From an uncultured Methylobacillus sp. (lineage in GTDB: Bacteria; Pseudomonadota; Gammaproteobacteria; Burkholderiales; Methylophilaceae): a stretch of DNA of 64,000 nucleotides. Made by a program: the position numbers and the translations under genes. The notes under the pieces were generated by a model. The model worked only from the letters and a program-made list of their open reading frames with translations. It had not been told where the DNA came from and did no database searches. Of this stretch, positions 1-64,000 are shown one piece after another. The DNA is taken from positions 1 to 64,000 of the forward strand of contig CAMLDO010000002.1 of NCBI GenBank assembly GCA_946478865.1, read 5' to 3'. Every line of letters begins with the position of its first letter. The first letter of the stretch is position 1.

Positions 1-78
1 GCTGCGCGCAGGGCTGGGCATTTTTCATGCCTTGCGCGCCCAAGAGCTGGCCGTATATCTTGAGTACAAGCAGACAGG

Positions 79-570
79 ATGCCGATCGAGAATACGCCAG
101 CTCACTTGCCTACCCTGTTGCGCGACGCTGTCGAGGTGTTCCGGGCTCCAGCCGAGAAAAAGAACCTGCAATTGCGCCTGGATATCCATGAGCAGCCGCA
201 GGGAACGGTCATGTACTCGATCGACGCAATCAAGCTGGTACAGATTCTCAACAACCTGCTTGAAAATGCCTTGAAGTTCACTGAAAAAGGACAGATCGAA
301 GTCAATGCGATTCTCTCCCATGCCGCGCTGCAACTTGTCGTGCGCGATACGGGAATCGGAATTTCCGAAGAGCACAAACCGCATGTATTCGAGCGTTTCC
401 GCCAGGGAGACTCCTTCCCGACCCGTTCCTATGGAGGTACGGGGCTGGGCCTCGCCCTGGTCAAGGATCTGGTCCAGTTGATGTCGGGGCAAATCTCTTT
501 TGAATCCGAAAAAGGAGTCGGAACGATTTTTTATGTCACATTACCCATCAGAGCAATTACGCATGTGTGA
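79..570 (+). pseudogene. C-terminal part of a sensor histidine kinase, possibly frameshifted
   Basis: The 163-residue frame carries the HATPase_c domain of a sensor kinase. The N box is LLENALKF (about residues 60-67), the G1 box DTGIGIS, the F box FERFRQGD and the G2 box GGTGLGLAL. No H box, sensor or membrane segment is present in this frame. A stop at 61-63 lies just before the first ATG at 79. The neighbouring frame (bases 2-78) reads as sequence that could end a dimerisation helix (VYLEYKQTG) and would join the ATPase part by a one-base shift near 70-80. The gene is therefore either truncated by a frameshift (real or a sequencing error) or a remnant. Its end overlaps the response regulator by 8 bases, as in a two-component pair. 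Confidence 0.7.
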
Positions 571-925
571 CGAGCGCAGCATACTGATCGTCGATGACGA
601 GGAAATCAATCGCCTGGTCGCTGCCTTGTTCCTCCATCAGGAAGGCTGGCATACCGATCTGGCCGCAAGTGGTCAGGAAGCGCTGGAGTTACTTTCCCGG
701 CAGCATTATCGCTGCGCGCTGCTCGATATCAGCATGCCCGGCATGAGCGGTCTTGAGTTGTGCAAGACCATACAGCGGAATTCGCGCTGGCAATCGATGC
801 GGCTGGTAGCCTATACCGCGCATATTCTTCCCGACGAAAAAGCCACTATCCTCGCTGCCGGATTTTCCGCGATTGCTTACAAGCCGATGACGCGGGAGAG
901 TCTGTTCCGGGCAATCGCGGAGTAG
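563..925 (+). CDS. Single-domain response regulator (CheY-like receiver)
   Basis: A 120-residue receiver domain with no output domain. It has the acidic pair D11/D12 in ILIVDDEE, phosphoacceptor D55 in CALLDISMPG, the switch Thr in AYTAH and the conserved K107 in YKPM. The frame is open from 500, but the ATG at 563 overlaps the kinase stop (ATGTGTGA) and starts just before the first beta strand, so it is preferred. The ATG at 533 is possible. It probably receives phosphate from the adjacent kinase or from a hybrid relay; no target can be read from the context. Confidence 0.85.
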   Translation: MCDERSILIVDDEEINRLVAALFLHQEGWHTDLAASGQEALELLSRQHYRCALLDISMPGMSGLELCKTIQRNSRWQSMRLVAYTAHILPDEKATILAAGFSAIAYKPMTRESLFRAIAE

Positions 926-1013
926 CGATATTCCCTCCATGATCGCTCAGCATCCATTTCATAAGGGATGCGCCATTGACTCCACTGTCTGCAGGAAGTA
1001 TGTTCCGTGGACC

Positions 1014-1436
1014 ATGACTACGGCAGAACACCTTATCCAGCAGGCTGGGCAACGAGCTACGCCCGTGCGTTCCGCTGTCCTGAACGTGCTTATCGAAACC
1101 GATGCGGCGCTTTCCCACGCGGAAATCTTCGACAAGCTCAAACCGCTGGGCGAATTCGACCGGGTAACCGTATATCGGGTGCTTGACTGGCTGGTCGATC
1201 ACGGACTGCTGCATAAAGTGGCCGGCGCCGGACGCGCATGGAGATTTCGCCTCACAGGCAACGAAACCATGCATCGTCATGCACATTTCCAATGTAATCA
1301 TTGCGGGAAAATCTTCTGTCTACCCGATGTGCAGCCGGTATTGCCCAAGCAGGTTCCTCCCGATTTCACCATCGAATCCATCGAACTCAATCTCAAGGGC
1401 ACCTGCAACGACTGCAGTCGCGTGATATCAGAGTAA
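1014..1436 (+). CDS. zur: Fur-family zinc uptake regulator Zur
   Basis: A 140-residue Fur-family repressor. The N-terminal winged helix (TPVRSAVLNVL ... DRVTVYRVLDWLVDHGLL) is followed by the metal-binding domain with HRHAHFQCNHCG and a second Cys pair CNDC near the C-terminus, which form the structural zinc site. It is called Zur rather than Fur because it sits directly upstream of a ZIP zinc importer and a series of zinc-sparing paralogues. A strong palindrome lies 8 bases after its stop. The frame is open from 939, but homology begins at the ATG at 1014 (TTAEHLIQQAG). Zn-loaded protein is expected to repress the downstream operon. Confidence 0.85.
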   Translation: MTTAEHLIQQAGQRATPVRSAVLNVLIETDAALSHAEIFDKLKPLGEFDRVTVYRVLDWLVDHGLLHKVAGAGRAWRFRLTGNETMHRHAHFQCNHCGKIFCLPDVQPVLPKQVPPDFTIESIELNLKGTCNDCSRVISE

Positions 1437-1443
1437 GGCAAAG

Positions 1444-1468
1444 TTAATGCAACAATGTTGCATTAACC
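1444..1468. promoter_or_regulatory. Candidate Zur operator 1 (perfect inverted repeat)
   Basis: A 25-bp perfect palindrome with 12-base arms GTTAATGCAACA around a central A. It lies in the gap between zur and the ZIP gene. The size and the odd-length symmetry fit Fur-family operators. Assignment to Zur is inferred from position and the genes it precedes. Confidence 0.75.
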
Positions 1469-1485
1469 GAGTGGGCGCATATAGA

Positions 1486-1503
1486 ATGCAACATTGTTGC
1501 ACT
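1486..1503. promoter_or_regulatory. Candidate Zur operator 2 (inverted repeat with the same core)
   Basis: A second repeat of the core TGCAACA/TGTTG around a central T, about 40 bp after the first site (centre to centre) and upstream of the likely ZIP start at 1619. The boundaries are approximate by a base. Two operators in tandem would allow tight repression of the operon. Confidence 0.6.
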
Positions 1504-1618
1504 AATGCGCTCACTAAATGTATTTACCCCTTCCCGATATAACAAACCCTGCCAGCCTGACAAAGCCCTATACGGCCGTCAGTTCAACATATACCTGCCG
1601 CTTCGCAAGGCCATAACC

Positions 1619-2359
1619 ATGACCTTGTTGTTCATCCTGATGGCCACAATGGCAGGCGGAGTCCTTTCGGTGCTGCTGGCTGCCACCGTTGCCCTCTCCT
1701 TCCTCGCACGCTTCGCCGACAAGATGGTGGCTTTCGCTGTGGGCGTGCTGCTGGCTTTCGCGATGACGGACATCCTCCCGGAGGCCGTTCACCAAGGGCT
1801 CGATATCACACGGGCGGGCTGGATATTGCTTGCGGGCTTGAGCGGGTTCTTCATTCTGGAAAAGCTCGCACTGTGGCGACATGATCACGCCACAGCACAA
1901 GGGCATACGACCGATCAGCCGCAAGTCGCGATGATCGTCATCGGCGATGCCATGCATAACTTCGTCGATGGCGTCCTTATCGCAGCGGCCTTCCTGACCG
2001 ACGCCTCTCTCGGCTGGGCTGCGGCTGTAGCTGTAACAGCTCATGAAATTCCTCAGGAAATCTCCGATTTCATGGTGCTGCTCGGCTCAGGCGTCTCTAA
2101 AACCCGGGCGTTGGCGCTCAATGCGCTTTCTGGGGCGGCGATGATACTTGGCGGCCTTGTCGGCTGGTTAGCGCTGGATCACGCCCAGCAGGCCATACCC
2201 ACCATTCTGGTGCTGGCAGCATCCAGCTTTCTCTATATCGCAGTGGCCGATCTGGTCCCCGAACTGCATCGCCGCCGCAGCCTGCGGGACGGTGCGACCC
2301 AATTGATCCTGATGTCGGCTGGCGTCGGGGTCGCACTACTTGCACAGGCGTTGCACTGA
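1619..2359 (+). CDS. ZIP-family zinc transporter
   Basis: A 246-residue inner-membrane protein with about seven to eight hydrophobic segments. The metal-binding ZIP signatures are GDAMHNFVDG in TM4 and AHEIPQEISDF in TM5, and a His-containing loop (RHDHATAQGH) precedes TM4. It imports Zn2+ or a related divalent metal. The frame is open from 1505, but the first residues there are polar and unlike the family. The ATG at 1619 starts directly at the first membrane helix (MTLLFILMATMAGG). It is the first gene of the putative Zur operon; hisI-like follows after 11 bp. Confidence 0.88.
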   Translation: MTLLFILMATMAGGVLSVLLAATVALSFLARFADKMVAFAVGVLLAFAMTDILPEAVHQGLDITRAGWILLAGLSGFFILEKLALWRHDHATAQGHTTDQPQVAMIVIGDAMHNFVDGVLIAAAFLTDASLGWAAAVAVTAHEIPQEISDFMVLLGSGVSKTRALALNALSGAAMILGGLVGWLALDHAQQAIPTILVLAASSFLYIAVADLVPELHRRRSLRDGATQLILMSAGVGVALLAQALH

Positions 2360-2370
2360 AAGGAGCTTTC

Positions 2371-2823
2371 ATGGAATTTCCCTCTCGTAAGGATTTATAC
2401 AGCATCGAGGAAGGCACCAAGCTGCAGGCGTTGTTCGATGCGTCCGGGCTGATCCCGGTTGTGACGCAGGATGACGCCAGCCGCGAAGTCCTGATGCTGG
2501 GCTGGATGAACCGCGAAGCGCTCGAGCGCACCATCCGTACCGGCATGGCGCACTACTGGTCGCGTGCGCGGCAGCAGCTATGGCGCAAAGGCGAGCGCTC
2601 GGGTCAGGCGCAGGAGGTCAGGCATATCCTGATCGACGACGATCAGGATTGCCTGTTGCTGAAAGTCGCCCTGACCGGCGGCGCGTCATGCCACGTTGGC
2701 TACCGCTCGTGCTTTTTCCGGGAGCTCAATGTCTTCGGCGGGGAAACCGATTTCTCGCTGACCTATCTCGAAACCGAGAAGGTCTACGACCCGCAACTGG
2801 TTTACGGAGAGCATCATGTGTAA
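2371..2823 (+). CDS. hisI: Phosphoribosyl-AMP cyclohydrolase paralogue (HisI2-type)
   Basis: A 150-residue HisI-like protein. Family motifs are [23 protein letters not shown] and the metal-site block near residues 89-114. Canonical HisI reads DCDxD there, and that Cys plus the two Cys of CHxGxxSC bind catalytic zinc. Here the block is DDDQD (D90 in place of Cys), with C94 just after it and C107 and C114 kept. HisI opens the pyrimidine ring of PR-AMP in histidine synthesis. The lost ligand and the position inside a zinc-starvation operon suggest a paralogue tolerant of low zinc; this is inference. It overlaps the next gene by 8 bases. Confidence 0.82.
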
Positions 2824-3781
2824 AGACCGCCGCATCCCCGTGACCATACTTACCGGGTTTCTTGGCTCGGGCAAAACCACGCTGCTTAATCGTATCCTGA
2901 AAGAGCATCACGGCCGCCGCATTGCCGTGATCGAAAACGAATTCGGCGAGGCCGGCATCGACAGCGATCTGCTGGTGCAAAGCGAAGAACAGATCGTCGA
3001 AATGAACAACGGCTGCATCTGCTGCACGGTGCGCGACGATCTGGTGCGCATTCTCAAGACGCTGCTGACACGGCAGGGCGATTTCGAGCGCGTCATTATC
3101 GAAACTACCGGACTTGCCGATCCCGGGCCGGTAGTACAGACCTTTATCGCCGAACCGACGATCCAGCTTGCCTATCGGCTGGACAGCGTCGTGACGCTGG
3201 TGGATGCCGTGCATGCGGCGACCCAGTTGGAGGCGCAGCACGAGGCGCGCGAGCAGATTGCGTTTGCCGACCGGATTTTCATTACCAAGGGCGATATCGC
3301 CGGTCCGGCGCAGGTTGAAGCCGTGAAGTCGCTGATCCGTGAAATCAATCCGCGGACGCCGATCGAGGAAGCGCACTTCGGCAACGTACCCATCGACCAT
3401 GTGCTGGATCTGCACGGTTTCGATCTCGATGCGATCCTGGACATGGAGCCCGATTTTCTCGAAGAGGGCCATCACCACCATCACAGCGACATCGCATCGT
3501 TCGTGCTGCGCGAGCGCTACCCGCTGGATCCGGAAAAGCTGGAAATCTGGCTATCGGTACTGGGCAGCAATTTCGGCCGCGACCTGCTGCGCTACAAGGG
3601 CGTGCTAAATATCTCGGGCAATCCGAAGCGGGTCGTATTCCAGGGCGTGCACATGCTGATGGGCGCTACCGACGGAGCGCCCTGGAAGCCCGATGAGCCG
3701 CGCGATTCGGTGCTGGTATTCATCGGGCGTCGGCTGCCGTACGACATTTTCGAGGAAGGTTTCCGTAAATGCCTGGCCTGA
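2816..3781 (+). CDS. COG0523 (CobW/Zng-type) GTPase, putative zinc chaperone
   Basis: A 321-residue G3E GTPase. It has Walker [10 protein letters not shown] (residues 14-22) and the hallmark metal motif GCICC (C67, C69, C70). The guanine motif reads TKGD instead of NKxD. A His-rich linker ([10 protein letters not shown]) precedes the CobW C-terminal domain ([14 protein letters not shown]). Members linked to Zur are thought to load zinc into client proteins during scarcity. It overlaps hisI upstream and the FhcA-like gene downstream (13 bases), so it is translationally coupled to both. Either neighbour could be its client. Confidence 0.88.
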
Positions 3782-5427
3782 CCCGACTACGTGACGGACG
3801 GGTCTATGACCCGGAGCATGGCATCGACGGCGAGGTGCGCGATGTCTATTTCCGCGACGGCATCATCGTGGCCGCGCCCGAGCCGGGCATGGCGCCGGAT
3901 AACGATATCGATGTGAGCGGCCAGGTCGTCATGGCCGGCGCCATCGATATCCATAGCCATATCGCCGGTGGCAATGTGAATACCGCGCGTCTCATCACGC
4001 CCGATCTGAGACGTCAACTCATGGTCAACACTGGCGTCCGCCGCCCGGGCCGCTGGTCGACACGCGACACTGGCCGGCGCTATGCACAGATGGGTTATAC
4101 CACCGTCGTGGAACCGGCCGTGCTGCCCACGAACGCCATGCAGGCGCATCTGGAAATGGCGGATATCCCCATCATCGACACCGCCGGGCTGGCAGTGCTA
4201 GGCAGCGATGACTTCCTGCTCCGGCTGCTGCGCAGCCAACGCGGGCAGTCTGCCGTGAACGATTACGTCGCCTGGACACTGGAAGCGACGCGCTGCCTTG
4301 GGCTCAAGGTCATCAATGCGGGCGGCGCCAATGCATTCAAATTCAATGCACGCACTCTGCAACTGGACGAAGAGGTTCCTTATTACGGCGTCAGTTCGCG
4401 CGCCATTCTCAATGCGCTGCAAACTGCGGTATGTACGTTGGGCGTGCCGCATCCGTTGCATGTGCATTGCAACAACCTTGGTACTCCGGGCAATGTGGCG
4501 ACGACGCTGGCGACGATAGAAGCAGCGCGCGGCTTGCCCATGCATCTCACGCACATCCAGTTCCACAGCTATGCGGATGAAGGCAGGCACGGCTTCTGCT
4601 CGGGAGCGGCACGCATTGCCGAAGCCATCAATGCCAACCCTCACATCACGGCGGATGTAGGCCAAGTGCTGTTCGGCCAGACGGTGACCATTTCGGGCGA
4701 CGTGATGCGCCAGTACAACGCGCACGGCGTCGCCAGCCCGGCCAAATGGGTGGCCGCCGATGTGGAGTGCGATGGCGGCGGCGGCATTCTGCCTTATCGC
4801 TACAAGGAAGCGAATTTCGTCAACACGCTGCAATGGGCGATCGGGCTGGAACTGTTCCTGCTGGTGGATGATCCATGGCAGGTTTTCTTCACCACCGACA
4901 GCCCCAACGGCGCGCCTTTCACGCGCTATCCGGAGCTGATCCGGCTGCTCATGGATGCAGGTTATCGCAACGAGGTTCTGGCTTCACTCAATCCGGAAGC
5001 GGCGGAATTATGCCTGCTCAAGGAACTCCGCCGCGAGTATTCGCTGTATGACATGGCCATCACCACCCGCGCCGCGCCTGCACGGCTCATGGGGATGCCT
5101 GATCGCGGACATCTCGGCGTCGGCGCCAAGGCCGATATCGCAGTGTACGCACCACAGAAAGACTACGCCGCGATGTTTTCCCGCGCAGCATGGCTGTTCA
5201 AGAACGGCGAGCCGGTCGTTCGCAATGGCGAAATCCTGGCCGAGCCACCGGGCCATGTTCTTAGCCTCGCATCCAACGGCAGGCGGGAAATCGAGCGCGA
5301 ACTGCAATCCTATTTCGACGGCTATTTCACGTTCCGGCTCGATCATCTCAAGATCCGGCCCGAGTTTCTGGGTAGCCCGGCCCTGCCGCGCATGGAAACC
5401 CGCTACCACCTCAAGGAACCCGCATGA
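3769..5427 (+). CDS. FhcA/FwdA-like amidohydrolase (formylmethanofuran dehydrogenase subunit A family)
   Basis: A 552-residue amidohydrolase. Family features include DIHSHIAGG near residue 60, [12 protein letters not shown] (231-242), HLTHIQFHS (259-267), [24 protein letters not shown] and [13 protein letters not shown]. The binuclear-metal ligands appear preserved: H62, H64, a candidate carboxylated K191, H231/H233, H262 and D377. In methylotrophs FhcA is a subunit of formyltransferase/hydrolase and is encoded in an fhcCDAB-type cluster. Here no other Fhc subunit is present; it stands between a zinc-chaperone GTPase and DksA. It may replace a zinc-dependent FhcA or act on another substrate. 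The family call is firm; the role is inferred. Confidence 0.8.
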
Positions 5428-5831
5428 CACCCGAAGAGCAACAGTTGCTCGCCATGCCGCAGACGGATTACATGAACGCGGCACAGCGCGAATTCTTTCG
5501 TAGACGCCTCCAGCACATGCACGCCGAAATCCTGCTCAACTTTGCAAATACCAGCGAGCACTTGCGCCAATCCGAGGATATAGCTGATCCCGCCGACCGC
5601 GCCACGCAGGAGGAAGAACACACGCTGGAACTGCGCACCCGGGATCGCGAGCGCAAGCTGCTGCACAAGATCGAGGCGGCATTGCAACGTATCGAAGACG
5701 GCACCTACGGCTATTGCGCGGAGTCGGGCGAGGCCATAGGCCTGCACCGTTTGCTCGCACGTCCTACCGCCACCTTATCCATCGAGGCGCAGGAGCGCCA
5801 TGAACGTCGCGAACGCCAGTTCGGCAATTGA
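5424..5831 (+). CDS. DksA paralogue lacking the zinc finger (DksA2-type)
   Basis: A 135-residue DksA/TraR protein that binds RNA polymerase in the secondary channel with ppGpp. The coiled-coil tip keeps the two acidic residues (DPAD, D55 and D58), followed by [14 protein letters not shown]. The zinc-finger region is [12 protein letters not shown] ... [13 protein letters not shown]. Only the first Cys (C98) of the four ligands remains; the others are S101, S119 and A122. Zinc-free DksA2 proteins are known to stand in for DksA when zinc is scarce, which matches this operon. It overlaps the preceding gene by ATGA. Confidence 0.9.
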
Positions 5832-5845
5832 AATCAGGAGAACTC

Positions 5846-7066
5846 ATGCAAAAACTTCCCGTTACGGTACTTTCCGGTTTTCTCGGCGCGGGCAAGACCA
5901 CCTTGCTCAACCACGTCCTTAACAATCGAGAAGGCAAGCGAGTGGCCGTGATCGTCAACGACATGTCCGAAATCAATATCGACGCGCAACTAGTGCGCGA
6001 AGGCGGTGCCGAGTTGTCGCGGCAGGAAGAAAAACTGGTGGAGATGTCCAACGGCTGCATCTGCTGCACCCTGCGGGAAGATCTGCTGCTGGAAATCAAT
6101 CGATTGTCGCGTGAAGGCCGCTTCGACTATCTGCTGATCGAATCGACCGGCATTTCCGAGCCGCTGCCGGTAGCCGAGACCTTCACTTTTGCCGATGAGG
6201 AAGGGCGTAGCCTGTCGGATGTTGCACGGCTGGATACCATGGTGACGGTAGTGGATGCCTACAATTTCCTGCGCGATTACCAGTCGTCGGACTTCATTGC
6301 CGAGCGTGGCGAGAGCCTGGGCGAGGAGGACGACCGTACGGTGGTTGATCTGTTGGTGGAGCAAGTGGAGTTCTGTGACGTGATCGTCATCAACAAGGCC
6401 GACCTGGTCAGCCCGAATGACATGATCCGCCTGCAGCACATTCTTCGTACGCTCAACCCACGCGCCCAACAGGTCATTTCGGAATTTGGCCGCGTTCCTC
6501 TCCACACCATCATGGATACCCACCTGTTCGACTTCGAACAGGCATCGCAAGCGCCCGGCTGGCTGGCCGAGCTGCGCGGCGAACATGTTCCAGAAAGCGA
6601 GCAATACGGCATCACCAGCTTCGTCTATCACGCCCGGCGCCCTTTCCATCCTCAGCGCTTCTGGGAATTGATCCATACCGAATGGCAAGGAGTGCTGCGC
6701 TCCAAAGGCTATTTCTGGCTGGCGTCGCGCTTCGATTTTGCCGGCTCATGGTCGCAAGCCGGAGGAGCCTGCCGACATGGCGCCGCCGGGTTATGGTGGT
6801 CGGCGGTCGATCCGGCGCAATGGCCGGACGATCCGGACTATCTCGCCCAGATCCGCAAGAACCTCGACTCTGAATTCGGCGACCGGCGGCAGGAGCTGGT
6901 TTTCATCGGCATCGATCTGGATGAGACCGCTCTACGCGCAAAGCTGGATGCTTGCCTGCTAAACGACGAGGAATTGCAATGGGGGCGAGACCACTGGCGC
7001 GCCCTGCCCGATCCGTTTCCGCATTGGGGCAAGAGGCTGGAGCAGGAAATGCTGGAGGAAGCATGA
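5846..7066 (+). CDS. COG0523 GTPase of the ZigA/YciC type
   Basis: A 406-residue G3E GTPase, larger than the first one in the operon. It has Walker [15 protein letters not shown] (C71, C73, C74), the standard guanine motif NKAD and a long C-terminal CobW_C domain ([22 protein letters not shown]). This architecture is that of the Zur-controlled ZigA/YciC subgroup, thought to be a zinc metallochaperone. A TTG at 5828 is in frame, but the ATG at 5846 has an AGGAG Shine-Dalgarno sequence at 5836-5840 and begins at the conserved [11 protein letters not shown]. Its stop overlaps the next start (ATGA). Confidence 0.9.
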
Positions 7067-7716
7067 TTCAGATGCGTGCCCGGAAAACTTCTCCCACCTC
7101 ATGGAAGCGTCGCGACTCCATACTCGACCTGATCAGGATCTTCGATCTGGACTGCCAGATTACCGTCGTGAATCGCGCCCGTATTCCGGTTGTCGAGTCC
7201 TATCTTAAAGCGGTAGCGCCACAACTCGGAGCGGGATTCCGCCATTCGCTGCAGGCAGGCGAGCCTCTACCATCGCGCTTGCTTCCGGAACACGCCAACC
7301 GGGAGGCATTTGCCGCGGAAATCGATTTTCTGGTCGAACTGTATTGCGATCTGCTGGGCTGCCCGGCGGCAGGGGTGCGCCTTGAAGTCATGAGGCATGC
7401 GATGTGCCCGCGGTTTCATGTCGATCATACGGGGATACGCCTGCTGTGCACCTATCTCGGGCCAGGAACCGAATGGCTGGAAGATAGTTGTGCTGATCGG
7501 AGCAAACTAGGCCCCCGCTCCGCTCATATAACGGATGAGGAATCAGGCCTCATCCTGGACCCCGCAGGCATTCATCGCCTGGCGCCTTTTTCCATCGCCC
7601 TGCTCAAAGGCTCGGCCTGGCAACATAATGAGCGCGGCGGAGTCATTCATCGCTCGCCCCAGCTCGATGGCAGCGCTCATCCGAGAGTTTTGCTGGCCAT
7701 CGATGGCTTGTGGTAG
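7063..7716 (+). CDS. DUF1826-like protein, last gene of the zinc operon
   Basis: A 217-residue soluble protein without signal peptide or membrane segment. The [26 protein letters not shown] block resembles DUF1826 proteins, which recur next to Zur-regulated COG0523 genes. The HVDH and the RLLCTY pattern look like part of a double-stranded beta-helix metal site, but the biochemical role is unknown. The ATG at 7063 overlaps the preceding stop, so it is translationally coupled. The frame is open further upstream, but that part is an out-of-frame reading of the GTPase gene. Confidence 0.65.
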
Positions 7717-7750
7717 GAGTCGGAAAAGACCAATTCTGTATCTTGTGCGC

Positions 7751-9517
7751 TTAGCTAACTTCGGCAGCCCGGTAATTTTCCTTGACCCATGTCTCGAACT
7801 GAATTGCCGGCAATGGTTTGGAAAAACGGTACCCCTGGACAAAATCGCACCCGCTCAATTCCGCCAGTTCCAGCTCGCTGTCCGTTTCCACGCCCTCTGC
7901 AACCAGCTCCAGAGACATGCTTTTACCCAAGGTTGCAATGGCCTTGACGATTTCTGCGTTGACCGGCTCTTTTTCGATGTCCCGAATAAAGGACTGGTCC
8001 ACCTTCAGGCGATCGATCGGGAAACGCCTCAGGTAGCTGAGGTTGGAATAGCCCGTTCCAAAGTCGTCGATAGCTAGCCGCACGCCGAGTTCGTGCAATT
8101 CATGCAGGGTTTTGAGCACGGTATCCACATCGTGCATGAACAGGCTTTCCGTGAGTTCCAGCTCCAGGTAGACAGGATTCATGCCGCTTTCCTCGATAAT
8201 GGTCCTGACCATGGCACTGAATTCCTGCTGATAGAACTGCATCGCCGAGATATTGACCGAAATGCTGATCGCCGGCAGGCCGTTGGCTATCCATGCCACA
8301 TGCTGACGGCAGGCCTCCCTGAGCACCCATTCGCCGATCTGGACAATCAGCCCGGTCTCTTCTGCGATTTCAATGAAATGAATGGGCGACAATAACCCTC
8401 TTTCCGGATGCTTCCACCGTAAAAGCGCTTCGTTACCCGATACGACCCCTGCAATCAGCGAAACTTGAGGCTGGTAGTGGAGCTCGAATTCCTCGCGGTC
8501 GATGGCCATGCGAAGATCCGTCTCCAGCGTCATGCGGTCGATGGAATAAAGATGCATGCCCGGCATGTAATGACGATAAGTATTGCGGCCGCTACGCTTG
8601 GCTTGATACATGGCCGCGTCAGCCTTTACCAGAAGATTATTGGCATCGGTATCGTCGTCGGGGCAGATTGCCGTACCAATGCTGGCCGTGATGAACACCT
8701 CCCGCCCCATGATCTGCAGCGGAAACCCCATCGCCTCGATGATGCGGTTGCACAGGATATCCAGATCCTCCTGGCTGCTGATGTTTTCGAGCAATATGGT
8801 GAACTCGTCGCCAGCCAATCGCGCGACCGTGTCGATATCGCGCGTGCAAGCGCTCAGCCGGCCTGCGACGGACAAAAGCAGCTTGTCGCCGAAGCCATGT
8901 CCCATCGAATCATTGAAATGCTTGAAGTTATCCAGATCGATGAACAACAGCCCGACCTTGGTTTTCTGGCGCGTGGATTCGAGTATCGCCATTTGCAGGC
9001 GGTCCAGGAACAGCACGCGGTTAGGCAGTTTGGTCAGTTGGTCGAAGTGCGCCAGATAGAACAGATTGGCCTGTTTGCGCTGGGTAATTTCATCCAGCAG
9101 GTCATGCCCATTGGCGATGCCGAGGTATTTGCCGTTGTCAGTGGCGATAAATCCGCTGACCATGTGCTGCATGCCTGCATCGATGATGATGCGCGCCACA
9201 TCGTCGATCGCAGCTTCCTTGTCGACCACGATGGGTGATTTGTTCATGAATTCCGAGATCGGTTTTTTACCGTAGATCTCACGCGTGAAAATCTTGATGA
9301 ACAGCTCTACGAAGGAATGGCGCTCCACGATGCCAACCGGGAAATTATCTTCATTGACAACCGGGATGGCGAACACGTCCTGCTGCTTCTGGAACAGATC
9401 GAGCACCTCCAGCGTGGTCACTGTTTCCAACACCGGCGATGTGTGCTTGAGCAATCTGACAACAGTCGGGCTTTCGCCCGCTTTGTTGAAATTATGTTGC
9501 GACGACAGACTCATCAA
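7751..9517 (-). CDS. CBS-GGDEF-EAL protein (c-di-GMP turnover)
   Basis: 588 residues. Two CBS repeats (about 20-145) are followed by a diguanylate cyclase domain (about 155-320) with AGDEF at 235-239 and an EAL phosphodiesterase domain (about 330-580). The EAL domain has NEALLRW, DDFGTGYSNLSYL, the VAEGVET loop and QGYRFSKPL. The first Gly of GGDEF is Ala, which many active cyclases tolerate. EAL catalytic residues look intact, so breakdown of c-di-GMP is likely. No membrane segment is seen; the CBS pair may sense adenine nucleotides. It follows the EPS locus on the same strand, so it may tune EPS output. Confidence 0.88.
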   Translation of the reverse strand: MMSLSSQHNFNKAGESPTVVRLLKHTSPVLETVTTLEVLDLFQKQQDVFAIPVVNEDNFPVGIVERHSFVELFIKIFTREIYGKKPISEFMNKSPIVVDKEAAIDDVARIIIDAGMQHMVSGFIATDNGKYLGIANGHDLLDEITQRKQANLFYLAHFDQLTKLPNRVLFLDRLQMAILESTRQKTKVGLLFIDLDNFKHFNDSMGHGFGDKLLLSVAGRLSACTRDIDTVARLAGDEFTILLENISSQEDLDILCNRIIEAMGFPLQIMGREVFITASIGTAICPDDDTDANNLLVKADAAMYQAKRSGRNTYRHYMPGMHLYSIDRMTLETDLRMAIDREEFELHYQPQVSLIAGVVSGNEALLRWKHPERGLLSPIHFIEIAEETGLIVQIGEWVLREACRQHVAWIANGLPAISISVNISAMQFYQQEFSAMVRTIIEESGMNPVYLELELTESLFMHDVDTVLKTLHELHELGVRLAIDDFGTGYSNLSYLRRFPIDRLKVDQSFIRDIEKEPVNAEIVKAIATLGKSMSLELVAEGVETDSELELAELSGCDFVQGYRFSKPLPAIQFETWVKENYRAAEVS

Positions 9518-9588
9518 AAACCCCTCTTTAGTATAGTGAGTCCCGTTTTTATGATTGTTGTGTCTGGGATCTCAGCACTATGCGGGTC

Positions 9589-9640
9589 AATTGTTTCGGA
9601 AATACTACGAAACGGATGCTAGTGTGATGAAATTGTTTCG
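9589..9640. repeat. Direct and inverted repeats upstream of the GGDEF-EAL gene
   Basis: AATTGTTTCG occurs twice, at 9589-9598 and 9631-9640 (42 bp apart). The first copy also forms an inverted repeat GTTTCG/CGAAAC with 9608-9613. The cluster lies in the 123-bp gap between the VanZ-like gene and the c-di-GMP gene. It could be a regulator site for the latter or the end of the EPS transcript. Confidence 0.4.
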
Positions 9641-10093
9641 TTAGTCACAAGCACGGCTGGAATATCGGGTACCCATTCTGAGCAATGCCGGCATGGTTAC
9701 GACGGCGAGCGACACGGCAATACAGTCTGCCAGCCAGTCCTCCCATCCCGGAAATCGCCCGGGTAAGAACAGCTGATGCAGTTCGTCTGCAGCTCCCAGC
9801 GCGAATCCCAGCAATAAAAGCTGCCAGGGAAATCTGTGCAATCCAGCCAGCCCCGCAGACACGGTCAGGACGAAAAACACGGCGAGATGCGCCACCTTGT
9901 CGTAAGGCTCGGGGAATAAGCCAGCCGCCACCGGCTGGGCACCTACATAGAAAATGCTGAATACCAGCAAAAAGAACAGACCTGCCCAGGCAAAACGGAT
10001 ACGCGCATCCGCGGCCATTTTGCCGGGCTGTCGCTTGCCTGCCGTACTCGGCGGCATGGCAAGCAATATGCAGATTTCGCGTGATCTCGACAT
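9641..10093 (-). CDS. VanZ-like membrane protein
   Basis: A 150-residue protein with about four hydrophobic segments. The VanZ-type pattern is YDKVAHLAVFFVL followed by GFALGAADELHQLFLPGR and WEDWLADCIAVSLAV. VanZ-like proteins are common at the ends of EPS operons but have no defined biochemical role there. Its start follows the stop of the phosphoglycosyltransferase gene with no gap, so it belongs to that operon and is its last gene. Confidence 0.75.
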   Translation of the reverse strand: MSRSREICILLAMPPSTAGKRQPGKMAADARIRFAWAGLFFLLVFSIFYVGAQPVAAGLFPEPYDKVAHLAVFFVLTVSAGLAGLHRFPWQLLLLGFALGAADELHQLFLPGRFPGWEDWLADCIAVSLAVVTMPALLRMGTRYSSRACD

Positions 10094-11485
10094 TCAATAG
10101 GCCTGCCGGTCGGCCGCCACGAGAAAAACAGTGCGGGCAATGATTTTCAGGTCCAGCCAGAGCGACCACTGCCGCAGGTAATCGAGGTCGTAATCGATCC
10201 GCATCTTCATCTTGTCGAGCGTATCGGTTTCTCCGCGGAAACCGTTCACCTGCGCCCAGCCGGTGATGCCCGGCTTTACCTTGTGCCGGATCATGTAGCC
10301 CTTCACCAGCTTGCGATAGGTTTCGTTGTGGGCCACGGCATGCGGCCGCGGGCCGACGATGCTCATGCGCCCCTGAATGACATTGAAGAATTGCGGCAGC
10401 TCGTCCAGCGAGGTCTTGCGGATAAAGGCCCCGAAGGGCGTGACGCGCTTGTCGTTGCGCGTGGCTTGCACCACATTGGCCCCATCCTCGCACACCGTCA
10501 TGGAACGGAACTTGTAGACCACGATATCCTGCCCGTCCAGGCCGTAGCGCCTTTGTTTGAAGAGAACAGGCCCCGGCGAGCTGAGCTTCACGCCGAGCGC
10601 CAGAACCAGCATGAGCGGAGAAATCAGGATCAGGATCAGCGTGGCGAGCAGGATGTCGCTGCTGCGCTTGATGAAGCCGTTCATGCCGAAGAACGGCGTT
10701 TCGCACACGGCGACTACCGGCATGCCGGCAACGTCGTCGATGCGCGCCTGGATCAGGTCGAATACGAATATATCCGGCACGAAATACAAGGAAGCCGTAG
10801 TGTCCTTGAGATCATCCAGCAGCTTGAGGATGCGCGGCTGGGAGGAAATCGGCAACGCCATGTAAATGATGTCCACGGCCTGTTCGCGCGCATAGGTCGC
10901 GAGACTGTCCAGCTTGCCGATCACCTGCCCCGCCTCGTTCACCGGTAAGGCCGAGCGGCCGGCTTCGCGATCCTCGAAAAAACCGTCGAACACGATATTG
11001 AGCAAGGGCTCTTCCTGCAGGCGATCGCGCAACTGAACACCGGCCTCGCTCGCTCCCACGATCACGGCATGGCGAATGTTTTCCTGCGACCCACGCACCC
11101 GGGTCATCAGGCGCCGGATGACGACGTGCGCCGCCAGCATGACCAGCGGAGTCAGGATGGCCCATGCCATGACGACTTCGCGCGTGAAATGCTGCAGAAA
11201 AGTGGTGGCATAGCCAAAAAACAGCAATATGCCGACCAGCATCGGCCAGCTGGCAAGAATATGCATAGCCTCGGAAACGATGCTGGCTCGCTTTGCCCAT
11301 GTACCCGGAAACGTCAGGGCGAAAATGACCATGGACAGGAGCACGTAATTGCGGTCGATAGTCTCGCCATAGTAGCTGGCGATGGAAAACAGGGAGGCGA
11401 TGATCAATGTCGGATCAAGCAGCATCTTGACCGCCATCGCGGGAGTCAGGGGTTTGCGGAAACTGAGTTGTTGGCGATATCGCAT
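10094..11485 (-). CDS. Undecaprenyl-phosphate glucose phosphotransferase (EPS initiating enzyme)
   Basis: A 463-residue polyisoprenyl-phosphate hexose-1-phosphate transferase of the WcaJ/CpsE type. Four N-terminal membrane helices are followed by a Rossmann-like domain (AVIVGASEAGVQLRDRL), a further helix (SSDILLATLILILISPLML) and the C-terminal catalytic domain. The catalytic domain carries FKQRRYGLDGQ, VYKFRSM, TSLDELPQFFNVIQG and MSIVGPRPHA. It transfers sugar-1-phosphate to undecaprenyl phosphate at the inner membrane, the first step of repeat-unit assembly. In methanolan-like loci this is the priming enzyme. Confidence 0.9.
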   Translation of the reverse strand: MRYRQQLSFRKPLTPAMAVKMLLDPTLIIASLFSIASYYGETIDRNYVLLSMVIFALTFPGTWAKRASIVSEAMHILASWPMLVGILLFFGYATTFLQHFTREVVMAWAILTPLVMLAAHVVIRRLMTRVRGSQENIRHAVIVGASEAGVQLRDRLQEEPLLNIVFDGFFEDREAGRSALPVNEAGQVIGKLDSLATYAREQAVDIIYMALPISSQPRILKLLDDLKDTTASLYFVPDIFVFDLIQARIDDVAGMPVVAVCETPFFGMNGFIKRSSDILLATLILILISPLMLVLALGVKLSSPGPVLFKQRRYGLDGQDIVVYKFRSMTVCEDGANVVQATRNDKRVTPFGAFIRKTSLDELPQFFNVIQGRMSIVGPRPHAVAHNETYRKLVKGYMIRHKVKPGITGWAQVNGFRGETDTLDKMKMRIDYDLDYLRQWSLWLDLKIIARTVFLVAADRQAY

Positions 11486-11507
11486 GCGCTAGGGGTATAA
11501 AGTAAAG

Positions 11508-11527
11508 CGCCCTGCGAGCGCAGGGCG
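11508..11527 (-). terminator. Strong hairpin between the nucleotidyltransferase and phosphotransferase genes
   Basis: A perfect 9-bp stem, CGCCCTGCG paired with CGCAGGGCG, with only AG between the arms. On the minus strand it follows the nucleotidyltransferase stop at 11550 and is trailed by a T-rich but interrupted stretch. It may be a partial terminator or a stability element; it lacks a clean U tract. Confidence 0.45.
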
Positions 11528-11549
11528 ACTCCTTTGACAGATTCCCGTG

Positions 11550-12689
11550 TTATCCGGCCATCATCGCTTGCTGATGCTCCAGCAGGCTCGCAATGCGGGC
11601 ATCGCACCAGATCCACTCGATGCCGACTTCCTCGACGTGCACGGTCTTGCCCTCGCGCGAAACGCAGTAGTCGCCGACCACGATCTGTTCGTCGAATTCG
11701 GCGCCGGCGCGGACGCGGGTGTGCTCGAACAGGATGCTGCGCGTCATTTTTACGTTCTCGTGCAGATGGCAGCCGTGGGCGATCCAGGTCGGCCCGATGA
11801 TCTGGCAGCCGGCTTCGATGCGCGAACCCGACCCGATATACACCGGACCGTCGATGCGGGTGTTGCGCCAATCGATCTTGACGTTGAGCCCGACCCACAC
11901 GCCGGGACGAACTTCGCGGCCAGGCATGCGGATGCCTTCGACCTCATGCATCATGACGCGCTGCATGGTCTGCCAGTAGTCGGATACCTTGCCGATGTCG
12001 ATCCAGTTGAAGTCCTGCTGCAATGCGTAGAACGGAAGGCCTTTTTCGACCAGCAAGGGGAACAGGTCGGAACCGATGTCGAACACGCAGTTGGAGGGGA
12101 TCAGGCTCAGCGCTTCCGGTTCGAAGATGTAGATGCCGGTATTGATCAGGTTGGACTTGGCCTCTTCCACAGCCGGTTTTTCCTGGAACGACGTGATGCG
12201 GCCATCCTTGTCCGCGACCACGACACCGTAGCTGGAGACCTCGCTCCACGGCACCTGCTTGGCCACCAGGCTGACCATCGCGCCGCGGCGCTTGTGCTCG
12301 GCCACGGCAGCGGTGATGTCGAGGTCGATGATCGCGTCGCCGCACAGCACCACGGTGGTTTCATCGAAGAATCCGCCGAAATCCTGAATCTTGCGCATGC
12401 CGCCGGCCGAGCCCAGGGCGAAGGGAACGATTTCATCGTTCTGGATATAGCCCTCGAACGAGTACCCCACTTCGACGCCGAAACGATGACCGTCGCCGAA
12501 GTACTGCTCGATGCGCTGCGGCTGGTGGCTGAGGTTGACCATGATCTGGCGCACGCCATGACGGGCCAGCAGCTCGACCAGGTACTCCATTACCGGCTTG
12601 CCCATGATGGGAATCATCGGCTTGGGCAGCTCATAGGTCAGAGGGCGAACACGCGTACCCTTCCCCGCAGCAAGAATCATGGCTTTCAT
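11550..12689 (-). CDS. Sugar-phosphate nucleotidyltransferase (NDP-sugar synthase)
   Basis: 379 residues. The N-terminal nucleotidyltransferase domain begins MKAMILAAGKGTRVRPLT with the PKPMIPIMGKPVMEY substrate motif. The C-terminal part is a left-handed beta-helix (GPVYIGSGSRIEAGCQIIGPTWIAHG). The layout matches bacterial mannose-1-phosphate guanylyltransferase-like or glucose-1-phosphate thymidylyl/uridylyltransferase-like enzymes. The nucleotide and sugar cannot be fixed by eye. An AGGTGA Shine-Dalgarno sequence precedes the start. It supplies an activated sugar for the EPS. Confidence 0.8.
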   Translation of the reverse strand: MKAMILAAGKGTRVRPLTYELPKPMIPIMGKPVMEYLVELLARHGVRQIMVNLSHQPQRIEQYFGDGHRFGVEVGYSFEGYIQNDEIVPFALGSAGGMRKIQDFGGFFDETTVVLCGDAIIDLDITAAVAEHKRRGAMVSLVAKQVPWSEVSSYGVVVADKDGRITSFQEKPAVEEAKSNLINTGIYIFEPEALSLIPSNCVFDIGSDLFPLLVEKGLPFYALQQDFNWIDIGKVSDYWQTMQRVMMHEVEGIRMPGREVRPGVWVGLNVKIDWRNTRIDGPVYIGSGSRIEAGCQIIGPTWIAHGCHLHENVKMTRSILFEHTRVRAGAEFDEQIVVGDYCVSREGKTVHVEEVGIEWIWCDARIASLLEHQQAMMAG

Positions 12690-12794
12690 GTCGATTTCAC
12701 CTGTTATTTCGTATGGGGCGTACGATAGAGACCGATTGTTACAAACTCATTTATGCCGAGCTACAGGACGAAGAAAACGGGCTTATCCTCATGG

Positions 12795-14621
12795 CTACTC
12801 CACCGTGACCGATTTGGCCAGATTGCGCGGCTTGTCGACATCCGTGCCCTTCAGCAAGGCCACATGGTAGGCCAGCAACTGCAAGGGGATGGTATGCATG
12901 ATGGGGCTTAAATATCCGGCGTTTTCCGGCAATCGCACGATGTGAAGGTTTTCCGACTCGTGCATGCGTGCGTCTCCGTCCGCGAAAACATAGAGATGCC
13001 CGCCCCGTGCGCGCACTTCCTGCAGGTTCGATTTGAGCTTCTCCAGCAGAGCGTCGTTAGGTGCCACGGAGATGATGGGCATGTTGCGATCGACCAGCGC
13101 CAGGGGACCATGCTTCAACTCGCCCGCAGGGTAGGCTTCAGCATGGATGTAAGAGACCTCCTTGAGCTTGAGCGCGCCTTCCATGGCGATGGGATAATGC
13201 AGGCCGCGCCCCAGAAACAGCGCGTGCTCCTTGTCGGCGAATTGCCGGGCCATGGAAGCAATCATGGGCTCCAGCTCCAGCACGCGCGGCAGGAGGTCGG
13301 GCAGCATGCGCAACTCCCGGAACAGTATTCTTTCCTGCTCGATCTCCAGTCGCCCGAACTCTTTCGCCAGCAATAGCGTGAGGAAATACAGGGCCGCCAA
13401 TTGAGTCGTGAAGGCCTTGGTCGAGGCCACCCCGATCTCGGGCCCGGCATGCGTGATCAACTTCAGGCTCGCCTCACGCACAAGCGCGCTCTCGGCGACG
13501 TTGCAGATCGCTAGCGTGTGATGCAGTCCAAGCCGCATCGCATGCTGGACCGCCGCCAGGGTATCCGCGGTCTCGCCGGATTGCGAAATGGCGATGACGA
13601 GCGTCCGTGCGTTGGGGATGCTGCTCCGATAGCGATATTCGCTGGCGACTTCCACGTCACAGGGAATGCCGGCAATGCCTTCCAGCCAGTATTTGGCAAC
13701 CAGGCCCGCATGGTAACTCGTTCCGCAAGCGAGGATGAGCACGCGGTTGATGTCGGCGAAAACCGCGGCAGCCTGCTTTCCCAGGATTTCCGTTTCCAAC
13801 TGCCCCTTGCCGCACAGCGACCTCACAGTTTCCGCCAGCGCATGCGGCTGCTCGAAAATCTCTTTTTGCATGAAGTGCCGGTACTGGCCGAGCTCGACAC
13901 TTTCACTTTTCAGGCGACTGGTATGCGCTTTGCGATTGACCCGATTCCCGTCCTTGTCCCAGACGCGGAAACTGCCATGCGTCAGTTCGACGATATCCCC
14001 TTCGTCCAGGTAGACGATGCGATTGGTCACAGGCAACAGCGCCGAAATATCGGATGCCACGTAGTGCTCCCCATCGCCGATTCCGATGAGCAAGGGGCTG
14101 CCCTGCCGTGCGCAAACAAGATGGTCGGGATACCCGGCATCGGCTATGCAGACGGCATAAGACCCCTGAACGCGGGAGAGCGCGGAGCGGGTCGCTTCCA
14201 GCAAGGAGCCGCTCCGGACGAGATACATATGCACAAGATGGGCGATGACTTCCGTATCCGTATCCGAATCGAAAACGTAGCCGGCAGCCGTCAGTTCCTT
14301 CCTGAGCGCTTCATGATTCTCGATGATGCCGTTGTGCACGACGGCAACCTGCTCCCGGCTGATGTGAGGGTGAGCGTTACGCTCGCATGGAACGCCGTGC
14401 GTGGCCCAGCGGGTATGCGCCATACCGGCGATGCCGCTGATGGAGCGGCTCTTGATCTTGAGCGCCGAAACCCGGCCCGTCGTCCTGACGCGGCTGAAGC
14501 CGTGACCATTCAATACCAGCAGGCCGGCAGAGTCATACCCGCGATACTCCAGCCGGTTGAGGCCTTCCAGCAGCATGGGCACAACATTTCTTTTGGCGAG
14601 AGCGCCTACGATTCCACACAT
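12795..14621 (-). CDS. glmS: Glucosamine-6-phosphate synthase (glutamine--fructose-6-phosphate transaminase)
   Basis: A 608-residue enzyme of normal length. The N-terminal glutaminase domain starts [13 protein letters not shown] with the nucleophile Cys2, followed by HTRWATHG. Two SIS isomerase domains follow ([48 protein letters not shown]), and the C-terminus is [10 protein letters not shown]. It converts fructose-6-phosphate and glutamine to glucosamine-6-phosphate, the entry to UDP-GlcNAc. It is embedded in the EPS locus, 3 bp from galE, so hexosamine supply is tied to EPS production. Confidence 0.95.
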
Positions 14622-14624
14622 GGC

Positions 14625-15665
14625 TTAAAAACGACGAGCGGCTGCCTCGAGCACCCGGGAATAGCCTTCCGGATTGCGGCTCTGCCAGTTCCAGGAATCG
14701 GCGCACATTTCCTCGATGCCGCGACGTGCCTTCCATCCCAGTGCCTGCTCGGCCTTGTTCGGATCGGCAAACATCGCGGCCACGTCCCCTGCGCGTCGGG
14801 GCGATATCTGGTAAGGGATGGAGCGCTGGGCCGCGCGCTCGAAGGCGCCGATCATCTCCAGGACACTGTATCCGCGCCCGGTACCCAGATTGAAGGTATG
14901 CACTCCGGACTGCCCCTGCAACCATTCCAGGGCTCTGACATGGCCTTCGGCCAGATCCATGACATGGATGTAATCGCGCACGCCGGTACCGTCATGCGTT
15001 GGGTAATCGTTGCCGAATACGGTGAGTTTTTCGCGGCGGCCGACCGCGACCTGGGTGATGTAGGGCATCAAGTTGTTGGGAATGCCATTGGGATCTTCCC
15101 CGATCAGGCCGCTCGAATGCGCACCCACCGGATTGAAATAGCGCAATAGCGCGATTTTCCAGGCGGCATCGGACACAGCGAGATCGCCATAGATACGTTC
15201 GGCCATCAGCTTCGTCTGCCCATACGGATTGGTAGGACCGACCGGGAAGTCCTCGCGTATGGGAAGGCTGGCCGGGTCGCCATACACGGTAGCGGAAGAG
15301 CTGAACACCAGGGTCTTGATGTTGCACTCGGCCATGACCTCGGCCAGCGCCACGCTGCCCCATACATTGTTGTCGTAGTAGGCCAGGGGCATTTCCACCG
15401 ATTCCCCCACGGCCTTTTTGCCCGCGAAATGGATGACCCCGCCTATGGGGTACTGCTTGAATATCCTACGCAGGCCGTCCCGTTTCCGGATATCGCCGAG
15501 AATGATGGGTACTTCCTTCCCGGTAATGGTGCTGACACGGCGCAGCGCCTCGGCCTTGCTGTTGGAGAAATTATCGAGAACGAGAACGTCATAGCCTGCC
15601 TGCTGCAAGGCAAGACAGGTATGACTGCCGATATATCCGGCGCCCCCCACAACCAAAATTATCAT
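14625..15665 (-). CDS. galE: UDP-glucose 4-epimerase
   Basis: A 346-residue short-chain dehydrogenase of the extended type. The NAD-binding motif is GGAGYIGSHT and the catalytic S/T plus YxxxK are SSSATVYGD and NPYGQTKLMAE. The C-terminal part has GTGRGYSVLEMI and RRAGDVAAMFADP. It interconverts UDP-glucose and UDP-galactose. It follows a 312-bp intergenic region on the minus strand and so may head its own transcript (galE-glmS). Confidence 0.92.
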   Translation of the reverse strand: MIILVVGGAGYIGSHTCLALQQAGYDVLVLDNFSNSKAEALRRVSTITGKEVPIILGDIRKRDGLRRIFKQYPIGGVIHFAGKKAVGESVEMPLAYYDNNVWGSVALAEVMAECNIKTLVFSSSATVYGDPASLPIREDFPVGPTNPYGQTKLMAERIYGDLAVSDAAWKIALLRYFNPVGAHSSGLIGEDPNGIPNNLMPYITQVAVGRREKLTVFGNDYPTHDGTGVRDYIHVMDLAEGHVRALEWLQGQSGVHTFNLGTGRGYSVLEMIGAFERAAQRSIPYQISPRRAGDVAAMFADPNKAEQALGWKARRGIEEMCADSWNWQSRNPEGYSRVLEAAARRF

Positions 15666-15977
15666 TATTTACCCTAAATATGAGGTTGATGCAGGGACTG
15701 GCTGCGCATAAGGAATACCCGGCTACTGCCTCCCATCCCTACAGCTGTATTTTGGTATTACAAACTTGTAATGGCTGAATCCACCGTTGCCAGGAGGAAA
15801 GCCCTGATCGCTGAATGGCGGATTCTCAAGAGGTTTTGTTACAGGAATATGCACGGAATATAGTCCGTACTAATTATGAGATGCGGTTGGGGCTGTTTGG
15901 CAGGCGCGAGACAAGAGTAGCGGTCAAGCCGCTCCGTTACCGAAAACCATGACCATAAGCGGCCATGCATGCAACGC
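15666..15977. promoter_or_regulatory. 312-bp intergenic region between manC and galE
   Basis: No coding frame is seen. It contains an inverted repeat with 7-base arms ATTACAA/TTGTAAT at 15757-15772, about 92 bp upstream of galE. A weak 5-bp stem AGCGG/CCGCT lies near 15919-15933, downstream of manC on the minus strand. The first could be an operator or promoter element for galE-glmS, the second a weak end for the manC transcript. Neither is supported beyond its symmetry. Confidence 0.4.
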
Positions 15978-17408
15978 TCATGACCGCTGGTACATATCCT
16001 CGAAACGGACGATATCGTCTTCGCCCAGATACCCGCCGGACTGGACTTCGATCAAATGAAGCGGCAATTTTCCGGGATTATCCAGTCGATGCTTGCTGCC
16101 AATCGGGATGTACACCGACTGATTTTCGCTCACCAGCCTCGTTTCCTCGTTACAGGTCACGCTGGCGGTACCGCTCACCACGACCCAGTGCTCGGCACGA
16201 TGATGATGCATTTGCAGCGAAAGCCTCTCGCCCGGCTTCACCATGATGCGCTTGACCTGGAATCGTTGCCCAGCATCGATCCCCTCGTACCAGCCCCAGG
16301 GGCGATATACGCGGGTGTGATACTCATGCTCGCCGCGCTGGTTCGACTTGAGGTGGTCGATTACTTTCTTGACGCTCTGGGCACAATCCTTATGTGCCAC
16401 GAGCACAGCATCCGAAGTTTCAACGATCACGAGATCACGCACGCCAATGGCAGCAACAAACCTTTTTTCCGCTCTGATCAGGGAGTCGCGCGAACTGTCC
16501 ACATAAACGTCACCGCGCACGCAGTTACCGTCATCGTCACACTCCAGCACAGACCAAAGCGAGGCCCATGACCCCACATCGCTCCACCCCATCTCGACCG
16601 GAATGACAGCGGCGAGCGCGGTCCGCTCCATCACGACATAGTCGATCGAGTCGCTTGGACAGTCTGCAAAAGGCTTTTCCGCCAACCGACAGAAATCAAG
16701 ATCACGATAACTTTCTTCGTAAGCCTGACTGACCAGCCGGTGCATGTCGGGCTGCCATCGAAGCAATTCAGCCAGATAAACTTCCGGACGGAACAGGAAC
16801 ATGCCGCTGTTCCAGAAGTAATGACCGGAAGCCAAATATCCCTTGGCCGTTTCGATATCGGGTTTTTCGACGAAACGGCTTACTTCGTGCACATCGCCAT
16901 GTTCGGTCAGCGGGTCGCCCTGACAAATGTAGCCATACCCCGTTTCAGGATGTGAAGGCCGAATACCAAAGGTAACCAGCCGGCCTGCCTGCGCAGCCAT
17001 GGAAGCCTGCTCAATAGCCCGATGGAAGGCTGCAACATCCTGGATGACGTGATCCGCCGGCAGCACGAGCATAATCGCATCCCCGATGTTCTGCTGAACA
17101 CATAACGCCGCTGCCGCAATCGCCGGGGCGGTGTTTCTGCCTACCGGCTCGAGCATGATGGCAAGAGGAGAAATATCGATCTCGCGGAGCTGCTCGGCCA
17201 CGAGAAATCGGTGATCGTTCCCGCACACCAGCACCGGCTGCCCCATGCCAGGCAATCCGGACAATCTCAGCAGCGTTTCCTGCAGCATGCTTTTGTCGGA
17301 GACCAGCGGAAGCAACTGCTTGGGCAAGGCCGACCGCGACATCGGCCAAAGGCGTGTTCCAGAGCCGCCAGAAAGAATAACGGGAATAATTTTCAATTTA
17401 GGTGCCAC
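15978..17408 (-). CDS. manC: Mannose-1-phosphate guanylyltransferase / mannose-6-phosphate isomerase
   Basis: A bifunctional type II PMI/GMP of about 476 residues. The N-terminal guanylyltransferase domain has IPVILSGGSGTRLWPMSR and the PKQLLPL pyrophosphorylase motif. The C-terminal cupin isomerase domain has RPWGWYEGID, QMHHHRAEHWVVVSG and VYIPIGSKHRL. It makes GDP-mannose, the substrate of Gmd in this locus. The frame is open to an ATG at 17453. The GTG at 17408 begins nearer the conserved N-terminus and is preferred, but the start is uncertain. No phosphomannomutase gene lies in the window. Confidence 0.9.
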   Translation of the reverse strand: MAPKLKIIPVILSGGSGTRLWPMSRSALPKQLLPLVSDKSMLQETLLRLSGLPGMGQPVLVCGNDHRFLVAEQLREIDISPLAIMLEPVGRNTAPAIAAAALCVQQNIGDAIMLVLPADHVIQDVAAFHRAIEQASMAAQAGRLVTFGIRPSHPETGYGYICQGDPLTEHGDVHEVSRFVEKPDIETAKGYLASGHYFWNSGMFLFRPEVYLAELLRWQPDMHRLVSQAYEESYRDLDFCRLAEKPFADCPSDSIDYVVMERTALAAVIPVEMGWSDVGSWASLWSVLECDDDGNCVRGDVYVDSSRDSLIRAEKRFVAAIGVRDLVIVETSDAVLVAHKDCAQSVKKVIDHLKSNQRGEHEYHTRVYRPWGWYEGIDAGQRFQVKRIMVKPGERLSLQMHHHRAEHWVVVSGTASVTCNEETRLVSENQSVYIPIGSKHRLDNPGKLPLHLIEVQSGGYLGEDDIVRFEDMYQRS

Positions 17409-17541
17409 CGCTATCTCGTATGAATCAACGCATCGCTGAACTGGGCAGGGCATGTTATCCGGGGAAGATGACAGCTATTTGCACTACTCATTAGTCCATG
17501 CCACGGATATGCAGTTCGAATACGGCTGAAAACCCGATCGT

Positions 17542-18708
17542 TCAATCGCTTCCGAACAGGTCCCGGGTATAAATCTTGTCAGCCACGTCGCTGATATCGT
17601 CAGTCATGCGATTGGCGACGATAACATCGGCTTCCTGCTTGAAGCGGGCCAGATCATTTACGACGCGCGAGTGGAAAAACTCGCTCTCCTTGAGTACCGG
17701 CTCGTAAACAATGACCTCAATACCCTTGGCCTTGATGCGCTTCATGATCCCCTGGATGCTCGAAGCCCGGAAATTATCCGAACCGGCTTTCATGATCAGG
17801 CGATAAATCCCCACGACTTTCGGATTTCGCATCAGGATGCTGCTCGCGACGAAGTCTTTCCGGGTGGTATTCGAATCCACAATGGCATGGATCAGGTTTT
17901 GCGGAACATCGCGGTAGTTCGCCAATAACTGCCTCGTATCCTTGGGAAGGCAATAACCGCCGTAGCCGAACGACGGATTGTTGTAAAAATTGCCGATGCG
18001 CGGGTCGAGGCAAACACCGTCGACAATCTGCCTTGTATCCAATCCATGGGTGGCTGCATAGGTATCCAGCTCATTGAAATAGGCCACGCGCATGGCCAGA
18101 TAGGTGTTGGCAAAAAGCTTGATGGCTTCCGCTTCGGTGGATTCCGTGAACAACACCGGGATATCTTTCTTGACGGCGCCTTCTTCCAGAACTCTGGCGA
18201 AAACCTCGGCTCTCGCCGAACGTTCTCCCACGATGATTCGCGACGGATAGAGGTTATCGTGAAGCGCCTTCCCTTCACGCAGAAACTCAGGTGAAAAGAT
18301 GAGGTTCTCGCAACCCAAGGACTGCCGGGTTTTCAGGGTATAGCCCACAGGCACTGTCGATTTGATCACCATCAACGCATTGGGATTGATTTCCATCACG
18401 TCCCGGATCACCGACTCCACCGAACTGGTATTGAAGTAATTGGTTTCGGGATCGTAATCGGTCGGTGTTGCAATGATGATGATCTCCGCATCCCGATAAG
18501 CCTCACTTTTATCCAGAGTGGCTCGCAGATTGAGAGGCTTGTTGGCGAGATAATCGGTAATCTCCGCATCTTCAATGGGAGACTGACGCTCGTTGAGCAT
18601 CCTCACCTTCTCAGGGACGATATCCACCGCAATCACTTCATGATGCTGTGCCAACAAGACAGCATTCGACAGACCGACATACCCCGTTCCTGCAACAGCA
18701 ATTTTCAT
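17542..18708 (-). CDS. ugd: UDP-glucose 6-dehydrogenase
   Basis: A 388-residue enzyme, the same length as E. coli Ugd. It has the NAD-binding motif [42 protein letters not shown] and the catalytic Cys in [12 protein letters not shown]. It oxidises UDP-glucose to UDP-glucuronate. The frame is open to 18759, but MKIAVAG is the family start (ATG at 18708). UDP-glucuronate would give the polymer an acidic residue. Confidence 0.93.
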
Positions 18709-18762
18709 GATCGCAACTTCTAGTTTGGTTATGAGTAAAAACAGGAGGCCTGATGCCAACTC

Positions 18763-19521
18763 TTATCGAGCGATCCTGGCCATCAGTTGCCATGCGGCAC
18801 CAAAAATGAAGGACGTATTGGTCACCAGGTAACGGCGCCATAAACGTTGAGGCTCTGCGGCCAGTCTGTGCGCCCATTCCAGGCCGTTCTCCTGCATCCA
18901 TTGCGGAGCCCGGCGCAGGGTTCCCGCATGGTATTCGAAAGCGGCCCCCACCCCAATCATGACGGCATTGATACGCCCCCGATGTATGGCCATCCAGAAT
19001 TCCTGCTTGGGGCACCCCAGGCTCACCCAGACAGTGCTCGCTCCTGAGGCATTGATCATCTCCACCACATCGAGATCTTCCTCATGGGTCAGCATCCGGT
19101 ATGGCGGAGAATATGCGCCCGCAATCTTCAGTCGCGGGAATGCCTCACCCAAACGGGCCTGCAGCCTATCCAGCGTTTCGGACTTGCCGCCATAAAGAAA
19201 AATCGAATCTCCGCGCTGCGCAGCCAATTCGCAATATTTCCACATCAGGTCGGGGCCATTGATACGCTGCTGCCCCTTGAATCCCAAGCGCCTCAGCATC
19301 CACGCAACCGGCGCTCCGTCGGGCGTGACCATATCCGCCGCCGCCAGCACATACTCGAACACTTCATCATGATCCGCGGTAACCACGGAATGAACATTGC
19401 ATATACAGACATAGCGGCTTTCCCTGTTTGCCGCCCATGTCGATATACGGCTTAAGGCAGTTTTCCAGTCGACCGCATCTATGAAAGCCCCCAGGACTTT
19501 CCCCCCAACTCTAGTCACCAT
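18763..19521 (-). CDS. WecG/TagA/CpsF-family glycosyltransferase (GT26)
   Basis: A 252-residue cytoplasmic-face enzyme. Family motifs are NVHSVVTADHDEVF, MVTPDGAPVAWMLRRLG, IFLYGGKSETLDRL and WVSLGCPKQEFWM. Members transfer N-acetylmannosamine(uronate) or glucose-type residues onto lipid-linked acceptors early in repeat-unit assembly. The donor here cannot be read from sequence. It overlaps the preceding glycosyltransferase by 11 bases. Confidence 0.88.
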   Translation of the reverse strand: MVTRVGGKVLGAFIDAVDWKTALSRISTWAANRESRYVCICNVHSVVTADHDEVFEYVLAAADMVTPDGAPVAWMLRRLGFKGQQRINGPDLMWKYCELAAQRGDSIFLYGGKSETLDRLQARLGEAFPRLKIAGAYSPPYRMLTHEEDLDVVEMINASGASTVWVSLGCPKQEFWMAIHRGRINAVMIGVGAAFEYHAGTLRRAPQWMQENGLEWAHRLAAEPQRLWRRYLVTNTSFIFGAAWQLMARIAR

Positions 19522-20680
19522 CGTTGTACCCCTTTAATGCCTGACGATAGATCGCCATCAGTTGTTGGTAATTGGTATCAGGCGTATAAAACTCTTCGTA
19601 TTTTTTTCTGGCGTTCTTCCCCATGACCCGCATGGCATCAGGATGCCCCTCGGCCCAGGACATTTTCGCCGCCATATCCGAGGGATCGCCGGGATTGAAC
19701 AGCAACCCCGTCACGCCTTCGTCCACCAGATCCGCCAGTGCGCCAATGCGGCTCGCAATGACAGGCAGCCCGCATGCAAACGCCTCGACCAGGGTGCGGG
19801 GAAAGTTCTCGTACCAAATACTCGGGATGACGAGCCAGGCCGAGCGTCGCATTTCCGACAAAACCTCGTCTTGCTTAACAGCTCCCAAGGCAATGATGGC
19901 TGGATGCTGCGCAAGCATGGCTTGATCCGGCCCCGTGCCAATCACCTTCAACCGTATTGCAGGCAATTGGTCCATCGCCTGCAGCAGGGCCTGGATGCCC
20001 TTCTCCGGCGACAGCCGTCCGACAAACAGCCCGCCAGCCCTCTGCTCTGTCGGTGCATCGACGCCTTGAAGATCAATAAAATTCGGCTTGACCGAAATTC
20101 TTCTCGCCGGCAATCCCCCTTCGATGAACTTCTCCCGGCAAAACTCATTGAGCGCGATATAGCGCGTCACCTTGTTCGCATAACTACCCAGCATGCGATG
20201 CACGGTCAGCATTCCAGCCAGCACGGATGTATGGGCCACCGAATCCCGATAGCACCCACGCATCGCCCCTCGCCAAGGGATGGTTCCCAAGCAATCCTCG
20301 CAAATCTTGCCGTGTCGCAAAAACATGGCCTGAGGACAGAGCAAGCGAAAATTATGCAAGGTCTGTATTACAGGTATTCTATGGCGATGTGCTACCCAGT
20401 ACAGGGCAGGAGAAATCAAGGGGAAAGTGTTGTGAACATGAATTACATCCGGTCGAAACCCGGCTAACACCTCATCCATATCCGCTTCTGTCTGGCGAGA
20501 CCAGAAGGTTTGCGCCATCAAGGCCGCGGATGAAACTTCGCCGATCTCGCTGTTATGCCGTACATAGCGTTCGACCAGGTGCCCCTTGCTTTCGAGCAAT
20601 GCCACCTCGGCATCCACCACCGAATCCTCGCCACCACGCTGCTGGTAGGCGTTGTGCACCACCAGGACACGCTCTTTCAA
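19511..20680 (-). CDS. Glycosyltransferase family 4
   Basis: About 389 residues with a GT-B fold. The N-terminal part is VLVVHNAYQQRGGEDSVVDAE, the HVHNTFPLISPALY block follows, and the C-terminal donor site has LFVGRLSPEKGIQALL and SIWYENFPRTLVEAFACGLPVIAS. The ATG at 20713 gives 11 extra residues. A TTG at 20680 overlapping the upstream stop (TTGA) gives the standard start MKERVLVVHN and is preferred. A Cys-rich patch (CPQAMFLRHGKICEDC) typical of this GT4 subgroup is present. Confidence 0.85.
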   Translation of the reverse strand: MKERVLVVHNAYQQRGGEDSVVDAEVALLESKGHLVERYVRHNSEIGEVSSAALMAQTFWSRQTEADMDEVLAGFRPDVIHVHNTFPLISPALYWVAHRHRIPVIQTLHNFRLLCPQAMFLRHGKICEDCLGTIPWRGAMRGCYRDSVAHTSVLAGMLTVHRMLGSYANKVTRYIALNEFCREKFIEGGLPARRISVKPNFIDLQGVDAPTEQRAGGLFVGRLSPEKGIQALLQAMDQLPAIRLKVIGTGPDQAMLAQHPAIIALGAVKQDEVLSEMRRSAWLVIPSIWYENFPRTLVEAFACGLPVIASRIGALADLVDEGVTGLLFNPGDPSDMAAKMSWAEGHPDAMRVMGKNARKKYEEFYTPDTNYQQLMAIYRQALKGYNDGD

Positions 20681-21837
20681 TTGAGCGCTCCAATCGGATT
20701 CAGCCCAAGGCATTGCTCTATTCCGCTCACAAAATTACGGGCCATGTTATCGAGGGAATAATGACGGCTGCTGGCCTCGCAACCTTCCATCAGTCGCTTC
20801 CGCAGCATCTCGCTTTGCAACAGCAGAGCCGTTTCTCTTACATACTGATCCAGCGTGTTTCCGGTAATCAGGCCATTCGTCCCATTTTCGAGATAGGCAA
20901 TCTCCGGGCTGTGGAGGCTGCAATCCGTGGTCACCATCGGCACCTTGCAGGCAAACGAATCCAGGATACCGAGTCCGACCAACCCGGGATTCAGCATCAC
21001 ATCGGCCAGCGCGATATGCGCTACCTTTTCCTTGCCGAAACGGGCCCCTGCCCAATGCGCCCATGCGTGCTTCGCACACCAGGCTTGCACCTCATCGCGT
21101 AGCGGCCCATCGCCAATGATCAGCAGCTGGAAGCCCGGGATTTGCCGGCGAATGGCTTCGGCGGATGCAAACAGGAACCCCAGCCGCTTGTCCGCATGAA
21201 ACGACCCCACGAACACTCCGAGAGAACCATTCCCCAACCCTAATTCGATACGCAGGGCGTGCAATTCATCGAGAGATATCGAGCGGCGGTGCGCTTGCAG
21301 TTCGGAGGTATCGACAGCATTGTTCAGGACGGTGATTTTCCGGTCGGGGAAGCCGACATTTTTCACCAGATCCGCGCTCATTTGCGTGTATGCGAACCAC
21401 CAGTCCACACGACTGGTCGTCCAGCGCTTGAAGCGCTCCTTGATTCCATCGGGATCACCGCTTTGCAGATTGGCGCCATGACCCCAGAATGCCAGCCTGA
21501 AATGCCTGGGCAGCATCGTCAGCAGATGGTTGTAGAGCAGCTTGTTTTCCTGGGTCACGACTACCAGATCCGCACCGGCAAGATGCCGTCCCAACGGCTG
21601 CCAGCACAAGCGTTCCCCCGCGAAATAATGCGTCTCGACGTTCGTTGCCCACTCCATCCTTCCGGTATCGCGCTTCTTTTCCTCGTCCGGGGTTCCCTTC
21701 CCGACAAGCAGCTCCAGGCAGATATTTCGCTCTGCCAGCATCGTGCGCAATTGTTCAAAGAATGGGACGCGGTAGTGCGTCAGTCGGCGCTGGACGATCA
21801 CTACACGCCGGCCGGAATTTCTTTCGGTAATGAGCAT
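20677..21837 (-). CDS. Glycosyltransferase family 4
   Basis: A 386-residue GT-B enzyme. It has RRVVIVQRRLTHYRVPFFEQL at the N-terminus, GVFVGSFHADKRLGFLF and a LNPGLVGLGILDSFACKVPMVTTD donor-binding region. The frame is open to 21891, but the ATG at 21837 avoids overlap with the previous gene and begins near the conserved RVVIVQ strand. It probably adds one sugar of the EPS repeat; donor unknown. Confidence 0.82.
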   Translation of the reverse strand: MLITERNSGRRVVIVQRRLTHYRVPFFEQLRTMLAERNICLELLVGKGTPDEEKKRDTGRMEWATNVETHYFAGERLCWQPLGRHLAGADLVVVTQENKLLYNHLLTMLPRHFRLAFWGHGANLQSGDPDGIKERFKRWTTSRVDWWFAYTQMSADLVKNVGFPDRKITVLNNAVDTSELQAHRRSISLDELHALRIELGLGNGSLGVFVGSFHADKRLGFLFASAEAIRRQIPGFQLLIIGDGPLRDEVQAWCAKHAWAHWAGARFGKEKVAHIALADVMLNPGLVGLGILDSFACKVPMVTTDCSLHSPEIAYLENGTNGLITGNTLDQYVRETALLLQSEMLRKRLMEGCEASSRHYSLDNMARNFVSGIEQCLGLNPIGALN

Positions 21838-21854
21838 ATTCCGATATTCCGGCT

Positions 21855-23039
21855 TCACGCCTTCAGCAAACGCTGATACAAGGTACGCCATCGCAAGACA
21901 AAAGCATCATTGGAGTACTGCCGGACAGAAGCGACGGCTGCTTGTGCCATCGATGCCAGCTTGTCGCGCTCGGCCAGAATGCGCCGCAACCAATGGTGCA
22001 GGGAGTCCGCGTCACGCGGAACCTGCCAACCATTCTCGCCATCCACAATGAACTCTTCGGCGCCATACAATCCTGCGCTCACCAGCACTGGCAACCCGCT
22101 CGCCGCGCCTTGCAGTACGGCCAGGGAAAAGATTTCATAACTGGACGGCAACGCGAATATGTCCGAAGCCCAGAGAAAGGGCATTACATCCTTGTGTAGT
22201 CCGACAAAAACAGCCTGATTCGTCAGGCCATGCTGTTCCGCCAGGGAACGAAACTCGGCAATTTCTCCGGGCTGACCGCCAATGATCAGCAATTTCAGAC
22301 TCGAGCGCTCCTGCGGAGCAAGTTTGCCGAAAGCCTCGATCAGCAACCCGAGCCCCTTGCGTGCAAAATCGCCCAACGCCATGAAGCTCAATACCAGGTG
22401 GGTGTCATCGAAACCGAGTTCTTTTCGTTTTGCCTTGCGGTCAAAGTCTTCGGGGCGTGCGAACCGGGCCAGATCCACAGGGTTGGGGATCACTTCGATT
22501 TTGTCCCGAACAGTCGGATATTCCCGGGTGATATCTCTGGCCAGCCCTTGCGACGGCACGACAAGAGTCCGGCAACGTGCAAATGCCCGAGCTTCGCAAA
22601 ATGCATTGAACTGATGGCTGACCCAGCGAGCCCAGCGTCGCAAGCCTTGCACGCTCGACTGTCGCCACTGCCGGCGCAGATAAGCACGATGGCAAAAATG
22701 CGCATAGGCAATATCGGCGAGAGGAAATTGCCCTTGCGTGGCCTGAACCATCACCGCATGTCCGCCGCGGACTTTCCAGACGAGATAAATCAACGGTGCC
22801 AACGCGTGGAAAACAAGATATCGAAGCAGAACCGGCTTGCGCGGAAGAGGCACGCGCAGCCATTCAATGCTTTCCGCCTGCTCGTTTTGCAACTCTCCGC
22901 TGACCGCTACGATTCGGTAGTGATCCGACAAGCCATTGATTTCCGACAAGACGCAGCTTCCGGCCGGACTCGTGCCCATCATGCTCATGTCGAATACTGC
23001 AACCCTGCGTCTGAGATCAGGAGAAATAAGCCCTACCAA
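21855..23039 (-). CDS. Glycosyltransferase family 4
   Basis: A 394-residue GT-B enzyme. It has VAVFDMSMMGTSPAGSCVLSE at the N-terminus and VVPSQGLARDI, IEVIPNPVDLARF, LIIGGQPGE and LPSSYEIFSLAVLQGAASGLPVLVS. The last block carries the acidic residue and Gly/Pro pattern of the GT4 donor site. It overlaps the end of the GT2-GH39 gene by 7 bases. Confidence 0.85.
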   Translation of the reverse strand: MVGLISPDLRRRVAVFDMSMMGTSPAGSCVLSEINGLSDHYRIVAVSGELQNEQAESIEWLRVPLPRKPVLLRYLVFHALAPLIYLVWKVRGGHAVMVQATQGQFPLADIAYAHFCHRAYLRRQWRQSSVQGLRRWARWVSHQFNAFCEARAFARCRTLVVPSQGLARDITREYPTVRDKIEVIPNPVDLARFARPEDFDRKAKRKELGFDDTHLVLSFMALGDFARKGLGLLIEAFGKLAPQERSSLKLLIIGGQPGEIAEFRSLAEQHGLTNQAVFVGLHKDVMPFLWASDIFALPSSYEIFSLAVLQGAASGLPVLVSAGLYGAEEFIVDGENGWQVPRDADSLHHWLRRILAERDKLASMAQAAVASVRQYSNDAFVLRWRTLYQRLLKA

Positions 23040-25156
23040 AGCAAGGCCTCCTGTTTGAGCAGAATGGGAGTTTGCCCGATTGCTATGGAAGCCTGTTCAA
23101 GCCCCCCCGCCTGACCATCGGCTGACTCATACGCATGGATATTCCAATCGATTGGGATTGTCCATGCGGAAGCGGTTCCGGCATTCCATACCATCCACGC
23201 ATTTCTGCCTTTCCGGCGCAGCGAGCAGATCCATACGGCATCGTCTTCGGTACGGCAGGAATCGATCGACGTATCTTTCAGCCAGCGAACCGCTACGCCA
23301 TAAGCATGCGCGCCTACGGTGGGCACAGTCTCGTTCTCCGTCAGCAGCCTTTCCCAGGAATAGAAATAGAACCGGCTGACTCCCGCGGCACCGGCCAGCG
23401 CCAGGGATCGGGGAATATATGCTGCCTGGGTTTCCATATCCGGGACTTCGAATCCCATAGTGCCCGGCATGCCCTCGGGGCCTACAACTTCATACCCTTG
23501 CTCGGTATTCCAGAGTTCTCTATCCGAGACCCCTTGCCTGCTCATGATTTGCTGCACGGTACGTATCTTCGCAAGCATTCTCTCCGGGTTACGGGCATAG
23601 AAGTGAAAGGCGATGACATCGCAATACTCCTTGCCGCCGGCCTCGAGAAAACGTTCCAGCCGGTCACCCTCGCCGGTGAATCCGGGCGTGATGAGCCGAT
23701 TGGAGGGACTCACTTCCTTGAGTACTCGTGCAGCCACCCTTCCCATTTCCACGAGATTGCTCAGCTTGCCGCTGTAGAAAGCGCCCGTGGCCGTTTCGAA
23801 TTCGGAAAATTTGGGCTCGTTCCATAACTCGTAGTAGCGGATACGGCCCTTGTATCGGGTAGCCAGGGTACGGATGAAATTCTCCCAGTCCGCCATATTG
23901 CTCGGCTCGGCACTGCATCCCATCCCATAGGGACACTGCTCATACGGTCGGCTGGAAGCCCATTGGGGAGTCATGCCAAGCACGAAAACAGGCTCTACTC
24001 CCTGCTCAATCACCTTGGAAACCAGCAAATCCAGCTTTCCGAATCTGTACTGGCCGCGGGACGTCTCGATGTTGTTCCAGGTCACCCCCGCATCCCACAG
24101 TCGCCACGTGCCAAAGCGGACGAATGGCCAGCGCGTAGTGGTATCGGCACGGTGGATATGCATGCCGAAAAAATTGGCCGGCAAAGGCTTGAGAGTCGGC
24201 CCGACACTGTCAGCTGCAGTCACGGGGTCGGGCATCGCGGACAACACTGCTGCCGCAATCAATGCCAGACATGCCGAAGCACGATGCTTGCCGCCCCAAT
24301 GCATCGCGGAAGTCAGCACGACCTTGGCATAAGGCCAAACCCAGTACAAGGGCCAGAATATCCCGGCATGTCGACGGCAGAACGTGCCCCAGGCCTTGGG
24401 ATTCAGCTCCTTTGGAGACAAGGCTTTTTTCCAGCGCACCGACAAAGGCAACGTGGTATCGAGATAGGAGTTGCCTACCGGATGGTCATGGTCGCATGTG
24501 CCTACAAACCCGGGCATGATCCATATTGGAATTCCCGCCTTGCTCGCCCGGAGACCGTAGTCCATATCGCCCATGCCGTGCACGTACGAAGCCTCCAGAT
24601 TTCCGAGTACCGCTGCAGCTTCAGCGGAAATCAGGACACAATTGCCATTGCTGCTTTCACAGGGCTGCGGCTCGGATTGGGGCTGGATCAGCTTGAATTT
24701 GAGCGGTTTGCGCGTATTCGGCCGGTACAAACCGCCATAGGTCACTTTGCCGGATGCGTCACGGGTTGACCCTACGACCAGGCCGGAACGTCCGGTTTGC
24801 GCATGCAAGGATTCATGGGTAGCCAGCAGGTTGGAGAGGCAATCGGTGAAGAGCGTCGTATCGTCATTCACCCACAGATAAAAATCATGTCCTTGCGCCA
24901 AGGCCTTGCCAAAGGCCAGCCGCATCCCGCCATTCCAGAACAGGCTGCCGTCGCCCCGCAGCACATCCACTGCAGGGAAGCGCTCTTGTATCATCTCCGA
25001 AGTACCGTCCCTGCTGCCATCATCCGTAACGATGATGTGCAGACTGACTTTGTCCGAGATCGCTTGAGCTGCCCTGAAAAGAGCTTCCAGGCAGGCTTCC
25101 GTTTTCTCCCGCCGGTTGAAGCAGGTCATGACGGCGGCTACTTTTATCTTTTCCAT
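23033..25156 (-). CDS. GT2 glycosyltransferase fused to a GH39-like glycoside hydrolase
   Basis: 707 residues with two enzymes in one chain. Residues 1-285 are a GT-A glycosyltransferase of family 2: AAVMTCFNRR, VTDDGS (D45/D46), WVNDDTT (D98/D99) and the base region HGMGDMDYGLR (193-203). Residues 294-313 are a hydrophobic segment ending in a signal-peptidase-like PVTA/ADS. Residues 320-707 resemble GH39-type (clan A) hydrolases: acid/base E447 in YYELWNEP and nucleophile E552 in ELWNTEQGY. The hydrophobic link would place the transferase in the cytoplasm and the hydrolase in the periplasm. Separate domains are well known; this combination is unusual to me. Confidence 0.82.
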   Translation of the reverse strand: MEKIKVAAVMTCFNRREKTEACLEALFRAAQAISDKVSLHIIVTDDGSRDGTSEMIQERFPAVDVLRGDGSLFWNGGMRLAFGKALAQGHDFYLWVNDDTTLFTDCLSNLLATHESLHAQTGRSGLVVGSTRDASGKVTYGGLYRPNTRKPLKFKLIQPQSEPQPCESSNGNCVLISAEAAAVLGNLEASYVHGMGDMDYGLRASKAGIPIWIMPGFVGTCDHDHPVGNSYLDTTLPLSVRWKKALSPKELNPKAWGTFCRRHAGIFWPLYWVWPYAKVVLTSAMHWGGKHRASACLALIAAAVLSAMPDPVTAADSVGPTLKPLPANFFGMHIHRADTTTRWPFVRFGTWRLWDAGVTWNNIETSRGQYRFGKLDLLVSKVIEQGVEPVFVLGMTPQWASSRPYEQCPYGMGCSAEPSNMADWENFIRTLATRYKGRIRYYELWNEPKFSEFETATGAFYSGKLSNLVEMGRVAARVLKEVSPSNRLITPGFTGEGDRLERFLEAGGKEYCDVIAFHFYARNPERMLAKIRTVQQIMSRQGVSDRELWNTEQGYEVVGPEGMPGTMGFEVPDMETQAAYIPRSLALAGAAGVSRFYFYSWERLLTENETVPTVGAHAYGVAVRWLKDTSIDSCRTEDDAVWICSLRRKGRNAWMVWNAGTASAWTIPIDWNIHAYESADGQAGGLEQASIAIGQTPILLKQEALLW

Positions 25157-25291
25157 TTTATCCCCGCTGGCGGATTGCTTCGAACTCGGGAGGCGCCATC
25201 TTCACACCGGTTTATTTCACTATTGTTATTAGCGGATCATGCGGCTCACTACCGGCCGAACCTGATCCAGCGGATATTGGGGCAACGATAG

Positions 25292-26305
25292 CTACAAGCG
25301 CCCCATCACGAGATACTTTGCCGCGCTCCGCACTCTGCGCAGAAGGCCAGTGCCTCCACGCTTTCCGTGTTGCAACCGCACATCGTCATCGACCAGTTTC
25401 ATGAACTCCGCATCGCCCAGATGCTCGAACCCGTTTTTTTCCACCCAGTAGCGATAAAGTCGGCGAAAGGCTCTCTTTTTTTCGGAGGGCAGGTGCCAGA
25501 CGGAGATTTGCGATTCGGTCCCGTTGACGGTAGAAAAGTGGTCCGTGGTCCAGATGCGCTTGACCGCGTTTCCCGCATCGAGAATCGGAGATTCGCACAT
25601 GGCAAGCGCAATACTCATCACATGCTCCTCTGTCAGTTCGCCCCCGAAAATTGCACTGCCTCGCGTTTTCATCCAATCCCAGAATAAGCGGATACGCTCT
25701 GCGACCTCCGGCAGCGTGCCGTAAGCGAAGGCATAAAATTCGCCGCCGTACAAACGCACAGGCAAATCGACCAACTTCTCTTGCATGTAGCTCATGGCAA
25801 GGGTCAGGGACGCGCGCGACTGCCCATTGACGGGCATGTTGACCGGATAGCCCGGCTCATAGGCATATATCACCCGCTGCTCCAGAAGCTGGTCCAGCAC
25901 TCCGTCCAGACACTCCCGAACGATACAGTCGTTGTCCAACAGAATCACGGCACCTACCTCCTGCGCGTCCTTGCGGGCAAGATGGTCGATGACATCGAGC
26001 GTGAACAGGCAACCGGGGAAGGCGTTCTTGAATGCCGCATCTTCAACATAGGGGCTGGGGCAAAGTTCTGTCGAGACGCCCAGCGACTGCAATTGGGAAC
26101 GGTAAGGCTCGGGCAGATCGCGATTGCTGAAGAGCACGAGCCGCGCTTTTCCGTACAACCGCCGCAGGGACGCGTAACACACCACCATGCAGCGGTAATA
26201 CATCTCGAGTCTGGAGCTCTCGGAGAATGTCCATGCATTGGGCGAATGACCGCCGGCGTGATAAAACGCCGTGGCAAACATCAGTTCTTCCGGTGCCTGG
26301 TTCAT
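25292..26305 (-). CDS. Conserved-looking protein of unknown function, possibly a GT-A type transferase
   Basis: A 337-residue soluble protein. It starts MNQAPEELMFATAFYHAG at an ATG whose ATGA overlaps the stop of the polymerase/ligase gene. The frame continues upstream for another 260 codons, but that is an antisense-free, out-of-frame reading of the neighbouring gene. A VILLDNDCIV segment after a predicted alternating alpha/beta N-terminal half resembles the DxD of nucleotide-sugar transferases, and GGELTEEHVMS may be a second acidic site. No family is recognised with certainty. Confidence 0.6.
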   Translation of the reverse strand: MNQAPEELMFATAFYHAGGHSPNAWTFSESSRLEMYYRCMVVCYASLRRLYGKARLVLFSNRDLPEPYRSQLQSLGVSTELCPSPYVEDAAFKNAFPGCLFTLDVIDHLARKDAQEVGAVILLDNDCIVRECLDGVLDQLLEQRVIYAYEPGYPVNMPVNGQSRASLTLAMSYMQEKLVDLPVRLYGGEFYAFAYGTLPEVAERIRLFWDWMKTRGSAIFGGELTEEHVMSIALAMCESPILDAGNAVKRIWTTDHFSTVNGTESQISVWHLPSEKKRAFRRLYRYWVEKNGFEHLGDAEFMKLVDDDVRLQHGKRGGTGLLRRVRSAAKYLVMGRL

Positions 26306-27702
26306 CGCGTCATCTGCAGTGTCGAAGTGATAGGAGTGGCTGAGGCAGGTACGCTTTGCCACATGTTTTTCCGGGAACGTCGCTCTCGGGAAATAGCGCC
26401 CAAAACCAGCCCGATCAGTATCATCTGGGCATAGTCGATCGCATACGGGATGTAATACACCAATTGCGCCACCAGCATGGCAAACAGCAAAGGCGCCAAG
26501 GAATCCCGCTTGTTCTGGATATTGGAAATCAGCACTTTCAACCCTTGCCCTATCATCCAGAGATAGGCGAAAAGACCGATCAAACCGCCGCGATAAAGCA
26601 GGTGGACATAGTAGTTGTGCGGCATGTAGCCGACCTTCTTGCCACCGAGGGCACTGCCCTCGTAGCGCTCGTAGCCGCTGCCGAATGGTTTGCCGATGAG
26701 ATAGGTGGCAGGCGAACGAGAGCCCGCCCAGGTGGACAGCAAGCTTTGCCAGCCGGCGACCCGGCCCACGAACGTGCCGCTCGTAGTGCTCGTGGCTCGC
26801 ATCGCCTGTTCCTGAACAGACTCCACCGCGCCGCCGAATTTTCCGCTCGCCACGATCACCACCAGCAAAATCCCACCCAGCAGTGCCATGGAAAGAAATT
26901 TCGACCCTACGCCGGACCGTATGCGTCCGAGCGCCCATACAAGCGCGATGGTTCCTGCGAATGCCGCCATCCAGACCGAGCGATGCTGCATCGCCAGGAT
27001 CGTGATGCCGAACAAGGGCACGAGCGCCCACAGCAAAGGCCTGCTGCGATTCATCATCGCAAGATAGGCAGCCGCCAGCATGGCGCAAGCCGTAATGAAC
27101 ATGGGCCCAGCGGCCACCACCCGCTGGAAACCGACTCCGGTTGCATCGAAGCTCATCAGCTCGCGGTGAAGCTCATAATCGAGCTCCCCCATGATCCAGC
27201 GGTAATAGGCAATTGCACAGACGCCGACCCCGATGATGAGGAAATACTTCAGGAAACGCCGCGCCCATGCTTCGTCGTAATCGAAGGTGGCCAGATAGGC
27301 GGCCCCCAGCCACACATAAAAGTGTGGCCGGAAATCTACCCCCGCCCCGGTTCCGTAGGATGCCAACCCCCAGGCGAACGAGGTCATCTGTACCAGGCCC
27401 AATATCCACCAGGCAAGGGGGATGGAATCAAACTTCCGCAGCGCCAGCAGGCGATAACAAAAACCTGGAAGCAGAAGCAGGATCAGAAAATCAGGCAAAT
27501 ATATCCAGATCCCGAGCTTCAGGGCCAACGGAGTCAGCGAAGCGGTCTCGATAAGGAAAATAACTGTCATCAGCCCTATCGCCGCAGCAGGGCTGTTGAT
27601 GAACCAGATAGAAAAGACGCAGATCGCAAGAGCGGAAAAAATGACGATCGCGAATGGGAGTGCAGTAAAAAATGCACTCAGGAAGCCGAATAGAATCTCC
27701 AT
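26302..27702 (-). CDS. O-antigen ligase/polymerase-like membrane protein (Wzy/WaaL family)
   Basis: A 466-residue inner-membrane protein with about eleven hydrophobic segments. A large loop between late helices contains GKPFGSGYERY and HNYYVHLLYRGGLIGL, the Wzy_C pattern with the conserved His/Arg. In an EPS locus with a flippase and Wzz-like protein, this is probably the polymerase that joins lipid-linked repeat units in the periplasm. A 14-bp gap separates it from the acyltransferase gene. Confidence 0.82.
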   Translation of the reverse strand: MEILFGFLSAFFTALPFAIVIFSALAICVFSIWFINSPAAAIGLMTVIFLIETASLTPLALKLGIWIYLPDFLILLLLPGFCYRLLALRKFDSIPLAWWILGLVQMTSFAWGLASYGTGAGVDFRPHFYVWLGAAYLATFDYDEAWARRFLKYFLIIGVGVCAIAYYRWIMGELDYELHRELMSFDATGVGFQRVVAAGPMFITACAMLAAAYLAMMNRSRPLLWALVPLFGITILAMQHRSVWMAAFAGTIALVWALGRIRSGVGSKFLSMALLGGILLVVIVASGKFGGAVESVQEQAMRATSTTSGTFVGRVAGWQSLLSTWAGSRSPATYLIGKPFGSGYERYEGSALGGKKVGYMPHNYYVHLLYRGGLIGLFAYLWMIGQGLKVLISNIQNKRDSLAPLLFAMLVAQLVYYIPYAIDYAQMILIGLVLGAISRERRSRKNMWQSVPASATPITSTLQMTR

Positions 27703-27716
27703 TTTTTCAGCCCCGC

Positions 27717-28322
27717 TTAGCCGATTTCGCGAATGACACGCGCCGGATTTCCAGCAGCAACGGTAAATTGCGGAATATCGGTAGTGACAACAGAGCCTGC
27801 GCCAATGACGGAGCCCTTCCCTATCGTCACCCCTTTGAGAACAATTGATCGCGCTCCAACAAAGACATCATCTTCAATCACGACCGGTTTCGATACAGCT
27901 TCGGATGCCCCTTTGTATCGACGGTTCTCAGCCGCCAATGGATGAAAATCGGTGTCGGCAATCAAGACATCGGCGCCAATCAAACACCTGTTCCCTATCC
28001 TTACGGAATTGGCGGCACAAATGGTCGTTCCGGACAGGCCGGACTCGTCGCCGATGGATATTTGTGCGCCGGAGAGCAGCGTTCTCAGAATCACTGGTCT
28101 GGACACGCCCAAGGCGGTATGCCGGCTGTCCGAGCACAGGCTCAGGCGCGCCCCTAAAACCACCTTGCTGCCCGGTTTCAATTCCACAATCGGCAAGCCA
28201 AAACATTCGACATCCCCTGTCAGCACTACACCCTTGTTTCTGAAAAGGGTGGCCGAAGCCAGGGACCAATAGATTTTCCTGAGGTAGAAAGGGTAATGGG
28301 AGAAGTTAAACAGCTTTTTCAT
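27717..28322 (-). CDS. Hexapeptide-repeat acyltransferase
   Basis: A 201-residue left-handed beta-helix protein. Hexapeptide repeats run through IRIGNRCLIGADVLIADTDF, with the CoA-site pattern PVVIEDDVFVGARSIVLKG and the C-terminal GAGSVVTTDIPQFTVAAGNPARVI. It probably O-acetylates a sugar of the EPS. It shares ATGA with the preceding glycosyltransferase gene. Confidence 0.88.
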   Translation of the reverse strand: MKKLFNFSHYPFYLRKIYWSLASATLFRNKGVVLTGDVECFGLPIVELKPGSKVVLGARLSLCSDSRHTALGVSRPVILRTLLSGAQISIGDESGLSGTTICAANSVRIGNRCLIGADVLIADTDFHPLAAENRRYKGASEAVSKPVVIEDDVFVGARSIVLKGVTIGKGSVIGAGSVVTTDIPQFTVAAGNPARVIREIG

Positions 28323-29563
28323 GGCTCCTCCCTTACGTGCACTCTTGCCAATCGCTCGTCTCGATCACGCGCTTTTTCGTACAGCCCAAGATACTGGCTG
28401 GCTACAACCGCTGGAGCAAACTGCTTTACACGCTCCAGCGCCAGTGCGGAGCATCCCTCGTACAGATCATCATCTGAAATCAACCGCAGTGCTGCCTCGG
28501 CAATCGCCTGTGGTTTATTGATATCCACGGTCAGGCCACCGCCGTCGATCATCCAGGCGACGCCACCGCTATTCATCCCACCTACGACCGGCAGCCCCAC
28601 GGCCATCGCCTCGGCAATCCCCATGGGACAGGACTCCATTCTCGACGGATGCAGCATCAGCGTCGCCAACTTCAACTCGTCCAGCAGCCGTATATGAGGC
28701 ACCGGGCCATGAAACATGACTCCGTCGGCGATGCCTCTGGTCATAGCCCATTGCTGGGCGATGCCGTCGGGCTGGAAGTCGTGTCCAAACAGGTGATAGG
28801 TCGCCTTGGGAAAAGCCTTTCGTATTTCCGCGAAAGCAAGCAGCGAGGATTGAGGGTTTTTCAGGTCACCCCAACCGTTGATCACTGAAACAAGGCGCAC
28901 TTCAGGCAGGCTGGAAGGTGCAGGCCGCGGCCCGGATGCAGCCTCGAGGAAACGACGATCGAGCGGATTGGGAATGACGTTGATCGGCGTTCGAGTATGG
29001 CTTTCCAACTGCTCGCGCAAATATCCTGACACTGCACTGATCGCACGTGCACGACGCAAAACGCTGCGCGCCATCAAATAGCGGCCAAGGCGATAGGCAT
29101 TGCGAAAGTGTTTTAGTACGGCCACAGGATCATCGTGTGCCGTGACCAGGTAAGGGTATCCGCTATCAATAGCCGCCATGGCGTACTCATAGGTCCAGTG
29201 CGCATGGACAAAGTCCGGCTTGGCCTGTGCCAGTATATCGCCCAGCAGTCGACGTTCGTAGCCGAACAGGTCGAGTATTCTGCCTATGCGGCCGTTGTGT
29301 GGTCGCATCGAGTGTTTCCGGACAGGGGCACAATGGAATTCGAATCTTTCCCCTTTGAGGCTGAGCGGCCGAGTATCCCGGCCAGCCCAGTGTCCTCCGC
29401 AAGTGATCGCGCAGACCTCATGCCCACTATCCAGCAGGGCACCGATCAGGGAGGCCATAAAGGGTGCGCCGCCAACACCGGGCGGGAAATCGCGAGGTGG
29501 CGGCTCGGAAAGGAAAGACGTGATCCCGGCCGTGGAGATAGGGCCCATCAATGCGATTTTCAT
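28319..29563 (-). CDS. Glycosyltransferase family 4
   Basis: A 414-residue GT-B enzyme. It begins MKIALMGPISTAGITSFL and has PPGVGGAPFMASLIGALLDSGHEV, NVIPNPLDRRFL and MLHPSRMESCPMGIAEAMAVGLPVVGG near the C-terminus. This gives the donor-binding Glu and Gly-rich loop of GT4. It sits in a string of GT4 genes with overlapping or close ends, so it belongs to the EPS repeat-unit assembly line. Confidence 0.86.
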   Translation of the reverse strand: MKIALMGPISTAGITSFLSEPPPRDFPPGVGGAPFMASLIGALLDSGHEVCAITCGGHWAGRDTRPLSLKGERFEFHCAPVRKHSMRPHNGRIGRILDLFGYERRLLGDILAQAKPDFVHAHWTYEYAMAAIDSGYPYLVTAHDDPVAVLKHFRNAYRLGRYLMARSVLRRARAISAVSGYLREQLESHTRTPINVIPNPLDRRFLEAASGPRPAPSSLPEVRLVSVINGWGDLKNPQSSLLAFAEIRKAFPKATYHLFGHDFQPDGIAQQWAMTRGIADGVMFHGPVPHIRLLDELKLATLMLHPSRMESCPMGIAEAMAVGLPVVGGMNSGGVAWMIDGGGLTVDINKPQAIAEAALRLISDDDLYEGCSALALERVKQFAPAVVASQYLGLYEKARDRDERLARVHVREEP

Positions 29564-29567
29564 TGCA

Positions 29568-30734
29568 TCAGGTCCCCACCAGCGTCATGATCCAGCGCGG
29601 CCCGAGCACGTCGGGGTGAAAGCGGCCGGCGTAAGCGGCCTGGGCGTTTGCCGACATCCGCAGCCATTCGGATGGGTCTTCCAGTACCGAAATCAACTTG
29701 CGTGCGGCATCGTGAGGATTGTCGAGATCCAGGTAATGCCCTTCCCTGCCATCCTCGATCACTTCCGGGATACCGCCGACAGGGGCAGCGAAAACCGGAG
29801 TCCTGGCGCCCAACCCTTCCAGCAGGGTAATCGGAAGGTTCTCCATGCGTGCCGGATGAATCAGTATCTTGTGCAAAGCGATCAGGGCCGCCGCATTAGG
29901 CGTGTGACCCAAAAAGCGGATCTGGCTTTCCAGGCCCAGTCTGCGAGACTCCTGCTCCAGCATGGCGCGATCTGGGCCATCGCCCGCAAGCGTCAGCCTA
30001 TAACGCTTGCCCACAGCGTTGCATTGCGCCAGCACTTGCAGCAAGAACCGCTGGTTCTTGCGGGGTTCGAGCGTGCCGATGGCAATCAGGTCTCCCTGGG
30101 GACTGGCGCCCGAATCATTCTCCCTTTCCGGCAGCAAAGGAAAATTGGGAATAACCTCCTGGGGTACTGCAGCGATTTGCGGCAGTCTTTCCGCCACGCG
30201 CTGCTGCATGAAGCGCGATACGAAAATGATTTGATCCAGCCTGGGCAGAACAAACTGCTCATTGGCGATCAGGCTGCGGCAAAGCCTGCCATCCATAGCT
30301 GCAATGCCTTTGTCCACGAACTCCTGCGCTTCCGAAACATTGAAATGAATCACGCCGACCAGCCGAAAATCATGCCCTTGTGCGCGCAAGTCGAGAGCAA
30401 CGCGTGCACTGAGAAGATCCTGGGCGTACACCACGGCCGTTTCATTATTTTTGGCAGCCTTTGCAAGCGCCTTTCCAAGCATCAGGCGGAGGTAAATACG
30501 GGAAAAGAATCGGTCAACCAGCACAGCCTGCTCGCGACGCACCCGAATCAAGGCTTTTCCTATCGCACCCGAAAATCTCCGTACCCACCGAGGAAACTGG
30601 TGCGGATTAATCACGCTGACCTTCAATCCATGGTTGGCTGCATAGCCGGCAATAGAGTTGAAATGGGTTTGCACCCCTGTCGATCCTGTCCGCATCATCA
30701 GGGTAAGGACAATGATGTGAGCAGGAGGCTGCAT
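29568..30734 (-). CDS. Glycosyltransferase family 4
   Basis: A 388-residue GT-B enzyme. It has TGVQTHFNSIAGYAANHG, FVSRFMQQRVAERLP, VIPNFPLLPERE, IAIGTLEPRKNQRFLL and IHPARMENLPITLLEGLGARTPVFAAPVGG. The frame is open to 30845, but the ATG at 30734 overlaps the flippase stop as TGATG and starts just before the conserved IIVLTLMMRTGSTG. The start at 30734 is preferred. Confidence 0.86.
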   Translation of the reverse strand: MQPPAHIIVLTLMMRTGSTGVQTHFNSIAGYAANHGLKVSVINPHQFPRWVRRFSGAIGKALIRVRREQAVLVDRFFSRIYLRLMLGKALAKAAKNNETAVVYAQDLLSARVALDLRAQGHDFRLVGVIHFNVSEAQEFVDKGIAAMDGRLCRSLIANEQFVLPRLDQIIFVSRFMQQRVAERLPQIAAVPQEVIPNFPLLPERENDSGASPQGDLIAIGTLEPRKNQRFLLQVLAQCNAVGKRYRLTLAGDGPDRAMLEQESRRLGLESQIRFLGHTPNAAALIALHKILIHPARMENLPITLLEGLGARTPVFAAPVGGIPEVIEDGREGHYLDLDNPHDAARKLISVLEDPSEWLRMSANAQAAYAGRFHPDVLGPRWIMTLVGT

Positions 30735-32272
30735 CAAGCGCTCCCCCAATTCGCGATCCTCACACCCATGGCTCGGGGCAGCTTGCAAGAAACCTTCACA
30801 AGGATGCTGCGCGTATGCGGACAAAACAGGAACTTTCCCTGCCATATCAACAGCAACACTATCGCGACCGCTGCGAGACCGAGCACGAGGCCCAGTCGTA
30901 ACAGGTCAGAATGCACATATTGAGTCAGCACCCTGTCCAGCAAGGCCGAGAGCATTGCAGCCAGCAAACCTAGCAACACCGGCCCGGCAAGTGCGTGAAT
31001 GAATTGCTGCCAGGAGCCTGAAACCAGACGCAAGGCGAGACAGGAAATCAGCAGGGCGCGCAGACAATAGACGCCTAACACGGCCCAAGCCACGGCCTCC
31101 AGGGAGAGCTGCGACGCCAGCCACACCACTGGCAGCAGGATGGCAACACACACGGCTTGTACAGCGGCATCCTGACCAGCCGCCCCGAATCCGGTAATCA
31201 ATGGGCCGCCCACGGCCAGAACGGCGTTGACAGGCATTGCCAATGCCAGGGGCGTCAACAACAAAGCTACCTGCATCCAGTGCTCGCCGTAAACGGCGGC
31301 GATGACTGTCCCGGGAATCACGGATATGGCGGCGAACGCGGGGGCCATAATGCATGCGATCAGCCCCACAGACGCCAGATAGGCGCTTCTTGCCTTATCC
31401 TTGTCTGCGTTGCCGCTACGCGAATAGGCGGAAAACAGGACACCTTGCAGAGAGGAAGTCAGAGCATTCATCGGCGTCGCCACCAGATTCATGCCGCGGT
31501 TATAAAAACCCAGCGCGATCGGCCCGAAGAGCCGACCGACCATGACAGAATCCAGATTGCTGATGCCCCAGCTGGTCAGGTTGCCTGCAAGGATTTTCGA
31601 ACCGAAGGCAAACATTCCCGTTGCGTCAGACTTGAACGTGGGCAACCAGGAATGACGTATGTGCAGATTAGCCGCGATCGAATATAAAACAGCCTGCAGC
31701 AATTGCGCTGCCACCAATGCCCAGGCGCCTGAGCCTGTCCAGGCGAGGGGCAACCCGACCAGAAGATAACTGAAGAGATAACTGCCAATGCTGTATGTCT
31801 GCAGCGTCTTGAATTCGAGATGTCTGCGCAAGAGCGATGTCGCGGTTTGACCCGATGCCTGAATCAGGAACAGGGCGCCCATGGCCTGAATGACGGGAAT
31901 GGCATCTTCGCTTTTGAAAAACGCCGCGACCAAGGGCGCGGTCATGACAACCAGAACTGTCATGACCACGCCAGCCAGCATTTGCATGGTAAAAACGTAA
32001 CGCACGTCTTTTCCGGTAATCTCCTGCCGCTGCACCAGGGCGGAAGCCAAGCCGAAATCCGCGATCAGATTGCCCAGCCCGAGAATCAACCAGGCGATGG
32101 CCACCAATCCGAATGGCTCAGGCCCTAGGAGCCGTGCCAGTATGATGCCAAGAACGAACTGGGACGCGGCCCGGACCACCATGCCCAGATAATTCCAGCC
32201 CGCAGCAGAAAGACTGCGGTGCAGCAATCCGTCATGAGGCGGTTTGGTCTGCTGCGCAACAGTTTTCTTCAT
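30734..32272 (-). CDS. Lipopolysaccharide/EPS flippase (MOP superfamily, Wzx-like)
   Basis: A 512-residue inner-membrane protein with about twelve to fourteen hydrophobic segments. It has the MOP/PST pattern AGWNYLGMVVRAASQFVLGIILARLLGPEPFGLVAIAW near the N-terminus and SNLDSVMVGRLFGPIALGFYNRG in the middle. It is expected to move lipid-linked repeat units across the inner membrane to the polymerase. Confidence 0.88.
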   Translation of the reverse strand: MKKTVAQQTKPPHDGLLHRSLSAAGWNYLGMVVRAASQFVLGIILARLLGPEPFGLVAIAWLILGLGNLIADFGLASALVQRQEITGKDVRYVFTMQMLAGVVMTVLVVMTAPLVAAFFKSEDAIPVIQAMGALFLIQASGQTATSLLRRHLEFKTLQTYSIGSYLFSYLLVGLPLAWTGSGAWALVAAQLLQAVLYSIAANLHIRHSWLPTFKSDATGMFAFGSKILAGNLTSWGISNLDSVMVGRLFGPIALGFYNRGMNLVATPMNALTSSLQGVLFSAYSRSGNADKDKARSAYLASVGLIACIMAPAFAAISVIPGTVIAAVYGEHWMQVALLLTPLALAMPVNAVLAVGGPLITGFGAAGQDAAVQAVCVAILLPVVWLASQLSLEAVAWAVLGVYCLRALLISCLALRLVSGSWQQFIHALAGPVLLGLLAAMLSALLDRVLTQYVHSDLLRLGLVLGLAAVAIVLLLIWQGKFLFCPHTRSILVKVSCKLPRAMGVRIANWGSA

Positions 32273-32287
32273 TCCAGGCTCGGGGAA

Positions 32288-32959
32288 CTACTCATAGTTG
32301 AGAATGAATTGCTTGTACTGCGGCTGGATGCTTCCCACCAAGGCATTGATGAACCCTTCCTGTGTGGCATAGGCCGCGTTCAGGTCGGATTCGATAGTGG
32401 AAACACGGATCAGCATTCCGGAGTCCACCTGATCGGTCAGAACCCGGCGGAGCTTGAGCAGTTTGCGTTCGAAAGTACTGCTGACGGATTTGCCGCCGAT
32501 GGTGATCCAGTAGCTGATCGGCTCGATACGGCTGCCCTGGGTCGCCACCAGGCGACGGACCGGAATATCGCCATAGGCGCTCTTGATCACCTGATCGCGA
32601 TAACCTTCGACATCGAACCCTTGCGCTCTATAGCAATACTCGGGGCGATGAACGTCCAGTTGCTTGTCGAGGCCATTGCCATAGGCGATGGAAAGCATGA
32701 CACGCTCACCGCTGGAGTTGATGTAGGTTCTGCTGAGGGTCTGGGAGTAGATTTTTTGCAGGCTCTCCTGCACATCCTGAGGCGGCAGCACGATCGGCAA
32801 GGAGGTGTCTATCTTCCACTCGCCGATCTGCTCCGGAAAGACCTCCTCCAGATTCAGCACCGGCCCTTGCTCGACGTGTTGCTTCGCTTGCGGCGTCAAC
32901 GCCAAAGCCAGCGACGCAGCCACCAGCAGGACAATACCGATCAGAAGATTTGTACGCAT
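32288..32959 (-). CDS. epsI: EpsI family exosortase-associated protein
   Basis: A 223-residue protein with one N-terminal membrane helix (LLIGIVLLVAASLALAL) and a periplasmic domain. It has EVFPEQIGEWKID, YGNGLDKQLDVHRPEYCYRAQGF and ESDLNAAYATQEGFINALV. EpsI proteins occur with exosortases, fused or as neighbours. In this locus the partner is XrtB. Their molecular role is not established. It lies 2 bp after fcl and 15 bp before the flippase gene. Confidence 0.88.
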   Translation of the reverse strand: MRTNLLIGIVLLVAASLALALTPQAKQHVEQGPVLNLEEVFPEQIGEWKIDTSLPIVLPPQDVQESLQKIYSQTLSRTYINSSGERVMLSIAYGNGLDKQLDVHRPEYCYRAQGFDVEGYRDQVIKSAYGDIPVRRLVATQGSRIEPISYWITIGGKSVSSTFERKLLKLRRVLTDQVDSGMLIRVSTIESDLNAAYATQEGFINALVGSIQPQYKQFILNYE

Positions 32960-32961
32960 GA

Positions 32962-33954
32962 CTACCGGCTTTCCGTAGCTCTCAAGCTTTCAAGGAAATC
33001 CTGGTAGGCATGCGCCAAACCATCCTGCAAGGCTGTGGTGCTGCGCCAGCCCAGGTCATGCAGCCGCGTCACATCCATCAGCTTTCTCGGCGTTCCATCC
33101 GGCCTGGATGCATCGAATGCGATCTCGCCGCGATACCCCACGGCATCCTTGACCAGTTCTGCGAGTTCCTTGATGGCGACATCCTCCCCTACGCCGATAT
33201 TGATCACGGGAGGCAGGCCAGCATTGCGATCCGCAGCCAGCAGCGGCTGGTATTGGTCATCAGGCAGGTTCATGAGATGGACGCAGGCATCGGCCATATC
33301 GTCGCTGTAGAGAAACTCGCGGCGTGGCGTCCCAGTCCCCCATACGAGCACGGCAGCTTCATTGGCTTGTTTGGCCTCATGGAATCTGCGTATTAATGCA
33401 GGAATCACATGACTGTTCTCAGGATGGTAATTGTCGCCAGGGCCGTAGAGATTGGTGGGCATCACGGCCAGATACCGGGTACCGTACTGGCGGTTATAGC
33501 TCCAGCACATCTCGATGCCGGCGATCTTTGCGATGGCATACGGGCGGTTGGTTTCCTCCAGAGGGCCGGTCAGCAGATATTCTTCCTTGAGCGGCTGGAG
33601 CGCCATCTTGGGATAGATGCAGGAAGAGCCGAGGAACAGCAGACGCTTGACGTCGTTTTTCCAGGCCGCATGAATCACGCTGGACTGAATAGCCAGGTTG
33701 TCCCGAATGAAATCGGCCGGATATGTGTTGTTGGCGTGGATACCTCCGACCTTGGCAGCGGCGAGGAACACGTAATCCGGCTTTTCGTCCTCAAAGAAGC
33801 GCTCGACGGCTGTCTGGGAAGTCAGATCCAGTTCGTCACGGGTACGGACAACAAGGTTGCCATATCCCTTCGCCTGCAGGTTGCGTACAAGCGCCGAGCC
33901 TACCAGGCCGCGATGGCCTGCAACAAAGATTTTGGCATCGAGGTTCATGGTCAC
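32962..33954 (-). CDS. fcl: GDP-L-fucose synthase
   Basis: A 330-residue SDR epimerase/reductase. It has NADP-binding [34 protein letters not shown], the catalytic SSCIYPK and [21 protein letters not shown], and [23 protein letters not shown]. It converts GDP-4-keto-6-deoxymannose to GDP-L-fucose. It overlaps gmd by ATGA, so the two steps are coupled. Confidence 0.95.
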
Positions 33955-35066
33955 TCGTGATAGTCATAAGCCTGAAAACCGGCCATCTTGACCAAAGCAT
34001 CGCGCTTGGCAGCCGTGAAGTCGGATTCGACCATTTCCTTGACCAGTTCCTGCAATGTCGTCTTCGGTACCCAGCCCAGCTTCTCGCGTGCCTTGGTGGG
34101 ATCGCCCAGCAGGGTTTCGACTTCGGTGGGGCGGAAGTAACGCGGATCTACGCGGACGACGATATCGCCCACCTTGCATTTGGCGCGATTGCCCGTGATC
34201 GCATCGACAATGCCTATTTCATGTTCGCCTTCGCCCTCGAAGCGAAGCCGGATACCCAGTTCATGGGCAGCGAATTGCACGAATTCCCGCACGCTGTATT
34301 GCACGCCGGTGGCAATGACGAAATCCTCGGGCTGCTCCTGCTGCAGCATCAGCCATTGCATTTCGACGTAATCGCGGGCATGCCCCCAGTCGCGCAAGGC
34401 CGAGAGATTCCCCAGGTACAGACAATCCTGCAATCCCAGGGCGATGCGGGCTATCGCCCGCGTAATCTTGCGAGTCACGAAGGTCTCGCCACGAACCGGG
34501 CTTTCGTGGTTGAACAGGATGCCATTGCAGGCGTAGATACCATAGGCCTCGCGATAATTAACCGTAATCCAGTAGGCATAAAGCTTGGCCACGGCGTATG
34601 GACTGCGGGGATAGAACGGCGTGGTTTCCTTCTGCGGGATTTCCTGCACCAGGCCATAGAGCTCCGAGGTGGAGGCCTGATAAAAGCGCGTTTTCTTTTC
34701 CATGCCCAGGATGCGAATGGCTTCCAGGATACGCAAAGCCCCGATACCGTCGGCATTGGCGGTGTATTCCGGCTCTTCGAAGGACACGGCAACGTGAGAC
34801 TGCGCTGCCAGATTGTAAATTTCGTCAGGCTGAACCGTCTGGATGATGCGGATCAGGCTGGTGGAATCCGTCAGGTCGCCATGATGCAGAATGAAATTGC
34901 GATTATTGACGTGCGGATCCTGGTAGAGATGGTCGATACGGTCCGTATTGAACAGAGAGCTGCGGCGCTTGATACCGTGAACAATGTAGCCCTTGTTGAT
35001 CAGGAATTCGGCCAGGTAGGCACCATCCTGTCCGGTCACACCGGTGATGAGAGCGATTTTAGACAT
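33951..35066 (-). CDS. gmd: GDP-mannose 4,6-dehydratase
   Basis: A 371-residue extended SDR. It has [45 protein letters not shown] with [10 protein letters not shown] as the catalytic triad, and [16 protein letters not shown]. It makes GDP-4-keto-6-deoxy-D-mannose from GDP-mannose supplied by ManC. With Fcl it gives GDP-L-fucose, so fucose is a predicted EPS component. Confidence 0.95.
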
Positions 35067-35131
35067 TTCGTCTACCCCTTGATAATTTTAAAGATGCCGC
35101 AGCAATTGAATGAATTCGTTTTTTTTTAGGC

Positions 35132-36079
35132 TCAGGCAGCGGCAGGAGCAGCTCTAAATGCCTGCCTCCACCTGACTCCGAATTGCAAAGCGGAGTCCAC
35201 CGCCAGAATGATGATCAAGGCCACGATGAACAGGAGCATGCCGGCAAAGCCATGCACGAACCCTTGTCCGACCTCATCGCCAAAGTAGTAAGTAACCAGG
35301 GTCAGCGTAATGACCCGGATGACGTTCGCCGCAAACGAAATGGGAATGATCAGCAAGGCCAGCGAAATGTTGCGAAACAGCGAATCGTGTTTGACCAGGT
35401 TGAGATACAGCAGCCCCAAGGCCTCGAGCGAGATCAAGGTGTGCATGCCGGCACAGGCATCCGCCACCAGTAGCTGATATTGTCCGATCTGAAGGATGAC
35501 GCCGCTGCGGGCGACAGGGTAATCGAACCAATACAGCACCTGCTCGGCCACATGCGAGACTGCCATTTTCATGGGCAGGGTGACGGCATCCAGGAAAAAT
35601 CCGGGCAACGGGATCATGAACAGCATGAAAAACAAGGGGAACCACATGGCCCGTAAAACCGAAGCTCCACGCATGATCAGCAGAACGCCTGCGAGGATGG
35701 GAATCTGCGATCCGATATCGAGAATCCGTATGCCCTGTGAATGGCCTATGACGTAACAAAACAGCCCGAACGCCAGAGTGCTCCACCCCAGGGACATCGA
35801 CCAGTTGCTCTTGCCTGTCGCCGTTACCCCATTGGCAAAAGTCGGCTGCGCGATTGCTGAAGCGCCCGATAAAAAAAAGTGACGCTGCTGCCAGAACAGA
35901 AAAAGAACTACAGCCAATACGATCGGCCCATGCGCCTGATCCTCACTCGACCAGACACTGGTAATGAACGTGTAATAGGTTGGGATAAACAGAACCAGCA
36001 AGCCTGCGAACACAGGCCACCACTCCATGAGCCAACCAGGAGCAGCGATGTTTTTTTCGTCGGTAGCCGGGATTGTCAT
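35132..36079 (-). CDS. xrtB: Exosortase B (EpsH-type, PEP-CTERM sorting)
   Basis: A 315-residue inner-membrane protein with about eight hydrophobic segments. The exosortase active-site set is C209 in VADACAGMHT, R255 in ANVIRVITL and H276 in GFVHGFAGM. EpsH/XrtB proteins are thought to cleave the C-terminal PEP-CTERM signal of exported proteins and transfer them elsewhere on the envelope. The placement between EpsG and the sugar genes, together with EpsD, EpsE, EpsF and EpsI, is the standard XrtB neighbourhood. The two PEP-CTERM proteins at 40632 and 43293 are likely substrates. Confidence 0.92.
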   Translation of the reverse strand: MTIPATDEKNIAAPGWLMEWWPVFAGLLVLFIPTYYTFITSVWSSEDQAHGPIVLAVVLFLFWQQRHFFLSGASAIAQPTFANGVTATGKSNWSMSLGWSTLAFGLFCYVIGHSQGIRILDIGSQIPILAGVLLIMRGASVLRAMWFPLFFMLFMIPLPGFFLDAVTLPMKMAVSHVAEQVLYWFDYPVARSGVILQIGQYQLLVADACAGMHTLISLEALGLLYLNLVKHDSLFRNISLALLIIPISFAANVIRVITLTLVTYYFGDEVGQGFVHGFAGMLLFIVALIIILAVDSALQFGVRWRQAFRAAPAAA

Positions 36080-36088
36080 GGATGATTT

Positions 36089-36985
36089 CTAGAAATCGTT
36101 GATGACAGCCCCAACGACATCCGCACCCGAGACCATCATCTGATCGCGTACGCGATTAAGATCGGCCAGCCTGGTGTGATGCAAGCGCGAAACCAGCATG
36201 GCTCCACCGCAGCGGACGGACGTGGTCAGCGCATCAGAGCTCTGATTTGCCGGCGGCGTATCGACGATGATGACATCGTATTGGCTCATCGCCTGATTCA
36301 TGAATTCGACAAATGAGGAACGCCCGATCAATTCCTGCGGATTGGGCGGAACGGTGCCGGCACCCAGCACGGAGAGGTCCACGAAAGACTCGATGCGAGA
36401 AATGACATCCATAGTGGCCCGCCCGGCCAGGATATCGGACAGCCCACGCGTCTCGCCAAGGTTGAACAGCTTGTGCTGACAAGGCTGGCGGAGGTTGGCA
36501 TCGACCAGGAGCGTATGCTCCCCGAGCTGGGAAAACACGATCGCCAGATTTGCCGCCAGATAACTGCAGCCCTCTCCTTGATTCATGCCTACGACGGACA
36601 GTACACGATGACCTTCCGCAAACCAGCGCAGGATAAGCTGGCTACGTATCGCCCGAAATGTTTCGACTTGAGAGCTGAATGGCTGGTAAGCGCCTACCAG
36701 ATCTGGGCTGAAACCGCCCTCGCCAGGCTGCAAATATCGATAGCTGAACTGCCGCGAAAGAACCTGCTGAATATCCTCGGCAGTGATCAATCCCAGCTCG
36801 ACTGCCGCATCTCCAAAGCGCAACCCCTTCTCTTTTTGCAGCCGCAGAACGCGCTCGCCCTCCTCGGCGCTGATTTTGCCGAGATCGAGCAATATCCTTC
36901 CGATACTTTGGCTGGCATCCGGATGCTGATCATGACCAGCGTTAACCGCCTGCTGTTTCAATACGGGAAAATTCGGTTGATTCAT
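36089..36985 (-). CDS. epsG: EpsG-type chain-length/tyrosine kinase-like protein with degenerate P-loop
   Basis: About 298 residues. An N-terminal MshEN/GspE-like segment (SIGRILLDLGKISAEEGERVL ... LGLITAEDIQQVLS) is followed by a BY-kinase/ParA-type domain. The P-loop reads GMNQGEGCS, with C140 where BY-kinases have Lys. Walker A' LLVDANLR and Walker B VIIVDTPP are present. The EpsG family often lacks the P-loop Lys, so this may be regulatory rather than catalytic. The frame is open to 37009; the ATG at 36985 has an AAGGA Shine-Dalgarno sequence and is preferred. Confidence 0.85.
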   Translation of the reverse strand: MNQPNFPVLKQQAVNAGHDQHPDASQSIGRILLDLGKISAEEGERVLRLQKEKGLRFGDAAVELGLITAEDIQQVLSRQFSYRYLQPGEGGFSPDLVGAYQPFSSQVETFRAIRSQLILRWFAEGHRVLSVVGMNQGEGCSYLAANLAIVFSQLGEHTLLVDANLRQPCQHKLFNLGETRGLSDILAGRATMDVISRIESFVDLSVLGAGTVPPNPQELIGRSSFVEFMNQAMSQYDVIIVDTPPANQSSDALTTSVRCGGAMLVSRLHHTRLADLNRVRDQMMVSGADVVGAVINDF

Positions 36986-37001
36986 CGGAATTCCTTCATG
37001 C

Positions 37002-38423
37002 TCAAGCATGACGATTACGCAACCCGCCGATCCAGGTCAGGGGGAACTTGAGAAAATCGAATTTGGCGGGCTTCGCCTTGCTGGAAACCGTGCCCATCCA
37101 CGGAATCGGCTTTTCTCCTTCCGTGATGTCCTCGCTGGAGCGAATACGCCTGTCGAGAATCTCGACGACGAATCCCAGACCGATCCCCAGCAGCGTGCCG
37201 AGGAAGGTGGCAATCAGCAGATTGCGCATGATCTTGGGGCTGGATGGCTGCAGCGGCTCGACAGCAGGGTTCAGAATCGAAATATCCGTCTGACTGGACT
37301 GCCCCTCCATACTGGTCTGCCCGTAACGCTGCATCGCCATGTCATACAGCCGCTGCGCATTTTCGACCTCGCGCACCAGCACGGCCATTTCGTCATGCTG
37401 TTCCTTGAGTGCAAGCACCTTGGTTTTCTGGGCCGACAGTGCGGCACGAATTTCCGCTTCGCGCTGCTGCGAAACTCTGGCCGTCTGCCCCACACTGCTG
37501 CTGAGCTTTCCCATTTCCTCATCCAGGCGAGCCTTGAGGTTGTCGACCTCGTTCTGCGCTGCCTGATACTGGGGGTGATTTTTCTGCATGCGCAACGACA
37601 CCTCGGCCAGTTTCGCCTCAGCCTGCACCAACTGGGATTTCAGGGTCTGGATCAGCGCATTCGAAATAACTTCCGGGGATTCGGAAACCTTGCTGCCCTT
37701 GAGTTGCTGATTGCGCGAAAGACTGTCATAAGTCTGGGCCTGGGCAGCCACCAACTGGCTGGAGAGCTCTGCCAGGCGAGAGCTTTCCACATCCAGCCGC
37801 TCATCGACCGAGACGATGCCGTGCTCTCTTTGAAAACTGGAGAGTTTTTCTCGCGCCTGCTCAAGGCCATGCCGCAACTCCTTGTTCTGCTTGTCGAACC
37901 ATGCCGCCGCTTGGCGGGAGGGTTCGACCTTGAGCTGCAGGTTGGTCTCGATGTATGACTCGGCAAACGCGTTGGCCAGCATCGCCACGAAACGCGGGTC
38001 GACGCCTTCATACTTCAATTCGATGACGCTGCTTTCACGCGACGGCTCTACCTTGAGATTGGCCAACAGCCTGTCCGCATACCAATCGCGAATATTGCCC
38101 TTGCCTTCGGTGGCTGCACGGAATTGCTCGTTGGCCTGCGGGTTGTCCGGAATGCCGAGTTTATCGACCACCTTGAGCGCCACGTTATGGCTGGAAATGA
38201 TATCGACCTGCGTCGCCATGTAGCCGGGCAGCAGCGTCGCCTGCACAGGAGTACCGGAAATCTGGTCGACGCCTTTCGAATTGATCACCAGTGTCGTGGT
38301 CGCCGTATAGCTCTTGGGCCAGACCAGGCTGAGCCCGCCGACAAGCGCTACGGTCAGGGCGAGCGTGATGAGCACGATCCACTTGCGGGCAAGCAGGGTG
38401 ACAAAAAATTGATTGATATTCAT
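37002..38423 (-). CDS. epsF: EpsF-type chain-length determinant (Wzz/GNVR)
   Basis: A 473-residue polysaccharide co-polymerase. It starts MNINQFFVTLLARKWIVLI with the first membrane helix and has a periplasmic Wzz domain and a long coiled coil (about 180-360). The GNVR-type segment AVEPLQPSSPKIMRNLLIA precedes the second membrane helix, and a short cytoplasmic tail follows. It partners EpsG and EpsE to control chain length and export. The frame is open to 38477; the ATG at 38423 lies 4 bp after the epsE stop and is preferred. Confidence 0.9.
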   Translation of the reverse strand: MNINQFFVTLLARKWIVLITLALTVALVGGLSLVWPKSYTATTTLVINSKGVDQISGTPVQATLLPGYMATQVDIISSHNVALKVVDKLGIPDNPQANEQFRAATEGKGNIRDWYADRLLANLKVEPSRESSVIELKYEGVDPRFVAMLANAFAESYIETNLQLKVEPSRQAAAWFDKQNKELRHGLEQAREKLSSFQREHGIVSVDERLDVESSRLAELSSQLVAAQAQTYDSLSRNQQLKGSKVSESPEVISNALIQTLKSQLVQAEAKLAEVSLRMQKNHPQYQAAQNEVDNLKARLDEEMGKLSSSVGQTARVSQQREAEIRAALSAQKTKVLALKEQHDEMAVLVREVENAQRLYDMAMQRYGQTSMEGQSSQTDISILNPAVEPLQPSSPKIMRNLLIATFLGTLLGIGLGFVVEILDRRIRSSEDITEGEKPIPWMGTVSSKAKPAKFDFLKFPLTWIGGLRNRHA

Positions 38424-38427
38424 ATCG

Positions 38428-39474
38428 CTAGTACAGGCTCTCTCTGAGGTACAGAACGTCATCCGGCTTGAGTTCATCCCCCATTTGCGCGTCTACCGTC
38501 TGCAGCTGCCCTTTTTCATCGCGCCGCTTGATCCTGATGCCGCGTTCCGTTCCGCGCATGGTCAGCCCGCCGCCCAGGGAAAGCGCCTGGGTCACGGTCA
38601 TCTTGCGTTCCAGACGATAAGCTCCCGGCCGCTGCACCTCGCCGTATATGTAAAACATGGGGTAGCGAGGAACGTAAATCGAATCGCCCGCAGCAAGCTC
38701 GAAATTGGTACTGAGGTCGCCTTGCTTGAACAATTGATCGACATCGATCTCATGCTTGATGAGCTTTCCATTGCGAGCAGTCGTCACGATGATGGTTTCA
38801 GCTCCGGCAGGAGATATTCCGCCGGCCTGGGAGAGAAAATCCAGAACGCTGCGCACGCCACTGACAATCGAATACATGCCGGGGCGATTTACCTGCCCCA
38901 GGACAGAAACCTCGCGGGCATTGACATAAATAACGTCGCTGCCGCTGACCTTGGGGTTTTGCTCGGTGTTTCCCTTGGATGTCAGCTCGCGCAGATCAAA
39001 ATCGCGCTTGAGCGACTTGCCGGCGCGCTGGCTGATCACCGTCACGATTTCCGAACCGTTGCCATTGGCGCCCCCGGCCATGGCCAGGACGTCCGAGAGC
39101 GAAGTTGGCCGGTCGAGCGGGTAGCGGCCCGGCCTGTTGACATCGCCCAATACGGAGACCATCTGGCTCTGGAACTGCTGCACGACCAGGTTGACCTGCG
39201 GCTGTTTGACGAAGCCTCCTTTTTCAAGAAGGTCTCCAATGATCTTCTCGGCCTCGCCGGGACTGTTGCCGCCGATTTTCACATCGCCTATGAGCGGAAA
39301 GGAGATGGCACCCGCCGAAGTGATGCGTGCCTCCGTAGCGAGGTCGGGGCTACCGTACACGCTGACACGAATCATGTCGCCAGCGCCCAGCACGTAATCT
39401 TGCTGATCCTCGTTGGCCGCCTGCACACCGAATACTGTCAGCAGCAGGGCAAAAGCCATTACCAACTTGCGCAT
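38428..39474 (-). CDS. epsE: EpsE-type polysaccharide export protein (Wza family)
   Basis: A 348-residue outer-membrane export protein. A signal peptide (KLVMAFALLLTVFGVQA) is followed by the Poly_export domain (DYVLGAGDMIRVSVYGSPDL) and SLBB repeats (VSVLGDVNRPGRYPLDRPTSLSDVLAMAGG; VSVLGQVNRPGMYSI; FYIYGEVQRPGAYRLERKMTV). No lipobox Cys is present, unlike E. coli Wza. It is expected to form the periplasmic/outer-membrane channel for the EPS. Confidence 0.92.
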   Translation of the reverse strand: MRKLVMAFALLLTVFGVQAANEDQQDYVLGAGDMIRVSVYGSPDLATEARITSAGAISFPLIGDVKIGGNSPGEAEKIIGDLLEKGGFVKQPQVNLVVQQFQSQMVSVLGDVNRPGRYPLDRPTSLSDVLAMAGGANGNGSEIVTVISQRAGKSLKRDFDLRELTSKGNTEQNPKVSGSDVIYVNAREVSVLGQVNRPGMYSIVSGVRSVLDFLSQAGGISPAGAETIIVTTARNGKLIKHEIDVDQLFKQGDLSTNFELAAGDSIYVPRYPMFYIYGEVQRPGAYRLERKMTVTQALSLGGGLTMRGTERGIRIKRRDEKGQLQTVDAQMGDELKPDDVLYLRESLY

Positions 39475-39496
39475 CGTCGATCACTCCAAAGACAAT

Positions 39497-40468
39497 TTAA
39501 AGACCGGAAAGGCCTTTGGATATGTGGTCGGAATCGGCAGCAGGCGGATTAGCCTTGGCAGGAGCTGCAACAGCGGCTTTCGCTTCGACCGAAGGCGCTG
39601 GCTTCGACGCCTCCTGCACGGCAGCGGTCTTCATATCGGCAAAGTCGCCGAGATACTCGACCTTGGCTTCCTTGCGAATATTTTCCAGTGTTGATTGCGT
39701 AATCTTGCTTTTGTCGAGATTCAGGAAATACTGCTCGATCAGCGGACTTGCCTGTTCGCGGCTGACGGACTGATCCTGTGAATCCACCAGCAGTACGATA
39801 TTGAGCGCGTGGTCGGACGGGACAAGCACCACTTCGCCGTTCTTCATCTGCTGCAGGCGCGGTAACAGTTGCATCGGCAACTGTTCGGCCGGGCGCACAT
39901 TGGCGTTAGCCGTAAACTTGTAACCGTTTTTGGTCAGCCATTCGCCTACTTCATTAATATTCCTGGCTGTCTTGATGCCTTCCTGAATCGCGGCATGCTT
40001 TTCGCGGTCAGCGGTGATAACGAGTTCCTGAAGTCGATAGATGCGGCGCTTTTCAAACAGCTCCGGATGCTCGGTATAGAACGCATCCATTTGCTGCTTC
40101 GTCGGTTTTTTGGCCACACTCAATTGGCTGTCCAGGTAGGCGCGCGCCAGGATCTCGGCCTTGGCCGCCTCCACTGCTTGCAGCACCTTCGGATCTCGGT
40201 CCAGCTTGGTGTCAACAGCCTTTTGCATCATCAGTTGCTGATCTACCAACTGGCTCAAGACTTTTCTTGACGCATCCTTGAGCTGACTTTCGTTCACACC
40301 TTGCAGCCGGGCCAACTGAAAATTCAACTGATGTACAGAAATTTCATTTCCGTTCACCTTGGCTATGACCTGGCTTCCTGCCTTAGCCCCCGCTTCATTT
40401 TTTCCACAACCCGCAATAGCCAGGGCCAGCATCAGAAGAAGGAGAGGAGTACGAATGGTCATGTTCAT
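39497..40468 (-). CDS. epsD: EpsD-family peptidyl-prolyl cis-trans isomerase lipoprotein
   Basis: A 323-residue periplasmic lipoprotein. The signal peptide ends with the lipobox LAIAGC. A SurA-like N-terminal chaperone region and a parvulin-type rotamase region (QELVITADREKHAAIQEGIKTARNINEVGEWLTKNG) follow, with an Ala/Pro-rich tail. EpsD proteins occur in XrtB EPS loci and are thought to help fold exported components. It starts the compact epsDEFG-xrtB series. Confidence 0.88.
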   Translation of the reverse strand: MNMTIRTPLLLLMLALAIAGCGKNEAGAKAGSQVIAKVNGNEISVHQLNFQLARLQGVNESQLKDASRKVLSQLVDQQLMMQKAVDTKLDRDPKVLQAVEAAKAEILARAYLDSQLSVAKKPTKQQMDAFYTEHPELFEKRRIYRLQELVITADREKHAAIQEGIKTARNINEVGEWLTKNGYKFTANANVRPAEQLPMQLLPRLQQMKNGEVVLVPSDHALNIVLLVDSQDQSVSREQASPLIEQYFLNLDKSKITQSTLENIRKEAKVEYLGDFADMKTAAVQEASKPAPSVEAKAAVAAPAKANPPAADSDHISKGLSGL

Positions 40469-40475
40469 AGAAAGG

Positions 40476-40485
40476 CCCTAGTCAA
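40476..40485 (-). promoter_or_regulatory. Degenerate copy of the TTGGACTAGG motif before epsD
   Basis: On the minus strand TTGACTAGGG lies about 8 bp before the epsD start. It resembles the motif found upstream of both PEP-CTERM genes but lacks one G. It may be chance. Confidence 0.25.
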
Positions 40486-40566
40486 CGAAGCGGCAAGCAT
40501 ACGAATGATTTATTACTGTCATTTCTCAGCAAAAAGACAAAAAAGTGACAAATAAGCGAAATTTTG

Positions 40567-40595
40567 AAAAAAAACAGGCGCGGGAGTAGCGCCTG
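40567..40595 (-). terminator. Rho-independent terminator after the PEP-CTERM gene
   Basis: On the minus strand a perfect 7-bp stem CAGGCGC/GCGCCTG with a 7-base loop is followed by eight T residues. It lies 36 bp after the stop of the 164-residue PEP-CTERM gene and before epsD. The two are therefore separate transcripts, at least in part. Confidence 0.88.
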
Positions 40596-40631
40596 CATTA
40601 ACTATGGGAGAGTTGAAGCTTTTCTTATTGT

Positions 40632-41126
40632 TTACATGTTACGGCGACGCATCGCCATGAAACCGAGCATCAGCAGGCCAGCCATGAGCGAGCTGCCTAC
40701 ACCGGGCTCCGGCACAGGCAAGGATGTTATGGAGATTGATCCAGCGTACATACCACCCGACATCCCCGTCGCATTACCCGTGACCTGCAGATAATAATTC
40801 CCGCTTCGCAGCGCACCGACCGAAAAGTCGAGCCCATTGCCTAGCAGAGCACCATTCCCATCGAACAGCGACATGTCCATGCCACTGATCTCGAGATAAG
40901 GAATACCGCGCAGCGAGAAGCTGAGTGAACCCATGCCAAAGTCACCGCTGCTATCGCTCCCGATATCGAAGTAAATTCTGTCGAGAAATGAACCGGGAGC
41001 CACGGAATGCGGACCGAAATCGTTGTTGCCCTCGTTCAACAGGTGCAGCGACCGATCAGAAGCGTTGGCAGATGCAATACCTCCAGCCAATAACGCGGCG
41101 GCAATAAGGCATTTGATAAGGTTCAT
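40632..41126 (-). CDS. PEP-CTERM sorting domain protein, FxDxF-like
   Basis: A 164-residue exported protein. A signal peptide (MNLIKCLIAAALLAGGIASANA) precedes a small beta-rich domain containing SFLDRIYFDI, close to the FxDxF class. The C-terminal sorting signal is VPEPG, followed by a hydrophobic helix and RRRNM. It is a likely substrate of XrtB. It is monocistronic: it has its own upstream gap with a TTGGACTAGG site and a terminator behind it. Confidence 0.9.
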   Translation of the reverse strand: MNLIKCLIAAALLAGGIASANASDRSLHLLNEGNNDFGPHSVAPGSFLDRIYFDIGSDSSGDFGMGSLSFSLRGIPYLEISGMDMSLFDGNGALLGNGLDFSVGALRSGNYYLQVTGNATGMSGGMYAGSISITSLPVPEPGVGSSLMAGLLMLGFMAMRRRNM

Positions 41127-41200
41127 TATTCCTGTCCGGATAATCGTTTATGCGAATGCTGTAACTTTGCCGTCACGATATGAAGCGGCGTTGAAAACGC

Positions 41201-41210
41201 CCTAGTCCAA
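41201..41210 (-). promoter_or_regulatory. TTGGACTAGG motif upstream of a PEP-CTERM gene
   Basis: An exact TTGGACTAGG on the minus strand, 75 bp upstream of the 164-residue PEP-CTERM start, in a 188-bp gap. The same decamer occurs upstream of the other PEP-CTERM gene. It is a candidate binding site for a shared regulator of exosortase substrates. Confidence 0.45.
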
Positions 41211-41314
41211 AAGAACCAGAACACTCCCGTTTTAAATGACATTTCCATGACAGACACGCATCAACGATGAGCTTGGCCTTATCCAGGCCGAACGCTTCAT
41301 GCTGCTTATGCCGA

Positions 41315-42523
41315 TCAGAACTCGGCGCGGATGTTGGCAGAGAGCGAATTCGCGTCGTATCCGGCACCGCTCACTGAAGAATCCCGAGATTCCTTCTGCC
41401 AGGAAAGCTGCATGTTGATCTTGTAATACGGCACATACGATACCGTTAAACCGGTAACTCTTACCTTATCTGCCCGCTGCTCCAGCCCGGCGATCACGAG
41501 AGCGGGATCGCCCTGGTATTCGCGGCGTTCATAAGAGGCGCGCCCTTGTACCGAAATCTTCGAAGTGGGCGACCAGGAAGGCGAGAGGCTCAACAAATCG
41601 CTTTTTACATAGGTGGCAGCAAGATCATCCACGGCATAAATATCACGCGAAGCGGAAAGATTCATCGCCGTTTTACCCGTCAGTTGCCAGAACACGCTGG
41701 CCCTGCCGGCCCAACCGCTGAAGTCGCGGCCGGAAAGCTCTTCGTACTTGCGCTCCACCTTGGCAACCCGCCCCTCCATGCGAGATTTCCCGCCGGGAGT
41801 CCAAGCGAAATCGACTCCCAGCTCGCGCTGGCGGTTTTGATTGCCGAAAAGCATAAGTACGGACTCTTCCCGCTGAGCGTATTCCGAATCGATCTGACGA
41901 CCGAACAGACCGATTCGCGTACTCCGCGGCGTACGGTATTGCACGCCGACTTCCCGAATGGACTCATTGCGATCCGAAAAGCGGTAGGCAGGGTTGCTGT
42001 TCTCCAGCTCGATCTCATCCGCGACGGCACGCAAGCGCCACCGGGGATGCATCTCCCATTCGATATTGGCTGTCTGGCGAGTACGAGTACGCAGATTGAA
42101 TCCGCGATTCTGAACTTCCTCGAAGCCGCTCATCGCCGTATCTTCGCTGACGCTCAGTTCGCCGTTCAGATGATTGCCCAACTGCCAGTTCCAGGCGAGC
42201 CGGCCCGACTCTCCGTCATAGTCCAGAAAATCGAAACGATCAAACCGGGTCTGGCTCCTGGAATACTGCAACAGGATGTGTTGTCGGCTTAACTTCAAGT
42301 CCACGCCGATACCCGCTTCCATGCGCTGCGATGTATCCGACATCGTGTCGTCGCCACGCAGCGCCCGCGCCTCCTCCTTGCCCGAGACCCGGAACACATT
42401 ATCGTCGTAGGTCGTCCCGACATTCACGTAGGGTTCGAAGGTGAACATGCCGTCGGCCTTCGCGGGCAACGCCGGAAGTAGACCGATCGCGAAGATGGCT
42501 AAACGCCGACGATGTCCTGCCAT
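41315..42523 (-). CDS. EpsL-like outer-membrane beta-barrel protein
   Basis: A 402-residue protein with a signal peptide (RRRLAIFAIGLLPALPAKA) and a long run of amphipathic strands. It starts GMFTFEPYVNVGTTYDDNVFRV and ends in a YDANSLSANIRAEF strand with terminal Phe, as in barrels inserted by BamA. The size, position and start fit the EpsL family of putative porins in methanolan-type loci. The frame is open to 42670; the ATG at 42523 overlaps the upstream stop (TAATG) and is preferred. Confidence 0.78.
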   Translation of the reverse strand: MAGHRRRLAIFAIGLLPALPAKADGMFTFEPYVNVGTTYDDNVFRVSGKEEARALRGDDTMSDTSQRMEAGIGVDLKLSRQHILLQYSRSQTRFDRFDFLDYDGESGRLAWNWQLGNHLNGELSVSEDTAMSGFEEVQNRGFNLRTRTRQTANIEWEMHPRWRLRAVADEIELENSNPAYRFSDRNESIREVGVQYRTPRSTRIGLFGRQIDSEYAQREESVLMLFGNQNRQRELGVDFAWTPGGKSRMEGRVAKVERKYEELSGRDFSGWAGRASVFWQLTGKTAMNLSASRDIYAVDDLAATYVKSDLLSLSPSWSPTSKISVQGRASYERREYQGDPALVIAGLEQRADKVRVTGLTVSYVPYYKINMQLSWQKESRDSSVSGAGYDANSLSANIRAEF

Positions 42524-43200
42524 TACCAATATGTCCATGAATGCGTCTTGAGTATCCAGCAGCCGAGCAGGCCATTCGTGGTTGCATGCGCGATCACCGG
42601 CATCCACAAGGTGCGGTATTTCATGTAGAGCCCGCCATAGACCAGCCCGGCCAGCAGCCCGGCCAACCACAAGCTATGTTCGATCGCGAACAGCACTGAC
42701 ACGATCAGCAGCGCGCGCAAACCGATGCGTGCCGGCTCCTGCGCCAGGAAATCGCTACGCTCCAGCCAGCGCATCAGAAAGGAGCGCCAGAACAGCTCTT
42801 CCATGAGCGGCACCACCAGCGCTGCCCCGGCCACACGTATCAACGCCAGCATGATATTCAGTTGTCCATCTTGCTCTGTTGGATCGAATCCAGCGCTGCC
42901 ACCTAATGCCGTCCATGCCGGATAAGGCAAAATCCACAGCAGGAAAACGAGCACGCCTACCAGCAACGGAACCCATACTTCGCGCCCCAATATCGCCCGC
43001 GGCCACATCAGCTCGGAATAGTGTTTCCACCACACTGCCAGCAACAGTCCCACCGCGCCCACGCGGTATGCATACAGCCAGCGTGCATCCCAGCCCACCC
43101 CTTCCGCCATCGCCGACAACGGCTGATCGAGTGCCAGCAGCAGGATGTAAACGGCGAAAGGAAGGGCCCGCACGATGGCAGGCCCTTGCAGGTTGAACAT
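42523..43200 (-). CDS. CPBP (CAAX protease-related) membrane protein of the PEP-CTERM system
   Basis: A 225-residue inner-membrane protein with about seven hydrophobic segments. The CPBP/Abi motifs are EELFWRSF (EExxxR), the FAIEHSLW block (FxxxH) and the late HATTN. A CAAX-protease-related family is known to accompany exosortase loci, and this protein fits it by size and context. It is translationally coupled to the EpsL-like gene. Whether it is a protease or a processing partner of XrtB is open. Confidence 0.82.
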   Translation of the reverse strand: MFNLQGPAIVRALPFAVYILLLALDQPLSAMAEGVGWDARWLYAYRVGAVGLLLAVWWKHYSELMWPRAILGREVWVPLLVGVLVFLLWILPYPAWTALGGSAGFDPTEQDGQLNIMLALIRVAGAALVVPLMEELFWRSFLMRWLERSDFLAQEPARIGLRALLIVSVLFAIEHSLWLAGLLAGLVYGGLYMKYRTLWMPVIAHATTNGLLGCWILKTHSWTYW

Positions 43201-43292
43201 AGAGTGCTCCGCGCAAATTCCCGGATGCTAGGGGGCAATTGTTACGGAAGTATGGATGAGTAGGGCTAGCCGTCAGGCCTAGCCATATTCAG

Positions 43293-43868
43293 CTATGCGT
43301 TACGACGGCGGACCGAAAAACCGAGCACGCCCAGGCCAGCGATCACCATCATCCAGGCATTGGCTTCCGGAACCGGGCTGATCGAAACGGCATGGGTCAG
43401 ACCGCCGGAACCGTTGAGCTTGAGCATCGGATTGCTGAAATCGTCGGCGTTGACGCCCTTGATGGTCCACGTGGCGACATCCTGGCCGGTAAAACGGTCG
43501 GAGCCGTTGGCGGTCGGGAAGCGCACGCGCCAGTTGTAGGACACGCTGGCATTGGTGCCGCCATCGGCAACGAAAGCTGTCTTGGGCGCACCCAGGATTT
43601 CATTGCCGCTGCCGGCAACGAATTCGCCGCCGGTGCCGGTGAAGAAGATTTCCTTGATGAAAGACTGGCCGGACAGGTCGCTAAAGCTGCCGGTCAGGGT
43701 GAACAGCACGTCGTCGCCCGACTGCATGATGTCCAGCGTGGCGACCTTGGTAATGTCGCCGCCGTTCAGTTCCTGGTTGATTTCGTAGGTCGCCGCGCTG
43801 GCTTGCGATGCGAACAGCAGTACGGCTGCGGCCAGGCCGCTCTTGCAAAAGATATGGCTAAAACGCAT
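43293..43868 (-). CDS. PEP-CTERM sorting domain protein
   Basis: A 191-residue exported protein. A signal peptide (LAAAVLLFASQASA) precedes a beta-rich domain with a repeated hydrophobic/Gly pattern. The C-terminal signal VPEANAWMM reads PEA instead of PEP, followed by a hydrophobic helix and RRRNA. It is the first gene of the EPS region in the direction of transcription. A 170-bp gap with two TTGGACTA motifs lies upstream. Confidence 0.88.
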   Translation of the reverse strand: MRFSHIFCKSGLAAAVLLFASQASAATYEINQELNGGDITKVATLDIMQSGDDVLFTLTGSFSDLSGQSFIKEIFFTGTGGEFVAGSGNEILGAPKTAFVADGGTNASVSYNWRVRFPTANGSDRFTGQDVATWTIKGVNADDFSNPMLKLNGSGGLTHAVSISPVPEANAWMMVIAGLGVLGFSVRRRNA

Positions 43869-43955
43869 GTTGTGCTCCTGAAAATAACCCCGTGGTGAAT
43901 GTCACGGCAATTTTGCGCGAACGAGCCCACGCCATCTATCTCGCGGATGGCGAAT

Positions 43956-43987
43956 TTGGACTAGGCCGGCATTGTTATTGGACTATG
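43956..43987 (+). promoter_or_regulatory. Tandem TTGGACTA motifs upstream of a PEP-CTERM gene
   Basis: TTGGACTAGG at 43956-43965 and TTGGACTATG at 43978-43987 are direct repeats 22 bp apart, about two helical turns. They lie in the gap between the S8 protease gene and the PEP-CTERM start at 43868. Tandem spacing of this kind suggests cooperative binding of a regulator on one face of the DNA. Confidence 0.45.
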
Positions 43988-44038
43988 CGCCAGTCACACA
44001 ACTGCAATATTGATCCTCCCCTTTTGCTATTGCTGGTA

Positions 44039-46198
44039 TCACTCCTCCATACGGCGGCGCGCAATCATCGCGAACAGCGTCATCGCCATCAGCATTGCCG
44101 CCCATTCGGTCAATGTCGGCACATCGCCTTCGCTGGTCGGATTCACAACCTGTTCGTTCAGCGTGGTATCGGCGATGGCGGAATTATTGGCCGATACCGG
44201 GTCAGCAGTGTCGGATGAGACGGTAGCGACCATCTGGAAGGTGCCGGCCTGCGCTGCCGTGGTGAACACCGGGTTGAACGAAGCCGAGGCGCCGGATGCC
44301 AGGTTGCCCACGGTGCAGATCGCGGTCTGCGCGCCGTTATCGGTGCAGGTGCCGCCGGAGAGTACCCAGCCTGCGGGATAATTCAGCGTGACGCTGACGT
44401 TTTGCGCAGTATCGGGACCGGTGTTGCTGACTTGCAAGGCATAGGCTAGTTGCTGCCCGACGTTAATCGGATCCTGCGCGTCGGTAAGCGTCACCCAAAC
44501 ATCGGCCGACGGCGCGGCAGCGGTGAATGCCATATCCAGTGCCAAGGCACCGGCCACTCCGGCCTTGCCATCGATGGCGATGCGATAGGTGGTGCCGGCA
44601 GTGACGGTCGTGTTGAGTGAGCTCGCACCGCCTCCCAGCCCTGCGCCATTGTCGTTGGCGGCGATCTGCGTCAAGGCATTGACCGCCGTGCCGGTGTAAA
44701 CCGCCAGCAAGGTATCCACCCCGCTGCCCTGCGTACTCAGAACCAGCGTGCCATTGCCGGGCGCAACCCAGTTCCACCACACCGAACGGCCGCCAACTTG
44801 GCCGGCATGGCTGGGTTCGCCCGATTCGGCAGTGGCGTTGTAATTCCATCCGGTGGTTTGGATGCCGGCACCCGAAAGCGCTACTGACGCCGCAAACGCA
44901 TCGTTGGCCGGAGCTCCCTGCGCTGCCAGTAAGTTGAGTCGTGGTTTGACCAGGCTGTTGCGCGTATCGGTAACCGGCTTGCCGTTGTTGATCAGCCGCG
45001 CCTCGATCTGCGCCGGCGTCTCGCCGGGAAAGGCGGATTTAAGTACCGCCACCGCGCCCGCCACCATCGGGGTCGCAAACGACGTACCGTGAGTCGTATT
45101 GCCAACCACAGTGATTGCCGAGCCCGGTGCCAGCATGTCGAGAAAACCTGCGCTGTTGGAATAACAGGTCACCTTGTCGGCAGCCGTGGTGCTGTCGCTG
45201 CAAAAACCGAAGTTGATGCTGCCGATATTGGCGTCGTACACCGCACCGACCGATACCGATTGCGACACGCAGGCTGGCGAGGCCAAGCCATCGGCATACC
45301 CTTCGTTGCCCGATGCGATGACGACAACCATGCCGGCAGTGCGCGCATTGGCGATCGGCGTGACGAACGGGTTCGCGCCCGGCCCGGTGGTGCTGTTGCA
45401 GGCGGCCGTATTGCGCACGCCATCCCCCAGGCTCATATTGATCGCAGCAATGCCGTAGTTATTGCGGTTTGCGATGCTCCAGTTGATCGCATCGATGATG
45501 TCCACACTCCAGGCATCTTCGCCATCGAACACGTCGAGCAAGGCGAATTTGGTCGCGGGCGCCACGGCCGCCACGGTGGCGGCCACTTCGGTACCGTGGC
45601 CGATGCCTTCGACGCCGCTGCCGTTGTCGTCCAGGATATCGTCGGGATAAGCAAAATCCTGCGCGGCCACCACCTTGCACGAAGCGGGCACGCCTACCGC
45701 AGTACAGCTGCCCAGCTCGGGCCGGGTATAAAGGCCGCCAGTATCCAGCACTGCCACGGTGGTGTTGCTGCCGCTGCGTCCCATCACATTGGCCACGGCC
45801 GGCTGACCGATCAGCGGCAGGCTTTGCGACGTCACCGCCTTGTGCGGCTTATCCGGATATACCGTGGATACGTTCGGGTTCTGAAGCAGCTTGTCGAGCG
45901 CGTTACGGTTTTTGAGGCGCAAGCCCATCATCGGCAAGTGAGAAAAACCGCGCGCCTTGTCGTAATCATCAGAAAAAAGCTCGCTCAGCACCTGCGCACG
46001 CACCTCGTTGTAGCGTCCGCGCCGGATCGGTCCGTCCGGGTACTCTTCCTCGCTGCCGACATCCAGCTCCACAATCACCCGCACCGGGCCACGCTCAAAA
46101 GCGCCATCCAGGTTTTCTGCGAGCTTGTCCTGCGGAGAAATCGCCCAGGCCGGCGATGCGAGTGCCAACAGCAACAGCAATGTAGTTCTTATGGACAT
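44039..46198 (-). CDS. Subtilisin-family (S8) protease with IPTL-CTERM-like sorting signal
   Basis: 719 residues. A signal peptide (LLLLLALASPAWA) and an inhibitor-like propeptide (RVIVELDV ... VSTVYPDKP) precede the S8 domain, with D152 in AVLDTGG, H201 in GHGTEVA, N297 in ASGNEG and S373 in GTSFATPM. A pre-peptidase-like beta domain and a DUF11-type domain (PINVGQQLAYALQVSNTGPD) follow. The C-terminus (693-719) is VPTLTEW, a hydrophobic helix and RRRMEE. This is the tripartite IPTL-CTERM type read by exosortase H, encoded nearby. It is probably anchored or released at the envelope. Confidence 0.9.
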   Translation of the reverse strand: MSIRTTLLLLLALASPAWAISPQDKLAENLDGAFERGPVRVIVELDVGSEEEYPDGPIRRGRYNEVRAQVLSELFSDDYDKARGFSHLPMMGLRLKNRNALDKLLQNPNVSTVYPDKPHKAVTSQSLPLIGQPAVANVMGRSGSNTTVAVLDTGGLYTRPELGSCTAVGVPASCKVVAAQDFAYPDDILDDNGSGVEGIGHGTEVAATVAAVAPATKFALLDVFDGEDAWSVDIIDAINWSIANRNNYGIAAINMSLGDGVRNTAACNSTTGPGANPFVTPIANARTAGMVVVIASGNEGYADGLASPACVSQSVSVGAVYDANIGSINFGFCSDSTTAADKVTCYSNSAGFLDMLAPGSAITVVGNTTHGTSFATPMVAGAVAVLKSAFPGETPAQIEARLINNGKPVTDTRNSLVKPRLNLLAAQGAPANDAFAASVALSGAGIQTTGWNYNATAESGEPSHAGQVGGRSVWWNWVAPGNGTLVLSTQGSGVDTLLAVYTGTAVNALTQIAANDNGAGLGGGASSLNTTVTAGTTYRIAIDGKAGVAGALALDMAFTAAAPSADVWVTLTDAQDPINVGQQLAYALQVSNTGPDTAQNVSVTLNYPAGWVLSGGTCTDNGAQTAICTVGNLASGASASFNPVFTTAAQAGTFQMVATVSSDTADPVSANNSAIADTTLNEQVVNPTSEGDVPTLTEWAAMLMAMTLFAMIARRRMEE

Positions 46199-46249
46199 TC
46201 GATCAGCCTACCGGCCGCCGATGACAGTCATACGCGGCCGCATAGTCCG

Positions 46250-46864
46250 TTAGGACTGGGGCGTCAGCCTGCGTACCAACTGGATGAGTGCCAGCCCGAC
46301 AAGCAGGATCAGCAGATAGCGCCCGCCGTTCTCGATGAACTGCATCGCCAGCACGAAACGTGCAATGGGTAGCGTTTCCGGGGCCAGATGCTCCAGCAGC
46401 AGCGCGTGCATGCTGCCGGTCATTAACAGCGGTGCATCCAGCCAGGCCAGCGCCACCAGCGCGGGCAAGCCAGTCAGCAGACGCAGCAGCCATTCCTTGA
46501 AACTGCGCGCCGGCCAGGCAGTCAGCAAGGTTGCCAGCAACACGACATGCACCAGCATGTGCCCGGCCAATGTCGATGTGTTGACGATGCCGCCGGCCGG
46601 AATTACCCGACCGTAAAACAGCACATGCTGCCGCACCTGCATCGCCGCTTCGATCACGGTATCGCGCCCGCGGCTCACCACCTGCAAATCGACCACCTCG
46701 AACTGCGGCGACCAGAAGGCCAGCGCATGCTCGATCACCCCCAGCATCAGCCGCGCATAAGCCTCCAGATAATGCGTAGCCAGCCACGTACCCAATACCA
46801 GCACCAATAGCGCACGCAGTGCCGGTCCGGCCGCCGGCGTTGAAAACAAGCCTTGCAGGTTCAT
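46250..46864 (-). CDS. Membrane protein, exosortase H-associated type
   Basis: A 204-residue inner-membrane protein with an N-terminal helix, a periplasmic stretch (residues about 45-85), two or three central helices and a C-terminal helix with an ArgArg tail (LVRRLTPQS). It lies 51 bp before the S8 protease gene on the same strand. Size, topology and position match the membrane protein that accompanies XrtH, though no diagnostic motif is known to me. It probably assists in handling the protease. Confidence 0.65.
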   Translation of the reverse strand: MNLQGLFSTPAAGPALRALLVLVLGTWLATHYLEAYARLMLGVIEHALAFWSPQFEVVDLQVVSRGRDTVIEAAMQVRQHVLFYGRVIPAGGIVNTSTLAGHMLVHVVLLATLLTAWPARSFKEWLLRLLTGLPALVALAWLDAPLLMTGSMHALLLEHLAPETLPIARFVLAMQFIENGGRYLLILLVGLALIQLVRRLTPQS

Positions 46865-46955
46865 GAATGGATCATCAATGGTCTATATGTAATTTTTGTG
46901 ACATGCAGGCGCGATAACATGGAGGCAAAAAACGACACAAAAATAACGGCCCAGG

Positions 46956-47621
46956 TTGAAAAAACCAAAAACCATCACCGCCAGACTGCCGCGCTTCGCA
47001 CTCTACCTGCTGATCTCACTCAGTTTCTGGGCGAGCGGCGCACTGCTGCCGGACGCCGCCACGCTGGCCCGCGTACGCGAAAAATTCGGCGAGCCGGCAG
47101 CCGAACGGGTTCGCAACTGGGGCGAAGTCATGCAGCGCGTGCGGCCGCTGGAGGAACTGGCGCAACTGGAAGAAATCAATCGTTTCATCAACCAGACCCC
47201 CTATGTCGATGACCAGCAGCAATGGGGCACGCCAGATTACTGGGAAACCCCGCTGGAACTGCTGACACTGAACGGCGGCGATTGCGAGGACTACGCACTG
47301 GCCAAGTATTTCACGCTCAAATCGGTGGGCGTGCCCGAGGCCAAGCTACGCGTCACCTACGTCAAGGCATGGCTGCCCAAGGCCAGGCGCATGGAGCCGC
47401 ACATGGTGCTCACCTACTACGCCACGCCGGACGCCGAGCCACTGGTGCTCGACAACCTGCGCCCGGGAATCGATCTCGCTTCTCACCGCACCGACCTTGT
47501 TCCCACCATGAGCTTCAACGCTGACGGCCTGTGGGCCGCCCGTCAGCGCGGCCAGAACGGGCGGCTGGGAGATACATCCAGCCTGGGGCAATGGGTGGCG
47601 ATGATGGAGCGGATGAACTAG
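46956..47621 (+). CDS. LapG-like transglutaminase-type cysteine peptidase
   Basis: A 221-residue exported protein. An N-terminal hydrophobic segment (ALYLLISLSFWASGALL) precedes the bacterial transglutaminase-like cysteine peptidase domain, with C110 in NGGDCEDYALAK, H149 in EPHMVLTYY and D166 in LVLDNL. The best-known member, LapG, cuts large surface adhesins in the periplasm under c-di-GMP control through LapD. The start is TTG at 46956; no better in-frame start is seen. It lies alone on the plus strand, and its stop overlaps the XrtH stop in CTAG. Confidence 0.85.
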   Translation: MKKPKTITARLPRFALYLLISLSFWASGALLPDAATLARVREKFGEPAAERVRNWGEVMQRVRPLEELAQLEEINRFINQTPYVDDQQQWGTPDYWETPLELLTLNGGDCEDYALAKYFTLKSVGVPEAKLRVTYVKAWLPKARRMEPHMVLTYYATPDAEPLVLDNLRPGIDLASHRTDLVPTMSFNADGLWAARQRGQNGRLGDTSSLGQWVAMMERMN

Positions 47622-48133
47622 CGCGCCACAGGAGCAGCACGCCCCGCGCGCTCCAGCCACCAGAAGAAATACCCGGCGCTCGCCGCCACGATCAGCACCG
47701 GCCCGAGCACGCCATGCAGCAGGTCGAACCACTCGCGGCTGTAGCGAAACGAGAAATACAGCGCTGCGATGCGCGCCTGATTGAGCAGGAATATCAGCAG
47801 CAGCCCACCGGCCATGCCAACCAGAGCACTTCGCCAGCCTAACCCTGCAGCCGCAAAAGCCGCCACCAGAAGGATCATCGCATCCGCGCCGTCGCAGCCG
47901 GTGCGCAGCGACAATCGCACGCCGGGAGCGACAATACTGCCCTTGTCCCCTGCGACCTGCTCGTTGGGAGAAATCAAGTTGACCAAGGCAACCACCGGCG
48001 CCAGCGTCACCTGGTCAGTAAAAACCTGCCGCCAGCGGCTTTGCTCGCCAGTGAAATAAAGGTATTGCAGTACCAGGAACACCAGCGCGAACAGCACGCC
48101 GCTGCGCAGCAGACGTCGATGCAATAGGCTCAC
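47618..48133 (-). CDS. xrtH: Exosortase H (IPTL-CTERM type)
   Basis: A 171-residue inner-membrane protein, short like other XrtH proteins. The catalytic set is C80 in LRTGCDGADAM, R121 in NQARIAALY and H140 in DLLHGVLGP. XrtH is the exosortase paired with IPTLxxWG-CTERM substrates. The S8 protease at 44039-46198 is the only such protein in the window. Its gene lies 24 bp after the coiled-coil gene, at the end of the two-partner-secretion operon, not next to the protease. Confidence 0.88.
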   Translation of the reverse strand: MSLLHRRLLRSGVLFALVFLVLQYLYFTGEQSRWRQVFTDQVTLAPVVALVNLISPNEQVAGDKGSIVAPGVRLSLRTGCDGADAMILLVAAFAAAGLGWRSALVGMAGGLLLIFLLNQARIAALYFSFRYSREWFDLLHGVLGPVLIVAASAGYFFWWLERAGRAAPVAR

Positions 48134-48157
48134 GCGGTCTCGCTGGTGTCGTGCCTG

Positions 48158-48838
48158 TTACTTGGCCGGCACCGGCAGCTTTTCGGCATAGGCGCGGTCC
48201 TCGTATTCCTGGAACAGGTTCTCGATCTCGACCTTGCCCAGTCCGAACAGTGGCTCCCTGGCGAATAAGGCATCATTGCGTTGACGGTCGATGACTTCAC
48301 GCGTTACCCCGTAAAGTTTACGGTTCTTGTCCTGGCAAGCGGCGGTCTGCTTGCCGCTCAACTCGAGGCTTTTTTCGAGTGACAGCTTTTCACCCTGCAA
48401 GCCTTTTTTCTCGGCCTGCGTCTCCGCAAGCCTGTCGCCAGTTTCTCCCAATCGCTGCTCGGTCTCCGCCAGTTTCTGCTGCAGGCTCTCACCGGCCTGC
48501 AAAGCCGACTGGGTTTCCTGGCGGCAAGCCTGGAGAGCGGATTCATGCTCGGTACGTTGAGCCTGCAACTCACCCTCCAGCGACTTCTTGCTGCGGCTTA
48601 GCCGTGCAACCGTGCTTTCTGTCCCAGCTGCAGCCGCTTCGAGTTCCTTCACTTTTGCGGCAAGCGTGGCATTTTCCTGCGCCAGCGCATCGCGCTCCGC
48701 CGAAACCTGCTGAATCTGCTGCTGCATGCGGCGCTGCAACTGCTTTTCGCGCTTGCTGGTCTTGCCCTCTTCAGCATGGGCGGTCAGGGAAAAAGCCAGT
48801 GCCAATGACAGCACTGCCGTCAACATCCTGTTCATCAC
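48158..48838 (-). CDS. Periplasmic coiled-coil protein
   Basis: A 226-residue protein. The signal peptide (MLTAVLSLALAFSLTAHA) is followed by an almost continuous heptad-rich coiled coil (residues about 25-170) with many Gln, Glu and Leu. A short folded-looking C-terminal part (YGVTREVIDRQRNDALFAREPLFGLGKVEIENLFQEYEDR) follows. No enzyme motif is seen. A strong AGGAGTGG Shine-Dalgarno sequence precedes the start. Its position after TonB and the porin suggests a periplasm-spanning scaffold for that machinery. Confidence 0.75.
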   Translation of the reverse strand: MMNRMLTAVLSLALAFSLTAHAEEGKTSKREKQLQRRMQQQIQQVSAERDALAQENATLAAKVKELEAAAAGTESTVARLSRSKKSLEGELQAQRTEHESALQACRQETQSALQAGESLQQKLAETEQRLGETGDRLAETQAEKKGLQGEKLSLEKSLELSGKQTAACQDKNRKLYGVTREVIDRQRNDALFAREPLFGLGKVEIENLFQEYEDRAYAEKLPVPAK

Positions 48839-48845
48839 GCCACTC

Positions 48846-50468
48846 CTAGAATTTCGCGTTCAGATCAACCAGCAGCACGTCGATGCCCAGCGGGGGACCG
48901 CTGATTTCATCGGCACTCAGCCAGCGCGCGGAGAGCCAGGTATTCTTGTCGAGGCCGTAGTTCGCCCCCAGGATCCAGCCCTTGGAATCGGTCCCACCCA
49001 GGCGGAAATCGGAGTCGGTAAAGGCATCCAGCACAGCGTCGGCTTCGAGGCGCTTGTAGGACCCGAAGACCTGCCAGTCATGACGTTTCTCGACTTTAGG
49101 CATACCAACGGTCAGGCTGACCTGATAGCCTTCGTTCTCCTGTTCAAGAGTCAGGCCTGTACGACGCAGAATTTCCTGTTTGTCGAAACCTAGATTGCGA
49201 ACATAGTCGGCCGTCAGAATCACGTGCACCGGATTGAACATGGCCAAATCAACCTGGCCAGTCAGGTTGAATTCCCGGAACTTCGAGGCAATGCCGCAAG
49301 GACCGCCTTCATCACACGAGCCTTCGTCGAAGTCCGGATCATTCACGGCCACATCAAGCGCATCGATGTCGAACATATGGTTACCCTTGTTGCGGAAGCT
49401 CAGCCCTGTATTCGAAAACTCAAAGGATTGAAGCGGATTTGACGTTCCTTCGACATTTTTGAAGTCATACAATGCCGCAGCAAATTTCACGCTGGAACCA
49501 CCCGAGGCTGTCCATTGCAACCCGGCCTGCCCACCCAGCATCCATTTGTCGCGTGCCTTGTTGAACTCGCTTTTTTCCTGCTCGTCGAGAGAAAAAGCAC
49601 CGAGCGTTCCGAATGCGGTAATCCGTTCGCCCAGCTTGGGCTTGAAGCTGGCGGCGACACCGTCGAATGCGAGATCCGGATCCCACACCAGATCGGTGGA
49701 AAAGTAAGGATTTTCGATACGACCGCCAGAAACGGTAGCCCAGGATGTGGGCGTCATGCGCAAATAAGCGCGGTCGAGTGCGAACGAATATTTGCTGCTC
49801 TGCGTTTCAAGTGTCTGGTTCGGAGAAACAGGGTCGGCGTCGTTACCGGTCGTCATGCGAATCCCCGCATCCAGCCAATCGGCGAGACGCATCTTGGCTC
49901 CCAGGCGTGCACGCACCCGGAAACGATTTCGGTCCTCAGTAGAATTGGCAATGCTCGTGTTACCGGGGTCCTGATCATAGAAATCGTTCAAGGTCAGCAC
50001 GTCGGCGTTGCCTTCGGGAAAGCTGTTCATTTCATACCGCAGACGCAGATCGCCTTCCCAAGCAATACGATCCAGCCAATCAGGCAGACTGCCCGGGGTC
50101 GCCCAACCTTCGCTTTGCGCCTTGGCCATGACTTCTTCGCGAATCTCGTCGCGCAATTGCTTCTTGACGTGCTCCGGAACGTACTGGACACGTACCGTCT
50201 TGCCGCTCCCCGTCTCCTCTGTTGTGCCGGAGGCTTCATTCGCCTGCGAGGCTACCTTGGCGGACTCTGCCTGCTGCACGATCGCCTGCGCTTTGTCCTT
50301 GGACAGCACACCTTCCTGCACCAGCAGCTCAATCAGGCTCAGCGTCGTTGTACGCAGCTGCTCCAGCGACTCGCGCTCGCCTGCGGTTGCCGGCGCCGTG
50401 GCCGTAGCCAGACAGCCTGCGGCTGCGAGAGCAATCAGCAGCGGCTTCAGTCGTCGTTCAGTCATCAT
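48846..50468 (-). CDS. Putative outer-membrane porin with N-terminal coiled segment
   Basis: About 540 residues. A signal peptide (KPLLIALAAAGCLATATAPATA) is followed by a helical region (residues about 30-95) and then a beta-barrel-like run: WEGDLRLRYEMNSF, LADWLDAGIRMTTG, FALDRAYLRMTP and the C-terminal strand VLLVDLNAKF with terminal Phe. This matches a class of putative porins with a periplasmic helical stalk. The ATG at 50468 (ATGATG, GGG upstream) is preferred over 50486. It lies directly after tonB and may be the outer-membrane client of that motor. Confidence 0.78.
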   Translation of the reverse strand: MMTERRLKPLLIALAAAGCLATATAPATAGERESLEQLRTTTLSLIELLVQEGVLSKDKAQAIVQQAESAKVASQANEASGTTEETGSGKTVRVQYVPEHVKKQLRDEIREEVMAKAQSEGWATPGSLPDWLDRIAWEGDLRLRYEMNSFPEGNADVLTLNDFYDQDPGNTSIANSTEDRNRFRVRARLGAKMRLADWLDAGIRMTTGNDADPVSPNQTLETQSSKYSFALDRAYLRMTPTSWATVSGGRIENPYFSTDLVWDPDLAFDGVAASFKPKLGERITAFGTLGAFSLDEQEKSEFNKARDKWMLGGQAGLQWTASGGSSVKFAAALYDFKNVEGTSNPLQSFEFSNTGLSFRNKGNHMFDIDALDVAVNDPDFDEGSCDEGGPCGIASKFREFNLTGQVDLAMFNPVHVILTADYVRNLGFDKQEILRRTGLTLEQENEGYQVSLTVGMPKVEKRHDWQVFGSYKRLEADAVLDAFTDSDFRLGGTDSKGWILGANYGLDKNTWLSARWLSADEISGPPLGIDVLLVDLNAKF

Positions 50469-50496
50469 GTTCAACCCTTGTCTCAAAATGTTTCAA

Positions 50497-51207
50497 TCAA
50501 CCAATGTTTTTCGAGGTAATGCGCAGCTTCACCGGCTGCGGCATATCATCTGGCGGGGCATCACCCAGCTTGTTCAGTCCGTTGAGCGTCTTCCTGATTA
50601 GCGCATCGATCTCGGCATTGCCGCTGGAACCTTGCAATTCGGTCTTATCGATGTGCCCGTTCGGCGCCACCCAGACATGAACGACCAAGCGGTATTGCGC
50701 ATTGGCCAACCCTTTCTCGGCAGCCAGTGCGTCTTCGATCTGCGTTTTGATCTGGCCGGTAAACCAGGCGAACGCCGCCATGCTTTTCTTGCCCCCAATC
50801 TTGGTGCTAACTTCTCCGCCCTTGTAATCATTGGTCACCGGCCCCGCACTGAACGGGCTCGGCCCATCCCCAGCCGGGCCTTCCATCTTCAGCGCTTCGG
50901 CCGGAGGCTGCGGCGCTTCCTGCGGCTTGGGCGGCTCCACTTTCATTTCCTTGGGCTGCTCCTTGGGTTGCTCTTTCGGAGGCTCCTTGGGCGGGGGTGG
51001 CGGCGGAGGCGGTGGCGTGTCCGGCAGAATCTTGATCTTGGTTACGGCCGGCTTTTGGGGGGCGTGTGGCTCGAACAGGCCTTTCACTGCAAACCACAAG
51101 CCATAGAGTCCACCCAGCACGACCAGCCCCAGAACGATCCGCTTGAGCCAGACCATTTTTTCCGACGGCACGGGATGGCCGTCAGGCATCATCGCCATCT
51201 CGCTCAT
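50497..51207 (-). CDS. TonB-family energy transducer
   Basis: A 236-residue protein. One N-terminal membrane helix (IVLGLVVLGGLYGLWF) is followed by a Pro-rich spacer (nine Pro in a row, then PKEQPKE-type repeats). The C-terminal TonB-like domain contains YRLVVHVWVAPNGHIDKTELQG and ALIRKTLNGL. It transmits inner-membrane proton-motive energy to an outer-membrane partner. It starts on the last base of the ExbD stop (TGATG), so it is coupled to its motor. Confidence 0.85.
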   Translation of the reverse strand: MSEMAMMPDGHPVPSEKMVWLKRIVLGLVVLGGLYGLWFAVKGLFEPHAPQKPAVTKIKILPDTPPPPPPPPPKEPPKEQPKEQPKEMKVEPPKPQEAPQPPAEALKMEGPAGDGPSPFSAGPVTNDYKGGEVSTKIGGKKSMAAFAWFTGQIKTQIEDALAAEKGLANAQYRLVVHVWVAPNGHIDKTELQGSSGNAEIDALIRKTLNGLNKLGDAPPDDMPQPVKLRITSKNIG

Positions 51208-51611
51208 CAGGTGCCGATCCTGGCCGTGACGAGGCCCACGTTTTCGATTTCAAGTCGCGTAACGAGATCGACCACGGTAATGACGCCGGCATAAGGCGCT
51301 TGCGCATCGCCCTTGATCATCACGGAAAACTTGGGGTCACGCGCCTTCGCGGCCTTGAGCTGGCTTTCCAGCTCGGGCAGGCTCACGCCGACGCCGTTGA
51401 GCAGCATCCCGCCACCCTGCTGTACCTGCACGATCTTGACCTCGTGCTTCTCGGTACTGGGCTTGTTGGAGGGCTTGGGCAGATTCATGGTCAGCCCCTG
51501 CACGCCTGCCGTCGTCATCAGGATGAAGATCACCAGCAGCACATAGGCCAGGTCCAGCATCGGCGTGATATTGATGGTGTCGTAGGGCTGCGAATCGTTT
51601 TGTACTTGCAT
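51207..51611 (-). CDS. ExbD/TolR-family motor protein (second copy)
   Basis: A 134-residue protein with one membrane helix that carries the essential Asp in TPMLDLAYVLLVIFILMTTA and a periplasmic ExbD domain (KIVQVQQGGGMLLNGVGVSLPELESQLKAAKARDP). It lies 3 bp after the first ExbD gene, which it resembles closely in the membrane part. Two paralogous ExbDs next to one ExbB suggest a hetero-dimeric ExbD inside the ExbB pentamer. Confidence 0.88.
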   Translation of the reverse strand: MQVQNDSQPYDTINITPMLDLAYVLLVIFILMTTAGVQGLTMNLPKPSNKPSTEKHEVKIVQVQQGGGMLLNGVGVSLPELESQLKAAKARDPKFSVMIKGDAQAPYAGVITVVDLVTRLEIENVGLVTARIGT

Positions 51612-51614
51612 CGC

Positions 51615-52025
51615 TCAGGTTTCCTCTCGCTTGGTCACCAGACCGATTTCGCTGATGCCCAGTCGCTTGCAGATTTCCAGCACTTCGGAGACCTTTTCGT
51701 AATGCGCGGCGGCATCGCCCTTGAGCACCACGGGCAAGTCCGGATTGCCCTGCTTGAACTCGCCGAGACGCTGTTCCAGCATGGCCATATCCACCGGATA
51801 GGCGTCGAGATACACCGTGCCGTCGCTGGTAATCGTGATCGCGCGCATCTGCGGCTTGGCGAGCGCGGCCGTCGCCTGCGTGTGCGGAATTTCGACCTTG
51901 ACGCCCTGCACCGAAGCCGTGGTCATGATGATGAAGATCACCAGTAGCACGTAGGCGAGATCGAGCATCGGCGTGATGTTGATCTCGTCGTAGAGCTGGT
52001 TGTCTTCCTTGATGCCTTCAGACAC
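51615..52025 (-). CDS. ExbD/TolR-family motor protein (first copy)
   Basis: A 136-residue protein. The membrane helix carries the proton-handling Asp in TPMLDLAYVLLVIFIIMTTA. The periplasmic domain includes TSDGTVYLDAYPVDMAMLEQRLGEFKQGNPDLPVVLKGDAAAHY. It lies 11 bp after the ExbB gene. N-terminal YDEINITPMLD is nearly identical to YDTINITPMLD in the second copy, while the periplasmic domains differ, as expected after duplication. Confidence 0.88.
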   Translation of the reverse strand: MSEGIKEDNQLYDEINITPMLDLAYVLLVIFIIMTTASVQGVKVEIPHTQATAALAKPQMRAITITSDGTVYLDAYPVDMAMLEQRLGEFKQGNPDLPVVLKGDAAAHYEKVSEVLEICKRLGISEIGLVTKREET

Positions 52026-52036
52026 GCTTCAGCTCC

Positions 52037-53701
52037 TTATTTGCCGTGCAGCTCGGCCACGCGGGTCACAAACTCATCCACGAAAATCTGCATTTCGATG
52101 GTGATGTTCTTGATGCGGCTGGCGAGGTAGTTGTAGCCGAACAGCGCGGGAATCGCGACGCCCAAACCGGCAACAGTAGCCAGCAGAGCTGCTGCGATAC
52201 CCGGTGCAATCGCGTTGACGTTGACGTCCCCTGCCGCGGCAATCGCCGCGAAGGTGATCATCACGCCCACCACGGTACCCAGCAGGCCGAGGAAGGGACC
52301 GCCGGAAATCGCGATGGTCAGCAGCACCATCTTGCCGTTGATGCGCTGATTTTCGCGCACCAGGTCAGCATCGATCGCCGCCTTGATCGCGTCCATGGAA
52401 GCACCGCTCAAGGCCAGCGCCTCGCCCGCTTTCTCACGTTTGCGAATCTCGCGCAGGCCCGCCATGTAGAGCTTGAACAGCGTCGAGCTCGGCAGGTGGG
52501 TGCCCTTGTCCAGTTCCAGCAGGTCATGACTGGCACTCTGGAAACGATTGAGGAAACTGCGGTTGTCCTTGTCGGTCTTGGAGACCAGGCGCGCCTTGGC
52601 GATCATCACGCCCGCGCTGATCGCGAACATCACGGCCAGGATGGCGATGACGATCTTGGCGTCCAGCGTCAGGCTGTTGATGAGGATGCTCATGTAGGAG
52701 GCTTCGCCGCCTTCTTCACCCTCCTCCCCCTCGGATGCCTGCACCACGAGCAGCGGGCTGTCGGCGCCTTGGCCGACAGCGGCCAGCTTGATCCAATCCG
52801 CACTGCGGCCGGCGGAAGCAAGCTGAAGCTCGTCCATCTCGCCGGTATAACCTTCGCCAACGATGACTTCCGACTGCGTATCGGCCAATGCCACATCGCC
52901 ATTGCCGACCGGCTTGCCGTCAACATAGAGCGTGACCTTGGCTCCATCGATCACGGCAGCGACGTGCTGCCATGCTGCCGCCTTGAGTTCGCCCTCAGCT
53001 GCCACCGTGCTACCGGAAACCAGTGCCAGCTTCTGGCCGTCGATCTTGACAGCCAGGCCGCCCTGACGATAAAGCACCGCCTGCTGCGGAAGTGCAGCAG
53101 GCTTGATCCAGGCGGAATAGCTGAAGCCGCTGGCAGAGCCGACCTTGAGTGCCGGCGATGCGCCGATGCTGATCGGCGTGCCGTTGAATACAGCCGCCTC
53201 GCCCAGCAGCGCGGCCTTCTGTACAGTCACCGTGCCGGTCGCGGTCAGCCCATTCGCCGCATCCTGCAGCAGCGTCTTGTCGGCAAAGTGGAAAACAGCA
53301 GCGGTAGCGGCATCCCACGGCTTGCTTTCAGTCGGTGCGGATGCAGCCTCGTTGCCATAGTAAATCCAGAAGTGCGCGTCCTTGGCGGCCGGATCGACCT
53401 TGGGCAGTTGCACCCAGAGCACGGCCAGCTCGTTGACGGAATCATATTTTTCAATCTGGAATTTCAGTTCGGTCTTGTCGTCGGCCGCCACGACGCGGAT
53501 ATCCGAGCCGTCGTCCTTGGCATCCAGAAAGCTGAAATTGCCGCTATGCAGGCGTACTGCCACCGGCACATCGCTCGCCGTCGCTCCTACCGCCTGCGCA
53601 TTGACCACTACCTTGCTGCGCGCGGTCCATGCCTCGTTCCATTGCGCATGGGAAATCGCCGGCAACAGCAGCAGCGCCAGCAGCAACCATCTTTTCATCA
53701 T
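52037..53701 (-). CDS. ExbB/MotA/TolQ proton-channel protein with N-terminal DUF2341/LamG-like domains
   Basis: About 554 residues, far longer than ordinary ExbB (about 240). A signal peptide (LLLALLLLPAISHA) precedes a DUF2341-like domain (WNEAWTARSKVVV ... FWIYYGN) and a LamG/concanavalin-like domain (FSYSAWIKPAALP ... VTLYVDGKPVG). After an acidic linker (SEGEEGEEGGEA) come a membrane helix, a cytoplasmic loop and the MotA/TolQ/ExbB core (GPFLGLLGTVVGVMITF; APGIAAALLATVAGLGVAIPALFGYN). This topology puts the lectin-like part in the periplasm on top of the motor. The ATG at 53701 follows a GGGGTGAAG Shine-Dalgarno sequence. Confidence 0.88.
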   Translation of the reverse strand: MMKRWLLLALLLLPAISHAQWNEAWTARSKVVVNAQAVGATASDVPVAVRLHSGNFSFLDAKDDGSDIRVVAADDKTELKFQIEKYDSVNELAVLWVQLPKVDPAAKDAHFWIYYGNEAASAPTESKPWDAATAAVFHFADKTLLQDAANGLTATGTVTVQKAALLGEAAVFNGTPISIGASPALKVGSASGFSYSAWIKPAALPQQAVLYRQGGLAVKIDGQKLALVSGSTVAAEGELKAAAWQHVAAVIDGAKVTLYVDGKPVGNGDVALADTQSEVIVGEGYTGEMDELQLASAGRSADWIKLAAVGQGADSPLLVVQASEGEEGEEGGEASYMSILINSLTLDAKIVIAILAVMFAISAGVMIAKARLVSKTDKDNRSFLNRFQSASHDLLELDKGTHLPSSTLFKLYMAGLREIRKREKAGEALALSGASMDAIKAAIDADLVRENQRINGKMVLLTIAISGGPFLGLLGTVVGVMITFAAIAAAGDVNVNAIAPGIAAALLATVAGLGVAIPALFGYNYLASRIKNITIEMQIFVDEFVTRVAELHGK

Positions 53702-53776
53702 TTTTTCTTCACCCCAAAACAAACGGCACACTATAAAGAGCCGATATTTCGGCCCGGTTAAATAATTGGTATACGA

Positions 53777-53798
53777 CGGGCAGGAAATACCCTGCCCG
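53777..53798 (-). terminator. Hairpin between the exoprotein and ExbB genes
   Basis: A perfect 8-bp stem CGGGCAGG/CCTGCCCG with a 6-base loop in the 110-bp gap after the exoprotein stop. On the minus strand no U tract follows, so a full terminator is unlikely. It may protect the upstream mRNA end or lower expression of the motor genes. Confidence 0.5.
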
Positions 53799-53810
53799 CG
53801 TTATGCCGCA

Positions 53811-56800
53811 TCAATCGCCCAGACCGATAACCTCTACGGAAACGAGCGCCGGCATGAAGTTCTGCGGCAGCAATGGGTTCGTCGCGGCATCTGCGACCTG
53901 CTTGGCGACCTCTTCAGACGCAGAGCGAGTGGCTTCAGAACCGACGTTGCCAATGCCTGCCGTGGCAGCAAGACTGCTGGTGTCGGCAGCCGGAGCCCCT
54001 GTCACATTATTTCCGTCCAGTCCACCGAGGCCGATCACGTCTTGCGTAACCAGAAGGATCTCGCCGCCGCCCACGCCAGCCTCGCCCAGATCAAGGATGC
54101 CGCGTGGAGCGATCAGCGTAACCTTGCCCAGCTCCGGTGCCTGCTTGCTGCCATTGGGGCCATCCGGATCATATGTTTGGGCCCGGATACCGCTACCCGA
54201 AGCCGCGCCCTTCACTTCGACGATGGTATTGCCGTCCTTGTCGGTACTCACTACGCGATCGGGGACCGAGACAGCCGTCTTGGAACCACGCCCAGCGTCG
54301 ATATCACCGTTGTTGACCCAGACCGTGATATCGCTGCCGTACTGCGTGATGACCTTGGATTGCTCCACTTGGAAACCGTCCTCGGCAAACACGCGGATAT
54401 CGCCCCCCTTCTCGGTAACGATACCGATCTCGTTACCTGAAGAGCTGGGTACGCCGACGTTGACCAGGCCTCCCGGTGCGAGGATGTCGATGCTGCCGTT
54501 CTTGTAGGTGCGGATCTGGCTGTTGTAGAGCGACAAATCGCCGCGATAACCTCTTTCTTTCGGGAACATCGAGGCAATCGCCGTATCGCCACGCTCGTGA
54601 TTGCCTGTTTCCGGGAAGGCTGCGCCGGAAGCAGCCAGTTCGGAGGACAAGTGACGATATGCAAATACCGCCTTGCGATCGGCATCCAGCGCGAGATACT
54701 GCGTCATGGCCTCTGCTTCACCGAGATGTTCATTGCCGGTTAGTCCGCGCATGTAGGTCGCTACAGCTTGCGCAGTTTTGCTGCGGTAATCGGCCAGATC
54801 CTCTTGCAATGTCGAAGGACCACTGCCTGCGGGATCGATATAGGTACTCACATAGCCATCCACGTTGGCGCCGCTGCCCCCCGCGCCGGCAAGAACCGTG
54901 ATCGAGGCTCCGTTTTCAGGCAGGTTGGAGTTTTCAGTATTAGCGGTCGTCACTATCCCCTGGCTGGTGCCGAGGCTGACATGCCTGCCTGCTTCGACCA
55001 GTACCTCGCCGGGACCGGCTATGCGTATTTGCGAGGTCGAGTCGAGCGGCATTTTGAGATCGCGCCCGGCCTTGATGACAGTCATGTCATGGCTACGCAA
55101 TTGCTGAACACTGGCATTCAGAAAAACATCTTTGCCCGCACTAATATAGGCGGCCTTGGCGGTGGTTAACCCAGGCTCAAGCTTTATCGACCCATCTCGA
55201 GCGACGATTGCTACCGGCTCATCATCACCTAGATGCACGGGCGTTGCGGCATGGTCACTTCGGATTGCCTTTAAAACAGTTGCATTCAGAGTGTTAGGCT
55301 GATTAAGTTTGTCTACGAAATGCCTTTCTACGGAAGGTAATAAAGCAACATCGGCATCCGACACCGCAATCAGAGAGGTACTGCTTCTGGCTGAAATATC
55401 TCCAGCTGCAAGGAGACGCAAATTCCCATCTTCGTCCGGAGTCAATGTCATACGCCCGGCATTGATGTTCCCATCAAACGCAATAGCCTCTACCGTCCCT
55501 GGCATAATCGATAAGGTCTCGGCAAGAGCCAGATTGTTCGTACCTGAAACCAGATCATTGGTAATTTTAGTTGTCGCGCTATATCCAAGTGTGACGTCAC
55601 CAGTCAGCGATGCAGTCCGCACAGCGCTATCGCTACCATAGGTGAGGTAATATGCGTTGCTTCCGGTGTCATCTCCTGTTTTGGCATTGGCTGTGACTTG
55701 TGCCCACATAGTGGGATTGAATACCGTTTCGATATAAGCGCTGCCAATGGCAGTTACCGAAGCACTAGCATCCTGTAACGCAAGCGTAGTGCCAAAAGAA
55801 GTGGGGTCGGATTTGATTTCGCCGCGAGAGAAGAGGCTGATGTCACCTTTACCCGCGTAGTACACACCACTGACAATATCGCCTCCCGCATTGACAATTA
55901 CATCGCCACCACCTTGCAGGTTGACGTTGCCATTACGGTCATAGCGCGCAGTTGTGGGAGTTGAAACGGAGAAATTAGAAACCTTACCGCCAGCACTCAC
56001 TGTAATATTGCCGCCACCAAATGCCGCCACCCCCTGGCGGAACAAATCCGGCTTCACCCACCAGCTAACTGTTTTATCCGTGCTGTTCGTGCCTTGGCGG
56101 TACAGCCAGTGATTCACCAGTTGTTTATTACCGGAGGCCGGAAGCTTACCGAGGATATCCTTCACCACACGGATTTCGATGTCGCCACCATCGGTCAGAT
56201 AGCTGGACGACTTGGCAAAGCTTCCCCATGCATCTGCTTGATGTCCTCCGGTGTAGATCACCGTGTTCTCGTTCTTCATGTCGAGATTGCCACCCGCCGC
56301 GATACGAATATCGCCCGTTCCGGTACGCACCCCTTCAGGCGCCGTGGACGTGCTGGTCGCCGGCATGATCACACTGCCGGCAGAGTTGGTCGCCATCATG
56401 CTGGCTGCGTTGAAATCAGCGCCGGCAACCAGGTTATAGCTCCAGGAATTCCCGCCTTCCTGGGCGTTAGCGTTGCCGATGCCGAAGTTGAAGCTGGTTC
56501 CACTTACCGAGAAACCATCATTGAGCGAGCTGTTGAGGTTGAGGTTGTTTGAGGCACGCAAGGTCAGCACGCCTGCCAGCAACGGATGTCCTTCACTGTC
56601 TACGCCCGAGTTCAAATTGGTGGCTGTCGTGACGCCGACGCCAGTATCACCATCGAAGCGCCATCCCTGAAGCGACCAGTCGTTCGCCAGGGCAACATCG
56701 CCGGCAGTATTGCGTATTTCGAGACCGGGGACGATCGTGAACAGCGGATCGCTCTTCTTACCGAGGCGATTCAGGCCGGCCGTGGCCCCCGTCAGCGCAC

Positions 56801-59800
56801 TCTTCATGAAGGATTCGGCTTCCTTGTACCAAGTGCCGGTGGTTGCCACATCGGCGGAATTGATGCTGTTGTCGGCGTATGCCTTGAAGCCTTCAGCACG
56901 GATTGCCGAGGCGCCCTGCACAGTCGCTGAAACAGCCGTTATCTTAATGTCCTTGTTATCGCTGGTACGCGGCGCACGCAAGCGAAGCTCGCCGCCCTTG
57001 CCACCAACGCCGCCGCTGACATCAACCTGGGCTCCGGACTGCAGGTCAAGATAACCGTTGCTGGTTGCGATTTCGACCGTGCCGCCTTCGGCGCCTGCCT
57101 CGCTGCTGGAGGCAACGAGCTGTGCGGTGGAATTCAGCGTGACGCCATTGCCGCCATAGAGGCCAATGACACCCTTCTTGTCTGCAGAAGCATCGATCTT
57201 GCCCGCCACGTTGAGGTTACCGGCATCGGCACTGATCACCACCTGTTCTGCCTTCACGCTATCGTCGGCTGTGACGCTCACATCGCCGGTACGAACACGG
57301 AACTCGCGCGACGCATTGAAACCGCCATCGTTCAACTTGTCATTGATCGCTCCGAAGTCGGCTTGGGAAGCCACATCCAGCGAGAAGCGACCGCTGTCTC
57401 CGCCTTCGCTGCCTCCTTTTCCGACCAAGCTGCCATCGACTGTCGCGGCCCCCGAAGCGGCAGTCAGGGTAATGTTGCCGGCACTCGCATCCCCTTCGCC
57501 GCTGACATCCACTACAGCACCGGCGTCGACGCTGATATTGCCGCTGTCGGATTTGAGCGTAACGGCACCGCCAGGCGTGTATTCGACATTCTTGTCAAAC
57601 GCAGTTGCGATGGACCGAGTACGTACGATGGCGCCATTTGCCACGGTCAGGTCGCCCGATGTCGCCTGGGCGGTAAAGTTGCCCGAGGGCATGTCTACCG
57701 TGCCGCCCAACGTGAGATCGGCAGCCGCGACCGTGACTTTTGCGCCCAGTCCTTGCGCAGCCTTCAGCACGGCCATATTGGCAGCGGATGCCGAAGACAG
57801 GCTGCCAGTAGCTTTCAGCGTGTAATCAGCGCCAGTTGCCGCCGTCATGCGCGTGCTGGAGATATGGGTCTGCTGGGCATCGATGGTCGTGGTACCGCTG
57901 CCGCTGAAGATCACCTCCTTGGCAGCAGCCAGCTTGACCTGTTCGAAACCGCCGATGGTGGTGCTGGTCGAGGCGGCTCCGCCGACCAGTGCAATGTTCT
58001 GGGCCTCGACATTCAGAGCGCTGCCGCTCGCCGCGGTTGTGGTTTCGTAGACAGCGCCGAGAGTATTTTTCAGGGTGAAGTCGCGAGCCGTCAGCGTTGC
58101 CGCTTCATTCGTCTCCATATGCCCAGCGATTCCGGCAGCATTGATCGTAAGATCCAGATCCTGTTTGCCCAGATTGACCGGGCCGTGAATATCGACGTTC
58201 TTGTAACTATTGAGAGTCACACCAGAAAGCTCGCCGAAGCTGTCCAGCAATGCATCGCTGACATGCAAACCGCTGACTGAGGCATCCGCTTCGCCCAGCA
58301 CAATACGGTTCGCTCCCAGTGTCACCGTACCGTTGTCAGCAACATTGATATTGCCTTCCAGGTTGGACACTGAAGTCGAATCGAGTACCAACGAGCGTGC
58401 CGCCGACACCTGCGCGCCGCTTCCGATCGATAAGGTACCCGCGCTGCTGCTCGCGCCAGTACGTTCAAATTGCAGATCGTTGCGCGAGGAGATCGCCAGC
58501 AGCGCACCTGCTCCTTGCGTACCAAGCTTGCTCGCTCCCGGCGTCCCTGTTGCTGCCAGGGTTTCGATTACCGAGCCATTTTTTACAGTAAGGGTATCGT
58601 CGGCTATCGCGATCAGCTCGTTCACCTTGAGAGCATGATCGGCATCGTTGTCGATGACGACACTGCTTGCCGTAGTAGCGATGCTGTAGCCATCGTCCGT
58701 CTTGGTGCGCTGGCCACCTAACAACAGGCTCTCGGCATTCAGCGCATTGAGCGAGCCTGCCGTCAGCTGGAGCGTGCCATCGTCAACGCCCGTTTCAGAA
58801 ACGACACTGATCTTGTCGGAAACGACATCGACCAGCGCGCCACGCGCATCCCCGGACGTGGTCGTAACAATCGACGCGTTAAGCGCAAGGCTGTCGCTGG
58901 CGGCAATCGTCAATTGCCCCGCATCACTGGCTAGACGCGGAATATCCTTGCCGGCATCTTTGGCGAGCTGGCTGAAGTATTCGTTGCCGCTTGTCAGCAG
59001 ATATTGGGAAGGCGCCTTGGATACTTCACCTTCCGCCGTATGGAAAATGTTGCCGGAAGTCACCTTGAAAACGCTGTTGAGCGAATCGCGCGAACTGCCA
59101 TTGAGACGATAGCCGCTGACCAGCGAAGAGCCATCAGCCTGCGCGATACTGGCACCGAGCGCCATCGAGTTTCCGCTGGTCGCCTGCACCATGAAAGCGC
59201 CCGGAAGCAGCGCATAACGCGCAGGCAGCAAGGTATAGGTTCCTTCTGCCAGCCCAGGGATACCGGAAAGGAAGACCGAATCGCCTACCGTGATATCGGT
59301 ACGTTCACTGCCGGTGTAATTACCGCTCGCATCGACGTCGCGTGCCAGCGAATAGTTGTAATCGTATGGGGCGAAACCATCACGATAGTTCGGCAATACG
59401 GCATATACGCCAGGTTGCCCCAGAATATCGGTAGAGCCGCCTATACCCTCGATCCACTCGTATGCCAGAAGGTCTCCGCCACCTGACACATCCACTGTAG
59501 CTCCGGCCTGCATATCCACGTTGTCGGAAGACAGCTCTACCTTTTTCTCGGGCGGAGTCGTGGGATTATTGAGCGTGCTGGCATCAATACTAGCAGTGGG
59601 ATCGTCCCACAGCAGACCGCCCAATGCGGTCATGCCATATGGAATCAGCATGCCCTTGGCAGATACGGAGGTCAGGCTGCCGGATAACAGGGTCAGGCTA
59701 TTGGCGGCATCGAGCGTGATCTGACCCATCGGAGCCAGCAGCGTGCCACCCTGAACAATGTCATCGGCCTGCAAGGTCAGGCGGCCTCCGGCCGATAGCA

Positions 59801-62800
59801 CCGAAGGTTGCGCCTGTCCGTTCTGCCCGATTTCGATACGGCTGTTAGGGCCGGTCGCTTTCAGCAGGTAGCGGCTATTGGTGGCCGGATAAATCTGGCG
59901 GGCGTTGAGTGCAAGCGTTCCTGGCGTGGCAAAAGTGCCCTGCACCGTGGCGGCCTTGCCGCGCACGCGAATGTCTTTTTGTGCAGACAATGTCGTCTTG
60001 TCGACACCGGACACGCCCATATTGCCTACAACATCGATGTATTGTGCGTTGACCACCAATTCGCTATCGCCTGCTACCGGTGTCGCGACATCGCTGCCAT
60101 CGGTTCCCAGTCTTACATAGGTGGAAGCGAGCGTTGTGGTGCCGCTGCCCGACACTTCCAGGTTGGCAGTGCGGATGGCCAATGCATCCTGAGTCTTGAG
60201 GTTCACGTTATCGGCGAGAACCACCTTGTCGCCAGCGATATTGCGGTCGGCGTCCAGCGTCGCCCTGCCGAAACCGGCCTGAGCAATCTGATCGGCCGCG
60301 ACCGAGGCACTGCCAACCAGACTGGTAACGTCATCTCCCGCTTGCAGTCCGTCTGCCAGAAGTTGCTTGTGCTGTGTGACGGTAAGCACGCGACTGCCGT
60401 TGGGGTTGCCTTGGCCGCTGGTATCCTCGGCGCCATCGAAACGCAGAGTCAGGCTGCCATCCACTCCGGTACCGGAAGCGGCTGCGTGCATGTCTCCATC
60501 GAGGGCCATGCCGTTACGTGAGGTAATGCTGATCTGCCCGGCATCGCCATGCAGGGTTTGGCGCTGGAAAGCAGACCCATTTTGCACATCGGCAATGCCG
60601 GATGTACCGGAAACATCGAGCAGGCTACCTTCCTTGAGTACAACAGTGGCTACTTCTCCGCCATTGATCTGGATACTGCCGGCGTCCCGCACTTCGGCAT
60701 GAATTCGGCCGTCGCTGGACGGCGTACGCATATAGCTTCCCGCCGTGCTCAAGGTGGCGTTTTCACCGACATACAGGCTCAGCTTGCCGTCATAAGCTTG
60801 AGTGTTCAGCTTACGGGTTACTCCAGCCTGGATAGTGCCTGATGGGGCGATCACATCACCCAGCAGAGTCATCTGCCCGTAGGATTGCAGGGAAAGGGCT
60901 CCTCCCTTGCCGACGCCGGGCTTGTCGGTACGTATGGTCGCGTTTTCCGCCAAGGTCAGCGAACCTGCGGATTCAAATGCGACAGAGCCAGCCTCGCGCT
61001 GGTACTCGGCCGGCACGATGCGATTAGCCACCTTTGCGATATCGGTTCCGTTTGCATGGTTGCGATAGTCATTGGTCATGACCAGCTTTTGGGCTGTAGG
61101 CTTGATGGTCGTTGCGGTACCTGCCGTATCGCCAATCAGGATATTCGAGGTATCCAAACTGGTTTTGAGGGTGTAGCCGGAGAATCCGCCCTGCCCAAAG
61201 AACGTCTCTGAGAGCCAAAAGGTATTTGGCGCTGTCGGTCGTATGCCGCCGGCCTGCAAATTATCGGCTGTCATCAGAGAAAGACTGCCGCCTTTACCGA
61301 ATCCGTAGGCTAACAAGGCGGTACCGTCCAGGCTGCGTACCCCTTCCAGCGTTACGCTACCGCCATCACCACCTTTCACCTTGCCATCGGCCTTGACCCA
61401 TGCGCCGGCATCCGCAGCGATGGACACTCCGTGCCCCAAGGTCAGGCCACCCTCGCTATCGACTTTCATCAGCAGACTGACATTGCCGCCATCGAGCGCC
61501 ACTGCACCTGTTCCTGCGCCCGCCGCCCCCTGGAAATCATTGGTGTACAAGCCTGAGGCATCGATGGATACGCCATCCGCCACCTGCATCGTACCGGCCG
61601 AAAGCGTAATGTCGCCGCCCGGGGCGACGATATCTGCATTCACGGCCATATTGCCCGAGGTCGTCAGCGAAACAGTGCTATCGGGCGCAGCGCTGATGGC
61701 TGCATCCACATTGATAGCACCGCTGTAGGCATCCAGCTTGACGCTGGTAAATCCGTTGGAGAACAAATCTGTGCCGATTTGCACCTCGTCTCCCTGCAGC
61801 AGACTGCCTTGGGCATATTTACCGGTGCTCTCGTCATACTCGCCGACGGCCATGAAGTCGTCAGCGAGGGAGGTCGTGATGTTGTCCACGATACTGATAT
61901 TCGGCACATGGACAGAGGTCAACAATTTGAAATCGAAACTTCCGCCGCGGGGCATGCTCTCCCGCTGCCGGGTACCAGGCTTGGTGTTGGCTCGGAACGT
62001 GCCGTTGAGCGCTGAATCCGTGGTGGAAATACTTACGCTGCCTGCGGCGCTTCCGTCTGTGTAGGTATCGTTGTATTGCCCCAGACCACCTCCCAGCGAC
62101 CAGCTGCGGGTTACCCCCCACTTCTTGTTAGTTTGGCTGTATTCATCGGCGAGGCCGCTATAGAGGGTATTGCGATCAGCATCGGAGACTGCGATTTTTC
62201 GGCCCTTGTAAAGCACCTGACTCTCGCGGATGTAGCCGCCCTCGTAGGTGATGCTGCCGCCGGAAACATCCACTACGGCTCCGGACTGCATGACGACGTC
62301 GCCACGCTCGGCATTCAAGGTCACGGTACCGCCAGTCGACATTCGCTCGGCGATGGTCTGGCCTTTCAGATTTGCGGCGGCGGCGAGAGCATCGTCCGAA
62401 ACAAGCGCGGTCCCCTTGCGCTTGTCAACGTAGATGGTCTTGCCGACCCAGTCGGTTCCTCGCAGCAGCGGGGTATCCTTGAGTTGCTCCGAGAACAACT
62501 GGATGGCGAGCTGATTGCTATCCATGCTGGTGGTCGCATCCACGCCGGAAACGTCGATCGATGCGTCATCACCCAGATGAATGCGCGTTGCATTCACAAT
62601 GGAATCCACCGACGCGCCATCGCTCGGTACCATGGGATTGAATGCGGCTGTCGCGCTGACATTGCCGCCATGCGCGATGATGCTGCCATTGATATCGATG
62701 ACACCGCCGCTCATTTCCACGTAGGACTTCTTGACCTCCTGCGTGCCCAGCACTTTTTCCGGATCGGCGGTTTCGACGGTGACTTCCGTTACACTGTTCT

Positions 62801-63797
62801 CGCCGATAGTCAGCACGCCGCCGCGCTGCGCATCCAGATCGTAAATCGTCTCTCCATTCGCAGGACTCGAAGTAACCTTCGCAGTATCACGAGCCAGCAA
62901 GCGTATAGAACCGTTGGCACGCACCGAAGTGCTCGCGGAAATGCGTCCTTGTTGATTGACCGCCAAGCCCACCAAGGTAACGTTGCCCCGTTGAGCCACG
63001 ATCTCGCCAAGGTTGGTTGCCGTACCGCCAGAGTTGACCTCGACCAGCAAGCCCGCAGGGTCGTCACTGGCCAGCAGGTAAACGCTTTTCCCTGCCGCAA
63101 GGATAGTCTGCCCGTCAGGAGTGTTGATGACGCCGCTATTGGTCACATCCGGTGCCAGCAGCATGACTCGGCCGCCAGTGGCGGTAGTGATATTGGCGCC
63201 ATGGTCGACGCGGACAAATCCACTCGTGCCAGAGAACACCGGAAGGTTGGGATTGGACAGGATGCCCGCTTCAAAAAGCGCATCCGTTACATCCAGACTG
63301 CTTGCGGTCAACGATCCGACATTTACCTGCGCCCCATCGGCGAAAATGATGCCGTTGGCATTGATGAAATAGAGATGCCCGTCTGCCTTGATCTGGCCGG
63401 CGATTACACTGGGGGCCTCATCATAGATCCGGTTGAGTGCGGACCAGCTGCGATTGCCATTCTGGTCGAAAATCAGCGACTCGCCTTTGTTCAGGTTGAG
63501 CTTGCTCCAGTTAAGGTAGGCCTTCGATGCCGTCTGTTTGATGGTCATCTGCGTGGCGCTGGTGCGCGCCGCATCGATATTGGCATTCGTCCAGCCGCGG
63601 GTGGCATGGGGAATCAATCCGCCAGGAGCAGCCAGAGCCATCTGTACCGATCCGGCAAGTATCAGTGCGATCCATTTGCGATAGCTGCGTATGCGGCTGC
63701 CCGAGCTCTTGCAGGTGTGGCTGCGCGCAGCCTCGGAAACGGGGACGAGCATCCCCAAGCGTTTGCTGAAAACCAGTCGATAGATTTGCTTGTTCAT
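53811..63797 (-). CDS. Giant filamentous-haemagglutinin-like two-partner-secretion exoprotein (TpsA)
   Basis: 3328 residues. An extended signal peptide of the ESPR type (MNKQIYRLVFSKRLGMLVPVSEAARS, then IALILAGSVQMALA, cleavage near 56) leads into the TPS secretion domain (about 57-330), with NANGIIFADGAQVNVGSLTASS. The body is a long Gly/Ser/Thr/Val-rich beta-helix with recurrent VDVSG units. The C-terminal 250 residues (GDIDAGRGSKTAVSVPD ... IRAQTYDPDGPNG) resemble DUF3739 of FhaB-like proteins. A GGGGTGA Shine-Dalgarno sequence precedes the start. The TpsB gene lies directly upstream. It probably acts as a surface or released adhesin. Confidence 0.9.
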   Translation of the reverse strand: MNKQIYRLVFSKRLGMLVPVSEAARSHTCKSSGSRIRSYRKWIALILAGSVQMALAAPGGLIPHATRGWTNANIDAARTSATQMTIKQTASKAYLNWSKLNLNKGESLIFDQNGNRSWSALNRIYDEAPSVIAGQIKADGHLYFINANGIIFADGAQVNVGSLTASSLDVTDALFEAGILSNPNLPVFSGTSGFVRVDHGANITTATGGRVMLLAPDVTNSGVINTPDGQTILAAGKSVYLLASDDPAGLLVEVNSGGTATNLGEIVAQRGNVTLVGLAVNQQGRISASTSVRANGSIRLLARDTAKVTSSPANGETIYDLDAQRGGVLTIGENSVTEVTVETADPEKVLGTQEVKKSYVEMSGGVIDINGSIIAHGGNVSATAAFNPMVPSDGASVDSIVNATRIHLGDDASIDVSGVDATTSMDSNQLAIQLFSEQLKDTPLLRGTDWVGKTIYVDKRKGTALVSDDALAAAANLKGQTIAERMSTGGTVTLNAERGDVVMQSGAVVDVSGGSITYEGGYIRESQVLYKGRKIAVSDADRNTLYSGLADEYSQTNKKWGVTRSWSLGGGLGQYNDTYTDGSAAGSVSISTTDSALNGTFRANTKPGTRQRESMPRGGSFDFKLLTSVHVPNISIVDNITTSLADDFMAVGEYDESTGKYAQGSLLQGDEVQIGTDLFSNGFTSVKLDAYSGAINVDAAISAAPDSTVSLTTSGNMAVNADIVAPGGDITLSAGTMQVADGVSIDASGLYTNDFQGAAGAGTGAVALDGGNVSLLMKVDSEGGLTLGHGVSIAADAGAWVKADGKVKGGDGGSVTLEGVRSLDGTALLAYGFGKGGSLSLMTADNLQAGGIRPTAPNTFWLSETFFGQGGFSGYTLKTSLDTSNILIGDTAGTATTIKPTAQKLVMTNDYRNHANGTDIAKVANRIVPAEYQREAGSVAFESAGSLTLAENATIRTDKPGVGKGGALSLQSYGQMTLLGDVIAPSGTIQAGVTRKLNTQAYDGKLSLYVGENATLSTAGSYMRTPSSDGRIHAEVRDAGSIQINGGEVATVVLKEGSLLDVSGTSGIADVQNGSAFQRQTLHGDAGQISITSRNGMALDGDMHAAASGTGVDGSLTLRFDGAEDTSGQGNPNGSRVLTVTQHKQLLADGLQAGDDVTSLVGSASVAADQIAQAGFGRATLDADRNIAGDKVVLADNVNLKTQDALAIRTANLEVSGSGTTTLASTYVRLGTDGSDVATPVAGDSELVVNAQYIDVVGNMGVSGVDKTTLSAQKDIRVRGKAATVQGTFATPGTLALNARQIYPATNSRYLLKATGPNSRIEIGQNGQAQPSVLSAGGRLTLQADDIVQGGTLLAPMGQITLDAANSLTLLSGSLTSVSAKGMLIPYGMTALGGLLWDDPTASIDASTLNNPTTPPEKKVELSSDNVDMQAGATVDVSGGGDLLAYEWIEGIGGSTDILGQPGVYAVLPNYRDGFAPYDYNYSLARDVDASGNYTGSERTDITVGDSVFLSGIPGLAEGTYTLLPARYALLPGAFMVQATSGNSMALGASIAQADGSSLVSGYRLNGSSRDSLNSVFKVTSGNIFHTAEGEVSKAPSQYLLTSGNEYFSQLAKDAGKDIPRLASDAGQLTIAASDSLALNASIVTTTSGDARGALVDVVSDKISVVSETGVDDGTLQLTAGSLNALNAESLLLGGQRTKTDDGYSIATTASSVVIDNDADHALKVNELIAIADDTLTVKNGSVIETLAATGTPGASKLGTQGAGALLAISSRNDLQFERTGASSSAGTLSIGSGAQVSAARSLVLDSTSVSNLEGNINVADNGTVTLGANRIVLGEADASVSGLHVSDALLDSFGELSGVTLNSYKNVDIHGPVNLGKQDLDLTINAAGIAGHMETNEAATLTARDFTLKNTLGAVYETTTAASGSALNVEAQNIALVGGAASTSTTIGGFEQVKLAAAKEVIFSGSGTTTIDAQQTHISSTRMTAATGADYTLKATGSLSSASAANMAVLKAAQGLGAKVTVAAADLTLGGTVDMPSGNFTAQATSGDLTVANGAIVRTRSIATAFDKNVEYTPGGAVTLKSDSGNISVDAGAVVDVSGEGDASAGNITLTAASGAATVDGSLVGKGGSEGGDSGRFSLDVASQADFGAINDKLNDGGFNASREFRVRTGDVSVTADDSVKAEQVVISADAGNLNVAGKIDASADKKGVIGLYGGNGVTLNSTAQLVASSSEAGAEGGTVEIATSNGYLDLQSGAQVDVSGGVGGKGGELRLRAPRTSDNKDIKITAVSATVQGASAIRAEGFKAYADNSINSADVATTGTWYKEAESFMKSALTGATAGLNRLGKKSDPLFTIVPGLEIRNTAGDVALANDWSLQGWRFDGDTGVGVTTATNLNSGVDSEGHPLLAGVLTLRASNNLNLNSSLNDGFSVSGTSFNFGIGNANAQEGGNSWSYNLVAGADFNAASMMATNSAGSVIMPATSTSTAPEGVRTGTGDIRIAAGGNLDMKNENTVIYTGGHQADAWGSFAKSSSYLTDGGDIEIRVVKDILGKLPASGNKQLVNHWLYRQGTNSTDKTVSWWVKPDLFRQGVAAFGGGNITVSAGGKVSNFSVSTPTTARYDRNGNVNLQGGGDVIVNAGGDIVSGVYYAGKGDISLFSRGEIKSDPTSFGTTLALQDASASVTAIGSAYIETVFNPTMWAQVTANAKTGDDTGSNAYYLTYGSDSAVRTASLTGDVTLGYSATTKITNDLVSGTNNLALAETLSIMPGTVEAIAFDGNINAGRMTLTPDEDGNLRLLAAGDISARSSTSLIAVSDADVALLPSVERHFVDKLNQPNTLNATVLKAIRSDHAATPVHLGDDEPVAIVARDGSIKLEPGLTTAKAAYISAGKDVFLNASVQQLRSHDMTVIKAGRDLKMPLDSTSQIRIAGPGEVLVEAGRHVSLGTSQGIVTTANTENSNLPENGASITVLAGAGGSGANVDGYVSTYIDPAGSGPSTLQEDLADYRSKTAQAVATYMRGLTGNEHLGEAEAMTQYLALDADRKAVFAYRHLSSELAASGAAFPETGNHERGDTAIASMFPKERGYRGDLSLYNSQIRTYKNGSIDILAPGGLVNVGVPSSSGNEIGIVTEKGGDIRVFAEDGFQVEQSKVITQYGSDITVWVNNGDIDAGRGSKTAVSVPDRVVSTDKDGNTIVEVKGAASGSGIRAQTYDPDGPNGSKQAPELGKVTLIAPRGILDLGEAGVGGGEILLVTQDVIGLGGLDGNNVTGAPAADTSSLAATAGIGNVGSEATRSASEEVAKQVADAATNPLLPQNFMPALVSVEVIGLGD

Positions 63798-63809
63798 GCC
63801 GTCACCCCG

Positions 63810-64000
63810 TTACCATTCGTATCCCACGCGGAAATCCCAGCGGGTATCGCCGCTTTCCACCTCGCCCGCATCACTCAAGGCCCTCGCGTAATCCAGCGTG
63901 CCCAAAACCCCTCGCCAACCCTTGATCTGCAATCCGGCGCCGATAGATGCCAACTTGAAGTGTTCGGTTTCTTCCGGCAGCGGATCCTCTACCCATGCAT
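63810..64000 (-). CDS. TpsB outer-membrane transporter (FhaC/ShlB family), C-terminal end
   Basis: Partial: the last 62 or so codons of a minus-strand gene that continues beyond the window. The reading has LASIGAGLQIKGWRGVLGTL, DYARAL and the ending DTRWDFRVGYEW. These are the last barrel strands of FhaC-type transporters, with a terminal aromatic residue. The stop lies 12 bp upstream of the exoprotein start, the usual tpsB-tpsA order. It should export the 3328-residue protein across the outer membrane. Confidence 0.8.
   Translation of the reverse strand, partial: AWVEDPLPEETEHFKLASIGAGLQIKGWRGVLGTLDYARALSDAGEVESGDTRWDFRVGYEW

Follow-up and report, generated by a model that had tools for sequence, protein, structure and literature searches.

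Two-partner secretion (TPS) exoproteins are generally regarded as independent of any energy source, and the role usually given to TonB is the gating of plugged receptors. What, then, would a Ton motor be doing in an operon that encodes a giant TPS exoprotein and a porin? Such an operon occupies 63.8-48.2 kb, on the minus strand, of the window analyzed here (the whole stretch of Methylobacillus DNA, 64,000 nt). The preliminary description had read tpsB (partial), tpsA, exbB, two exbD genes, tonB and the genes for a porin (here Porin_5) and a coiled-coil protein as a single operon, on one strand and with short gaps, and gene coordinates and Pfam matches bore this out (Table 1). Intergenic gaps from tpsB through the exosortase-like gene were 12, 79, 11, 3, -1, 10, 7, and 24 bp; the tpsA-exbB gap would be ~109 bp if exbB starts at ATG 53701, which is likely its true start. 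A promoter and terminator scan of the window gave no clear excess over shuffles, and no Rfam families or tRNAs were found in it.

Table 1. Features of the operon and its immediate neighbors (window coordinates).
Feature	Position	Strand	Basis and remarks
tpsB (FhaC/ShlB-type outer-membrane transporter)	63810..64000	-	C-terminal end only, runs off window; HMM match 63810-63998
tpsA, 3328 aa giant exoprotein	53811..63797	-	Pfam ESPR, TPS, DUF3739
DUF3739 domain near TpsA C-terminus	53994..54338	-	residues 3154-3268; Pfam, alignment A4
conserved short TpsA C-terminal motif (last 12 residues)	53814..53849	-	alignment A4, model
exbB, DUF2341 + LamG + MotA_ExbB	52037..53731	-	Pfam
exbD copy 1	51615..52025	-	Pfam ExbD 96.9 bits
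exbD copy 2	51207..51611	-	Pfam ExbD 86.2 bits
tonB	50497..51207	-	Pfam TonB_2 36.6 bits, cut-off 22
Porin_5 porin	48846..50486	-	Pfam 603 bits; predicted N-terminal helices, then 16-stranded OmpM1-like barrel
coiled-coil protein	48158..48838	-	signal-peptide-like start, conserved C-terminal part; alignment
small exosortase, outside module	47618..48133	-	nearest XrtM, under XrtM and XrtH cut-offs
LapG-like cysteine protease, outside module	46956..47621	+	Peptidase_C93, CystProtLapG

TpsA matched the Pfam families ESPR, TPS, and DUF3739 at 42.5, 78.3, and 102.8 bits, with the TPS domain at residues 69-300, and has a single cysteine, at residue 29. Its tail is predicted to be disordered (pLDDT <50 at residues 331-349 of the C-terminal model), and V342 and G348 of the tail motif are nearly invariant among the 27 sequences of alignment A4; a loose pattern of the motif fit 116 of 128 TpsA tails, but also 25% of shuffled tails. 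Foldseek returned no match to the C-terminal model at E ≤ 0.001. ExbB matched DUF2341 (47.2 bits), Laminin_G_3 (56.3 bits), and MotA_ExbB (96.2 bits), and its best NCBIfam match was TolQ, under the TolQ cut-off; the protein thus joins periplasmic DUF2341 and LamG (ConA-like) sequence to a channel of ExbB/TolQ type. An ExbB-type channel protein with an extra large periplasmic domain is also found in the Vibrio TonB2 system, which serves iron receptors, although the periplasmic domain of its TtpC is of DUF3450 type and that of the window protein DUF2341+LamG. The AglRQS-Glt gliding motor, in which one TolQ-like and two TolR-like proteins drive a surface adhesin, offers a resemblance only, to the window's one ExbB and two ExbD proteins. 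The TonB sequence comprises an N-terminal hydrophobic stretch, a proline-rich spacer, and a TonB_2 C-terminal domain; its match to GltJ (residues 16-119, covering the proline-rich part) scored 25.3 bits, far under the cut-off of 450.

In the predicted structure of the porin, the N-terminal helices that precede the barrel are periplasmic. The closest solved structure was Veillonella OmpM1 (PDB 8bys, titled outer membrane attachment porin), at 16% identity. In the model, the window porin has a 16-stranded barrel like that of OmpM1, and the helices before it may correspond to the N-terminal periplasmic stalk of an OmpM1-type attachment porin; at E ≤ 0.01 only Porin_5 was matched in it, and no SLH or other wall-binding domain. 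OmpM1 is not known to be accompanied by a Ton motor. Since OprP and OprO rank below OmpM1 in the VIA list, among general porins, we make no claim that the protein is a phosphate porin.

We then followed the module through 85 loci, i.e., the window, 4 plasmid stretches, and 80 genome contigs. The porin was found in 77 of these, the coiled coil in 71, and tonB in 82, while tpsA and/or tpsB were called in 78. The loci without a tpsA or tpsB call were L004, L005, L030, L050, L060, L066, and L075; four of these contigs are shorter than 8 kb, and L004 has tpsA and the porin elsewhere on the same plasmid. In a sample of 200 genomes of the order, DUF3739 occurred in 22, full-length Porin_5 in 21, and DUF2341-ExbB with its N-terminal domain in at least 22 (among the matches listed). 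All three were present in 21 genomes, and the three genomes with only one of them had each match at a contig end. In a sample of 349 genomes of the phylum, all three families fell in the same 11 genomes, the ExbB of G475 being a contig-end fragment only. Among 72,556 plasmid records, ExbB and the porin at ≥80% coverage occurred in the same 11, all of which also matched a DUF3739-type TpsA. DUF3739 TpsA frames that were not cut by contig ends measured about 3300-5100 aa in the two genome samples. The association is with one class of exoprotein: some TPS exoprotein occurred in 91 order-sample genomes, 21 of which had DUF3739 (G179 had DUF3739 without a TPS match), and by hand count DUF2341-ExbB occurred in 20 of these 21 vs. 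1 of the 70 other TPS genomes, among the matches listed, where a short ExbB fragment (e.g., that of G141) could be missed. DUF3739 marks the TpsA class that accompanies the motor. P-values computed for the association take no account of relatedness among the genomes. The co-conservation of DUF3739-TpsA with DUF2341-ExbB, which the preliminary description had proposed as a check, is near one-to-one and extends to Porin_5, which argues strongly for the association; the preliminary description was right to assign a Ton motor of its own, the porin, and the coiled coil to this exoprotein. TpsA-DUF3739, DUF2341-ExbB, and Porin_5 are near-obligate partners, and the module turns up again, rarely with parts missing, across several groups of proteobacteria as well as in plasmids.

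Two genes next to the operon do not belong to the module. The first had been labeled exosortase H, a name that could not be kept: its NCBIfam scores were 53.1 bits for XrtH (TIGR04177; cut-off 86) and 85.4 bits for XrtM (TIGR04300; cut-off 125), only the general signature TIGR04178 being above cut-off (47.8 vs. 23). Since relatives of the gene occurred in only 2 of the 85 loci, the window and L009 (phmmer, E ≤ 1e-5), it is a neighbor and not a part of the module. It adjoins genes for a membrane protein and for a subtilase with a weak IPTL-like tail at its end. The second gene encodes a LapG-like protease (Peptidase_C93, 57.9 bits in Pfam; CystProtLapG, 192 bits against an NCBIfam cut-off of 320) and was found in 1 of the 85 loci. 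Its place beside the operon recalls the CdrA/LapG and LapA/LapG systems of adhesin release; however, a CdrA/LapG-type adhesin has a C-terminal cysteine hook, which the window TpsA lacks because its one cysteine is near the other end. We therefore set aside LapG-type release, given both the missing hook and the lack of conservation of the protease.

Of 25 module genomes sampled, 22 have a gene for a protein resembling phosphate-binding proteins next to tpsA/tpsB, either of DING/PstS type or more divergent (A5), as against 0 of 20 control stretches; the 22 comprise 15 of 17 order-sample genomes (G144 and G164 were without the gene) and 7 of 8 phylum-sample genomes, a biased share, since seven were chosen because PF12849 matches had already been seen, and G398, taken without such a prior match, had no gene of this type. 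Fourteen order-sample stretches were taken upstream of tpsA regardless of any earlier match and G172 was added separately; the earlier matches in this sample were weak adjacent ones in G020, G043, and G146 and one 13 kb away in G055. Genomes G124, G150, G179, and G199, whose tpsA frames are cut by contig ends, were left out of the count. The gene lay beside tpsA/tpsB in all five of G002-G006. For the window operon its position would fall beyond the window edge, and the adjacency is one seen in relatives only. The DING/PstS-type genes beside tpsA matched DING and related phosphate-binding proteins in the PDB (E 4e-137 to 3e-117), and 10 of 10 of their products matched the PstS model TIGR00975, the one score listed being under the cut-off. 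The divergent A5 relatives lie upstream of tpsB; PBP_like_2 was matched by 10 of 23 at E ≤ 0.1 (best 2.5e-7), the best PDB match was a phosphate-transport periplasmic component (E 1.7e-6), and hhalign of A5 against A6 gave 92.5% over 102 columns. This partner shifts the likely role of the module toward phosphorus acquisition. In seven Methylophilus-type loci, a nuclease-family protein and a 5'-nucleotidase are encoded between tpsA and exbB, both with RTX repeats in L037. Alkaline phosphatase genes adjoin the module in L004, L072, and L083. A survey of 29 module genomes, performed with library families since queries drawn from genes beside the loci would be biased, found no alkaline phosphatase up to 25 kb away on the contig that carries the module, and this enzyme is therefore not counted as support; PhoX lay within ~15 kb in 3 of the 29 (G055, G011, and G164, the last a weak match of 53 bits).

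The preliminary description knew of no described system with this combination. The same kinds of parts have in fact been published for P. aeruginosa PA0690-PA0699, which comprises PdtA/PdtB, ExbB2-ExbD2-TonB4, PA0696, PA0697, YbjN, and PpiC, in the PUMA3/VreI-PhoB regulon. The published accounts describe a phosphate-starvation (PhoB/VreI) locus, with a Ton system termed "still uncharacterized," and record that an association of TPS, ExbBD, and PA0696 homologues in other genera was noted in 2009. They further state that a single promoter transcribes phdA to PA0701, that the VreI regulon requires PhoB, and that the proteins building up when phosphate is limiting include PdtA, PA0696, and PA0698 and also LapA/LapB (PA0688/PA0689). 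In P. fluorescens SBW25, the DING-family protein PFLU2427 is secreted under phosphate limitation alongside the exoprotein PFLU2428. The likeness to the pdt locus, drawn from the published gene tables, extends to the order from exbB to PA0697; by position only, the coiled-coil protein would be the counterpart of PA0697. On the same basis the window differs in its two exbD genes and its tpsB-tpsA-exbB order. Pseudomonas locus L147 encodes a DUF2341+LamG ExbB, as in the window, in the order tpsB-exbB-exbD-tonB-porin-coil-ybjN-ppiC. Searches of the window with Klebsiella YbjN and PpiC queries (phmmer) found neither gene, and they occurred in 2 of the 85 loci; vreAIR-like genes (FecR/sigma matches) were not found within the window, the region upstream of tpsB lying outside it. 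The window operon is best read as a pdt-type locus in a betaproteobacterial version. New beyond the pdt description are the TpsA-DUF3739/DUF2341-ExbB/Porin_5 partnership and the phosphate-binding-type adjacency in relatives. No report on the function of the motor was found in the open-licence literature.

We infer tentatively, and with somewhat less than even confidence, that the operon encodes a phosphate-starvation machine for surface capture and uptake, powered by its own Ton motor. TPS exoproteins in general fold outside the cell as a beta-helical fiber. Once exported by TpsB, as would be expected, the giant TpsA fiber and a phosphate-binding-like partner may trap phosphate, or molecules containing phosphorus, in the vicinity of the cell. 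The ExbB-ExbD motor, acting through TonB, would drive the OmpM1-like porin and the captured substrate would enter the periplasm; the porin is the presumed outer-membrane protein touched by TonB, and its periplasmic helices are the likely contact. A precedent is heme acquisition by Haemophilus HxuCBA, in which, according to a review, a TPS exoprotein works with a TonB-dependent uptake step. However, HxuC is a TonB-dependent transporter, whereas the window has a 16-stranded porin with the motor encoded alongside; no TonB-dependent transporter was found among the window operon genes, the region upstream of tpsB being outside the window.

The motor might instead act on the fiber itself, a somewhat unlikely account in which the TpsA C-terminus would remain at the outer membrane or beneath it, and TonB, gripping DUF3739 and the disordered tail with its short beta-strand-like motif, directly or through the porin and coil, would retain, tension, retract, or release the fiber. 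In its favor, the motor tracks the C-terminal DUF3739 and not the N-terminal TPS domain (20/21 vs. 1/70, among the matches listed), and the conserved motif in a predicted disordered tail is like linear binding motifs; one motor may also serve several TpsA, as G398 has three DUF3739 matches and one ExbB. However, the putative TonB-binding pattern fits a quarter of shuffled tails, and the phosphate-binding-type partner is left unexplained. An unlikely combination of capture with mechanical work would have TonB pull or cycle the 3300-residue fiber like a fishing line, reeling in phosphorus-loaded binding proteins or polymers, with its grip on the porin's periplasmic helices or directly on the conserved TpsA tail motif; if true, this would be a proton-powered use of TonB outside receptor gating.

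Distinctly unlikely is a structural role, in which porin, coil, and TonB/ExbB with LamG form a load-bearing link from the inner membrane or wall to the outer membrane; this would let the cell bear giant TpsA as a dense coat without the membrane tearing, and proton flow would reset the link. The OmpM1 title, the helices that precede the barrel in the model, and the coiled-coil partner in 71 of 85 loci are consistent with such a tether, but the porin has no matched SLH or other wall-binding domain, and a tether alone requires no proton motor. That the motor powers or speeds TpsA export through TpsB, i.e., energized two-partner secretion, is very unlikely. Uncut DUF3739 TpsA proteins are very large and nearly always accompanied by the motor, yet TpsA of similar or larger size occur without it in the order sample (G181, with an open frame of 6113 aa, and G082, with one of 5797 aa, both lacking DUF3739 and, among the matches listed, a long ExbB), and TPS and autotransporter translocation have been reconstituted without external energy, according to a review.

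Whichever way the motor acts, one class of TPS exoprotein comes in almost every case with a dedicated proton motor and a porin that has no plug. Annotators can treat DUF3739, full-length Porin_5, and the DUF2341-ExbB fusion as a clear unit; all three families are poorly characterized. The neglected question of what ExbB2-ExbD2-TonB4 does in Pseudomonas is now directly testable, with the partners for deletion named, and the evidence from the module points to phosphorus acquisition, not adhesion alone.

The minus strand of the window carries, in order, tpsB, tpsA, exbB, two exbD genes, tonB, a porin gene, a gene for a coiled-coil protein (coil), and a small exosortase gene, with gaps of 12, 79, 11, 3, -1, 10, 7, and 24 bp between successive genes; of tpsB, only the last 191 bases are present. 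Pfam searches found ESPR, TPS, and DUF3739 domains in TpsA, DUF2341, Laminin_G_3, and MotA_ExbB domains in ExbB, two ExbD matches, one TonB_2 match, and a Porin_5 match of 603 bits. The operon claimed in the preliminary description is borne out from tpsB to coil. The name exosortase H, given there to the last gene, did not hold, since the small exosortase scored under the XrtH cut-off and also under that of XrtM. Together with the neighboring subtilase and 204-aa membrane protein it may form a separate unit; a similar exosortase-subtilase pair was seen in fetched locus L009. Among listed relatives with an organism name, those nearest to the window's ExbB belong to Gallionellaceae, Methylophilaceae, and Nitrosomonadales.

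The preliminary description also did not know the combination as a described system. In the accessible portions of the published work, the VreI regulon of P. aeruginosa includes PA0690 (pdtA), PA0692 (pdtB), PA0693 (exbB2), PA0694 (exbD2), PA0695 (tonB4), PA0696 (a putative outer-membrane porin), PA0697, PA0698 (YbjN), and PA0699 (PpiC), with phdA through PA0701 transcribed from one promoter, and co-occurring homologues of TPS, ExbBD, and PA0696 were recorded in six further genomes. Since PA0690-PA0699, with its TPS, ExbBD, TonB, and porin parts, and the association of its homologues are already in print, the combination cannot count as undescribed. In its accessible portion, a 2025 stator paper says of DUF2341 no more than that it is an added domain whose function is unknown. 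We conclude with confidence that the window operon is a pdt-type TPS-Ton-porin locus, the likeness in gene order and domains having been drawn with a locus (L147) assigned to Pseudomonas through its ExbB rather than with PAO1 itself.

Co-conservation of DUF3739-type TpsA, DUF2341-ExbB, and Porin_5 was confirmed in two genome samples. An even sample of 200 genomes was taken from the order that includes G001, the Methylobacillus genome of L011. In it, DUF3739 occurred in 22, ExbB with its N-terminal domain in 22 among the matches listed, and both, with the same limit on ExbB, in 21. The exceptions, both at contig ends, were G141, with DUF3739 (bases 398-727 of its contig, minus strand) but no listed ExbB, and G058, with ExbB alone on a 3482-base contig. 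The same 21 genomes carry full-length Porin_5; G088 has one further copy truncated by the contig start, and distant partial matches (26-84 bits) occurred in five genomes. TPS domains of any kind were found in 91/200. In the phylum sample (349 genomes; G001, G055, and G164 common to both), DUF3739, the ExbB N-terminal domain, and full-length Porin_5 all fell in the same 11 genomes, the ExbB of G475 being cut to a fragment at a contig end, with exbD, tonB, and porin after it. Elsewhere in this sample there were only partial ExbB matches in 54 genomes (mostly LamG-region, <=56 bits) and five distant Porin_5 matches (19-108 bits). ExbB and porin at >=80% coverage marked the same 11 of 72,556 plasmid records, all with DUF3739-type TpsA, which was matched in five further records lacking both. 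Fisher tests on these counts took no account of relatedness among the genomes. That the parts of the module work as one unit is strongly supported.

Conservation was also followed with iterated HMMs across 85 loci, comprising the window, four plasmid stretches, and the best 80 DUF2341-ExbB loci, more of which exist, from a search in which each species was represented by a single genome. ExbD was present in 85/85, tonB in 82, porin in 77, coil in 71, and, counted from the annotation list, tpsA and/or tpsB in 78; relatives of the exosortase and of the LapG-like protease were found in two loci and one locus, respectively. Seven of the eight porin-less loci (L004, L017, L039, L040, L063, L068, L070, and L082) are contigs stopping soon past exbD or tonB, and the porin of L004 lies elsewhere on the same plasmid. 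In genome G460 (stretches L149 and L150) the module is split, with exbB-exbD-tonB on one contig and tpsA facing coil, porin, and tpsB on another. On the Klebsiella plasmids L003 and L167 the module is accompanied by genes for YbjN and PpiC, and in L003 also by sigma/FecR regulators; the module genes are annotated generically there, as filamentous hemagglutinin, ExbB, TonB, and putative porin. VreAIR-like STN/TonB-like, sigma, and FecR-type genes, seen beside some modules, were not found within the window.

Features observed around the module in the window and in fetched loci
Stretch	Position	Strand	Feature
Window	36089-42670	-	epsD, epsE, epsF, epsG, epsL; EPS biosynthesis of XrtB/PEP-CTERM type
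Window	40632-41126		PEP-CTERM-type protein by eps genes
Window	43293-43868		PEP-CTERM-type protein by eps genes
Window	42523-43200		CAAX protease-related protein
Window	44039-48133		Subtilase (DUF11 domain, weak IPTL-like C-terminal tail), 204-aa membrane protein, small exosortase
Window	46956-47621	+	LapG-like cysteine protease (Peptidase_C93), under LapG cut-off; adjoins exosortase on opposite strand
L197	4443-5252		PEP-CTERM protein, often before phosphate-binding-like gene (this and next four rows, among others)
L198	4105-5019		PEP-CTERM protein
L199	4717-5673		PEP-CTERM protein
L203	4315-5223		PEP-CTERM protein
L208	5165-6028		PEP-CTERM protein
L002	10604-13860		VreAIR-like signaling genes (hosts of this and next two rows: Methylosinus, Burkholderia, Variovorax)
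L168	9655-12185		VreAIR-like signaling genes
L171, L172			VreAIR-like signaling genes; L172 without sigma call
L033, L034, L036, L037, L038, L039, L047			Insert between tpsA and exbB

In some of 29 module genomes, PBP_like_2 genes adjoin tpsA, and the stretches flanking tpsA were fetched after these matches appeared. Gammaproteobacterial-type and Burkholderia loci carry a DING/PstS-like gene matching DING and related phosphate-binding PDB entries (E 4e-137 to 3e-117); the PstS model TIGR00975 matched 10/10 members, the one score shown being 78.4, under the cut-off of 205. Betaproteobacterial-type loci encode a protein of 420-560 residues upstream of tpsB. Singly, 10 of its 23 members matched PBP_like_2 (E<=0.1, best 2.5e-7), the best PDB match of their profile was a phosphate-transport periplasmic component (E 1.7e-6), and hhalign linked the two groups (92.5% over 102 columns). 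When the eight most divergent members were left out of the HMM, it recovered seven of them at E<=1e-3, missing that of L001. A phosphate-binding-like gene lay near tpsA/tpsB in 15 of 17 order-sample genomes examined (none in G144 and G164), fourteen of their stretches having been taken upstream of tpsA with or without an earlier match, and in 7/8 further phylum-sample genomes, seven chosen because PF12849 matches had already been seen there and G398, chosen otherwise, having none. This gives 22/25 genomes, plus 5/5 in genomes G002-G006, compared with 0/20 control stretches of ~20 kb each from six of the genomes. In the window, its position falls past base 64000. Upstream of the gene in order-sample loci, 8/10 ORFs had a PEP-CTERM match (E<=0.01), five above the curated cut-off.

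In seven Methylophilus-type loci, the insert between tpsA and exbB encodes an endonuclease/phosphatase-family protein, a PEP-CTERM protein, and a 5'-nucleotidase. The first combines LTD and endonuclease/exonuclease/phosphatase domains with RTX repeats, which the 5'-nucleotidase also has (assigned by Pfam in L037 and by homology in the other six). As far as the accessible portions of published reports go, PdtA, PA0696, and PA0698 rank with the most strongly enriched proteins of P. aeruginosa under phosphate limitation, which likewise induces LapA and LapB (PA0688 and PA0689, numbered just ahead of PdtA), and phosphate-limited P. fluorescens SBW25 secretes a member of the DING family and a large exoprotein whose gene number comes next. 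Counting against a phosphorus role, alkaline phosphatase was not found near the locus in the 29 genomes. From the neighboring genes and the regulation in Pseudomonas, the best-supported reading is that the module would serve phosphorus capture and uptake. TonB may drive the porin, the TpsA fiber, or both.
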